Positions 1 through 47,975 of a stretch of 47,975 bases of DNA are shown here, in pieces. The notes under the pieces are model-generated. The model saw only the letters and a program-made list of their open reading frames with translations. It made no database searches and was not told the origin of the DNA. Numbering within the stretch: position 1 is the first letter of the stretch; every line of letters starts with the position of its first letter. Source of the DNA: a virus; IMG/VR virus record IMGVR_UViG_3300008267_000079, positions 1 through 47,975 of that record; one strand, 5' to 3'. The translations under genes and the position numbers were made by a program.

Positions 1-1
1 A

Positions 2-892
2 ATAATTGTAGCCAAAGAATATGGGGCAGGTCATTTTACATCAGTAAAAGAAGCAGTGGACTACGCTAGATATTATAAGATGTTTAATAAATCTGAGTCT
101 ATTCCTTCTATTCTTATTAAAAATGGTATCTATGAAATTGATGAGACTATTGTTTTAGATTTTGATGTCCAAATTGCTGGATCTGGACCGGCAACTATCT
201 TGAAGCAGGGTGCTGATCTACTCTCCTCAAATCCAAGCGAGGAGATATCATTAAGTGATTATAATTCTGCAATGTTTTTAATTGGTTCAAATGATAGCTC
301 GGCTGCAAATCAATCTTCTAATTTAATTTATGGAACCAGAGTTACAAACTTAACACTTAAGTATTCTGATTCTTATTCAGTTTCTACTGATTCTAATTTT
401 AATTTTTGTTTCTTAATAACCCAAGGTTTTTCTGCAGCAGATGATATTATTTCCTTTAAATTTGATAACCTAATATTTGAAGGATCATCAAGTATGTCGG
501 AAAGTTCGACAAATACCAGTGGATCTCTAGATGGAGTTAGGCAGATATTGCCAATTACTATGGTTTTGGCATCTGATGCTATTGGATCATCGCCAACAGA
601 TTTTGGAGGCCTTATGATCTCCAATTGTGTCTTTAATTATATGGGTAGTGGATGGACAACTGTTGGAGCAATAGTTTCTAAGCCTGGTACTTATATAGTT
701 AGAGACTGCAATGTTCATGGTAATACAATTAGAAAGGCATCACCAAATTCAACAGCAGTCGCTGGCGGTAGTTATTTAATCTTCAATACTTCAATAAACT
801 ATACCATATCTGGATTTGTATATCCTACCATGTCATCCATAACTTTGACAATGTCAAATATTTCTGTTGTAGGAAATACGATTTTTGACTAA
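2..892 (+). CDS. Beta-helix (pectin-lyase-like) virion protein, 5' partial
   Basis: The reading frame is open from the first bases of the window, so the gene starts upstream; the GTG at 56 is internal. The visible 296 residues begin with an alternating pattern around AGHFTSVKEAVDYA, followed by ILIKNGIYEIDETIVLDF and QIAGSGPATIL. This is the typical entry to a right-handed parallel beta-helix of the pectate-lyase type seen in phage tailspikes and baseplate proteins. The rest is rich in Ser, Thr, Asn and short beta strands, with repeats such as LIFEGSSS and MISNCVFNYMG that look like helix rungs. No catalytic residues can be assigned. It lies 17 bp upstream of the next gene, in the same transcription direction. 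A structural or receptor-binding role is inferred from fold and neighbourhood; enzymatic activity is not shown. Confidence 0.6.
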   Translation: MIVAKEYGAGHFTSVKEAVDYARYYKMFNKSESIPSILIKNGIYEIDETIVLDFDVQIAGSGPATILKQGADLLSSNPSEEISLSDYNSAMFLIGSNDSSAANQSSNLIYGTRVTNLTLKYSDSYSVSTDSNFNFCFLITQGFSAADDIISFKFDNLIFEGSSSMSESSTNTSGSLDGVRQILPITMVLASDAIGSSPTDFGGLMISNCVFNYMGSGWTTVGAIVSKPGTYIVRDCNVHGNTIRKASPNSTAVAGGSYLIFNTSINYTISGFVYPTMSSITLTMSNISVVGNTIFD

Positions 893-909
893 GATAGCGT
901 AGGTGGCAA

Positions 910-1404
910 ATGGAAAGAGAATTTTCAGCAATAGATGCTATTTATCAAATTTTAGAAAAAATTAATGACTTGGAGAAAAAAATTCAAGTTATAGATGATA
1001 ACATTAAGATTTTAAATAATAAAATAACAAAGTTAAACAAAAATGTTTCACAAGAGCCTGCTAGAGCTATGCCTACTGCTTCTGCATCTGGTCAGCCAGT
1101 AGTATCTAGTTTTGAATCAGATAATACACCTGTGGCAAGAGAGCCAGATAAATTGCTTTTGGGTCCAATTAAAATATATGGCTTTATTATGAATAAAATG
1201 AAACAGCCAGTTGAAAATGTTGTTATCAATATCTTTGATAACAACAATAAATTAGTAAAAACAAATAAATCTAATACAGATGGCTACTGGGAATCTAGGC
1301 TGCCATCAGGTAGATATAATATAGAATACATTCATAATAAATTTAAACCTGTTAATAAAGAAATTGAAATACCAAAAAATGTTAAAGAATATGAGGTGAA
1401 ATAA
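910..1404 (+). CDS. Coiled-coil protein with carboxypeptidase-regulatory-like beta domain
   Basis: This 164-residue protein has three parts. Residues about 7-45 form a charged coiled coil (IYQILEKINDLEKKIQVIDD). Residues 46-85 are a Pro/Ala/Ser-rich linker. Residues 88-164 look like a carboxypeptidase-regulatory-like (CNA-B or transthyretin-like) beta sandwich, with the pattern IYGFIMNKMKQPVENVVI, then NTDGYWESRLPSGRYNIEY. A coiled coil plus an Ig-like head suggests a trimeric fibrous or decoration protein of the virion. The start is supported by AGGTGG a few bases upstream. The stop codon overlaps the next ATG (TAATG), so translation is probably coupled. The function is inferred; the C-terminal domain is the best-supported part. 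Confidence 0.55.
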   Translation: MEREFSAIDAIYQILEKINDLEKKIQVIDDNIKILNNKITKLNKNVSQEPARAMPTASASGQPVVSSFESDNTPVAREPDKLLLGPIKIYGFIMNKMKQPVENVVINIFDNNNKLVKTNKSNTDGYWESRLPSGRYNIEYIHNKFKPVNKEIEIPKNVKEYEVK

Positions 1405-1784
1405 TGTTTTCAATTTCAATAAAATCAAATGATTTCTTAAAAGAAGATTCTATTAAAACTGGAAATAATATTGTTAAATTTATTAAAGAAGATTTAAACA
1501 AAAATCCTCTGGTAATAAAAGATTCTAATGCAATTAATATTGTTTCTGGAAATGTAAATACTAATAAAAATGATTTAATTGCAGAGGTTAATTTTACATG
1601 TGAATTTTCAATTTCACAAGAAGAAATGTCAGATAAAGAAAAACTAGATAGATTTATTTTCTACATAAAAAGCTGTTTAGATAATCTTTCTGCAATAGAA
1701 GATAATAAATATTTACCATTACATTATAGAAAGGAAAAGAACAATAATGATAGATCAGACAAATCTTCCAGGACTGGGGCTTAA
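1404..1784 (+). CDS. Unknown 126-aa protein, neck/tail region
   Basis: I do not recognise this family. The protein is Lys/Asn-rich, with a mixed alpha/beta look and no membrane segment or signal peptide. The C-terminus (HYRKEKNNNDRSDKSS) is highly charged and probably disordered. A good ribosome binding site (GAGGTGA at about 1393) precedes the ATG, which shares its A with the previous stop codon. The last 38 bases overlap the next gene in another frame. Its place just before a putative tail terminator and the sheath suggests a small head-tail joining or tail-completion protein, but this rests only on position. Confidence 0.6.
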   Translation: MFSISIKSNDFLKEDSIKTGNNIVKFIKEDLNKNPLVIKDSNAINIVSGNVNTNKNDLIAEVNFTCEFSISQEEMSDKEKLDRFIFYIKSCLDNLSAIEDNKYLPLHYRKEKNNNDRSDKSSRTGA

Positions 1785-2556
1785 TGCTGATCATATTGTT
1801 TACTCTAGCTATTTTCATGATCATCATATTATTCAACAAACAGCAATTGTTCATCCAAAATATCTTTTAATAGATGGTCTAAGAAAAATCTTCAGAAGTG
1901 ATTCCGTATATACCTATAGAGATGATGAATATGGCTATCCATTAACACCAGATCTAACAGATAAAACAATAGATTCTCCAGATACAACAAAGATTTTGAT
2001 TAGTGATGGGTATAGGTACGAAACTAAGTTTTATCCAGCCATAATTATTAAGTCAAATGGTGGAAGTTATAAGCCAAACTCTTTTAATCAAGACATGACT
2101 TTAAAATATAGATCCGATGTCATAGAAAATGAGTTTGGAGGAAGAAGAGTAATTTCAACACCAACTCATAGGGTCTACACTGGTAAATGGAATTTAAATT
2201 TTGATGTTTCAATTTACTCTGAAAGTTTAGCAGAGTTAAATGAGTTAGTAGACATAACAACCTTGGCGCTACAATTTTCTTTGTGGCACCAACTTCGTGC
2301 TGCCGGCTTGTTTATTACTGGGTTAAATATTAGCGGAGAAAATGCAGAGCCATATGCTAATGATTATGTATATAATACTAGCATTACGCTGAATACTATG
2401 TCTGAGTGGAGGGCTGAAATTCCAATTGATAATTTGGTAGAAAAGATAGTTTTTAGAATTGAACCAACTTTACATCAAGTTCCAGGAAATATAAAGACAG
2501 CCCAAGAATTAACTACTAAATATGAAGATATATTAGAGATAACACAAATTATCTAA
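1747..2556 (+). CDS. Putative tail terminator / neck protein
   Basis: This 269-residue protein is encoded directly upstream of the sheath, where tail-terminator or sheath-stabiliser genes are often found. Its length is close to T4 gp15 (about 272 residues). The middle part (VYTGKWNLNFDVSIYSES, then LAELNELVDITTLALQF) resembles the strand-helix arrangement of terminator proteins, in which a beta sheet expressed from a short-term measurement of tail end packs on a long helix, but the similarity is by eye only. The start is supported by AAGGAA at about 1731. It begins 38 bp inside the previous gene, which points to coupled translation. A neck or connector protein of another type is the main alternative. 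Confidence 0.4.
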   Translation: MIDQTNLPGLGLNADHIVYSSYFHDHHIIQQTAIVHPKYLLIDGLRKIFRSDSVYTYRDDEYGYPLTPDLTDKTIDSPDTTKILISDGYRYETKFYPAIIIKSNGGSYKPNSFNQDMTLKYRSDVIENEFGGRRVISTPTHRVYTGKWNLNFDVSIYSESLAELNELVDITTLALQFSLWHQLRAAGLFITGLNISGENAEPYANDYVYNTSITLNTMSEWRAEIPIDNLVEKIVFRIEPTLHQVPGNIKTAQELTTKYEDILEITQII

Positions 2557-2562
2557 TATAAT
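2557..2562 (+). promoter_or_regulatory. Candidate -10 element upstream of the sheath gene
   Basis: An exact TATAAT lies immediately after the stop codon of the preceding gene, in a 63-bp AT-rich gap. A start site about 7 bases downstream would give a leader of about 50 nt. No clear -35 box is visible. The gap is so AT-rich that a chance match is possible. Confidence 0.35.
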
Positions 2563-2608
2563 TATAAAAATTATAACTACTAATAATAAATTTTTTGATG
2601 TAAAGTAT

Positions 2609-2616
2609 CGGAGGAT
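2609..2616 (+). promoter_or_regulatory. Strong ribosome binding site of the sheath gene
   Basis: CGGAGGAT lies just upstream of the ATG at 2620 and contains a near-perfect Shine-Dalgarno core. It is the strongest site in the window, which fits the high copy number expected for a sheath subunit. Confidence 0.8.
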
Positions 2617-2619
2617 TTT

Positions 2620-5600
2620 ATGGCTAACATTCCAGGTATATCAGGATACATTCAACCTGGCGCATTTGCAAGAGATCGCGTTGTTTCCAAGGCTGCCAGC
2701 ATTCCTGGCGGTTTAAGGGTTGCTGCAATTATGGGCGAGGGAATTAAAGAAGAAGTAATCGTAGAATCCGCCGCTGGATCTGGGCAAGATGGCTCTGCCG
2801 CTTGCTCTCCAACAGGTAGTGGCGATGGAAGATTCTTCAGAATAAGTAACTATCCAGTTATTTCCGGAAGAACAGAGGTAACTCTAAATGGAGCACAGCT
2901 TTACGGAGTAGAAGACGAAATTGATGAGGCTGGATTTGATTCTAAATATGATTTTAGAATTGATATCAATACTGGATGCATTGAGTTACAAAAGCCATCT
3001 ATTAAAGATCAAAATGGAAAAGTTTACTCCGTTAGCTCTCTAAATATTGGAAATGGCATTGTTCCAGATACAAGCGCTCCATGCAAAGTACTGGATGTCC
3101 TTGATGACAGCGCTCCAGCAGAAAGATGGACCTTAAAGTGTGTCTCTGTTGTTAGAGATTCAACCGGATCTCCAATTCCTGGCAGGGCCACCTTCTCTGT
3201 AATTGGAGATGTCTCTGGTCAAGTTTATGATCAGACTGGCAATCCAATCTTCTTCCACAGCACATATTTTACTAGTGGATCAGGTGCAGTATCTGGAAAT
3301 ATAGATCCATGTGTTGACGGCTATACCGTAGCCTCATCAGATGACTTTGGACAGGGAACTCCAGAGTTAGATGGTGGCGAGACACCAGACACTACCAATA
3401 TCTTTACATTCTCCGGAAACTTAGTAGCACAAGGACAGGCACTTCCAGGTGACTACCTCTGTGTTGATGGCTATACCTCTGTAGAGATCAGCAGCATTTC
3501 TTACGATTCTGGAACAGATACTACCACTGTCAGCCTAGCAACAGACTCTTTGGGCGGTGTTGGTGTTGCTAGAGACTGGGAAATTAAAGCAACAAATATT
3601 CTTATAGATGATGTTGCAACAGGTAAATTTACCGGCTCAGATGTCGGCAAAGTTGTCTTGGCCTGCCCAACAGGAACCTTTGATGGTGGAAAATTTGTAA
3701 TTACAAAAGTTACAGCCAACAATCGTGTTAGAGTAAGAAAGTATGAGGATGATTCTGTTGCCTTCCCCGCTCAGAGCGGAGTTGGTTTATCTGGAATTTC
3801 CCAGGATGGCATTACCTTCCATCTTGTTGAGACAAATGGAATTCTTTTGGCCGGTATTAAAGAGGGTACTATACCTTTCGAGGTAGGCGATAGAATTTAT
3901 GTAGATGTTGCATCTAGAGCCCTAGGCTTTGGCGACAGACTGGTTGCTAGATATATTTATGAGGGAGATCTAAACGATCCACAGTTCTTTACAGATGCAG
4001 AGCTTCTATTCCAGAAGCACGGACTACCATCTGAGGAAAATACACTTTCTCTTGGCGCTCAAATGGCCTACGAGAATGGTGCCCCAGGAATCTTGGCCAT
4101 TCAATGCAAGCCACCAGTACCAAGAAGGACTACTGCAGAATTACTGACAGCAGTAAATTCCCTTGGAGTTGGCGGATTCACAGGATGTCTAGATGGTTCT
4201 GGAGCTATTGATGAGGACCTTTGCGGTGTTGAGGATCTTAGATTTATTATTCCAAGGCCAACATCAGGTTTGAGATCTGGTAAGCCAGATGCAGATTCTA
4301 GAGTTAATATCTTTGTCAATAGGGCTGGTGTTGAGACTCAAATTTTCCCAAATAAAGTTGAATTTTATAACAGCCAGCTAGAGACAGATGCTCAGCAATT
4401 AAGCTTTATCACAAGCTCAGATAATCCATTCTCTTATACAGTTGTAAATACTAATACAGAAATACTCTTCACAGCAGAAGATGGTGTTATGATGAGCGCC
4501 TCTGATGGAAGAACTATATCAAGCCTCTATCTAGACCTTGATGGATCACATGCTGGCGCAACAATTGTTATTGAATCCATGGAGGATTTGTCTGGTACTA
4601 TATATACCAGTCTGGCAGATATTTCAGAGCAGCTATATGGACCAACACCTCCCGATGTTTCCGCAGAGGTTGTTATCGGCTCTGTTGTTTCAGATTCCAA
4701 GGCAGTAATTGTCGGATCTGGAACCAATACACTAAACTTTACTAACAAATTTGTTAATGTACAGTTTTTTGTAAAATCTGCAAATACTACCAATGTTAGC
4801 GCAGCCCTATTGCTTCATAAGGATTTGGTCAAGAGCGGTGCTATTAAGAAGGGTGATGGTATTAGAATTACCTATGTAGATGAAAATGATGCTGATTACT
4901 TTGACACCAATTGGTTTACAGCCTTTGAAAAGTTAGAGTCTGCAGACGCCCAGATTGTAGTACCCCTACCATCTAGCACAGTCTCTTCTATCTTTAAGGC
5001 TGCAGTTGGCCACTGCGAGAATATGAGCTCGATCGCCAATAGAAAAGAGCGTATGGCTATCATTGGCGCTCAGATTGGCCTAACCCCAGCCAATATCCTT
5101 GGGGAGTCTTCTGCGGCAGTAGAAGATCTAGGTGTACTTGAGGGGATTCAGGGCGATGACCCACTAGAGGTTTTGACTGGAGATGTAGAAGATCTTGCTA
5201 ATTATAAGCTAAGTGATAATTACACTTCACCAAGGGCAGTTTATCTTTACCCCGATTCTATCGTCAGAAATATCTCCGGAACTAACGTTGCTTTACCTGG
5301 GTTCTATATGGCCACAGCAGTTGCAGGTCTACTGTCTGCCACACAGAATGTATCTATACCCTTAACCAACAAGGTTCTTCAGGGCTTTACACTGACAAGG
5401 GATAAGATCTTTAGGCCAGTCATACTTGATAGATTAGGAGGAAGTGGGGCCACCGTTATTCAGCCAATCCCAGGCGGAGGCAAGGTTCTGGCCGGCAGAA
5501 CAACTAGTCAGAGTGGCTATGTAGAAGACGAGGAGATCTCCATCGTCTTTATTAGAGATAGAGTTAAACAAGTTCTGAGACAGTCTTTGGCAGGATTTAT

Positions 5601-5817
5601 CGGCGGTGTTCAGGGTCCAGATACTCTAAGCTTAATTTCCGCTAGAACCAAGGTTATCATGACAGGACTAGCATCACAGGGTCTGATTACTAGCTTTGGT
5701 AATATTAGAGCCTCTAGAGATAAGGTTGATCCAAGGCAAATTAACATTTTCTTGCAATTTGTACCAGCATACCCAATAAACTTTGTCTTTATAGATATTG
5801 AAGTTGGCGTAATTTAA
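2620..5817 (+). CDS. Contractile tail sheath protein (enlarged)
   Basis: The sheath surrounds the tail tube and contracts to drive it through the host envelope. The N-terminus (GISGYIQPGAFARDRVV) and the C-terminal domain, from about residue 892 (LPGFYMATAVAGLLS) through LTRDKIFRPVILDRLGG to QINIFLQFVPAYPINFVF, match the tail-sheath family. In between, ENGAPGILAIQCKPP at about residue 485 and IVVPLPSSTVSSIFKAAV at about 779 look like core domain strands. At 1065 residues it is much larger than T4 gp18 (659). The excess lies in residues about 60-460 and 560-760, which are Gly/Ser/Asp-rich beta sequence and probably protrude outward. CVDGYT occurs twice there (about residues 230 and 282). A tube gene follows after 13 bp. 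Base composition is less AT-rich than in the flanking genes, as expected of a highly expressed gene. Confidence 0.93.
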   Translation: MANIPGISGYIQPGAFARDRVVSKAASIPGGLRVAAIMGEGIKEEVIVESAAGSGQDGSAACSPTGSGDGRFFRISNYPVISGRTEVTLNGAQLYGVEDEIDEAGFDSKYDFRIDINTGCIELQKPSIKDQNGKVYSVSSLNIGNGIVPDTSAPCKVLDVLDDSAPAERWTLKCVSVVRDSTGSPIPGRATFSVIGDVSGQVYDQTGNPIFFHSTYFTSGSGAVSGNIDPCVDGYTVASSDDFGQGTPELDGGETPDTTNIFTFSGNLVAQGQALPGDYLCVDGYTSVEISSISYDSGTDTTTVSLATDSLGGVGVARDWEIKATNILIDDVATGKFTGSDVGKVVLACPTGTFDGGKFVITKVTANNRVRVRKYEDDSVAFPAQSGVGLSGISQDGITFHLVETNGILLAGIKEGTIPFEVGDRIYVDVASRALGFGDRLVARYIYEGDLNDPQFFTDAELLFQKHGLPSEENTLSLGAQMAYENGAPGILAIQCKPPVPRRTTAELLTAVNSLGVGGFTGCLDGSGAIDEDLCGVEDLRFIIPRPTSGLRSGKPDADSRVNIFVNRAGVETQIFPNKVEFYNSQLETDAQQLSFITSSDNPFSYTVVNTNTEILFTAEDGVMMSASDGRTISSLYLDLDGSHAGATIVIESMEDLSGTIYTSLADISEQLYGPTPPDVSAEVVIGSVVSDSKAVIVGSGTNTLNFTNKFVNVQFFVKSANTTNVSAALLLHKDLVKSGAIKKGDGIRITYVDENDADYFDTNWFTAFEKLESADAQIVVPLPSSTVSSIFKAAVGHCENMSSIANRKERMAIIGAQIGLTPANILGESSAAVEDLGVLEGIQGDDPLEVLTGDVEDLANYKLSDNYTSPRAVYLYPDSIVRNISGTNVALPGFYMATAVAGLLSATQNVSIPLTNKVLQGFTLTRDKIFRPVILDRLGGSGATVIQPIPGGGKVLAGRTTSQSGYVEDEEISIVFIRDRVKQVLRQSLAGFIGGVQGPDTLSLISARTKVIMTGLASQGLITSFGNIRASRDKVDPRQINIFLQFVPAYPINFVFIDIEVGVI

Positions 5818-5830
5818 GGAGTAATTTAAG

Positions 5831-6469
5831 ATGGCATCTTATCCATATACAGGAACATTATTTGACTCTGAGGCAGTTACTGGTGCAAAAACAAGAACTG
5901 CTTTAAGCACCCAGATTATTGTCTACGTTAATAATCAGCCAGTTGGGGCAATCCAATCATTTGAGGAAAGACAGCAGAGATCTATTAAGAGAATCTTTGA
6001 GGTTGGAACAGATGGTACAGTAGAAGCTGTACCACAGAGCGCAGCAACAATAGATTTGACAGTTAATAGAATTGTTTTTGACGGTCTATCACTTCCAGAG
6101 GCAATGGCAAGAGGTTTTAGAAATATTCATTCACAGAGAATTCCATTTGATATCGTAGTTATCGATAGATTTACAGGAACAGAGGAAGAGGGTGGTGCAA
6201 TCGTCACCACTTATCATAACTGCTGGTTTGGATCACTTGGAAGATCATATTCAGTTAACGACTATACCATCGCAGAAAACGCATCAATCACTGTCGAGTC
6301 AGTTAGTACCGAAAGAAACGGCGCACCAGTCGCCAGCAGCCAGGGCGTTGGTGGTGGTAGAGATCTTGGCTCAGAAGGTCGTCAAATTGACGCAATTGAG
6401 CAGGCTGCAGATTATGGTACTTATAGAGGAAGCTTGGACTTCCCAGGTCTTATCAAGGCAGCATTCTAG
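5831..6469 (+). CDS. Tail tube protein
   Basis: This 212-residue protein is placed directly after the sheath and before the chaperones, the standard place for the major tube subunit that polymerises into the inner DNA channel. The sequence is beta-rich (TQIIVYVNNQPVGAIQSFEE, IPFDIVVIDRFTG, TYHNCWFGSLGRSYSVND), compatible with the gp19-like tube fold. A Gly-rich C-terminal tail (GVGGGRDLGSEGR) follows. AAGGAG lies upstream of the ATG. A strong terminator lies 20 bp after the stop, so sheath and tube can be expressed as a separate unit. Family membership rests on context and general fold pattern. Confidence 0.8.
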   Translation: MASYPYTGTLFDSEAVTGAKTRTALSTQIIVYVNNQPVGAIQSFEERQQRSIKRIFEVGTDGTVEAVPQSAATIDLTVNRIVFDGLSLPEAMARGFRNIHSQRIPFDIVVIDRFTGTEEEGGAIVTTYHNCWFGSLGRSYSVNDYTIAENASITVESVSTERNGAPVASSQGVGGGRDLGSEGRQIDAIEQAADYGTYRGSLDFPGLIKAAF

Positions 6470-6489
6470 TTTAGAATCAAAATTAATAA

Positions 6490-6527
6490 TAAGCTCATCA
6501 TCTTTTAGGTGATGGGCTTATTTTTTT
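6490..6527 (+). terminator. Rho-independent terminator after the tube gene
   Basis: Bases 6490-6500 pair with 6510-6520 to give an 11-bp stem with one G-U pair and a 9-nt loop. A run of seven T follows at 6521-6527. This is a complete intrinsic terminator between the tube and chaperone genes. Confidence 0.88.
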
Positions 6528-6535
6528 GGTATAAT
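6527..6535 (+). promoter_or_regulatory. Candidate extended -10 promoter before the chaperone genes
   Basis: TGGTATAAT matches an extended -10 element (TG-N-TATAAT) and begins where the terminator T-run ends. A start about 7 bases downstream would leave a leader of about 17 nt before the ATG at 6559. No -35 match is seen at 17-bp spacing, which extended -10 promoters can do without. Confidence 0.5.
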
Positions 6536-6558
6536 ATTTTCTGGAGATTAATATTTAA

Positions 6559-7011
6559 ATGTCAAAAACATCTGTTTCATTAGATTCAAAAAAAGAAGAA
6601 GCACCAGGGACTGCTCAGGCTCCTGCTAAGAAAATGACTCTTAAAAGCTTAAAAGACCTTATTTACCTGGGAAGAATAGAGAGAACTGTTTCTTGTGGAG
6701 ATTTTACTTTTGTTCTTAAAAGTATTACTGCTGAAGATCAAAAAAATATGGTGGCAAAGGTCATGAAAATGCCAGAAGATATTAGACTCTTAAATGCAAA
6801 AATAGTATCTCTTGCTTTTTCTGTAGAGAAAGTAAATGGAGTTCTTATAGAAGATTTATCGGAAGATGATGATTCTGTTGATTTGTTTGATAAAAAAATA
6901 AATGTAATAAAAAATTTACAGCTATCTGTTGTTAATAAGTTATTTAAAAACTATGAAGAAATATTGGAAGAGTCAAACTCCCAGATTGAGATTGAAGAAG
7001 TAAAAAAATAA
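6559..7011 (+). CDS. Tail assembly chaperone, short form (gpG-like)
   Basis: This 150-residue protein lies between tube and tape measure and ends directly at a -1 slippery sequence, the arrangement of the G/GT chaperones that coat the tape measure during tail assembly. Residues 1-25 are charged and low in complexity. The rest is mostly helical (LKSITAEDQKNMVAKVMKMP, INVIKNLQLSVVNKLFKN). The last codons are GTA AAA AAA TAA. Most ribosomes should stop here to make the short form; a fraction shifts to make the 291-residue fusion. The start has a GGAG about 13 bases upstream, which is a rather long spacing. It is not expected to be part of the mature virion. Confidence 0.82.
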   Translation: MSKTSVSLDSKKEEAPGTAQAPAKKMTLKSLKDLIYLGRIERTVSCGDFTFVLKSITAEDQKNMVAKVMKMPEDIRLLNAKIVSLAFSVEKVNGVLIEDLSEDDDSVDLFDKKINVIKNLQLSVVNKLFKNYEEILEESNSQIEIEEVKK

Positions 7012-7045
7012 TAGAGGGTCCAGAATCAAAAATTCTTTGGACCCT
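7002..7045 (+). promoter_or_regulatory. Programmed -1 ribosomal frameshift site
   Basis: The heptamer A_AAA_AAA spans 7002-7008 in the frame of the short chaperone, immediately before its TAA stop. After a 6-nt spacer, bases 7015-7022 (AGGGTCCA) pair perfectly with 7038-7045 (TGGACCCT). A further 4-bp stem (GAAT with ATTC, 7023-7026 and 7032-7035) lies inside, with a 2-nt bulge. Slippery site, spacing and hairpin all fit the canonical bacterial -1 frameshift signal. Confidence 0.92.
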
Positions 7046-7433
7046 ATCCAAGCACTGGGGCTGCCCAGTAGATGATGAGAGGATAAGAAAAATTAATTCC
7101 GCTCAATTGGCCTGGTATGGCCTTATGATTGGAAAGGATATGGAGGAAGATTTTGAATTTAATTTATCTTTCTCAGAATATATTGCCTCATTTATTAACC
7201 CTGAAGCAGTCTCTAAGATTAAGTCAATGAGAGAATCTAAGAAAAATGATAGATTTATGAATGATAATGAATTTGAAGAAATGATTAAAAATAAAGACTT
7301 CTTAAAAGTTGATTATCAGCATAGTAATCCTGCTAATGTTTCTAATAATATTGTAGAAAGAAAAGGTGCTAGAGATGTTCGGCTACCTAAAGAAATTTCT
7401 GGAATATTAAAATTAAATAGAGATAATTTTTAG
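7008..7433 (+). CDS. Tail assembly chaperone, frameshift extension (GT-like)
   Basis: This is the C-terminal part of the fusion chaperone, read as join(6559..7008, 7008..7433), giving 291 residues. The -1 frame continues without a stop from the slippery site: KKIIEGPESKILWTLSKH, then GCPVDDERIRKINSAQLA. It has no convincing start of its own; the TTG at 7107 falls inside the domain and lacks a ribosome binding site. The tryptophan-rich helical section and the C-terminal DVRLPKEISGILKLNRDNF tail fit the extension that links chaperone to tape measure in long-tailed phages. It ends 9 bp before the tape measure start, whose ribosome binding site overlaps its stop. Confidence 0.88.
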   Translation: MIEGPESKILWTLSKHWGCPVDDERIRKINSAQLAWYGLMIGKDMEEDFEFNLSFSEYIASFINPEAVSKIKSMRESKKNDRFMNDNEFEEMIKNKDFLKVDYQHSNPANVSNNIVERKGARDVRLPKEISGILKLNRDNF

Positions 7434-7442
7434 GAGAATTAG

Positions 7443-9272
7443 GTGGGAACTACAGATGATATAAAGCAGCTTGGTGAAGCATCAGCTAAAACGGCAGATG
7501 GGGTAAAACAAGCTACATCATTTATTGGAAGTTTAAACCAGGCAGTCGAAACTTTGGGCAAAGGACTTTCCAATGGAACGACTGGCTTTGAGGATTTGAC
7601 ATCTGCTGCGGCACAAATGTCTGATTCTATTGGAAAAGCAGGCATGGTATCCGGCAGTCTATTGGCCATGCTTCCAGGGTTACAGGGTGTTGGTGGTGGA
7701 GTGGCTGCCGCTTTCTCTGCCTTTGCAGAAATTACTAAGGGATTATCAGTAGTTCTCGGACAAACAACAAAAGATGCAATTAATCTTGGAGATTCATTTT
7801 CAAAACCGGTTAGAGATCTTGATAGAAGCATGTTGGATCTAACCAAGTCCTTTGGAATGGGAATTGATGCAGCTAGAGCTATGACTGACTCAATTCCAGA
7901 GCAGGCTCTTACTGATTTTTCAAGGGCCGCTAGTGTCTCTACAGGAGAATTGAGAGGCTTCCTGGCTTCTACAAAAGGTCTAAATTTAACAATGGATACT
8001 TTGACCCAAAAAGTATCCACAGCATATGGTAACCTAGATTTATATACTGTAGCAACAGTTCAGGCTAGTGCTGCTGGCATTACAACTTCTGAGTCGGCTA
8101 GATTGCTAGAGACAGCTATCTCTAAACAGGGAATGTCTGCTGAGATGGCAACTGAGGTTATGGCTGGATTTTCACAGGTGGCTAATGAGACTGGAATTTC
8201 TTTTAGCACAGTAGCCAATACACTAAATTCTGCAGTTAATCAGTTTAATAAACTTGGAATGTCGGCAGATTTTGGTAGACCAATTTTAGAAAATTTTGCC
8301 AAAACAGTCAAAGATGTCGGATTAGGCATTGATGTTGCCACAGATTCTACTCAATCATTGGTTTCAGCTCTTGGCGGTCTATCAGACAACTATGGTCTAG
8401 CTTATCTTACACAGATAAGAGGAGGAGGTGGAGCGACCTCTGGCGGTGTTTTGGGTACTTCCATTGAGATGAGACAGAGCATGAGAGAGGCGGAAGCCAC
8501 TGGTGATCAAGGATCTATGGCAATTGAGATGGCAAAACAGCTAAAGGACACTATTGCCTCCATGACTGGTGGCAACATTATTACCTTGGAGCAGGCTGCT
8601 AGCTCTCCGGATCTTCAGTCTCAATTTTATATGCAAGGACAAATGCTGTCTCAATATGGCATCAGAGATACTGCAACTCAAGATGCTGTATTAGACTTGT
8701 TATCAAAAATAGATGAAGCTGGTGCCATGGGTGATTCGCAAGGTCAGGAAGAGCTAGCAAAACAATTATCCATGGAAATAGAAAGTAGAGATGCTACTTT
8801 AGATGAGATGCAAAAACTAAATACTGCAATTGGTTCATTAACAGCAGAGATGTTTACTTCTAATAGAAACTTTGGGGAGTACATGAGGGAGTTTGCTGCA
8901 GCTGGTGCCAAACTAGCAGAAAGAGGTGCTGAAAAGGTTGTTACAGAAGGTGGCGATGCCATTAAAAGTACAGGTCTCTCTAGAGAAGATGCTATCCAGC
9001 AACGTGATATCTTGTATGATGCTCTTGCCAAATTTGTTAGCTCACTTGGAGGTAAACCAATACCGGCAGATGCCAATATAGATGGAATATCTCCAGGCAA
9101 TGATTCCGGTAAAATTTCTTCTTTAACAGAGTCATTTAAAGAAGCTCTATATGAAGTCTTTAAAGGTCAACAGGTTGTCAAAATTGAGCTCGGACCAAAC
9201 GCTAGTAGACTGGTAGAGATATCTGGCAGTGAGGCCCCAACTCTTAACTCCGGAAATGGTAGCGGACCATAA
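7443..9272 (+). CDS. Tail tape measure protein
   Basis: This 609-residue, mostly helical protein sets tail length and occupies the tube lumen before DNA ejection. The start is GTG, preceded by TAGGAG. The N-terminal part is helical and Ser/Gly/Ala-rich. Residues about 68-107 (MVSGSLLAMLPGLQGVGGG, then VAAAFSAFAEITKG) form a hydrophobic stretch of the sort found in tape measures and thought to aid membrane passage. A Gly-rich break (RGGGGATSGGVLG) occurs near residue 328. At about 0.15 nm per residue it predicts a tail of about 90 nm, similar to T4 (gp29, 590 residues). Position directly after the frameshifted chaperones makes the assignment firm. Confidence 0.88.
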   Translation: MGTTDDIKQLGEASAKTADGVKQATSFIGSLNQAVETLGKGLSNGTTGFEDLTSAAAQMSDSIGKAGMVSGSLLAMLPGLQGVGGGVAAAFSAFAEITKGLSVVLGQTTKDAINLGDSFSKPVRDLDRSMLDLTKSFGMGIDAARAMTDSIPEQALTDFSRAASVSTGELRGFLASTKGLNLTMDTLTQKVSTAYGNLDLYTVATVQASAAGITTSESARLLETAISKQGMSAEMATEVMAGFSQVANETGISFSTVANTLNSAVNQFNKLGMSADFGRPILENFAKTVKDVGLGIDVATDSTQSLVSALGGLSDNYGLAYLTQIRGGGGATSGGVLGTSIEMRQSMREAEATGDQGSMAIEMAKQLKDTIASMTGGNIITLEQAASSPDLQSQFYMQGQMLSQYGIRDTATQDAVLDLLSKIDEAGAMGDSQGQEELAKQLSMEIESRDATLDEMQKLNTAIGSLTAEMFTSNRNFGEYMREFAAAGAKLAERGAEKVVTEGGDAIKSTGLSREDAIQQRDILYDALAKFVSSLGGKPIPADANIDGISPGNDSGKISSLTESFKEALYEVFKGQQVVKIELGPNASRLVEISGSEAPTLNSGNGSGP

Positions 9273-9307
9273 TGTATGTAATTTATGGTAATAAAAGATA
9301 AATAATT

Positions 9308-10384
9308 ATGAAAACAAAAAGAGAAACAATTATATTTTATTTGCCACTTAGTATGGATTCTTTGACTAGAGATGTTTCTCCTGTATCTGGATTTCCATCT
9401 ACTTTTAACAATAATTCTCTACAGTTAAATGGGGCCCAAAACGGATCTCAAAAAACTGATGGAATTTATTGGGATAAAAAGAAGATGTATATTAATCCAA
9501 GCCAAATTAGAACTACAGAACAGAAAAATATCAAAGATACATTAACTAAGGGAGGATATTCTATTCAGTATTGGGGAGAAAATCTAACATCATTAGAGGT
9601 TAGCGGAACCACGGGATCTTCTGGAATTGAAGGCATCAATGTTCTATATTCTATTTATAGGCATGAACAATTGCACTTCCCAAAAATTTTAGAAGAAAGA
9701 GATAGGAGGTTAGCCCAAGAAGCAATAGATCAGTCAATAAATTCTGCACAACAGACTAGTGATGTAGACAATACATTAGAGGGTATTGGTCTAGGTTTAA
9801 CTTTTGCAGACGCCATTCTAACTGGTGGTGCAATTTCTAGTACGATTAACGGACTATCCAGTGCTGTTGGTGTTTTCTCAGACTTGGTTCAAAATGGTGG
9901 CTCAGATTATACACCGGCACTGGCTCCATCCATTCCAACTTTAGCGGCCTTTGCTACAAATATCCAGATGTATCATGACGGAGTTTTTTATAGAGGGTAT
10001 TTTACTTCATTTGGATTTAATGAAAGTGGTGAATCTCCAGGTCTTTTTGACTACAATTTTTCATTTAAAGTTACTAGAAAATATGGAGAGAGAAACAATT
10101 TTATGCCATGGCACAGAAATCCGCTAGATGCAAATGGCAAGACTGAGAAGTCACAGGGACCAATTGTTTCAAAGGGTACCTACCCTGGTGTAAACAGGCT
10201 TTCCTTTCCACTAGAGCCAACAGAAGGTGAGGAGGCCTGGCAACAAAATGACTACGATAATTTCTATAGAGATGAGAATTCAGGAACATTTGTTGGAACA
10301 AGAGAGCAGAAATCTAGATTTCTAGATCCAGAATCTGCAGTAGTAAATAAATCTATTTCTAGAAGAAAACTTATTACAGGATAA
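9308..10384 (+). CDS. Tail/baseplate protein after the tape measure
   Basis: This is a 358-residue protein between tape measure and hub. In contractile tails this position usually holds a tube-initiator or hub-adaptor protein. The C-terminal part has GVFYRGYFTSFGFNESGESP followed by GLFDYNFSFKVTRKYG. This pattern (a short strand, an aromatic turn, then a long strand ending in Thr-Arg-Lys-Tyr) recalls the tube-like domain of CIS tube/adaptor proteins; no LysM domain is seen. The middle (GLGLTFADAILTGGAIS) is Gly/Ala-rich and weakly hydrophobic. No ribosome binding site precedes the ATG at 9308. A second in-frame ATG lies at 9353, so the first 15 residues are uncertain. Confidence 0.45.
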   Translation: MKTKRETIIFYLPLSMDSLTRDVSPVSGFPSTFNNNSLQLNGAQNGSQKTDGIYWDKKKMYINPSQIRTTEQKNIKDTLTKGGYSIQYWGENLTSLEVSGTTGSSGIEGINVLYSIYRHEQLHFPKILEERDRRLAQEAIDQSINSAQQTSDVDNTLEGIGLGLTFADAILTGGAISSTINGLSSAVGVFSDLVQNGGSDYTPALAPSIPTLAAFATNIQMYHDGVFYRGYFTSFGFNESGESPGLFDYNFSFKVTRKYGERNNFMPWHRNPLDANGKTEKSQGPIVSKGTYPGVNRLSFPLEPTEGEEAWQQNDYDNFYRDENSGTFVGTREQKSRFLDPESAVVNKSISRRKLITG

Positions 10385-10385
10385 G

Positions 10386-10391
10386 TATAAT
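10386..10391 (+). promoter_or_regulatory. Candidate -10 element of a leaderless hub mRNA
   Basis: TATAAT lies one base after the preceding stop codon and exactly 6 nt before the ATG at 10398. With standard spacing the A of the ATG would be the first transcribed base. No ribosome binding site is present. The same TATAAT-N6-ATG arrangement occurs at 46536. Confidence 0.5.
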
Positions 10392-10397
10392 CCTGCC

Positions 10398-13300
10398 ATG
10401 AGTTTTAATGAATTATTAAGAAAAACTGCTCAAACTTTGCAAAGAGTTAGAAAAGATATTACTACTGGAAATCCAGTTTATATTTCTGGACCTGGATTGG
10501 TTGAGACAGGTGTATCATTATATCTAGAAGATAATATTTTAAAGTCTTCTAGTCCAAAGTTTAGAAATATCACCTCTATGTCTCCAGAGGCTGTTATTTT
10601 GGTTAAAAAGAAAGCATTTTCTACTTTTTCATCAGCTAATGATATTAGATATATGGAAAAAACTGAGAGGATGTTACTTAGAGCTACAAAAGCTCTTTTT
10701 GCCTATAAGGTACAGCAGATTAGAGCTTATGAGAGCTTAACTAAATTTGAAAAATTTTATACTAAAACTGGAACATATAGTCTCAATCTGCTTTCATCTA
10801 TGATGAAGCAAAGTTCTTTTTTAACATCTAATCCAAATTCTTTTAGTTCTCAGTTTTTAACAAAATTAAATTATAAAAATGCAGATGATTATGCCAATTC
10901 TAAGTTAGAAGAATGGCTAAAACAACCTGTAAATAATTCTGATGAAGCAACCTCTCTAGTCTCTTCTGACTTGAAAGTAAGTAAAGATGGTTTTTTAAAA
11001 AAAGAAACATCTTATGTACAAACTAATAAAGATTTTATTTCTTCATTATCTTCTTTTCAGGCTAGGGAAATATTAAATTTTAAGTTAGATTATTTTAAAT
11101 CAGAATATAATTCAGAAGTAAAATCAGGAGTTTATGATCCATTTTCATCAAATGGATCTAGTCAATATTTTTCATCACTAGCAGACTATTATAGCTACTC
11201 TACTACTGGCGATGGAAGAACTTCTGAAATTATAGATTTAATAAAAAGAAATGCCTTTTCCCAGGATGCTAATTTAACAACCTGGATAGTTGATCCGAAT
11301 AGTATAGATCATTACCTAACAGGTCCAGGTACTGGGGTTATTGAGATCACTAATTTTACTGACTTTTCTTGTGATACTAGTACCAATCCAAGCCCATCTT
11401 CTGGTAATTTTACACTAGAGTTTCCTTATGGAATTGGTAGGATTACAGATGATGATATAGAGATAGCCATAGAAGAAGCACTGAGAGGAACCCTTGGGTT
11501 GTTTTCTGATCTTGCATCTAATGGAATTATGTCTTCTGCTAACGGCATTACAAAGCCAATAGCTGATGGTATTACCTTAATTGGGGCCGGAACACTACTA
11601 AGTGGATCAGATGCGCTAGATTCTTCTATTGATATAGACTATATTAGAAGATCTTTAAGGGTTTTTTATCTAGGAAAACCAATCGTTAATCCATCAGATT
11701 ATGTTCACTTTTTTATTAGAGGTAATAGATTCAGACAGTCACATAAAGGCGCAGAAGACGATCTTCTAACTGATGAGACAGAATATTCTATTAGTGAAAA
11801 TGTTTTTAAAGCAGAATATCAGCTCTATACCAATCAACAGATTTCCTATGAAGATTATAAGGCTTTAAGAAAAGAGCAAGATAATTCATTGGGTATGATA
11901 CAAGTATTCTGTGGTTGTGTTGATTCTTCCTCAGAATCTTATTCTAATGGAGCCTCATCTCTTAGGGTCTCTATAAGAGATAATATGAATTGGCTATCTT
12001 GGAGTAGAATTCCATCTGAGCCAATTCTTTCAGATGTTAGCGGCATTCTTGAGGATCCATTAACACCATATAAATTAAAGGTAACAGATACATATAGCGT
12101 AGATTATGAAAATATAGAATTATTAGATGAAAATAGAAACTTATTGGATTCAAAACTGCTATCTTACAGTAGCGGTTTATTAGCAGGTAGCAATGCTAGT
12201 TCTGCTAATATTTATCAGGGACAGTTTAATGGCATTGGATCTTTGGATGGACAGAAAATCATGCAACACGCAGATGGATTTGTCTATCGGTGGAAGACCG
12301 GCATTATTTCTGCTACAGCCAACTTCAACACCATCGGTGGAAAAAGCTCTGCAGAACTAGCTCAGTATACACAATACTATGCTCCAAGTGCTGTTAAAAA
12401 TCCAGTAAACAACTTAGACGTGGCCAATATTATTTCCACATTAGTTGCCGGAGAACCATACAATTTACTTAGATTTATAGAGCAGTCATTTGAGGCTGGA
12501 AATAAATCTTCAAGATTTACAGCAACACTTGGTTCAAATGATCCTTTAACTGGATATTTAGATTCAATTAGAAAGCAAAATAAAATTTATGGAAATTTTA
12601 AACCATATAGACTTTTCACTCAAAATTCAGCAACTTTAGAGATATTATCTTTACAGGGTAAGAAGCAAGAGTTAAATAATGAGATAAAAATTTTATCTAG
12701 TAGAAAGGCTAAGCTAAATGAACAGATTTTAAAATTAAAACAAAATAATCTTTCCTCTTCAATTATTTTGGCACTTAAAGCAGAAGTTGATTCCATCAAC
12801 GCTTCTTTGTCTTCTAGGCTTGGAGATGCACTTGAAGTTAATAATTCTATAAATTCTGCAGAGCAATTATCATCAAGTTCTTTGTTTGGAGCTCTATTTG
12901 ATTCTCAAAATTCTCCTCCACTATTCCTAGGATCAACCAAGGATGAACATGAAGAGATAGTTAGAACTATGTCAAAAGTTGGAGCAATGAGAAGAATAGA
13001 AGATGTAAGATTGAATAGAGATAATAACTTTTTAATTATCTCAGATCAATACGATACAGCAGATATTAGACCATTTATTTTGGGCATGAATAATTCACAA
13101 TATAAAAAATTTGATGGAGAATACGAGGGCATTTACGAGCTATGTGTTTCTGCCGCTAAAAATATTCATATGGAATTTTTCTGCAATTCGCAGGGACACA
13201 TAGAATTGAGACCACCACAGTGGAACAAGACACCATTAACCCTGCTTAGAGATCTAGTAAGGTACAAGAAGATTACTGGAAAAGATATTATTCCAGATTT

Positions 13301-15620
13301 TATTACCTCTTCACTTAAAACAAGAGAAAAAGCCTTATATGAAAATATCTACTATTCAAATGTTAGAATAGTTTTGATCGCCCTACTCTTAGGCAGATTC
13401 CCAGATTCTAGCTTAATACCAGGTCTAAAATATGCAGCCTCAACAGAATATCTAGTAGATTCCACAAAAGTTACTGATAGTTCTTTGTCTTTTTTTGGAG
13501 TAAACTTCTCAGAGGGTGAGGCTCCAACTGCCAATATCACATCTAATAACTATACCTTGAATGAATCTACTGGATTTAAGTTTGATAGTATCGCAAGCCA
13601 AAGAAGCCTATCCAATAATCTTGGAGGAGGTATCTCTCTGAATGTATCCTTGGCAGATGACGTGAGGATTATGGATGGAAATACTGACACCCTTTTGGGG
13701 GAATTTGATGCCATAACTGCTGCCTCACAAACCTTGGTAGAAGATCTTCAAAATTCAGTATATGGATATGGAAATCCAGCCGCACAAAGTATTGCCACTA
13801 CAAGTAATCTTAATAAAATTAGAGATGAATTTAAAAAATTAACTGGCAGAGATCCAGCAGCTGGACTTTTTGCAAAAGATAAATTTGAAGAAAAAGACAT
13901 TATTTTCTCTCAAGCCGCTTCCGCCGAAGGTCAGGCATCAGAAGATCAGAATATAAGTGTTACTGGTAAGATAAATAAGTTAATTAGAGAGCTAGAGGTA
14001 ACACTTTCTAGCAGAGATTCTTACGTCAGATTGTTAAAATCAAGCTTGCAAAGAAAGCAAGAGCTTGAAGAGGCTATTGGCATACTTACCAACGAAAATA
14101 ATACCTTAGGTGTTCAAGAAGATACTGTTCAGGGCACCTCTGGTCTTTCAAATATTCTGAATGGTGCTCAAGAGGTTTTAGAGAGGACCTCTGATGTAAT
14201 ACAGACCACCATAGATGTCATTACAGGTGATACCTATAGGTCTACACCATTTGATTATCTTGTTGAAGACGATACAATTAATACTCTAGGCTATGGATCT
14301 GGGAAAAGATTTGTCATTTATGATGATCAAATCATTACTGCCAATTTTATGGAAAATCCACCAAATTTTACCAGATGCGATGTTGTTGGTGATACACCAT
14401 TAAACTTAACCGGGGAAGTTGCCAGCCAAACCGATGGAAAGTTGCTATGGGCTGGTGCAACAGATTTTGATCTCTGGAGGCAATATGGATACAAGGTTGA
14501 AACTTTAAATGTTCCATTTATCACAGACTCAGAGACAATGGGCAAACCATTTGCAATTTTAGAGCTCATTATTGCTGGAGCAGAAATAAACTCTGCAAAT
14601 TTATCTATAGTTGGAAATGAATTTTATCAGCCAGGAGATACAGTATATATTCCTTCTAAAAATTTATTATACTATGTCTCATCTGTTAGCCACAGCTTTA
14701 GCTATTCATCTGGAGATTTTACAACATCACTTACTCTTAAATACGGAAGACCTCCAGGAGTTTACCTGCCCAGTCCAATGGATATCTTTGGTCAGCAAAC
14801 ACTTGGAAAAACAGATACTCCATTCCTAACCTACCGTTCTAGCAGATCTGATGATAATTATATTCCATTATCACCAGAGTGTGTACTGATTATTCCTCAA
14901 AGCATTGGAGATGGTACCAATCCAAATCCAGAGGTAGATCTCCTAGCATATGGTGATAATAACTCTAGGTTTACCCAGATGATGTCGCAGTTATCTACAG
15001 GATACCTATCTGGAGAGAGGTATTTATTATTAAGGGCATTTATTAAATTTGAGGGAGATCAAGAAAATACAGTTTATGCCACAAAAGCACTTAATGTTGT
15101 TAGATCAATTTTCCAAAATCCCATCCAAGTTTCTACTACAAATGCTAACGGCATTTCTAATTTAAATGTGAATTTAAACGGTATTTTTGGAAGTGATGTA
15201 GATAACTTCTCAGTTTCTAATAGATATACCTCTCAGCCGATGTCCCTTCCTAATTCTAGGATAGCCTATCCTATTCCTGCAGATAAGATCATTGAGCAAA
15301 TATCTGCCATCAATAAAGGATCGGAGGGCGATGCTTCTTTTGGTGGTGCAGGCTCTGCATCAGAAGCTGTTACCAATGGCTCATCAGTTGGCAAAATAGT
15401 TTGTTTAGACAGAAGGATAATAGGAGCATTAAATGCTCAAATTAATTTAGGCACAAACGGAACATCTGATTCCATCTATGACATCTTTCCGAAGGATGGT
15501 CCCAGGCAAAAGTCTTGGATAGATATTCGTGATAATCTAGACAAATGGCTTACACCAGAGTATACTATTATAGAAGTAGGCATCGTTACAATTCCTGCAA
15601 AGATTATTCCAAAGGGATAA
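10398..15620 (+). CDS. Giant baseplate hub protein (gp27/gpD-like)
   Basis: The hub joins the tube to the central spike. Three segments match the hub family. Residues about 499-538 (MIQVFCGCVDSSSES, then SLRVSIRDNMNWLSWSRI) follow the hub pattern in which a beta strand leads to a conserved Asp and Trp. Residues 907-947 read YELCVSAAKNIHMEFFCN, then SQGHIELRPPQWNKTPL. Residues about 1406-1457 (FYQPGDTVYIPSKNLLYYVS, then SLTLKYGRPPG) form the C-terminal hub barrel. At 1740 residues it is more than four times T4 gp27 (391). Residues 746-806 form a coiled coil (KKQELNNEIKILSSRKAKLN) inserted between the two halves. The N-terminal 300 residues are Ser-rich and unassigned. The start overlaps a putative leaderless promoter. 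Spike gene follows after 3 bp. Confidence 0.75.
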   Translation: MSFNELLRKTAQTLQRVRKDITTGNPVYISGPGLVETGVSLYLEDNILKSSSPKFRNITSMSPEAVILVKKKAFSTFSSANDIRYMEKTERMLLRATKALFAYKVQQIRAYESLTKFEKFYTKTGTYSLNLLSSMMKQSSFLTSNPNSFSSQFLTKLNYKNADDYANSKLEEWLKQPVNNSDEATSLVSSDLKVSKDGFLKKETSYVQTNKDFISSLSSFQAREILNFKLDYFKSEYNSEVKSGVYDPFSSNGSSQYFSSLADYYSYSTTGDGRTSEIIDLIKRNAFSQDANLTTWIVDPNSIDHYLTGPGTGVIEITNFTDFSCDTSTNPSPSSGNFTLEFPYGIGRITDDDIEIAIEEALRGTLGLFSDLASNGIMSSANGITKPIADGITLIGAGTLLSGSDALDSSIDIDYIRRSLRVFYLGKPIVNPSDYVHFFIRGNRFRQSHKGAEDDLLTDETEYSISENVFKAEYQLYTNQQISYEDYKALRKEQDNSLGMIQVFCGCVDSSSESYSNGASSLRVSIRDNMNWLSWSRIPSEPILSDVSGILEDPLTPYKLKVTDTYSVDYENIELLDENRNLLDSKLLSYSSGLLAGSNASSANIYQGQFNGIGSLDGQKIMQHADGFVYRWKTGIISATANFNTIGGKSSAELAQYTQYYAPSAVKNPVNNLDVANIISTLVAGEPYNLLRFIEQSFEAGNKSSRFTATLGSNDPLTGYLDSIRKQNKIYGNFKPYRLFTQNSATLEILSLQGKKQELNNEIKILSSRKAKLNEQILKLKQNNLSSSIILALKAEVDSINASLSSRLGDALEVNNSINSAEQLSSSSLFGALFDSQNSPPLFLGSTKDEHEEIVRTMSKVGAMRRIEDVRLNRDNNFLIISDQYDTADIRPFILGMNNSQYKKFDGEYEGIYELCVSAAKNIHMEFFCNSQGHIELRPPQWNKTPLTLLRDLVRYKKITGKDIIPDFITSSLKTREKALYENIYYSNVRIVLIALLLGRFPDSSLIPGLKYAASTEYLVDSTKVTDSSLSFFGVNFSEGEAPTANITSNNYTLNESTGFKFDSIASQRSLSNNLGGGISLNVSLADDVRIMDGNTDTLLGEFDAITAASQTLVEDLQNSVYGYGNPAAQSIATTSNLNKIRDEFKKLTGRDPAAGLFAKDKFEEKDIIFSQAASAEGQASEDQNISVTGKINKLIRELEVTLSSRDSYVRLLKSSLQRKQELEEAIGILTNENNTLGVQEDTVQGTSGLSNILNGAQEVLERTSDVIQTTIDVITGDTYRSTPFDYLVEDDTINTLGYGSGKRFVIYDDQIITANFMENPPNFTRCDVVGDTPLNLTGEVASQTDGKLLWAGATDFDLWRQYGYKVETLNVPFITDSETMGKPFAILELIIAGAEINSANLSIVGNEFYQPGDTVYIPSKNLLYYVSSVSHSFSYSSGDFTTSLTLKYGRPPGVYLPSPMDIFGQQTLGKTDTPFLTYRSSRSDDNYIPLSPECVLIIPQSIGDGTNPNPEVDLLAYGDNNSRFTQMMSQLSTGYLSGERYLLLRAFIKFEGDQENTVYATKALNVVRSIFQNPIQVSTTNANGISNLNVNLNGIFGSDVDNFSVSNRYTSQPMSLPNSRIAYPIPADKIIEQISAINKGSEGDASFGGAGSASEAVTNGSSVGKIVCLDRRIIGALNAQINLGTNGTSDSIYDIFPKDGPRQKSWIDIRDNLDKWLTPEYTIIEVGIVTIPAKIIPKG

Positions 15621-15623
15621 CAG

Positions 15624-18038
15624 ATGGATATTTTAGATGTAATTATAAGTAATGTTAGGCGTGCTCTTTTTGAAGAGCACACTACCATGATTCCTCAAGA
15701 AATAATTATAAAAGAAGTTGCTAAAAATGGAACTATTGTTGCAAAGCATACTTCAGCTCCAAGCGAAGTTCTTGATACAGAATTAGGGTCAATAACTGGC
15801 GGTCAATTTGGATGCTTTGTAAAGCCATTACCAGGATCTAAGGGTATAGCCATCCAGGTTTATCCTGGAAGTACTAATCACACCCAGGTTATTAAGACTA
15901 TCTACAATCCCGCCCAGCAAGAGCATGACGGTATCTCCAATCCAGTCTCAGATACCGAGCAGGGAGTCATGCTTGACGGAAATTATGATATTAACCCAGG
16001 AGATATTCTACTAAGAAGTATTGCTAATCAAAAAATTTCTCTAAACTCCTATGGTGGTCAGGGTGGCTCTATTCAGATTATGGAGAATAATGGCAATGGT
16101 ATTTCTATAGAAACTTTAAATGCCTCAACTTTAATTAATTTTGTATCACATTATTCTCAACATATTTCTGCAGCATCTAGATCTTTTTCTGGAGAATATC
16201 ATAAGAGAACAAATGAAGCAAGTTATACAAAATCAAGTTCTGATATGTATGCTGTAACTAGACCAGATGTTTCAAGTAAAGATAAGGTTGGCTTATTTTT
16301 TCCAGGATCGGCTTATGATGCTGAAATTTTAAAAAATCCAAGAAATGTTCCGCTTACCTTTTATAAAAAAATAATAAATCAAGTAAGTGAAAAAGTTAAG
16401 TTTATTGGATTTGAAAATGAAAAACAATTATTAAACTTATCTAATAAACCAGAGACTGCTTATGATGAAATAGAAAATGCTAGATATAATGAAAGTAGGG
16501 GTTTATATAATCTTTTTTATATGGCACCAGATCAATTGCTGCAAGTTATTTCTGGAAACTTGTTATCAGAAAGCAATAATTATAATCCAATTAATATTAA
16601 TTATGGCGTAACATTATTTAATGATTTGAAAAGCCCAAGAGATGCTTTTCAGGTAAAAGAAGAGAATAATCCATCTTTTACTAGAATTAAAAATAATTTT
16701 AAAAGAGGAATTGGATATCATTTTCAACTTAACACTCATGATAATATTAAAGAAGATTTTATTTCTCCAAAAAATACCAGAGTCATCTTGGACAAGGAGG
16801 GCATTTTAAAAGTTAATATTCCAAAGTCTTCCAGAAATGGAAATATTATGTATGTAGATAATACATCATTTATTAAAGACTCCGAGACTATCTCAAAAAT
16901 TGTTAACGGCTTTTCTCAGCCAAGCTCTGAGGATAAGATTCCAGTAACCTTAAGAGATAATGAAGGTGCTATATTGCTTCCATCTTTGGCCGATCCAGCA
17001 TATTTAGCCATGAGTGTTAGGGGAAAAAATAACGTTAGATATTCTGGAATTGAGTTTTCAAATTCAAACGGCTATTTTGGAGAATCAGGTGGTAATAATT
17101 TAAAAATCAGAGTTAATACAACAAAGTATCATAACATGTATTATGCCTGTGAAATGTTGCTCGCTAATTACATTTCTGAAATTAGCCCTCCACCTAGGGT
17201 TGCTGATATCTTACACGATATTGCTACCATTAATATGGCAGTTAATGAGACATTTGAAAAAGATAGCGCTAGATTTGCAGCCTCTCTTGCCAACCCTAGC
17301 AAGAAGGAATATCAAAAAGCATATGGTACTGTTTTGGTTACACCACAGGATCCCATAATTAATCCAGGAGGATCATCAGTTTTTGCAGGAAAGTTTATTG
17401 AAAATCGACCTAGCTATTCAAACGATGATCTAAGTCAAAATCCATCAGCGCCATCTTATAGCGGTGTCAGCTCAAATATAAATTTAGAAGGCTCTCTTGA
17501 GGCGTCTATTGGTAAAGATGATGCCGATGGTAAAAGCATTACACTTGACACAGAGGGTGGTGCCGTTATGTGGTTTGGTAAGGATAACAACAATAGAAGT
17601 TTATCCGTACAAACTGATGGACACGCCATGTTTAATATAGGCGGTCACTCTGGCAAGGGTGAATTTAACCCAGGAAGATTAGATTTAAGGGTAAACCTAA
17701 CAAATAAGGGCTTACTAGGTGATTCTGATCCCAATCCACCAGAAACCGATTCTGATTTTGTTATCTCAATTAGTGAAAAAGGTATTGTAATCTCTGGAAT
17801 GAAGGCTGATATTCCAATGTTAATAAATAATTCTGGACAAATAACATTGCAGTCCAAGAGCGGCATCTTATTAAATGGTGGTATGGGTGGGGTTAAAGTT
17901 GTTGAGAAAAGCAGAGTAATTAAAGATGTTGGGGTTCCACAGTCTACTACAGCTAATTCTTATGTCACTGGAGAAACCGCAAACGTTGAAAGTATAGAAA
18001 CTCTCTTTAAAGAAATTTCAGAACTAAAACTTGCATAG
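15624..18038 (+). CDS. Putative central spike protein (gp5/gpV-like position)
   Basis: The gene starts 3 bp after the hub, where the spike is normally encoded. Residues about 28-95 (GTIVAKHTSAPSEVL, QFGCFVKPLPGSKGIAIQ) could form the OB-fold that seats the spike on the hub. The C-terminal part has strand repeats: GKSITLDTEGGAVMWFG and RSLSVQTDGHAMFNIGG at about 633-675, then ISEKGIVISGMKADIPMLI and QITLQSKSGILLNGGMGG at about 716-758. These resemble the triple-stranded beta helix of VgrG/gp5 spikes. No lysozyme domain is seen, unlike T4 gp5. The middle 150-550 is unassigned. AAGGGA upstream is a modest ribosome binding site overlapping the hub stop. At 804 residues it is larger than T4 gp5 (575). 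Confidence 0.55.
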   Translation: MDILDVIISNVRRALFEEHTTMIPQEIIIKEVAKNGTIVAKHTSAPSEVLDTELGSITGGQFGCFVKPLPGSKGIAIQVYPGSTNHTQVIKTIYNPAQQEHDGISNPVSDTEQGVMLDGNYDINPGDILLRSIANQKISLNSYGGQGGSIQIMENNGNGISIETLNASTLINFVSHYSQHISAASRSFSGEYHKRTNEASYTKSSSDMYAVTRPDVSSKDKVGLFFPGSAYDAEILKNPRNVPLTFYKKIINQVSEKVKFIGFENEKQLLNLSNKPETAYDEIENARYNESRGLYNLFYMAPDQLLQVISGNLLSESNNYNPININYGVTLFNDLKSPRDAFQVKEENNPSFTRIKNNFKRGIGYHFQLNTHDNIKEDFISPKNTRVILDKEGILKVNIPKSSRNGNIMYVDNTSFIKDSETISKIVNGFSQPSSEDKIPVTLRDNEGAILLPSLADPAYLAMSVRGKNNVRYSGIEFSNSNGYFGESGGNNLKIRVNTTKYHNMYYACEMLLANYISEISPPPRVADILHDIATINMAVNETFEKDSARFAASLANPSKKEYQKAYGTVLVTPQDPIINPGGSSVFAGKFIENRPSYSNDDLSQNPSAPSYSGVSSNINLEGSLEASIGKDDADGKSITLDTEGGAVMWFGKDNNNRSLSVQTDGHAMFNIGGHSGKGEFNPGRLDLRVNLTNKGLLGDSDPNPPETDSDFVISISEKGIVISGMKADIPMLINNSGQITLQSKSGILLNGGMGGVKVVEKSRVIKDVGVPQSTTANSYVTGETANVESIETLFKEISELKLA

Positions 18039-18058
18039 CAAAAAACATAAATATAACA

Positions 18059-18064
18059 TATAAT
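18059..18064 (+). promoter_or_regulatory. Candidate -10 element before the 2671-aa gene
   Basis: An exact TATAAT lies in the 54-bp AT-rich gap. A second -10-like hexamer, TAAAAT at 18080-18085, lies 7 nt before the ATG at 18093 and could instead give a leaderless message. No ribosome binding site is visible. Which of the two is used cannot be told from sequence. Confidence 0.35.
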
Positions 18065-18092
18065 ATTTAATTATTTAAGTAAAATAGATTGT

Positions 18093-21000
18093 ATGAGCAC
18101 TCCATCAATTACATCGATTATAGTTGGCGCAATAAAAGAGACTGAAGATCAAGTTATTGTACAAATAAATTGTAATCCAGAGAGACCAGATTTAGATGGA
18201 TCTGGTGCATTTACAAATGCCATATCCGATGTTGTTATTCCTAGGAATGGCCAAAACTTCATGCCACTATCTGGTGGCGCAATTATTAGAATTTCTCCTA
18301 GTGCCACAAGTTATACTTTTAAAAAAAGTGATACCAAATCTTATGATTTAAAAGTACAGTCTATTAAAGACAATATACTTTCTAAATATTTACCAAATAA
18401 TTTAACAGATATATCTTTTGCTGGATATAAAGAACTAGCAGATTTAAGAATTTCTTTAAATAGAACTTTTTATGAAATTTCTAAATTTTTAGGCTCTGGT
18501 GAAAATTTCTACGAGAAAGATGGAGTTCCAGAGTTTATTTTAAGTAGCGTTTTTTCACCTGGTACAGCTACTGAGCTGCAGAATACTTATAATGCCAATA
18601 AACAAAAAAATGTTAGAGATGAAAATCTCTCTCCATTTTTAAGCTTTCAATTTATTCCATTTGAGATAATTCTCGAAATTTATTCAAGATTATCTGTTAC
18701 AAGACAAGATGCACAAGATGCCAGTCTTACAATAGGTACAGGGACTTTTGTAGGTAATCTTGGTATACAATTTTCTGAAATTTATAAAAAGCTAAAAGAT
18801 TTAAATGATAATCCTGGTGGCTATCAAGATGATGAAGCTCAGAATATTATTTCTGCTGCAATATTAGAGATACTTCCATATTATAGAATTGGAGAGGAAG
18901 TTATAATTGCCGAGAGCGATGATAAGTTGCAATTAGGCGGATATTATACATTTTTTAATTCAAATTTTTATATTAAAACACCAGACTTATCAGGAAGAGA
19001 TTCTACAGAATATTATAGCAATTTTACCACAAGAGAAAATGACGGTATAAAAGAGTCTTTATTTTATATTCTTGAAATTTTAGTTAAAGGAGATACCTCT
19101 TACGAATATTGTCCATTAGTTTTAAAATATAATCAGTTGCCATCTTTAACCCTAAAAGATGGAGAAATGACTTACCCAGATTCTTTTGGTAATCAATTTG
19201 ATAATCAGATTATTTATACAGGATTAGATTCTCTTTATGTAAAAGATCTTAAAAATGAATTAAATGTCTTTAATAAGAAGTTTTATTTATCACCATTAAT
19301 TAAATCTGAAATTGACAACAATAATATTTCAAAACAAAATAATGAGTTTAGTCTAGATAAAACTCTAGAAATTAACTATTCTCAGCCTATTGAGATTGCT
19401 ACAGTACCACTAGATAGAAAAGCATCATCATTTACTATTAGCAAGAAAAATCCTGATATTGTTAATAATTTATTTTTAAAATATGGAACAGTCCCTCTGT
19501 TTGAAAAAGAAGCGGCCACCTATGGTGTATCTTCTGCCGATACACTTTTGTCTTCATTAAATAGGCCAGAGATAGCAGTTGTTGATAGAGAAAGCAATAA
19601 GCTAAATGAAGCTAGAGAAGTTCTGCTTTATTCGACTCAGCAGTCTTATACTAGATATATTATTTCCGGAAATTCTCCAAGATTTTTATTTTCTATAAAA
19701 ACAAAACAAGTTGATAATAAATCTGAAATTGATTTTTCAAAAGATTTTTATGTACCATCTGATTTAACATCCCAGGTACCAACCCACTGGATAGAATTAG
19801 ATCATTCTATTAGTACTGAGAGTGATCAAGATATAATTTTGCAGCTATCTGCTAATGGCAAATCTAAGCTCAGGGAGTATTTTAAGGCAGGAGAGGCACC
19901 AGAAGTAACGGCTACCAAGAGAACATTTGATATCGGAGATCCTAATAATAAAATTTCTTTTGCCACCTATGTGTTTGATAGTGTAACTGGACAATTTGTT
20001 AGATTGCCAGGTCCAAATATCAACATCTCTCTTGGTGAGGCTAAGATAACAGAAATTAGTCCCAATGGATTCTTAGGTGGAAGTCCAATCAGAACTAACG
20101 ATTCTATAAAAATAGATATTATTGGAGAGAACCTAGGAGATGCAGAGGCTGCCTATATTATTTCCGGTGGAACAGGGGATAAATTAATCGCCAAAAAAGG
20201 CGATCCTGGATTTAGTGCTTCTGCAAATTTAGTTAAAATAAATATTGAAAAAAAATGGTCAGAAATTACTACCAATTTGGGTGATTTCCCTATCTATTTG
20301 AAAGTAAAGAACGCAAAAAATAAAGAAACAAATAAAGATATTGTTATCCATATTTCAGCAGATAGTGCTACCTCAGCAACACTGCCGGCCAAAGGTGTTG
20401 ATAAGATTAATTTTATTTCTCTTAACTCTATTTATTATCAACCAAAGGGTAAGGCTAAAGATCTTGTAGAGACTCAAATAAATGTTAATGGTCCAGATTC
20501 TATTCCTGTTTTATTTAGCGGAAATAATGTCAAGATAAGAGTTGGATCTAACTCTGGAATTTTTTCATCGCAAAATAAAAACAATATCTTTGCCTACCTT
20601 GCCTTTAAAGGAAGCGATGCCAAATCTTTGGTAGAAACATTTGGATTAAAAGAAGACGTAATTTCAATTACTGTTAATGGTGAAACTTACTATTCTAATA
20701 AAAAAATATCTTGGTATTTTGGAGATCAAAACTTTTCAAGTAATGGACTTTCTAATTTTGCAGATTTATCATTTCCAGGTCCAATAGAATATGGGGCCTA
20801 CAATGTCAGATCTCTAGTGGAAGGTCCGCTAAAACCTCAGAAGGGCTATTTTATTTTTTCAAATGAAATTATTACTTCTGACTATAATGTTTCTCTATCT
20901 GAAGCTGATAAATATTATCCAGTATCTATTCTTCAAATAGGTGCAGATGAATTGGACAGACCTGCTTTCGTCAACCCTCCGCATATCCTAGGACTTCTTG

Positions 21001-24000
21001 CTAGGGTAGACGGAAGAGAAGATGGTGTTTGTAATTTTGATATAAGAAATATTCAATCTGCAACAAAACAAAGTAAAAGTGGAATAGAATATAAGATTAA
21101 GAAAGAAATTCCATTAAGGATGTTCTTAAACTTAAAGTCAGCAAATATTAAAAATGAAAAAATATCTATTAAAAAAACATTAGATCATTTCTTTATTTTA
21201 TTTAATGCTCCTAGAAAAGATAAAAAATATTACAAAGATTGTTATAGATTTTATATAGGATCTAAAAATATCACAGGTTCTTTATCTGGAAAGATAAAAT
21301 ATATTTCAAATAATATTGCCTGTGCTTACTTTAGAAATATATCATCTTTAAATCTAGGCGGATATTCAAACGTATCTATTTCTGTAAGTGATTATGAATA
21401 TAATTCTAATTATGGATCAGAAGTATATACTAAGGTTTCTAAAACACTTACTTCTTCACAATATCAAATTGTAGAGTCAAATGATTCTAAACAAATCAAA
21501 TTAAATGGTAATCTAGAAAGAAGAATAGAAACCTATGATAGCAACTTCTCACCAAGAACTACCTCTCTAGTCCTTCCTATTGTTAATTCTGGTGAGCTTT
21601 TCCGTTATCAGAGATATGGCTATCTAGCTCAGCCAAGCCCCAACGTAGCATCGAGTAGCTCTACCGCCATCTATACCGCAGCAACCAGGGCTACTGGTCC
21701 ATCCGATTTATATATTCGATTTATATCTCCAATAAAAATTAGACCAATTAATTTAGAACTTACTTTTGGAAATCTAGATTCTATTACCAACGCTCAAGAT
21801 GTCAATAAAGTCTTTGGAGCTTATCTTTCTGATGGTGTTAGAAAGAAAAATGTTGCCAATCCAACTCAAAATATTCTTGAAGAAAATGTAATTATTACAA
21901 ATTACAGTACAGTAGATATTTTACAGTCAAGAGTTGACGCGGCAGCTATTGCAGAATCTGTTTTGGCAGAAACGGCCAAAAAATCTGCAGATATTTTCTC
22001 TAGAAATAATGATGTAACTAGCAACAGTGGATCATCAAGCGCAGAGTTATCTCTAGCAATAGAGTCAAATAACTCTCTCTTAGACTTAAGCTCAGCAACT
22101 GCTAGTCTGCAGGAAATTTTAGACAATGTAAATTCAACTGCTGCCGAAATAGCTGCCGCAGTTGAACTAGTCAACAGTCTCTTCAGGAAGGCTTCAGCTC
22201 TAACAGATGCTCTATCCAGTGCCAACTTTAGTTTGTCAGGATTGGTAGATTCTGCCTTGGATTCTACAACTGGACCTAGTGGTAGATCTACTTTAATAAA
22301 TTCTTTAAATCAATATTATTGTTATTTACCAGAAACAATTGAATATAATGAAGCCTTTATTTCACAGTCTACATCTAATGAATTATTAGTTGTAGCAACT
22401 AGTTTAATTGAACAAACTCATGTTATAGAATCTAGCATTCCAGAGGTCTATAGCATTACTACTACATCAGATGGTAAAGAATATTTTCCTGATTCCTTTG
22501 GAGATGTAAAGCTAGGATCCTCACCTCTAGAGATAACTGTAAAGGTTAAAGGTGGAGATCTTGATTCAAAGTTTGAGCTAGGCGGATACAGATGTAGCTC
22601 AAGATTCGATAGAATTGATGGAGAGATTTATATCTATAATGTTATTGTAGAACCATCAATTTATACCCTTACTTTTGCCGGATCTGATTGTGCCAAGTTT
22701 GGCATAACAAATTCTAATAGAGATAGGCTTAAAGCCGAAAGAGTTTTGGATCCAACAGCAGGGCAGGATATTGATAAGTTTTTTGACAAAGCAAAGAGTG
22801 CAATTGATAAACAATCTAAAAAAGTCTTAGATAGAATTGTTGAGGAGAAGGGTAAGTTAAAGGTTGGTCCAGTTATTTATGATAAAGCTATGGCAACCAA
22901 AGAGGCCCTAAAGAGCTTCTGTGATATGTCGTTCCATTTAACTGCCGAAGTATCTGCGCAATTGAAATTTTTAAAGATACTATATATTCCTATTAAAGTT
23001 ATTTTTTGTATTATAGACGTTATTTGTGCTCTATTACATCCTGTTAAACTAGCATTTGCTGTTATTAGACTTTTTGCCTGTTTATTTGATTTAATATTAT
23101 TGCTGCCACAAATTTCTATGCCAGTTCTATTTTTAACTATAGCACTGCATATCCTAGAATTATTGCTTTGTGTAATTCATAAAATTTTAGGTATTGTTGT
23201 TGCAATTAATGAAATTGTAACAGCATTAGATACTGCTGTTAGAAGAAGAGATTTTGAGTCTATTAAAAATCTAGAACTAGCATTAAATGAACACCTTCTA
23301 ACAATTGAAGCCGACCTGCAGGTTCTTGAACCAATTCTTCAAATTCTTGGCTTAATTTTAGAGCTGTTACAGCTAGCCTTCTCCTTCCCCTGTCAAATAA
23401 CACAGGATGAAGATGAGCCAGCCTGTATTGATCCATCCATGTTGGCAGGGCTTATTGTTAGCAAGATAGCTCCAAAAGGAGTCATTGTTCCAGATGCCAT
23501 GATTCCATTGGCACAGGATTATACTAATCTACCTGTCGATAGAACTGGAGAGAACGGTAACACACCTGATTCACAGAGTAGTGATCCAGAAGAAATTCTA
23601 GATGTAGATTACAACAATCCACCGGAGGCTGCTGATGGCACTGCAATTACAAATGTTTTATTTAAAGTCTCTGAGGCAGTAGGCAATGGTACCGTCACAG
23701 TTGTTGCTGATAACTCCAGTTTTGCAGGAGCTATCCTGCCAGACTTGGTTGACTCACAAACAAATGAGAATAAAACTGTAATAAATGGTGGATTCTTTTC
23801 TGGAGATCAAAATGGTGACAGCTTTATTGATAATATTAATTATGGAAAATTAAGATTTGCCAATGGAGAATTTGATGCATCATTTGGCATCTCCTGTACC
23901 AAGTCCAAGAAGAGATTCTCCTTTGGAACTGCAACTTTGGACCAGAAAAATGATCCAAGATTTGTAGAGTTTCAATTTAAATCTGCCGGCCTAACCAGTG

Positions 24001-26108
24001 ATTATGCCTGGACTATTATCGGGATTTTCTTTAAAAAGAAGATTATTGACGATTTATTTACACTTGATTCACCACCTGCCATGTTGCGTAAAAATGGCAA
24101 TAAATTAGAAATACATAATGGTAGTGATATCAATAAAGAAAACATAAAACTAATCAGCCCAATAGATGGATTCTCTGATTTTATTGAGTATGCAGGACCA
24201 GGATCAGATGGCACACATACTTATAGGGCTAAGCCATTGGTTGCCAATATTGAAGTTATTGAGTCAACAATTAATCCAGTTACAAAGGAGCCTGTTACTA
24301 CAACTACCACTGTCACAAAGACATTTGGAGGAATTCCCTCTTTTGCTATTGTTGACGAAAGATTTAATGTTTACTTCATTGAAGAAAATGGTCTAGCCAT
24401 TAGATTTGATGAAATAGATGGTATTAAATATCCTGTAATTGATAACATTTTTGCAAAAATGATTAACTTCCCAGCTGCAGAAACTCAAAAGTTTGATAGA
24501 GAGGAAAGACAGGTTATTAGAAAAACTGCTTCTTATCAGCAGAAGGCCGGATTATTTAAGAGTAAGATTGTAGATGACTTACTAGTATATTGTGCTCAAG
24601 GTGGAAATCCAAACACAGGCATCTTCAATGTTGGATATAAAGAAGAGCTTGGTGATGCCATTCTAAAGATGCAGGCAAATGCTGCTTATTTTGAAGGATT
24701 ATCAATAGACACATTCTTGGATATTGATGATACCTCCTCGCCATCCTGGCTAAATGTAGAGGATGATAAGACACTATTTGGATCCTCAAGCCCTATTGGT
24801 ATCTTCGGAGAGCCAGATGGATCACCTCCTACTCCATATACCATTTACATTAATTATAGAAAATTAAATGATGAACTCTTCTCAGAAGATGGTGCTACAA
24901 TTTCTAGCTCTAGCGGTTATATTGGAGTTAATGGTGCTACAAGACTTGCTAACTATTTGTCAGGATTGGTCTCTCCAGGTTCTGGAATAACTTTTGAATT
25001 CCCATACCCAGAACATGGAGTCTACGATTTTGCCAATGGAAGCTGGGCTGAAAATGATGACTTCCAATATGCCATTAACACGATTGATGTTTACAATTTC
25101 CCTCAGATTCACTTTGTCGATCTAAGACAGGTGGCAGATGATATTGCTGCAGCTTGCGGTGCTTCACAGACAAATGAATTACTACTAGACCTTCCAGGCT
25201 TTACCTTAGACTTTGGAGGCGATGTAGTAGAGCCGTACCTAGGGTGTTTAAGGGATTTTAGAGACTTCTTTGTTGGAGATAATGGAATTGTTTCAAAGAT
25301 AAAAAATAAGCTTGCCTCTGGTAGCATTCCAGATCCAATCTCTATTGTAGATGTCAGAGCCACATACGATAATCTTGTTGCCTGTACAACATTAGCTATA
25401 GATGATGCTTGTAAGTTTGTAATTAATCCACTAAATACTACTTTTAAATTAATTGAAGACTCAGACGAGACTGATCTAGAGGAATATGTTGATCCGTCTA
25501 CTGTTGTTACCGAGGTTGTAACAGATGGGGCTGTTTCTACCATGCCAACCATTACTGGAGCCATGGAATATGCCTCCGGAATTGGTGATTCGGTAACCAT
25601 TAAAGCTGGAGAGTCTGCCACAATTCAAATTATTCCCAGAGATTCTTATGATGATGAAATTATTGAGTCATTAGATGCTAGGCAGAAAATTTCAATTACA
25701 ATAGTCTCAGATACTACCTCTGGTGCTTCTATTGAGAAAGTAGATTCAGAACAAGAATTTTTATGGTCAAAAACAGGATCTGTTTATACTGCTAAAATCA
25801 CATCAAAAACACCTGGAAAAGTTACACTTAAGGCTAGTATTTGCAATGTAGTTATTCAGGCTGTAACCGATAGAGGCATTTCAACATCTATTACAACCTC
25901 AGGTGATTCTTCTGATTGTATACCAGATGCTGCTGACGCTACTGTTACTACAACCCCTGAAATTTTCCCACCTGGAGCTTTAGTCAAGGTAGATAGAATT
26001 TTAACTGTACTATTCACAGCAAATAATTTTAATGATAATGTTGATGATTCTGGCTCTGAAAATCCAGTTATAATGCCACAGGTTGCATTTACAGATATGG
26101 TGAATTAA
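18093..26108 (+). CDS. Giant virion protein with internal membrane-like helices
   Basis: I do not recognise the 2671-residue protein as a whole. It lies between the spike and the gp25-like wedge, so it is probably a baseplate or tail-tip component. Residues about 650-740 (KITEISPNGFLGGSPIR, then SIKIDIIGENLGDAEAAYI) look like an IPT/TIG Ig-like domain. Residues 1281-1389 are Ala/Ser-rich helix. Residues 1626-1713 and 1746-1768 are strongly hydrophobic (IKVIFCIIDVICALL, LFACLFDLILLLPQ, LELLLCVIHKILGIVVAI) and could form about four membrane-spanning or buried helices. GDQNGDSFIDNIN near residue 1910 resembles a calcium loop. A second Ig-like module lies at about 2488-2590 (GESATIQIIPRDSYDDEI). 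There is no ribosome binding site; the stop overlaps the next ATG (TAATG). Confidence 0.6.
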   Translation: MSTPSITSIIVGAIKETEDQVIVQINCNPERPDLDGSGAFTNAISDVVIPRNGQNFMPLSGGAIIRISPSATSYTFKKSDTKSYDLKVQSIKDNILSKYLPNNLTDISFAGYKELADLRISLNRTFYEISKFLGSGENFYEKDGVPEFILSSVFSPGTATELQNTYNANKQKNVRDENLSPFLSFQFIPFEIILEIYSRLSVTRQDAQDASLTIGTGTFVGNLGIQFSEIYKKLKDLNDNPGGYQDDEAQNIISAAILEILPYYRIGEEVIIAESDDKLQLGGYYTFFNSNFYIKTPDLSGRDSTEYYSNFTTRENDGIKESLFYILEILVKGDTSYEYCPLVLKYNQLPSLTLKDGEMTYPDSFGNQFDNQIIYTGLDSLYVKDLKNELNVFNKKFYLSPLIKSEIDNNNISKQNNEFSLDKTLEINYSQPIEIATVPLDRKASSFTISKKNPDIVNNLFLKYGTVPLFEKEAATYGVSSADTLLSSLNRPEIAVVDRESNKLNEAREVLLYSTQQSYTRYIISGNSPRFLFSIKTKQVDNKSEIDFSKDFYVPSDLTSQVPTHWIELDHSISTESDQDIILQLSANGKSKLREYFKAGEAPEVTATKRTFDIGDPNNKISFATYVFDSVTGQFVRLPGPNINISLGEAKITEISPNGFLGGSPIRTNDSIKIDIIGENLGDAEAAYIISGGTGDKLIAKKGDPGFSASANLVKINIEKKWSEITTNLGDFPIYLKVKNAKNKETNKDIVIHISADSATSATLPAKGVDKINFISLNSIYYQPKGKAKDLVETQINVNGPDSIPVLFSGNNVKIRVGSNSGIFSSQNKNNIFAYLAFKGSDAKSLVETFGLKEDVISITVNGETYYSNKKISWYFGDQNFSSNGLSNFADLSFPGPIEYGAYNVRSLVEGPLKPQKGYFIFSNEIITSDYNVSLSEADKYYPVSILQIGADELDRPAFVNPPHILGLLARVDGREDGVCNFDIRNIQSATKQSKSGIEYKIKKEIPLRMFLNLKSANIKNEKISIKKTLDHFFILFNAPRKDKKYYKDCYRFYIGSKNITGSLSGKIKYISNNIACAYFRNISSLNLGGYSNVSISVSDYEYNSNYGSEVYTKVSKTLTSSQYQIVESNDSKQIKLNGNLERRIETYDSNFSPRTTSLVLPIVNSGELFRYQRYGYLAQPSPNVASSSSTAIYTAATRATGPSDLYIRFISPIKIRPINLELTFGNLDSITNAQDVNKVFGAYLSDGVRKKNVANPTQNILEENVIITNYSTVDILQSRVDAAAIAESVLAETAKKSADIFSRNNDVTSNSGSSSAELSLAIESNNSLLDLSSATASLQEILDNVNSTAAEIAAAVELVNSLFRKASALTDALSSANFSLSGLVDSALDSTTGPSGRSTLINSLNQYYCYLPETIEYNEAFISQSTSNELLVVATSLIEQTHVIESSIPEVYSITTTSDGKEYFPDSFGDVKLGSSPLEITVKVKGGDLDSKFELGGYRCSSRFDRIDGEIYIYNVIVEPSIYTLTFAGSDCAKFGITNSNRDRLKAERVLDPTAGQDIDKFFDKAKSAIDKQSKKVLDRIVEEKGKLKVGPVIYDKAMATKEALKSFCDMSFHLTAEVSAQLKFLKILYIPIKVIFCIIDVICALLHPVKLAFAVIRLFACLFDLILLLPQISMPVLFLTIALHILELLLCVIHKILGIVVAINEIVTALDTAVRRRDFESIKNLELALNEHLLTIEADLQVLEPILQILGLILELLQLAFSFPCQITQDEDEPACIDPSMLAGLIVSKIAPKGVIVPDAMIPLAQDYTNLPVDRTGENGNTPDSQSSDPEEILDVDYNNPPEAADGTAITNVLFKVSEAVGNGTVTVVADNSSFAGAILPDLVDSQTNENKTVINGGFFSGDQNGDSFIDNINYGKLRFANGEFDASFGISCTKSKKRFSFGTATLDQKNDPRFVEFQFKSAGLTSDYAWTIIGIFFKKKIIDDLFTLDSPPAMLRKNGNKLEIHNGSDINKENIKLISPIDGFSDFIEYAGPGSDGTHTYRAKPLVANIEVIESTINPVTKEPVTTTTTVTKTFGGIPSFAIVDERFNVYFIEENGLAIRFDEIDGIKYPVIDNIFAKMINFPAAETQKFDREERQVIRKTASYQQKAGLFKSKIVDDLLVYCAQGGNPNTGIFNVGYKEELGDAILKMQANAAYFEGLSIDTFLDIDDTSSPSWLNVEDDKTLFGSSSPIGIFGEPDGSPPTPYTIYINYRKLNDELFSEDGATISSSSGYIGVNGATRLANYLSGLVSPGSGITFEFPYPEHGVYDFANGSWAENDDFQYAINTIDVYNFPQIHFVDLRQVADDIAAACGASQTNELLLDLPGFTLDFGGDVVEPYLGCLRDFRDFFVGDNGIVSKIKNKLASGSIPDPISIVDVRATYDNLVACTTLAIDDACKFVINPLNTTFKLIEDSDETDLEEYVDPSTVVTEVVTDGAVSTMPTITGAMEYASGIGDSVTIKAGESATIQIIPRDSYDDEIIESLDARQKISITIVSDTTSGASIEKVDSEQEFLWSKTGSVYTAKITSKTPGKVTLKASICNVVIQAVTDRGISTSITTSGDSSDCIPDAADATVTTTPEIFPPGALVKVDRILTVLFTANNFNDNVDDSGSENPVIMPQVAFTDMVN

Positions 26109-28141
26109 TGTCTTTTCAAGCAAATATAAGTAAAATTGAAGATATTATTGGAAATAATAACTTTCTTAATGATACAGAGGCCACTAATTTTTTAAACATC
26201 TTAGAACAGGCTCAGCTAACTTTATCGGAAGGATTTGAGGATACAGAAGGTAGTGACAATTCTGGCAAGAAATTTTATGAATATGCCTTTAATTTAATTG
26301 ATACTGAATTTGATATTTTAATCAAATCAATAGAAAACATTAGATCTAGCTATCTTCCTTCAGAAGTTTTTGAGGCAACCTTGTCTTTACAGAATAATCG
26401 TGATGGAGATAGCTCTATTATTGAGGAAATTTCAAAGGAGTCAACTCCACTTGAAAGTTATCATAATGCTTTCTTTAGAATGATTGGACTTCCGTCATGG
26501 GAAGATGTCGAGGCTAATAGCCCAGGTATTTCTCTATCAATTATAGATACCAATGGTAAAGTTGTTGGTAATTTAGTTAACTATGAAAATATATATAATT
26601 TATTTTTAGACAGAAGACAGGCCTTTAGCACAATTGGATGTGCAGCTGGTGTATCACATTTTGATTTAATAGATAATAATCAAAGTTCTGCTGATTTTTT
26701 AAAAAAGAAATATAATTTTTCACCAGAGGCAATTTCAGAAATTCAAACCTTTTCTCTAATTCTTAGTAAAGTTGTTGATGCAAATACTGAAGAAAAAAAG
26801 ACTTTAGAAGGTCAATATAATGGCTATATTTCTAAGTTATTATCTAGCGTTCCAACTGGAAAAGACAAAAATTTAAATGCCAAAGTTCAGGAGATTTTTG
26901 ATAGAAATAAAAACCTAGGAGATCCAATTAGTTGGTCTAAGAAAACTTTAGATCAATTTTTTAAAGAAGATAATGAGCCAGAAACAATAGTTAATTATAC
27001 TGGTTTTTTATTGTTTATTTATTACGCATATATAGGAGAAGATGTAACTAGATTTCTTCCAGAAAGTGCCATTAATAAAGTTTATAAAGATCTAGTTAAA
27101 AAAGAACCAAGCGATGAGTCTTTAAATAATATTGAGCAAAATATTTACGTTTATTCATCCTTATTATTTCCAATGGTTAAAGACGGTAGAATTTCTAAGT
27201 GTATTAATGATCCAGAAAAAATAGTTGCAGAGCCATTTTTACCTGCAACCAAAAGAATGGTTAATGGAAAATTTTTAAAGTCTAGTTTATTAGAATCAAT
27301 TATTAGAATTAGAACAGATGTTATCTCTGGAACAACAAGCTATAAAACAGAAGGTGTTCCATATTTAATAGGAGAAGACAGCTCGAAAGAAGTAATGCAG
27401 GCGTCAGTTTCTGGCGAATTAATGGGTTATTTGGAATCCCTTTTAATAATTAGAATGCTAGACTCGCTAGAGGCATTAGCTAATGGTACTAGGAGCAATA
27501 TAGAGCAAATTTCTGTAACACAAAGAAGAACAGGAAAAGGGCTATTTGGAAGCTGCTATGATCCAAGAGGCTCAGTCCTATCTGCCGTACCTACTATAGA
27601 TAGAGATTTTTCAAAAGAAAGAATTATTCTTAATAATTATGCTTTAATTGAAGATTCAATTATGTTGCTACTTGGAACTAAAGATGTTGATCAAGATTCG
27701 TTAAGTTTGCAGACAAATGTTAATCGAGATTCTTCTGTTCCTAGCTCACATCTAATGTCATCTTTAGTCAACATTGTTCAGGTTCCAAGAAAATATATCA
27801 ACCAAAGAATTGATCAGGAAGATAGAAAGGCAAAAACAGAAAATTCTGTTGGAAGCAAAGTTGCAAAAGATCTAGAGGTGGCAATTGGAATTAGAAGTGG
27901 AGTAGGAATCGTTGATTTTATTGCAATTGTTATTGCACTATTGACTATAGAAGAAACATATCTTGTTGCATTGCTAACAGATTCTCAAAGAGAATCTATG
28001 TATCGTCAAGTAAACCAAGATACTTTTGATGAAGATAAAAAAAGAAAAATTTCAGAAATACCAATTGGACAAGCAGTTAACGTTTTAACTGAGAGAGTTA
28101 ATACTATTTATCAATTATTTATTGGATTTTTGAAAAATTAA
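26108..28141 (+). CDS. Unknown structural protein, 677 aa, coupled to the 2671-aa gene
   Basis: No family is recognised. The protein is largely helical and charged, with a single hydrophobic segment at about residues 598-625 (GVGIVDFIAIVIALLTIEET, running into YLVALLTD) near the C-terminus. The gene starts within the stop codon of the 2671-aa gene (TAATG), with only a weak GGTGA upstream, so its synthesis is probably coupled to that protein. Close pairing and a shared hydrophobic character suggest that the two products act together in the baseplate. The region around residues 478-500 (GKGLFGSCYDPRGSVLSAV) contains the only notable cysteine motif. It lies before the gp25-like wedge, after a 57-bp gap. 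Confidence 0.55.
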   Translation: MSFQANISKIEDIIGNNNFLNDTEATNFLNILEQAQLTLSEGFEDTEGSDNSGKKFYEYAFNLIDTEFDILIKSIENIRSSYLPSEVFEATLSLQNNRDGDSSIIEEISKESTPLESYHNAFFRMIGLPSWEDVEANSPGISLSIIDTNGKVVGNLVNYENIYNLFLDRRQAFSTIGCAAGVSHFDLIDNNQSSADFLKKKYNFSPEAISEIQTFSLILSKVVDANTEEKKTLEGQYNGYISKLLSSVPTGKDKNLNAKVQEIFDRNKNLGDPISWSKKTLDQFFKEDNEPETIVNYTGFLLFIYYAYIGEDVTRFLPESAINKVYKDLVKKEPSDESLNNIEQNIYVYSSLLFPMVKDGRISKCINDPEKIVAEPFLPATKRMVNGKFLKSSLLESIIRIRTDVISGTTSYKTEGVPYLIGEDSSKEVMQASVSGELMGYLESLLIIRMLDSLEALANGTRSNIEQISVTQRRTGKGLFGSCYDPRGSVLSAVPTIDRDFSKERIILNNYALIEDSIMLLLGTKDVDQDSLSLQTNVNRDSSVPSSHLMSSLVNIVQVPRKYINQRIDQEDRKAKTENSVGSKVAKDLEVAIGIRSGVGIVDFIAIVIALLTIEETYLVALLTDSQRESMYRQVNQDTFDEDKKRKISEIPIGQAVNVLTERVNTIYQLFIGFLKN

Positions 28142-28144
28142 ATG

Positions 28145-28150
28145 TATAAT
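28145..28150 (+). promoter_or_regulatory. Candidate -10 element before the wedge genes
   Basis: TATAAT preceded by G lies in the 57-bp gap. A start about 7 bases downstream (about 28157) falls at the foot of the hairpin at 28159-28189, so the message would begin with that hairpin. A hexamer TTGGAT at 28122 is a poor -35 at 17-bp spacing. Confidence 0.4.
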
Positions 28151-28158
28151 CTTAATTA

Positions 28159-28189
28159 TAGTTATCTATTATTTTTATATAGATAATTA
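28159..28189 (+). other. Hairpin abutting the ribosome binding site of the gp25-like gene
   Basis: Bases 28159-28169 pair with 28179-28189 (11 bp, one G-T wobble) around a 9-nt loop. The sequence AGGTTGAG, the ribosome binding region, begins at the last base of the stem. No T-run follows, so it is not an intrinsic terminator in the + direction. A 5'-end stabiliser or translational element is possible. Confidence 0.5.
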
Positions 28190-28198
28190 GGTTGAGAA

Positions 28199-28627
28199 AT
28201 GTCATTTGATTTAAAAATTTTTAAAGGTGATTTGCAGATTAATAATTCCGGTTCTATTGTAACTGTATCTGGAAATCAAAAATTAAGACAAGACATTATT
28301 AAAATCTTGTTGACTGCTTATGGTGATAATAAATATCATCCTGGCTACGGAAGTGGTCTTGGACAGATAGAAATTGGATCTACTGATTTTAAATTAACTG
28401 AAGCAGAAATAAAAAATACTGCATTATCAGCAATTAATGGATTAATTGCTATGCAAAGAAGGCAGGCAAGATCTCAGACTTTGTCTCCGTCCGAAGTAAT
28501 TGTTTCTGTTTTAGACATTGGTGTTTTAAGAGATAGTGTTGATCCAAGATTGTATAATCTAAGAATATCTGTACTAACACAACAGTTAACAGAAGTTTTT
28601 GATAACATCACTATTAGGCTGATGTAA
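28199..28627 (+). CDS. gp25-like baseplate wedge protein
   Basis: At 142 residues this is the usual size for the gp25/gpW wedge family, which links the sheath to the baseplate wedges and starts sheath assembly. The conserved core is seen at residues 28-54: KLRQDIIKILLTAYGDNKYH, then PGYGSGL, the family pattern of a helix, a Thr and the PEYG-type turn. The usual Glu-Pro-Arg triad of this family is not evident: the matching region reads GDNKYHPGYG. The C-terminus (VDPRLYNLRISVLTQQ) shows the final strand. It is followed after 9 bp by the J-like wedge, the normal partner. The ribosome binding site is AGGTTGAG. Confidence 0.82.
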   Translation: MSFDLKIFKGDLQINNSGSIVTVSGNQKLRQDIIKILLTAYGDNKYHPGYGSGLGQIEIGSTDFKLTEAEIKNTALSAINGLIAMQRRQARSQTLSPSEVIVSVLDIGVLRDSVDPRLYNLRISVLTQQLTEVFDNITIRLM

Positions 28628-28636
28628 GGGGTTCAT

Positions 28637-31600
28637 ATGGCTAGCTCTAGGGGTTTTAGTGACATAGTAAATTCAATGATTGAAAGGCTCAAGATTAGCC
28701 AGCCAAATCTAGATACAAAGCCAGGAAGTGTATCTAGGGATTTATTCATTGATCTTCCAGCCGATCAGATTGCTAGATTTTATAATGTTTTGAATGTTTT
28801 ATCTCAAAAACAATCTCTAGCATCATCATCTGGACAGGACCTAGACCTTTTGGCTAGTAATTTTGGCATAGGAAGAAAGACTGGCTCTCCATCTTCAGGT
28901 TTTATAATTGTTTGTGCAAATAATTTCTCTTCTGATATTCCAATTCCAACCGGAACTACTGCAACATCTAGAAATGGTTTGACCTACAAAACACTTGGAA
29001 ACTACTCAATGTCTGTCGGTGATAAGGGTAGGCTTGCAGCAAACGCCAATAGACTTAAAAAGGCTCTAAATATTGCTGGAATCACTGCAAATTACGCTTT
29101 AGAAATTCCAGTTGAATGCACTAGGGTTGGTTCCTCTGGAAATATTTCATCCCTGCAAATAGTTTCTTTTGATGTAAATTTAAATGGCTTAACTGTTACC
29201 AACTTAACACCATTTTCTGGCGGACAAAATAGAGAAGGTGATGACGGTTTTAGGTCTAGAATTTTGTCAATCTTTAGTGGAGCCAATATTGGTACTGGAT
29301 CTGGATATAGGTCGGCAATACTATCTCTAAACGGTGTTCAAGATGTTAACATTGTAGAGCCCGGTAGCTCTCTAATGTTAAGAGATGGAACAGAGACCAT
29401 TGCCACATCTGATGGTAGTACTAGAATTTTAAATTCTGGAAATGGAGGTAAGGTAGATATATACGTTCTAGGAAATAGAACAGAGCCAGTTTCTGAATCA
29501 TATATTTTTACAGATTTATCTGGTAAAGGCGATCCCACTAGAGAAGAGAACGATTATATTCTAGGTCAGCAGAACCAAGATTTAACTAGAACAATAGAGG
29601 AAAGAAGGCTTTTGGCCTTAAAAAATAATAACTTGCCACTCCAACCAGTTGGGAATATTGTTTCAATTGTTGGCAGTAGATCTGGTGAGTTAGTTCAAAA
29701 ATATACAAATCAATTTGGAGAGGTTAATGGTAACTTTGAGCTAATCAAAGATACCTCAGATGGAGTTGGTGGAAGTCCATTTGGTTATGATAAAATTCAT
29801 TTTATTTCTGGTGTCAAAAAAGTATCTGGAGAGTCTATTGCCAAAGGCTCTATCAATAGTATAGACTCCTTATCATTTACAGACATTAACACTTTAGATC
29901 AAATATATCTAGATGTATCTGAAGCCAATGAAGCATCTTTTGTTAATAAGACAAATAGAAGCATTATAAATCTTGTTCATAGACCAGTAGTTAGAGTTAA
30001 TAGGGTGCAAAATTTAACTACAAGTGAAGTTTATGTTATATCTAATCAAAATTTTGATGAAAAAACTGGTCTAAATATTAGTGGTCAAATTTCAATTTCA
30101 GGAAAACAACTTCCGGCCCCATCCGATGTTGTTTCTGTAAACTATATTTGGAGAAAGTATTTTAATCCATCGGTTGATTTTGCTGGAAATGATAATATAT
30201 CTGTATATAAAACTACCTCCAGCTCTGATGTGGTTGATTGGACCACTCCAAATGGAATAAGAAAAGAAGAATCGGTAATAAGCATTAGTGATGACGGCCT
30301 AGAGTATCAGGTAGAAATATCTAATAATATCACTTCAATTGCTTCTATTTGGACTGAGTCATCAACAAACTCTACTTTATCTACTGTAACAGTTAGTGGC
30401 GTAGAAAGCGTTGGAGTAGATCTCTCATCTCTTGGAGAAGTAATAAATAATGTAATTTCTATAAAGAGAGTTTCAGATAATTTAGAGTTATATAATACCA
30501 CTAAAAATGATGGTACCATCATTGGCTATAAGATCATATTGCCATCCGATTCTATGGGGACTGCAGGAGAGGCAGTTTCAGTTTTCTATAATAAGATAGA
30601 ATTGTATAATTTTGATGGAACCGATGGTACTTTTGCAAATAACCTTATCACGCTTCCAAGTGAACAGGCTAGAGAAATACAAAATATTAATGATATTGTT
30701 ACTACACTTTATGTTAATCAATCAACTATTTATGTATCTTATGTTGCAAAAATAGATTTTTTAATTTCTCAAACAGATTTATCTAATCTACCAATTCAAT
30801 CATTGACCAATGAAAATACATTGGCAGGAATTGGCGGTAATATAGATATCCTAAGACAGCCTATAGAGTTCAACTTTACTGATGCATTGCCTTCATCCAT
30901 TTTTAGATATGGTCCATCTGAAATAAGATTTGTTTTTTCTTCCATTGTAAATCCAGGAAAGATAAAAGTACAAGGATCATCTTTCAACAGTTATATATTG
31001 GAAGTTTCAGGAATACATACAAACGGCAGGATAGTAAACATAACTAATAGTTTATTATCTACTTTAAATTTAAATTCAATCCCTTCATCTTATAGTATTG
31101 CAAAAATTGATAAATTATTCTATGTAAGTGGAGGTTTAACCAAAGAAATTGAAATTCATGGATATGGTTTATTAGATAACTTGTATGATCAAAATAGATC
31201 ATCAAAAGATACATTATTATCTAATTTAGAATTTTCAATCCCATCACATTCTGGAAATCCAAGTTCTTTTAACTCTGGAGATACCATTAAAGTTCATTGT
31301 CAAATTTTAAATACAAATGAACAAGAAGATGTTTATGCTAGAACATCTGGTGCAAAAATAACTAGAAACACATTTGGCAGAATAAATTCAATTTCAATTT
31401 TAAATGGATTTAAAAATACTGCAGGAATACTAAGAGGAACCCTAGAGGCTACCCCTTTTAACCAGCCTATCTCATTTACAAATTATAATGTAGATTATTC
31501 ATTTTCTGCTCCAAAAAATGGCGAAAGATTACAGGTTACATATAATCTAAATAGATTAGTTATAGACGCAACTCAGGCCGTAGAGTCTGCAAGGCCAATT

Positions 31601-31948
31601 ACTGCAGATGTTTTGGTCAAGGAAGCTTTTTCTATACAGGTTGACGTTTCAGGCACAATACTAGTAAATGATGACTTTCTAGCAGAAGCGGATTCTATCG
31701 AACAAAATGTTATTACTGCAATAACTGGTTTACTTACCACTAATTCTCTTGGATCAAGGGTCGACTATTCTGATGTCTCTTCTGTGGCTGCCGGTGTAAG
31801 AGGTGTTGATTCGGTTAGTATTTCCCTATTCAATAGATCTGGTGAAACAGGTCGAAAAGCTTTTATTTACGCACTAGAGAATCAGACTATTATTCCTGGT
31901 ACAATTATTATAAACGCAGTTTCTAAAGATAAATTTAGAATTAATTAA
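28637..31948 (+). CDS. Baseplate wedge protein J-like (gp6/gpJ family)
   Basis: This protein forms the core of the wedges that encircle the hub. The N-terminal region (TKPGSVSRDLFIDLPADQIA, SGQDLDLLASNFGI, IPIPTGTTATSRNGLTYKT) is the classic start of Baseplate_J proteins. The core (FRSRILSIFSGANIGTGSGY, then GVQDVNIVEPG) follows at about residues 205-245. The end (residues about 980-1103) repeats the J pattern: SARPITADVLVKEAFSIQ, SSVAAGVRGVDSVSISLF. At 1103 residues it is longer than T4 gp6 (660) or P2 gpJ (302), with beta-rich insertions at about 250-950. AAGGGG precedes the ATG. Its position right after gp25 is conserved. Confidence 0.88.
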   Translation: MASSRGFSDIVNSMIERLKISQPNLDTKPGSVSRDLFIDLPADQIARFYNVLNVLSQKQSLASSSGQDLDLLASNFGIGRKTGSPSSGFIIVCANNFSSDIPIPTGTTATSRNGLTYKTLGNYSMSVGDKGRLAANANRLKKALNIAGITANYALEIPVECTRVGSSGNISSLQIVSFDVNLNGLTVTNLTPFSGGQNREGDDGFRSRILSIFSGANIGTGSGYRSAILSLNGVQDVNIVEPGSSLMLRDGTETIATSDGSTRILNSGNGGKVDIYVLGNRTEPVSESYIFTDLSGKGDPTREENDYILGQQNQDLTRTIEERRLLALKNNNLPLQPVGNIVSIVGSRSGELVQKYTNQFGEVNGNFELIKDTSDGVGGSPFGYDKIHFISGVKKVSGESIAKGSINSIDSLSFTDINTLDQIYLDVSEANEASFVNKTNRSIINLVHRPVVRVNRVQNLTTSEVYVISNQNFDEKTGLNISGQISISGKQLPAPSDVVSVNYIWRKYFNPSVDFAGNDNISVYKTTSSSDVVDWTTPNGIRKEESVISISDDGLEYQVEISNNITSIASIWTESSTNSTLSTVTVSGVESVGVDLSSLGEVINNVISIKRVSDNLELYNTTKNDGTIIGYKIILPSDSMGTAGEAVSVFYNKIELYNFDGTDGTFANNLITLPSEQAREIQNINDIVTTLYVNQSTIYVSYVAKIDFLISQTDLSNLPIQSLTNENTLAGIGGNIDILRQPIEFNFTDALPSSIFRYGPSEIRFVFSSIVNPGKIKVQGSSFNSYILEVSGIHTNGRIVNITNSLLSTLNLNSIPSSYSIAKIDKLFYVSGGLTKEIEIHGYGLLDNLYDQNRSSKDTLLSNLEFSIPSHSGNPSSFNSGDTIKVHCQILNTNEQEDVYARTSGAKITRNTFGRINSISILNGFKNTAGILRGTLEATPFNQPISFTNYNVDYSFSAPKNGERLQVTYNLNRLVIDATQAVESARPITADVLVKEAFSIQVDVSGTILVNDDFLAEADSIEQNVITAITGLLTTNSLGSRVDYSDVSSVAAGVRGVDSVSISLFNRSGETGRKAFIYALENQTIIPGTIIINAVSKDKFRIN

Positions 31949-31956
31949 GGCATAAA

Positions 31957-34900
31957 ATGGCATTAAGACCTAATACATTACAGGTAATCTCTTCTACTCA
32001 GATTGAGCTAGGGTTTAATAAAAAGTTATCTACACTGATTAATGTAGATAACTTTTCAGTAAGCTCTTCCGTTGGTCTGGAGGATAGTATTAAAATACTT
32101 GATACTCTTGTATCTGGATCGTCTATTGTCATAACAACTAATCCGCAAGTTTCTGGAACTTTATATCTCTTAATTTTAAAAGATACTGATCAGATTAAAT
32201 TTACAGCCGAAGACGGTGATAGACTGGCCAATGATGATGTTAGTCGATCAGTATATTTTGTAGGGGCTGACTCTTATAACCCTATTAGAGATAGAATTTT
32301 TTTAAATGTACCAAAGACCTACTCACTAGATGGCTCTAGTGTTAGAAATATCTTATCTGCTCAAGCAGAAGATCTTTATCAAGTTGAAAAACATATTGGA
32401 GAGATTTTATCTGATAACTATATTTCTGTTAGAGTTGAAGACGAATATAGAATCAGAGGCAGTGGTGCCAAGGATCGACTTGCCCATGAAAATGCCTACT
32501 TAATAGAGTCTATTTCAAAGTACCCATCTGGTAGAAATTTAATTTTTAAAGAGCTATATTTTAATTCTAATTCCAATATTAATTCTCAGAAATTTATCTC
32601 TGATTATCCAATTTCTTTACAGCAAGAACTTCATTCTGAAGAGATTATTTTTTCTAATTTAAGCTCTAATATTTCTGGTTACTTGTTAAAATTAGAAAAA
32701 AATAATATCATTAAACTAGAAAGCCTTTCAATTATTAAGGAGGCTAACGGTGCTTGTGATCAAATAGAGTATATTTATAATATTGAAAAATTAAATTATT
32801 CAATAAAAAATAATAAATACGATCCATATAGGGCCTTCTCCTATGCTAGCTTGGAGTCCAATGAAATCTTATTATCAGAATCTTCCGGCTTTATACTTCC
32901 ATCTCCAGGTGATACAATCAAGATATCTTACCTATATAAAGATGTATCTAGGAAAATCAATCTCGACTCTATTTTAGTATATAATACTGAAGAAGTTACC
33001 TATGAAGCCGTACCACAGGAATCTACCAGATTCTTTCTAAAGAATGCTCCAATTACTAATCAGTCTGGTGAGCTGGGCGTAGTTGGAGATCTAAACATTA
33101 GTAGCTCAAGCGGTGCAGTTTTTCTATATGAAATTCCATTCAACACTTCAAAACTACCATCTTTCGCCGGGGAATATGCGGTAAATTATCAAACAGGAGA
33201 GGTGATAGTTTTTGGCGGAGATAATATCTTCGGAACTAGTGATGGTCAGTATTATGTAGATTATTTTTATAGAAAAACATATAATAAAAATTTAGATTAT
33301 TATATAGATGGTACAGACTTTGCTGCTACTTCTGGTAGATCACTGCAAAAATCTTTTGCAATAATATCCTTTAGTTATCAGCAGCAGTTTGTAGATGGTG
33401 TCGATTATAAATCAGAAATACACACTGAAGTTTTAAATGAACAAGTTGAAGATAATTTGCTTTCAACTTTTACAATAAAAACAAATAATGGACCAATTAC
33501 AAAAGTATTTTCAATATATAATCAAACTAGTGGAGAAACTTATCAGCCTGTTTCATTTTATAAGAATGAAATTAACTTTTCAGGAATAAATCCCCCTAAA
33601 TTTTTATCTGCTAAAAATGCTATCCCAAAGTTTGATAAAGTACAAAATGAAAAAATTACGCCTTATTTTAAGTTTTTAAATTCTATTTTTAAATTTAAAA
33701 TTATTGATAACTCAAGTTTAAATAATATTGTGGTTTATCCACCAATTCCATCTCATTTGATCAATACAATATCTCCAGACTATCTTTTGAAAGACGCTGA
33801 TGGAAATATTAAAAATATGAACATTAAGTTTTTTGCAGAACCAGATGGAAATTTAAATATAAATTCTTTTGCACTAACAAGCTCTTCAGATCTTCCTGAC
33901 TTAAATGCAGAGTATTATATTGGATTAAATTGTCTATCGGTTCAGCTAGAAAATAAAAATATTTTAAATAAACAAAATGATGCAATTGGAAGCTTTATTG
34001 ATGCCTCGTTAACTTTAAGCGAAACTTACTTTGTTAATGAAAAATGTTTTTTTAATGATAGTGAATTTTATAATTCTTCAAAAACTAAACTGACCAATGA
34101 TCAAAACAATAAATCTATTATTACAATTACTTTGGCCAACTTACAAGAGGCCGGTGACTATATAGTAGATTATTTCAATGGAGTCATTCATGTTGCTGTT
34201 GGTTTAGATTACGATGTAGATTTGGGATACGCCTCCTATGATCATGCAAAGGTAATTTCTAACGATGTTAATATCATCACATGTGATGGAGCTTATAGAA
34301 GGAAGAGTCTATCTGATAAAAATTACTCTTATCTGATAGATAAAACATCTATAGATAATGGAATTTATTTTCAAAATTTAAATTCATCTTTTGAAATTCC
34401 AGATAACTCTACAGTCTTAGATCTAAATGGGGCTGAAGTAGAAACTAATTTGGTAACAGATGATTATCTAATTTATCCAAGATTGGCTCCAACTACATTT
34501 TATGGAATTTATAAACTAGATAGTATTTTTGGAAACAATTCATCTAACCCCAGCTATCGAGAGAGTGCCTCCTCTCAATATGCTGCGCTAGAATCAGTAA
34601 TAAACGGTGGAAAAAACTTATTTTTACCATCATTTAAGATAGAAAATAATTATCTAGATTTAAAAAATAATAAAATATTTAAAGCAAAAAATAATTCTGG
34701 ATATACTTTCTCTATTGAAAAAGAAAACTTTGGATTTATTTATAGCATTAAAAATCTGACTCTTAATACAGAAATTTCAGACCAAACACTTGATGGTTTA
34801 AAATTCCCTACCGAAATTTATAGCGTTGAAGATCTAGGCTCTCAAAGTAAGATTTATATAGATGCAAATTTAAATATCAATCTATCTAATGATTATATAA

Positions 34901-37900
34901 AAGATAGTATTGGTTTAAAATTTAAAATTGTTTCTTATGATAGCATTACTGGCGAGACTATTATTTTAAATATAACTGATATTTCTGGATATATAATTCC
35001 AGAGGATGGAGTCGCTAAAGTTGTTAATGAAATTTCTCTGACAGAAACAAGCTCTAGTATTTTAGTTAATATTTCTGAAGAATGTTTAATCAATAATTTA
35101 AACCAAATTCAAATTATTTATGTAAATGATTTTATCCCATTACCAGGAACTAGGTTAGCCACATGGTACAGCTCTGGAAGTATTTATTATGATTACACCT
35201 ATACTTCTGATTATTTAGTTGTTTCTTATGAGTATGGTGATAATGAAATTAACTGGCAAATTAATAACTCTATATCAGAGTCAGAACCATATTATGTAAC
35301 ATATAGATATGGTGCTTTAAGAGATTCTTTAAAAAATAATTTTGGTTTATTAACCAAGATTCCATTCTTTACCAAATTTCTACAAAACACAGATAGAGAG
35401 GTTTATAGGAAAGCATTACAAGGTACACTTGAAGCTTTTTCTAGAGGCCCTGTCATTTCTTCTTTTGAAAATCTAATAGAAAAATTTACAGAGCAGACAC
35501 CTGAAATTTCCGAATCTTTCTTTGGATCATGGATTTTGGGTAGAGATCTACTTAACCCACAAAATATAGATTACAGTGGTATACTTAAATTTGAATCTGG
35601 AAAATTTGATTCCGGTGTTATAGTTAACGATAATTTAACTATAACAACTCCAGCCAAGACAAGCATAAATTTGGACGAGGGGACCTTTAGCTGCTGGGTT
35701 AGAAATGATTGGTATGGCATTAATAATGATGCTAATTTGACTTTTGATTTTTCTAAAATGTCAGAAATTAATTTTAATTTAAAAATTAATTCTAATATTT
35801 TCAAAGATCAAAACTTTGAATTATTTATGTCAGATGATAGATATGGTGTCACAGATTGGACTGGAGATTACCTATCAATTTATAACTACCAATCTATTGA
35901 AAATGGTAGTGAGGAGATAGGTCCATTTGGTATCACCAAATACCATGATAGATTAAATTCTTCCAAATTTTCCAAGCACTCCATTTCCTTCTCCGCCAGC
36001 CTAGCCAGCACCTCGGAGTCACTCTCTGGGTTCTACAGGAATGACCCTGGAGCCCTCTCTGAGAGGCTTTCGACCTTTGGCATGGGTATGTTCCACTCTG
36101 GGATTCCAGCCTCTTCTAGAGGGTACCTGGGTGACGGGCTGGAGATCTTCCTCAGCTACTATACAAGCCCTTTTATTGTATCGGTTGGGGATGATAATAG
36201 AGTACTAATGTTAGCTGGAGCCCTAGCTCCAATTATCAATTCAGTTACTGAAAGAGTATATGTTTTAAAAATTGAAGATGAAGATGTTTCTCAAAATGAC
36301 ATCCCTAATTTCGATGGACCATATATTATCAGGAATTGTAATTGTGTTACCTATGAAGATTTACCTTCTCTTGAAAAATTTAGAGATGAAGATTTTAATA
36401 AGATAAAAATTCAATTAACTGAAGGAATAAATATTTCATATCTATCTGATAAGTTTAATATTATCGATGATATAAGTGGATGCAAATACGTTCTTGAAGA
36501 TGGAAGAGTTTATACAATTAAATCTTTTATAGATGCTGCTAATAAAGAAGTCAATTTCATTCCAAATGATGGAGTTATTTATGGTTTCTATGTCGACAGA
36601 ATTCCTGACAATCAGCAGCACATTACACAGCAAGGAAGTGCTACCATAAACTCCACAAAGCCTAGTGGAATTGGAATAATATTAACTCCAGTTGTATCTG
36701 TTATTAGGCAAAAATTTGATTCAGAATATTTATATAACTTTAATGCAAAACCAATTTTAGTAAACTTTACTACAAAAAATCTAAATCTAGATATAGATAG
36801 AAATCCAATTTTAAATAAAGTTAGTTTTAAACTTAATAATTATAATTTTGATGTTGCATATTCTGATTTACTTTTGGTAAATCAATATTCTGAATTATTT
36901 GATTTTCTAAACTTAAACTCTTGGTTTAACTCAGAGTATGGTTTAAGCTATGAAATAAATGGTATTTCTGATTTAAATAATAAAATATTTATTGGGTGTT
37001 TAGATTCTGTTGTTAAAAATAAAATAAATATTTCAAAATTTAATTATTCAATTGAAGAAGGTTTAGGTCTAGAAAATATTTATATTGGATCTTCAAAGGT
37101 TAATCCTAAGAGCTATATTTTTACAATTAATAAAGATCTTAACTATGTTTATGGCAGACCAGATATTGATACAGCTAGTAAATCTGTCTATATCTGGTTT
37201 GATGAAAATTGTATTGTAGATGGAAATAGTGTTGGAAGCTGGAAGTTCAAGTCAGTCATTCCAAATCAATCTATTATCTCAATTGGACCAGAAGGCTATA
37301 CGGCAATTGATGGCTATAATATAGACTATGAATCAGTAGAGCTTCAAGATTATATCGAAGGAAGAATAACGACTGATGGTGGTTTCTCCTATGCCAAGTC
37401 AACCCTAGATGATTCAGAGTGCCCAGTAGATTCTTGTGATGCAAGATATAGATTCTGCGGTCAATCACTGTTAGAAGGAGGTGGATGGAAATCTCTCTAC
37501 AATCTTGGCAGTGATCTTATCAATACAATTATAGGTGGAACAGAGCATAATATTTATGACTGGAAAAAATCTGGAGAATTTAGTACATCTTTAGTTAACA
37601 ATATATATAGAATAAATAATATTCAAGATTCAAATAGCTATCTTTATCTGCCATTAAATTGTATGCAAGATTTGCAATACGAAATTTCATTTAAAGTACT
37701 AGACTTTGATGAAAGTATTGTTGGGTCAAATTCTGGAAAATTCTCAGGCAATATCGTTGGTAATTTAATCGGAACAACCATTGCGGAAATTTTTGATGGA
37801 TCAAAAGATCTCAAGATTTCTCTTGCTGCCAGCTCTACTCAGAAGTATTTGGCCATTTTAGATGGTATCTCTGGAAGCATTTTGGATCTAGTGCCATTTA

Positions 37901-40900
37901 ATTGGTATGATAATACTTTTAATAGCTTACAAGTTACTGTAAATAAATACAGTGATTTAATTACAATTTATTATAAAAATAATATTATTTCAAGAATTAA
38001 ATATTCTATACTTGAAACTTACAACTATAGTTGCGATAATATATTAGAGCCTGGACTTTATATTAAGTTTAATGATAAAGATATAGTTTCTAATAACTTT
38101 ATAGAAACTTATAATCAAATATCTTTAGATATAGATTATATTGAATTAAATCTAATCTCTAGCAAGATTGATACAAATTTAGAAGATAATGATACATTAT
38201 TAATTCAAACAGATCTTATTGACTTTAAATTTTACAATAAAGCAGATGGATATCTTGATGCCTATGGATATATGGAGTCTGGATCAGACATAGATACCCT
38301 GGTATTGGTTTCTGATTTAGAGAGATATATTTTTGATTCTGGTGAGGATCTTTCTACAAATAGAATTTCTCTATATAAAGATTTTTATGGATACTTAAAC
38401 TTTAGAATTTATGATTCTTTATATCAAAAAGATAAAAACTTCTATAATATAGCCACAAATATTAAGGATTTTTTGCCAGGAGACTTCCACCACATAGGGG
38501 CTTCATGGAGGTTTAATACTGAGTATAGAAAAGATGAAATGCATCTTTTTATAGACGGCAAAGAAGTACCATCTCTCTATAAGTTTGGAGGATACGTTTC
38601 ACCCTGGAAAGATTCCAAGGTTGGAGATATTGCCAAAGATATTATTCAGGATTTTTCAGAGACAAAACTGTCCTTTTATGACACCTATAATGATGGTCAA
38701 GTTTTAGCCGGACAGAATTATCTATCATCATCTTCTGCCAACTTTGATCACAATGACGTTGGCAGATCTATCATTATCAAGGAAGGTGGTCTTGCTTCCG
38801 AGCTAAACAATAAAGCCTTTATTATAAGCTCTGTAGATGGAAACAGCATTTACCTTCTAGAGATAGAAAGTTTGACTCCATATTATTTTACAACTTCTAG
38901 TTCAAATATAGAGTTTTATAGACCTCCTCATGTAAACGGAAATTTACTAGGAACTATTTTTAGTTCTACAAAGTTTGAAATTTATCAAATAAATTGCAAA
39001 AAAGAAAAACAAGAACTAGGAGGAGTTTTATATACTGTAGATAATGGTGTTATTTCTATAGTAAATAATAATGTTGATAATCCAAAATATAGAATAAATC
39101 TAAACAATGGAAATATAGACTTTTTATACAAAGATATAAATTGTAATTGGCTTGGCTCAGTAGAAATCTCAGATCTTGATATATGGATTGAAAATTTTGG
39201 ATTAAATAAATCTAAAATTTTTGAAAAAATAAACTATTCTAGCAATAGAATATTAGGTCCAGAATATCTAGATCAGGTATCGGGCTTTATTACTAATATG
39301 CCAGAACCCATAGATTTGAGCTCTGTTAAGATCAAGAGGATCTTGCTGGATGACAACATTCCATCTGGAACTATTGACGAAAATATCTTCTCCTTTGAAT
39401 TAGAAAATGAACTGCTTGTAAGCTCTGAGTATCAAAGCCCTAATTATGGAAGGTTAATTTCCATTAAGTTTGATTCAGATAATATAGCTTATTGTACTGA
39501 TGGATATTCAGTAGAAAATTATCTATATATTGAAGGTGAAAATTTAGATGGATTTATTTCAGAGTATATTTATATAAATGAAAATAAAATATATAATCTT
39601 TCTAATTTCTATACCAAGATAACTAAAATTTCTGGAAATTTCAATATAATAGACAATAATTATGAACCATTATTGTTCTCAGTTTTTGAAACTAATAGTA
39701 TTACAGAAAGCAATAATAGTGGAAATTATGCTGATGTTTATAAATATTCAAATGGAATTTTTTACATCACCACCCATGGAAGCTATGGACAGGTATCTTA
39801 TGAGCTTCCATCTGGGCTGTATACATTCGATTATCCATCATATCTGAGTATTAGACTACCAAGAGTTGGTGATAAACTATTCCTAGGATCTAACATGCTG
39901 GGTCAAAAACAGCTTGGAGGACTCTTGGATGAGGTAAAAATTATCACTGAGATGTCTGGTGATACAAGAGATTATCAATCTAATAGTGTATTTTCAAAGA
40001 GTATTACAGAAGAATTTGTATCTAACAAAAAGCCTTGCCCTGATGAGCAAACTATCTTCTTGTCACATTTTGATAATCCATTTGAATTACAAATTAGAAG
40101 ACTTAGAAATAAAATATTTTTAAATACAAAAGATAATTTTAAATATAAGTTAAATGATAAAGATTTAGAATTATTGTCTAAGTTTATTAATGATAAAACT
40201 AAATTTATTTCAGAAATGAAAAAATTAGGATATACAGAAAGTATAGCCGAAGAAACTTATGTAGAATCTCATATGGCAGATGGAGGACCTCTTTTCAATG
40301 AGGCCAGATATGCTGATAATAATGAGTTGATTGTAGGCTTTAATAGCGTAAATAATACTTTTGGTTATTCTGGAAAATTCTATAATAGACCACCAGATAA
40401 TTATTCCGCTCCAAATATTTTTGATAAAAACAATGGAACAATAGAAGTTTGGGTTAGTCCGTTATTATCTACAGATACAGATAATCAAAGGAGAGTTATT
40501 TTTGACTCTTATAATGTCAAGACTGCATTTGTGGTGCCAACTTCTACTGGAATTATTGAGCTACCAACTTCTGCTGAAAAAATTGTTTCTATAACACTAC
40601 CTCAATCAAAAGATTCTAGTCTCTATAAGACAACTAGATATGATGAAATTTCTAGATCTAGAATATCTGGAAGATTAGACGGTGGTACTGGAACTTTAAA
40701 TAATTTTGCAAATGGTGCTATCTTAAAAAATGATGGAAAAATTGTTGTATTAAAAACAAAATTAATTAGCAATGATCCTGTTTTGGTCAAATACTTTGAA
40801 AAGAATTCAAATCAGTCCAGAATACAAATTTATATCGAAAGTGAAAAAATTTATTTTGAAATATCAAATAAATACTCAACATATTTGGTTTATCAAGTTA

Positions 40901-41439
40901 TTGACTGGTCTTCAAACTCCTGGCACAAGATTGCTGCCTCATGGAAAGCAAATACTGGAACTGATTATCTCAAACTAGCAGTAGACGGATCCACCAATCC
41001 TTCTTCAGTCCTGAATACATCTATAAGCATCTTGGATGTATTAGAGCAGATATATATTGGATCAAGATATGATGGATACAGCTCTTGTTTATCAAGATTA
41101 GATAATCTTAGAATTAGCAAGATTGATAGGCTAAAAACAAAAGATTCTTCCGGTAATTACTTAGACTTAAATTATAGTTCTAATTTAAATTCTGTAGGAC
41201 CGTTAATTGATGATATTCACACATCTTATTTGAATAATTTTGAAATATTTAAAAATAACAATAATTATATAACTATAACAGATTTAGTTAGAGGTATTTA
41301 CGAGTTTGATATAGAGGTTGTAGATGATTTTGGTAAAATTAATTCTAGTGAAATAGAAGATCTTATTGTTTATTTGGTCAATAAATTAAAACCATCTCAT
41401 ACCAATGTTCTTGTAAAATTTAAAAGAAAAACATGTTAA
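31957..41439 (+). CDS. Giant gpI-position baseplate/adhesin protein with LamG-like modules
   Basis: A 3160-residue protein encoded right after the J-like wedge, where gpI-type proteins are encoded. Residues about 110-186 (RDRIFLNVPKTYSLDGSS, EDLYQVEKHIGEILSDNY) resemble the gpI-like N-terminal helical part. Residues about 1145-1185 contain DREVYRKALQGTLEAFSRGP, a helical motif common in this class. LamG-like jellyroll signatures occur three times: residues 1209-1260 (GTFSCWVRNDWYG), about 2100-2215 (HHIGASWRFNTEYRKDEMH), and 2826-3060 (WHKIAASWKANTG). LLDEVKI at about 2654 looks like a LamG closing strand. The C-terminus (LVNKLKPSHTNVLVKFKRK) is typical of gpI-like proteins. Cys 1822, 1827 and 1834 are clustered. 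Codons 1341-1405 form a GC-rich island. LamG domains suggest sugar or surface binding. Ribosome binding site is weak (AAGG). Confidence 0.65.
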   Translation: MALRPNTLQVISSTQIELGFNKKLSTLINVDNFSVSSSVGLEDSIKILDTLVSGSSIVITTNPQVSGTLYLLILKDTDQIKFTAEDGDRLANDDVSRSVYFVGADSYNPIRDRIFLNVPKTYSLDGSSVRNILSAQAEDLYQVEKHIGEILSDNYISVRVEDEYRIRGSGAKDRLAHENAYLIESISKYPSGRNLIFKELYFNSNSNINSQKFISDYPISLQQELHSEEIIFSNLSSNISGYLLKLEKNNIIKLESLSIIKEANGACDQIEYIYNIEKLNYSIKNNKYDPYRAFSYASLESNEILLSESSGFILPSPGDTIKISYLYKDVSRKINLDSILVYNTEEVTYEAVPQESTRFFLKNAPITNQSGELGVVGDLNISSSSGAVFLYEIPFNTSKLPSFAGEYAVNYQTGEVIVFGGDNIFGTSDGQYYVDYFYRKTYNKNLDYYIDGTDFAATSGRSLQKSFAIISFSYQQQFVDGVDYKSEIHTEVLNEQVEDNLLSTFTIKTNNGPITKVFSIYNQTSGETYQPVSFYKNEINFSGINPPKFLSAKNAIPKFDKVQNEKITPYFKFLNSIFKFKIIDNSSLNNIVVYPPIPSHLINTISPDYLLKDADGNIKNMNIKFFAEPDGNLNINSFALTSSSDLPDLNAEYYIGLNCLSVQLENKNILNKQNDAIGSFIDASLTLSETYFVNEKCFFNDSEFYNSSKTKLTNDQNNKSIITITLANLQEAGDYIVDYFNGVIHVAVGLDYDVDLGYASYDHAKVISNDVNIITCDGAYRRKSLSDKNYSYLIDKTSIDNGIYFQNLNSSFEIPDNSTVLDLNGAEVETNLVTDDYLIYPRLAPTTFYGIYKLDSIFGNNSSNPSYRESASSQYAALESVINGGKNLFLPSFKIENNYLDLKNNKIFKAKNNSGYTFSIEKENFGFIYSIKNLTLNTEISDQTLDGLKFPTEIYSVEDLGSQSKIYIDANLNINLSNDYIKDSIGLKFKIVSYDSITGETIILNITDISGYIIPEDGVAKVVNEISLTETSSSILVNISEECLINNLNQIQIIYVNDFIPLPGTRLATWYSSGSIYYDYTYTSDYLVVSYEYGDNEINWQINNSISESEPYYVTYRYGALRDSLKNNFGLLTKIPFFTKFLQNTDREVYRKALQGTLEAFSRGPVISSFENLIEKFTEQTPEISESFFGSWILGRDLLNPQNIDYSGILKFESGKFDSGVIVNDNLTITTPAKTSINLDEGTFSCWVRNDWYGINNDANLTFDFSKMSEINFNLKINSNIFKDQNFELFMSDDRYGVTDWTGDYLSIYNYQSIENGSEEIGPFGITKYHDRLNSSKFSKHSISFSASLASTSESLSGFYRNDPGALSERLSTFGMGMFHSGIPASSRGYLGDGLEIFLSYYTSPFIVSVGDDNRVLMLAGALAPIINSVTERVYVLKIEDEDVSQNDIPNFDGPYIIRNCNCVTYEDLPSLEKFRDEDFNKIKIQLTEGINISYLSDKFNIIDDISGCKYVLEDGRVYTIKSFIDAANKEVNFIPNDGVIYGFYVDRIPDNQQHITQQGSATINSTKPSGIGIILTPVVSVIRQKFDSEYLYNFNAKPILVNFTTKNLNLDIDRNPILNKVSFKLNNYNFDVAYSDLLLVNQYSELFDFLNLNSWFNSEYGLSYEINGISDLNNKIFIGCLDSVVKNKINISKFNYSIEEGLGLENIYIGSSKVNPKSYIFTINKDLNYVYGRPDIDTASKSVYIWFDENCIVDGNSVGSWKFKSVIPNQSIISIGPEGYTAIDGYNIDYESVELQDYIEGRITTDGGFSYAKSTLDDSECPVDSCDARYRFCGQSLLEGGGWKSLYNLGSDLINTIIGGTEHNIYDWKKSGEFSTSLVNNIYRINNIQDSNSYLYLPLNCMQDLQYEISFKVLDFDESIVGSNSGKFSGNIVGNLIGTTIAEIFDGSKDLKISLAASSTQKYLAILDGISGSILDLVPFNWYDNTFNSLQVTVNKYSDLITIYYKNNIISRIKYSILETYNYSCDNILEPGLYIKFNDKDIVSNNFIETYNQISLDIDYIELNLISSKIDTNLEDNDTLLIQTDLIDFKFYNKADGYLDAYGYMESGSDIDTLVLVSDLERYIFDSGEDLSTNRISLYKDFYGYLNFRIYDSLYQKDKNFYNIATNIKDFLPGDFHHIGASWRFNTEYRKDEMHLFIDGKEVPSLYKFGGYVSPWKDSKVGDIAKDIIQDFSETKLSFYDTYNDGQVLAGQNYLSSSSANFDHNDVGRSIIIKEGGLASELNNKAFIISSVDGNSIYLLEIESLTPYYFTTSSSNIEFYRPPHVNGNLLGTIFSSTKFEIYQINCKKEKQELGGVLYTVDNGVISIVNNNVDNPKYRINLNNGNIDFLYKDINCNWLGSVEISDLDIWIENFGLNKSKIFEKINYSSNRILGPEYLDQVSGFITNMPEPIDLSSVKIKRILLDDNIPSGTIDENIFSFELENELLVSSEYQSPNYGRLISIKFDSDNIAYCTDGYSVENYLYIEGENLDGFISEYIYINENKIYNLSNFYTKITKISGNFNIIDNNYEPLLFSVFETNSITESNNSGNYADVYKYSNGIFYITTHGSYGQVSYELPSGLYTFDYPSYLSIRLPRVGDKLFLGSNMLGQKQLGGLLDEVKIITEMSGDTRDYQSNSVFSKSITEEFVSNKKPCPDEQTIFLSHFDNPFELQIRRLRNKIFLNTKDNFKYKLNDKDLELLSKFINDKTKFISEMKKLGYTESIAEETYVESHMADGGPLFNEARYADNNELIVGFNSVNNTFGYSGKFYNRPPDNYSAPNIFDKNNGTIEVWVSPLLSTDTDNQRRVIFDSYNVKTAFVVPTSTGIIELPTSAEKIVSITLPQSKDSSLYKTTRYDEISRSRISGRLDGGTGTLNNFANGAILKNDGKIVVLKTKLISNDPVLVKYFEKNSNQSRIQIYIESEKIYFEISNKYSTYLVYQVIDWSSNSWHKIAASWKANTGTDYLKLAVDGSTNPSSVLNTSISILDVLEQIYIGSRYDGYSSCLSRLDNLRISKIDRLKTKDSSGNYLDLNYSSNLNSVGPLIDDIHTSYLNNFEIFKNNNNYITITDLVRGIYEFDIEVVDDFGKINSSEIEDLIVYLVNKLKPSHTNVLVKFKRKTC
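35980..36172 (+). other. GC-rich island inside the 3160-aa gene
   Basis: Hand counting gives about 56% G+C over 36001-36170 (95 of 170), while the sequence on both sides is mostly A+T. Codons such as CTC, CTG, GGG and AGC replace the TTA, AGA and GGA used nearby. The reading frame is unbroken through it. Confidence 0.8.
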
Positions 41440-41490
41440 TATCAAATTTTAAGTCTATTAATAAGTAATGATCTTATTGAATAAGGCTAC

Positions 41491-41527
41491 AGAGAATTAA
41501 TGTCAATAAGTAATATAATAATTTTGC
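41491..41527 (+). repeat. 37-nt direct repeat, copy 1 (start of GNAT gene)
   Basis: This copy covers the ribosome binding region, ATG and first nine codons of the acetyltransferase gene. It matches 42019-42055 at 32 of 37 positions, without gaps. Confidence 0.8.
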
Positions 41528-42009
41528 AAAAATTAAAGACGCTTAAAGTAGTCTTAGCCTCTCTAAATATTGATTTAGATAAAGTAGAGGGGCCATCAGT
41601 AGTTATCTACGATCCAAAATATAATGAGCAAATTTTAGATTTAGATGAAAAAGTTTTTGGAGATAGGGATTCTAGTATTTTCAATGCAGCAGAAGGATTC
41701 GTTCTATTGGATGGAGAAAAACTAATAGGTTATGTTCTTTATCAAATTGAAGACGACAACTTACACATTCGTTCCCTTGGCGTTCAGCCGGATAGTCAGG
41801 GTAGGGGTCTTGGAAGAATTCTGCTTAAAGAAGTTGTTAAAGTTATTGATTCTAATGGATATACCTCCAGCCTAGCAATAGATCCTGCTTTTAATATTGA
41901 ATCAGATGCTCCAGAAAAATTACGTAAGCTCTATAGAGGATTTAATTTTAGTGATAGTGGAAGAAGAAACAGGATTCAAAATGAGATTTGGGTTAGACCC
42001 AGAAAATAA
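41500..42009 (+). CDS. GNAT-family N-acetyltransferase
   Basis: This family transfers an acetyl group from acetyl-CoA to an amine. Residues 95-112 contain motif A: V95-Q-P-D-S-Q100-G-R-G103-L-G105, then RILLKEVV, which fits the Q/R-x-x-G-x-G/A acetyl-CoA binding signature. The preceding strand (NLHIRSLGV) and the later RKLYRGFNFSDSG (the Y-x-x-x-G-F motif) complete the fold. The 169-residue length is normal for a single-domain GNAT. Residues 1-35 are a helical lead. It is the only clear enzyme in the tail part of this cluster. The substrate is unknown; virion protein, host protein or antibiotic-like small molecule cannot be told apart. It is separated from the 3160-aa gene by a 60-bp gap and from the adhesin by 18 bp. 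Confidence 0.9.
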   Translation: MSISNIIILQKLKTLKVVLASLNIDLDKVEGPSVVIYDPKYNEQILDLDEKVFGDRDSSIFNAAEGFVLLDGEKLIGYVLYQIEDDNLHIRSLGVQPDSQGRGLGRILLKEVVKVIDSNGYTSSLAIDPAFNIESDAPEKLRKLYRGFNFSDSGRRNRIQNEIWVRPRK

Positions 42010-42018
42010 GAAGGTTTG

Positions 42019-42055
42019 GGAGAACTAATGTCAACAAGTAATATAACAATTGTGC
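42019..42055 (+). repeat. 37-nt direct repeat, copy 2 (start of 1499-aa gene)
   Basis: This copy covers GGAG, the ATG at 42028 and the first nine codons (MSTSNITIV), compared with MSISNIIIL in copy 1. There are five substitutions and no indels. Confidence 0.8.
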
Positions 42056-45000
42056 CAAGAGTTAACTTTTTTGATGGACAAAAGTTATCTGAGGCAGACC
42101 TAGATCAAGAGCAGATTCATCTAAGAGGGCTAGCCTCAGATCATATCATGTCTGCCCACGGTAGTGGCTTGATTAAGGAAAACCCTCTCGAAGAGAGGGC
42201 GCTTTTTACATTAAGTAACCCTGGTTTTTATTCGGAAAATGCTTCCAAATTTGTAATTAATGCCGGCAACTTTGATGGTAAGCCAATTTTTCTAGATAGA
42301 CAACCTTCTGATGCCACTTTTGGTAAAAGACTTATTTTTGAACTGAAAAATGCTATTATTAAAAATAATTATCCAGTTAAAATTGTAATATTAGGATCCA
42401 GATATAATCCGCTAGATTCTAGAGGAGAAATTGTAGTAGAGTATCTAGAGTTTAATGAGTCTCTAAAAAAAGTTACCTCTAATTATTATAAAAATATATA
42501 TGCCATTTATTTTAATAACTTAAGTGGCGGACTAGGTAATTCTTTTTATAATAATTCTGCTGAATCTTATAATTACTTATCTTCTCAACAATTAGATCTT
42601 GTTATTTATGAGTCAGATTCTATCGAAATTTTTCCAAAGTCTCTTACTGTTTCACAGGTAGAAAGTCCTAATTATTATTTAAATAATTTTATTACTTATT
42701 CTGAAGAAAAATCTTTATTAGATATTTTTAATGAAGCACTTGACGAAACTTTTTCAAGTTCAGAAATTTACTATGAAACTGATCCATCTGAAATCTTGCT
42801 TTTTTCTCAAGGAGAAAGCTCTGCAGTTTCTTATGGTCAGAAATTCTTGGCCAAAACAAATGGGCTACAAAAAATCTCATTATTAATGGGCCTAGATACC
42901 TCTATTTCTTCTGAATTCTCTGGAAGTTTAGTTATCTCTATTCATAAACTAACCACAGCAACAAATTGCATTACTGATGCTGTTCCAGATAACTTAATAA
43001 ATTTTGATCCAGAAGCAACTTCTCTTGTTGAAGCAACATATTCTTATGATGATTTTCTGGCAATGGGTGTTAAGCTCGGAGAGAGTCCAACTATAGTTGA
43101 TTTTGATTTCTCTTCTACATTAATTGCCAATCCAAATTTAGAGCCATCTTTAGAGATAGATTCTTATTATTGTTTTATTGTTAAAAGGGTTGGAGATACC
43201 TCGACTGGTACTATTAGACTTTATCAGGGCTATGAAAAGTCTTATCAAAAAACTCAGAATGGCCAGGCATTAACAATTCAAGAGCAATACGAGCCAAAAA
43301 CAACTTTATTTACAGAATTTGATATTATCAATAACAAATATGTTGATGACTCTGATAGAGGTCTTTGGTTTGAGTTACATTCATCTACAGTCGAATTAAC
43401 CAGTGGTAAAGCATTTTCAGAAGATGGCGTTCAATTTGAAGTGCCAAGCTATATTGAGTATATTGGAAATAATTTAATTCCATTTAATTTAAAGGATATA
43501 GAGTTAAAAAATATAAATGGAGAAAAAAACTATATTGTTTTAGATAGATCTGAAAAATTTACAACACCAATTGCACATCCTAGAACTGGAAACTATACAT
43601 TTACAAGAATTTTGGATACTTATAGTATTGCAATTTTTTCTGAGTCAGAATTAAATTCTATTTTAGATTTAAATCCAAATATCCTAGGATATGTAACTGA
43701 TAATAATGACAGATCTCCATCTGATATCTCTGGTACTTTTTCACAAGTTGGACAAATAACTCCAGATAAAATTTACTTTATTAATCCTCCTAGCAGCCTT
43801 CTTACAAAAGCTCTTGTTAATAGAATTTTTATTCCAGATACTGGATGCAGTTGTGGCTCTCAATATAAGATTTCCTCTGTATCATGTTCTGTTCAAAGGG
43901 CAGCCGACTTTAACTCTGATGGAAAGATAACATATCAAGATTTAGATTCCGTCTTAAGTTTGGCTGGCAATACCCTAACATCTTTAGTCACGCAAAATTT
44001 AATTTTAAATGGAACCATTAGTTTAGAAGATTTTTATAAAGCTGATGTAGATAATGATGGAGCTATTGATGGAAGTGATATTTCCATTATCGAAGATGCA
44101 ATTGATGGATATATAAACTTCTCAATTCCAGAGCAGTTTACAATATTAGAAATTGGACTTTCCAATATTAATTCTGAAAATAATTATCCAATAATCTTCC
44201 AAGATGATGCTGGCTCTGGATCCTGTCCTACCTCATCCAACGTAATTTCTTTTAGCATCACCTCTGAGGCTTTAACCAGAATTGTTAGAGCTGGAGATAA
44301 AATTGTTATTCCAGAAACAGAAGCTGATGCCGGTGAGTATTTAATTTCAGAAATTTCCTTCTCTGCACTATCTGCTTCTGCTACAGTTGTTGATATAAGT
44401 GGAAATGCAGTTAGCTTTGCAGGATCTTCTGGCTTTAATTTATCTATTTATTCTGGTACTGAAGTTAATACTTTTGCAGATAATAATTTATTAGTTAACA
44501 TTCCAGTTGACTTAAAAAATTGGACAATAACATCTTCTGGAAATGTCTTTTCAGATAATTTAATTAATATTATCGATCTAAGAAGATTTGTAGAACAATC
44601 ATTCTTAGAGGTTGCAACAACTGATTGTGTTTGCTCAAATGATTCTTGTTTTGAAACTGCAGATCAAGCGCCATTAATTAAAAATCAAAAAGTCTTACCA
44701 AATGACTTATATCTTCCAAATGGAGATATTCTATCGGCACCAGGAGTTCCTCATCATGGTGACTTTGAATATGTTAATGTAATTCTGCCATTACCACCCG
44801 GTTCTATTGATAATTGTTCTATAAATATTTATGAATCATTTATAAAATCATATAATGGCACATGTGAAACAGTAGCTGGATATCCAGCTATGAAGTATTC
44901 CGATGGAACTTTAGTTGGATGCAATGATTCAGGAGCTACAACAGACTTATCACTTGGCAAGGTAAAAATTTCAAAAGCAATTTCAAGCCTACATGTTGAT

Positions 45001-46527
45001 GCCCTAATTGATGGATATGCTACAGATGGATATACAACTGAATCTAGTGAATCATTTGCTATTGATAATATAATATTAAATTCTTCATATCCTGAGGTTT
45101 ATTCATCTGGCTTTTCTACATGGCCAGAATTTGAAAGTGATATATATACGGCAATCAATATTAACTCTACATATGCTTCTTTTGAAATTAATGTAGATAC
45201 AACTTCTGTTACAAATAACTCTACCCTAACAAGGCCTCTTGCTGAGCCAGACTTAACTGGTGACTTTACCATATCTTTTACAGGAAGAAGAGAGTCTTGG
45301 GATCCATCAAAATTGGTTCTAGGATCAATCCATACTTATGCCCAGGTAACAATGGATAATGAGTATGGAGGAACATCTGTTCTAAAATTGGGCTGGAGAC
45401 AATTAGGAGATGGTGATGGAGTAGAGCTATTCTGGAGCGGCTCAATTAATGATGGAAGCGTAGAGATCTCAAGCTTCAACTTTAGCATACCAGCGCCAGA
45501 TCTTGAAGGTAATGATGTTAACTTTAGAATTAGAAGAGTTAATGATATAACTACCGCTTACTATTACTACAACAAAGTAGACTCCCTAATTATCGATCAA
45601 GAATACGTTAAAATTGGAGAATTGCTTACCACAAATCCTGGAGAAGGTCCTGCCAATCTTATCTTTAAGACAGAATCTTCTGGAGCCGGTGTTTCATCTT
45701 CTTATATTTATAAGACATATATTTTCTCAGATGATTTTATTATTTCTTATGATGAAAATGTATCAGATGAATCTGCTGCATCAGAAATTTTAATTGGAAA
45801 TAATACAGCTAAGTTAAATGAACTATCTTTTAATTTTCCATTAAATCTAAATTCCAAGACTCAGGTTATCTCTGCAACAATTGACTTTACTACAACTCAA
45901 GATTTTAATATTACAAGTACTGGATTTAAATTAATTCCTTATGAAAATATTAATGCTAACAATTTATCTAAATATTTAGACCTAGTTTTATCATCCAACT
46001 CATCGATTATTGCCGAGCTGATTCCAACTTCTGGACTTGCAGGTGACACTATTAGCTTTGACGTTACCAACGCGATAAAGTCCATGCTCTTGTCCACCGG
46101 GCACCTACCAGGCTACTATAAGGCATTTCTTTTAACTTCTGATGCAGGCGAGTTGGATTCATTTTATATTTCAAATTCTATTTTAATTACAGTTATATAT
46201 TATGATATTACAACTGGAGTTATATTTAAAGTTGGATCAACTTTAGATCCACTTACTGGAATTTTAACTCTAAAAACAAAAAATATATTATATGATTCGG
46301 CAAATACTGAAAATAGAACAGTTTTAAATTTAGGAGTTTACCTAAAGAAAGCTGGCTTTAAGAATAATGATTTAACAGTTAGCATTAATGACCTTTCAAG
46401 AATAGGTCTTGGAACCTGCACTCCTGCCGCTTCCTTATCTGAGACAGAGGAATGCTTCTTTGTTACTGGATCTACTTTGTCAGGACTCTTTATAGAAGGA
46501 CCATTTCCCTGTAGTTTTCTAGCTTAA
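42028..46527 (+). CDS. Large structural/adhesin protein with dockerin-like calcium loops
   Basis: The 1499-residue product starts at the ATG at 42028, which has GGGAG upstream; a TTG at 42016 is less likely. The N-terminus (PRVNFFDGQKLSEADLDQEQ, then IHLRGLASDHIMSAHGSGL) resembles N-terminal anchor regions of phage baseplate and fibre proteins. Residues 627-638 (D627, N629, D631, G632, I634, D638) and 673-684 (D673, D675, D677, G678, I680, D684) are two dockerin-type EF-hand loops. CxC pairs flank them (C607/C609, C620; C867/C869, C874). Residues about 1370-1400 (SFDVTNAIKSMLLSTGHLPG) look like a DNRLRE-type beta domain. A role as receptor-binding or tail-fibre-like component is inferred from size, domains and position after the baseplate. 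Confidence 0.6.
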   Translation: MSTSNITIVPRVNFFDGQKLSEADLDQEQIHLRGLASDHIMSAHGSGLIKENPLEERALFTLSNPGFYSENASKFVINAGNFDGKPIFLDRQPSDATFGKRLIFELKNAIIKNNYPVKIVILGSRYNPLDSRGEIVVEYLEFNESLKKVTSNYYKNIYAIYFNNLSGGLGNSFYNNSAESYNYLSSQQLDLVIYESDSIEIFPKSLTVSQVESPNYYLNNFITYSEEKSLLDIFNEALDETFSSSEIYYETDPSEILLFSQGESSAVSYGQKFLAKTNGLQKISLLMGLDTSISSEFSGSLVISIHKLTTATNCITDAVPDNLINFDPEATSLVEATYSYDDFLAMGVKLGESPTIVDFDFSSTLIANPNLEPSLEIDSYYCFIVKRVGDTSTGTIRLYQGYEKSYQKTQNGQALTIQEQYEPKTTLFTEFDIINNKYVDDSDRGLWFELHSSTVELTSGKAFSEDGVQFEVPSYIEYIGNNLIPFNLKDIELKNINGEKNYIVLDRSEKFTTPIAHPRTGNYTFTRILDTYSIAIFSESELNSILDLNPNILGYVTDNNDRSPSDISGTFSQVGQITPDKIYFINPPSSLLTKALVNRIFIPDTGCSCGSQYKISSVSCSVQRAADFNSDGKITYQDLDSVLSLAGNTLTSLVTQNLILNGTISLEDFYKADVDNDGAIDGSDISIIEDAIDGYINFSIPEQFTILEIGLSNINSENNYPIIFQDDAGSGSCPTSSNVISFSITSEALTRIVRAGDKIVIPETEADAGEYLISEISFSALSASATVVDISGNAVSFAGSSGFNLSIYSGTEVNTFADNNLLVNIPVDLKNWTITSSGNVFSDNLINIIDLRRFVEQSFLEVATTDCVCSNDSCFETADQAPLIKNQKVLPNDLYLPNGDILSAPGVPHHGDFEYVNVILPLPPGSIDNCSINIYESFIKSYNGTCETVAGYPAMKYSDGTLVGCNDSGATTDLSLGKVKISKAISSLHVDALIDGYATDGYTTESSESFAIDNIILNSSYPEVYSSGFSTWPEFESDIYTAININSTYASFEINVDTTSVTNNSTLTRPLAEPDLTGDFTISFTGRRESWDPSKLVLGSIHTYAQVTMDNEYGGTSVLKLGWRQLGDGDGVELFWSGSINDGSVEISSFNFSIPAPDLEGNDVNFRIRRVNDITTAYYYYNKVDSLIIDQEYVKIGELLTTNPGEGPANLIFKTESSGAGVSSSYIYKTYIFSDDFIISYDENVSDESAASEILIGNNTAKLNELSFNFPLNLNSKTQVISATIDFTTTQDFNITSTGFKLIPYENINANNLSKYLDLVLSSNSSIIAELIPTSGLAGDTISFDVTNAIKSMLLSTGHLPGYYKAFLLTSDAGELDSFYISNSILITVIYYDITTGVIFKVGSTLDPLTGILTLKTKNILYDSANTENRTVLNLGVYLKKAGFKNNDLTVSINDLSRIGLGTCTPAASLSETEECFFVTGSTLSGLFIEGPFPCSFLA

Positions 46528-46535
46528 TTTTTTAG

Positions 46536-46541
46536 TATAAT
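46536..46541 (+). promoter_or_regulatory. Candidate -10 element of a leaderless glycosyltransferase mRNA
   Basis: TATAAT lies exactly 6 nt before the ATG at 46548, in a 20-bp gap. No ribosome binding site is present. Standard spacing puts the transcription start on the A of the ATG. No -35 match is visible. Confidence 0.5.
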
Positions 46542-46547
46542 TATCTT

Positions 46548-47633
46548 ATGGAATCGTTAAACATAAGATCTGAAACAATGCTTGGAACCTCTCATAGTTG
46601 GTCAGTAACTATGAGGGGTCTTTTATCTGCTTTTAAAGATAGAGGTCACAAGCTATATCTAAAAAGTATTAATGGCAGAGAATTAATCCAAAATAAAATC
46701 TTAGAAGATATAGATAAATGGCATCCATATCCAGATCTTGATATTGCATATACACTACCAGTAAATTTCGCTAGTAGATTTGATAAGAAATCAAAAATAA
46801 AAGCAGCAATTTATAACTATGAATCCTCAATACTTCCTAGAGAATGGCTTTCGGAACTAAAGCACGTTGATTATATTTTTCCTTCTAGCGATTGGACTAG
46901 AAATAACTTTATAGCTAACGGCTGGGATCACAAAAAATGCGTAACAATACCACATGGTATTGACCCAGCTATTTACAATAATAAAAATAAATTTTTATTA
47001 AAAAATAATAAAAAATTTAGATTTTTAAATGTATCAATTCCTCATTTTAGAAAAAATATAAACCTAGTATTAGAGGCATATTATGCTGCCTTTAAAGAAG
47101 ATGATGATGTATGCTTGGTAATAAAAACTAATCTAAATAAGCCAAAACATAAGTTTGAATGTTATTTTTTAGATCAGCTAATGAGTGCTCAAAAGAAGTT
47201 TGGCAAAAAGCTGCCAACTGTAGAAGTTGTTGTAGATACCCTGGAAGATATCACTCCCCTTTATAATTCTTGCAATGCCGTTGTTAGCGCCTCCTCCTCA
47301 GAGGGTTTTGGCCTTCCACTGCTGGAGGGATTGGCTTTAGATAAAATTATTATAGCGCCAAGATGCACTGGTCAGCTTGACTTCTTAAATAATAGCAATT
47401 CTTTATTAGTAAATGCAAAACTAATAGATGCTGACGAAAGGTATCAGTATTGGAAGGTCAATAAAGGTGCAAGGATTTACATGCCAGATTTAGAGCATCT
47501 ATCACAACAGATGCTAAGAGCATATAAAGATTATAATAGTTTATCAAAAATATTATTTTTAAATAATCAAACTTTGCGCGAAAAATATACTTGGAATAAT
47601 GCGGCAGAAAAAATTGAAAGTTTGATAAAATGA
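46548..47633 (+). CDS. GT-B fold glycosyltransferase (GT4-like)
   Basis: This 361-residue protein should move a sugar from a nucleotide-sugar donor to an unknown acceptor. The N-terminal half holds the acceptor-side Rossmann domain (SHSWSVTMRGLLSAFKDRGH). The linker contains IPHGID (residues 134-139), typical of GT-B enzymes. The C-terminal half has the donor-binding motif with E252 and E260 (EGFGLPLLE, the E-x7-E signature of GT4 enzymes) in SSSEGFGLPLLEGLALDK. Length is normal for the family. No signal peptide or membrane segment is seen, so it acts in the cytoplasm. The next gene overlaps the stop (ATGA). Likely acceptors are virion proteins or host surface sugars, but nothing in the sequence decides this. 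Confidence 0.88.
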   Translation: MESLNIRSETMLGTSHSWSVTMRGLLSAFKDRGHKLYLKSINGRELIQNKILEDIDKWHPYPDLDIAYTLPVNFASRFDKKSKIKAAIYNYESSILPREWLSELKHVDYIFPSSDWTRNNFIANGWDHKKCVTIPHGIDPAIYNNKNKFLLKNNKKFRFLNVSIPHFRKNINLVLEAYYAAFKEDDDVCLVIKTNLNKPKHKFECYFLDQLMSAQKKFGKKLPTVEVVVDTLEDITPLYNSCNAVVSASSSEGFGLPLLEGLALDKIIIAPRCTGQLDFLNNSNSLLVNAKLIDADERYQYWKVNKGARIYMPDLEHLSQQMLRAYKDYNSLSKILFLNNQTLREKYTWNNAAEKIESLIK

Positions 47634-47975
47634 AAATATTTGATTCTCATTTTAATAAAAATATATATGTTAATAAAAAAATTTCTATTTTTCCAGTAGA
47701 AATTTCTTCTAGTTCTAAGCTAACTATTCCTTTAAATTTAAACTCTAATAATTTTAATATAGAGCTAATTTGCAAGAAACAATCTGGAGATAGTTTTCTC
47801 AACATATCTTTTTTTAAAAATAAGATTTTATTAAAAAATTATAAAGAAATAATTGATTTTAATATTTTTAGTAATAAAAAAATATCTTGTCAATTACCAC
47901 AAGAAGCTGATGAAATTTTGATTGAAAAAAACAAAGGTTCTATTGGTAAAATTATTATCAATAGAATAATTATTT
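47630..47975 (+). CDS. Unknown protein, 3' partial, coupled to the glycosyltransferase
   Basis: The frame opens with an ATG at 47630 that overlaps the TGA of the glycosyltransferase (ATGA) and stays open for 115 codons to the window end. The visible part is Lys/Asn/Ile-rich and beta-leaning (KISIFPVEISSSSKLTIPLN, FNIELICKKQSGDSFLNI). There is no match that I recognise, and no signal peptide. Overlap with the glycosyltransferase suggests joint translation and perhaps a shared pathway. The very high A+T content is like the neighbouring genes. Confidence 0.65.
   Translation, partial: MKIFDSHFNKNIYVNKKISIFPVEISSSSKLTIPLNLNSNNFNIELICKKQSGDSFLNISFFKNKILLKNYKEIIDFNIFSNKKISCQLPQEADEILIEKNKGSIGKIIINRIII

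Follow-up and report, generated by a model that had tools for sequence, protein, structure and literature searches.

That tailed phages use programmed −1 ribosomal frameshifting was established decades ago, and the mechanism itself is not new. In phage lambda, the genes for the tail tube and the tape measure flank the gpG/gpGT pair, a tail assembly chaperone with a minor −1 extension; G and GT are produced at a molar ratio of 30:1, and the binding partner of G is the tape measure protein, that of T the tail tube subunit (PMC5009743). For the tail assembly chaperone of HK97 (PDB 2OB9), the solved form is the short product only. In Bacillus phage G (JN638751), the gene order comprises the tube-like gp180, the chaperones gp181/gp182 and the tapemeasure gp183, and gp182 is annotated as a tail assembly chaperone gene joined from two pieces, so that a frameshift homologous to the one described below has already been recognised in one cultured phage.

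The stretch of DNA analysed here (the window), a viral record of 47,975 bases, is AT-rich, covers only part of a genome and shares this gene order with Bacillus phage G. Its relevant features are as follows.

5831 to 6469, plus strand: tail tube-type gene (phrog_985 virion structural protein, E 1.4e-12), related to Bacillus phage G gp180 and used as the anchor for relatives
6559 to 7011, plus strand: G, the zero-frame product (150 aa, C-terminal VKK), a tail assembly chaperone as judged from PHROG profiles and fold
7002 to 7008, plus strand: slippery heptamer A_AAA_AAA, read in the G frame; a canonical heptamer stands here in 47 of 47 tube-anchored relatives and in 71 of 71 loci of the wider union
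7009 to 7011, plus strand: zero-frame stop TAA, abutting the heptamer and inside the spacer
7009 to 7014, plus strand: spacer TAATAG, 6 nt from heptamer to hairpin
7015 to 7045, plus strand: putative stimulatory hairpin with a perfect 8-bp outer stem (7015-7022/7038-7045), 10 bp being possible (7015-7024/7036-7045)
7002 to 7433, plus strand: T extension read at −1, with KK followed by 141 codons (7008-7430) and a stop at 7431-7433; the predicted G-T product has 291 aa
7443 to 9272, plus strand: probable tape measure gene (609 aa), with a Pfam TMP_3 hit that is weak and misses the curated cut-off (E 0.007) and the position of phage G gp183

The G gene ends in GTA AAA AAA TAA, and its outer stem is formed by AGGGTCCA (7015-7022), perfectly complementary to TGGACCCT (7038-7045). 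Read in the −1 frame from 7002, the sequence gives K-K-IIEGPESKILW... and stays open to 7430, with a predicted junction peptide VKK-IIEG across the region EEVKKIIEGPESK, while the +1 frame stops after 21 codons. A first-pass annotation had described an A_AAA_AAA run directly 5' of the zero-frame stop, a 6-nt spacer containing that stop, a perfect 8-bp hairpin and a −1 frame open for 141 codons, all of which agree with the sequence to the base. Such a motif is nevertheless not rare in this AT-rich window, whose genes contain 168 in-frame X_XXY_YYZ heptamers and whose plus strand has about seven further places with a heptamer ahead of a perfect 8-bp hairpin. The motif alone therefore does not single out 7002-7045, and the firm call comes from comparison with relatives.

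Relatives were fetched through the neighbouring tail-tube gene, which involves no selection for the frameshift. This yielded 72 loci, 65 of which (including the window) extend to the end of G and fall into 47 clusters at 95% identity around the site. All 47 distinct loci carry a canonical X_XXY_YYZ heptamer 0 or 3 nt 5' of the G stop, and in all of them the −1 frame is open past the heptamer, its stop lying 128-152 codons on unless the contig ends before. As a control, a heptamer lies no more than 6 nt from the stop in only 6 of 275 other gene ends of related loci, and in none of these six is the −1 frame open for 60 codons. Together with the chaperone profile and fold of G and the selection on the −1 frame considered below, these figures bear out the first-pass claim of a complete −1 frameshift signal in tail chaperone genes. 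A second fetch through the T domain added more divergent loci, giving a union of 71 distinct loci that includes Bacillus phage G and Virus Rctr197k; a T-anchored locus entered the count through a heptamer close to its junction, so the unbiased figure is the 47 of 47 from the tube-anchored set. The only T-anchored loci lacking a heptamer were L169, with a separate T gene, and L170, a partial T match that ends before the junction and was left out of the counts. A scan of genome contigs for relatives found none. Matches of the T domain to Lak megaphages were rejected as spurious, the matched frame being an unrelated Cys-containing protein. An apparent exception, L031 (and L030), was likewise set aside, as a sulfotransferase-like gene stands between tube and G and G runs off the contig; the inserted ORF (L031:4628-5688, and in L030) was recognised as sulfotransferase-like by eye.

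The breadth of this set bears directly on whether the frame break is genuine. Homopolymers are error-prone, and one extra A (A8) would fuse the frames into a single ORF, so a missing A from sequencing or assembly could have split one continuous gene. However, the same break recurs in 71 distinct loci from many samples as well as in the isolate Bacillus phage G, and also at U_UUA_AAA and A_AAA_AAG loci, so that this explanation is already refuted by the relatives and deserves practically no credence.

The heptamer has turned over repeatedly within this group. Over the 71 loci of the union, seven types occur, namely A_AAA_AAA (40), U_UUA_AAA (16), A_AAA_AAC (10), A_AAA_AAG (2) and U_UUA_AAG, U_UUU_UUA and C_CCU_UUA (one each), every one slippery and with both codons re-pairable in all loci. 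A quick tree built from G plus T without the heptamer residues implies at least 12 changes of the heptamer. Repeated swaps that always yield a slippery sequence argue that −1 ribosomal slippage is the property under selection. The first-pass annotation had held that relatives in which A7 is not kept would speak against the frameshift; a canonical −1 heptamer is in fact kept throughout these 71 loci, but A7 itself is swapped for U_UUA_AAA, A_AAA_AAC, A_AAA_AAG and others, so this expectation was too strict. In E. coli, A_AAA_AAA shifts less readily than A_AAA_AAG (PMC5009743).

The same turnover weighs on transcriptional slippage, in which RNA polymerase would add one A on the A run and join the frames in some mRNAs. 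This would suit the A7 run of the window and of 39 other loci, but the heptamer differs in 31 of the 71 loci, of which 17 carry U_UUA_AAA or U_UUA_AAG with no more than four consecutive A, and a conserved hairpin sits downstream, where the stimulator of ribosomal slippage belongs. Slippage by the polymerase is accordingly very improbable.

The zero-frame stop lies 0-6 nt 3' of the heptamer in 70 of the 71 loci. In the window and most relatives it abuts the second Lys codon, an arrangement that would also permit a later slip on a single P-site AAA with the stop waiting in the A site, driven by slow termination and giving an identical fusion protein. This route is closed, however, in the 21 loci with a codon between heptamer and stop (all U_UUA_AAA loci included), where the module is still kept, and both heptamer codons can re-pair in every locus; a single P-site slip is therefore unlikely. 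The competition of termination and shifting within the spacer, as put forward by the first-pass annotation, is an inference: under the accepted tandem-slip model the slip takes place before the stop codon has entered the A site, and a sense codon separates heptamer from stop in the U_UUA_AAA relatives. UGA does not occur as the G stop in the set of 47, an absence that is not notable given its use in only 9 of 212 other gene ends of these phages, and one locus of the wider set (L155) does use it.

The downstream hairpin is likewise supported by comparison. Compared with 300 versions of the −1 frame recoded synonymously, it reaches p ≤ 0.01 in 34 of 47 loci (mean z −3.5), any significance summed over the 47 loci being inflated by relatedness, while the window's own hairpin is modest by this measure (z −2.6, p 0.013). 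In the nine-member clade of the window, 97% of cells are paired across the helix 7015-7024/7036-7045, two pairs show compensatory substitution (GC to AU; UA to CG and GU), and the covariation score is reached by 5 of 500 shuffles. With its 6-nt spacer, the window thus has a structure with covariation support within 5-9 nt downstream of the heptamer. An uninterrupted helix of 10-12 bp is the commoner form in the clade, its version in the window being AGGGTCCAGA/TTTGGACCCT. The inner 4-bp stem of the first-pass annotation (7023-7026/7032-7035) is one possible fold, found as an alternative in some loci (L015, L020), but most relatives in the clade instead extend the outer helix to at least 10-12 bp. 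In other clades the 5' arm is fixed and the 3' arm occurs in two further registers, 9 nt closer or 2 nt further. An Rfam search of the window gave no match. Mean structure energy is −13.7 kcal/mol in U_UUA_AAA loci and −16.0 kcal/mol in A7 loci (Mann-Whitney p 0.01, uncorrected for relatedness), a lead rather than a result.

The T extension offers a further line of evidence, which concerns whether it is joined to G at all. The −1 frame of the window has its first ATG, GTG or TTG 33 codons beyond the junction, and the window and most relatives have none within the first 28-39 codons. Past the hairpin and before that first start, pN/pS is 0.34 in the −1 frame versus 1.03 and 1.18 in the other two, which contain stops; by this measure, the T region is under purifying selection in the −1 frame upstream of any usable start. 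Sequence comparison thus supports translation of the extension as part of the predicted fusion. If T were instead a separate gene expressed by re-initiation or from an internal start, the overlap of the stop with the −1 frame, the TAATG at the junction of two large-phage loci (L054, L073) and the ATG of T in L169 would all be in keeping with it, but the start-free stretch conserved in the −1 frame would not, and the heptamer would be left without an explanation, which makes an unfused T highly unlikely in the window. The extension is conserved in relatives and homologous to that of Bacillus phage G (hhalign prob 93, E 3e-7); profile searches of the T domain against known families found no family. 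In the divergent L169 (1340-1560), G ends in TAA and is followed by a perfect 13-bp hairpin with a T run, seen by eye, and then by T from its own ATG. The terminator scan did not list this hairpin, whose loop exceeds the length allowed by the scan. The G:T ratio in this single contig may be set by termination instead of frameshifting. Since T stands apart from G in L169 and has a start of its own, the G-T fusion is not strictly indispensable everywhere. In L054 and L073 (contigs of 332 and 335 kb), the TAATG overlaps the G stop, and re-initiation of T is possible beside frameshifting.

The identity of G is consistent across several approaches. Its PHROG matches are tail assembly chaperone families (E 3.3e-6 and 2.4e-5), one of which is also matched by up to 19 of 47 relatives, while Pfam returned no family and a PDB sequence search with the G profile no match. 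The AlphaFold model (pLDDT 78) has the HK97 chaperone 2OB9 as its top PDB match (prob 0.99, but E 0.03 and 16% identity), and in BFVD it matches tail assembly chaperones, including phage G gp181/gp182 at E 4e-7 and 2e-6. Profile, predicted fold and position directly after the tail tube gene therefore support the assignment of G as a tail assembly chaperone. The name tail tube for 5831-6469 would itself follow from its position after the sheath gene, and G lies between this gene and the tape measure gene, the latter recognised by its weak match and the gene order of phage G gp183. In Bacillus phage G the junction is A_AAA_AAC directly followed by TAG, compared with A_AAA_AAA and TAA in the window, T is longer (about 252 residues), the downstream hairpin appears weaker by eye, and G is only about 27% identical. 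The lambda pair shows no detectable sequence similarity to that of the window, whose phage differs further in its contractile tail, marked by the sheath gene, and in the stop immediately 3' of the heptamer. The sheath gene (2620-5817) is unusually long (1065 aa), with only about residues 763-1063 matching known sheath families, and the baseplate region of the tail module contains very long ORFs at 18093-26108 (2671 aa) and 31957-41439 (3160 aa).

Overall, the site is best explained as a −1 programmed ribosomal frameshift of the lambda G/GT type, with a probability of about 0.95. It combines an overlapping −1 frame lacking its own start, a conserved slippery sequence, a chaperone as first product and the expected gene position. 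The arrangement, its conservation, the selection on the −1 frame and the hairpin are evident from the sequence and its comparison among relatives. Most ribosomes would read AAA AAA UAA and release G, while the hairpin 6 nt downstream would hold a minority at A_AAA_AAA, where the two Lys-tRNAs would slip one base back; the stop would then be bypassed and the 141-residue T domain added to give G-T. By homology and position, lambda-like roles for the two products are most likely, in which many G and few G-T would bind the tape measure protein, T would recruit tail tube subunits, neither product would remain in the virion, and the ratio, as inferred from lambda, would matter. A more tentative proposal, with the odds against it, is that heptamer, stop and hairpin form a co-adapted regulatory module in which slip-site type and hairpin strength or register trade off to hold one G:GT ratio. 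Here, the stop within 6 nt in 70 of 71 loci would reflect selection on the stop contact, while the trade-off is suggested by the weaker hairpins of U3A4 than of A7 loci and the three registers of the 3' arm.

The new aspect is one of breadth, with a single module in about 70 sequences of related large phages that combines interchangeable slip sites and hairpins with a fixed junction. A large group of uncultivated phages, with contigs of up to 395 kb, thereby gains a well-supported annotation at a place where ordinary gene calling would break G-T into two and overlook the fusion. With their swapped slip sites and hairpins, the 71 loci also amount to a natural experiment in the maintenance of a frameshift ratio. 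A literature search found no report of this frameshift in metagenomic jumbo phages or Bacillus phage G, which says little since subscription papers lay mostly outside the search. At the divergent end of the union, Virus Rctr197k (KX853510) has a related tube protein (E 7e-4), a G-like ORF, a T-like −1 extension whose homology was judged by eye, and C_CCU_UUA at the equivalent place. It differs in being very divergent and G+C-rich, with its zero-frame stop 57 nt later and the two frames annotated as separate hypothetical genes. Its sequence (L090:5701-5770) probably contains an unannotated −1 frameshift at C_CCU_UUA.
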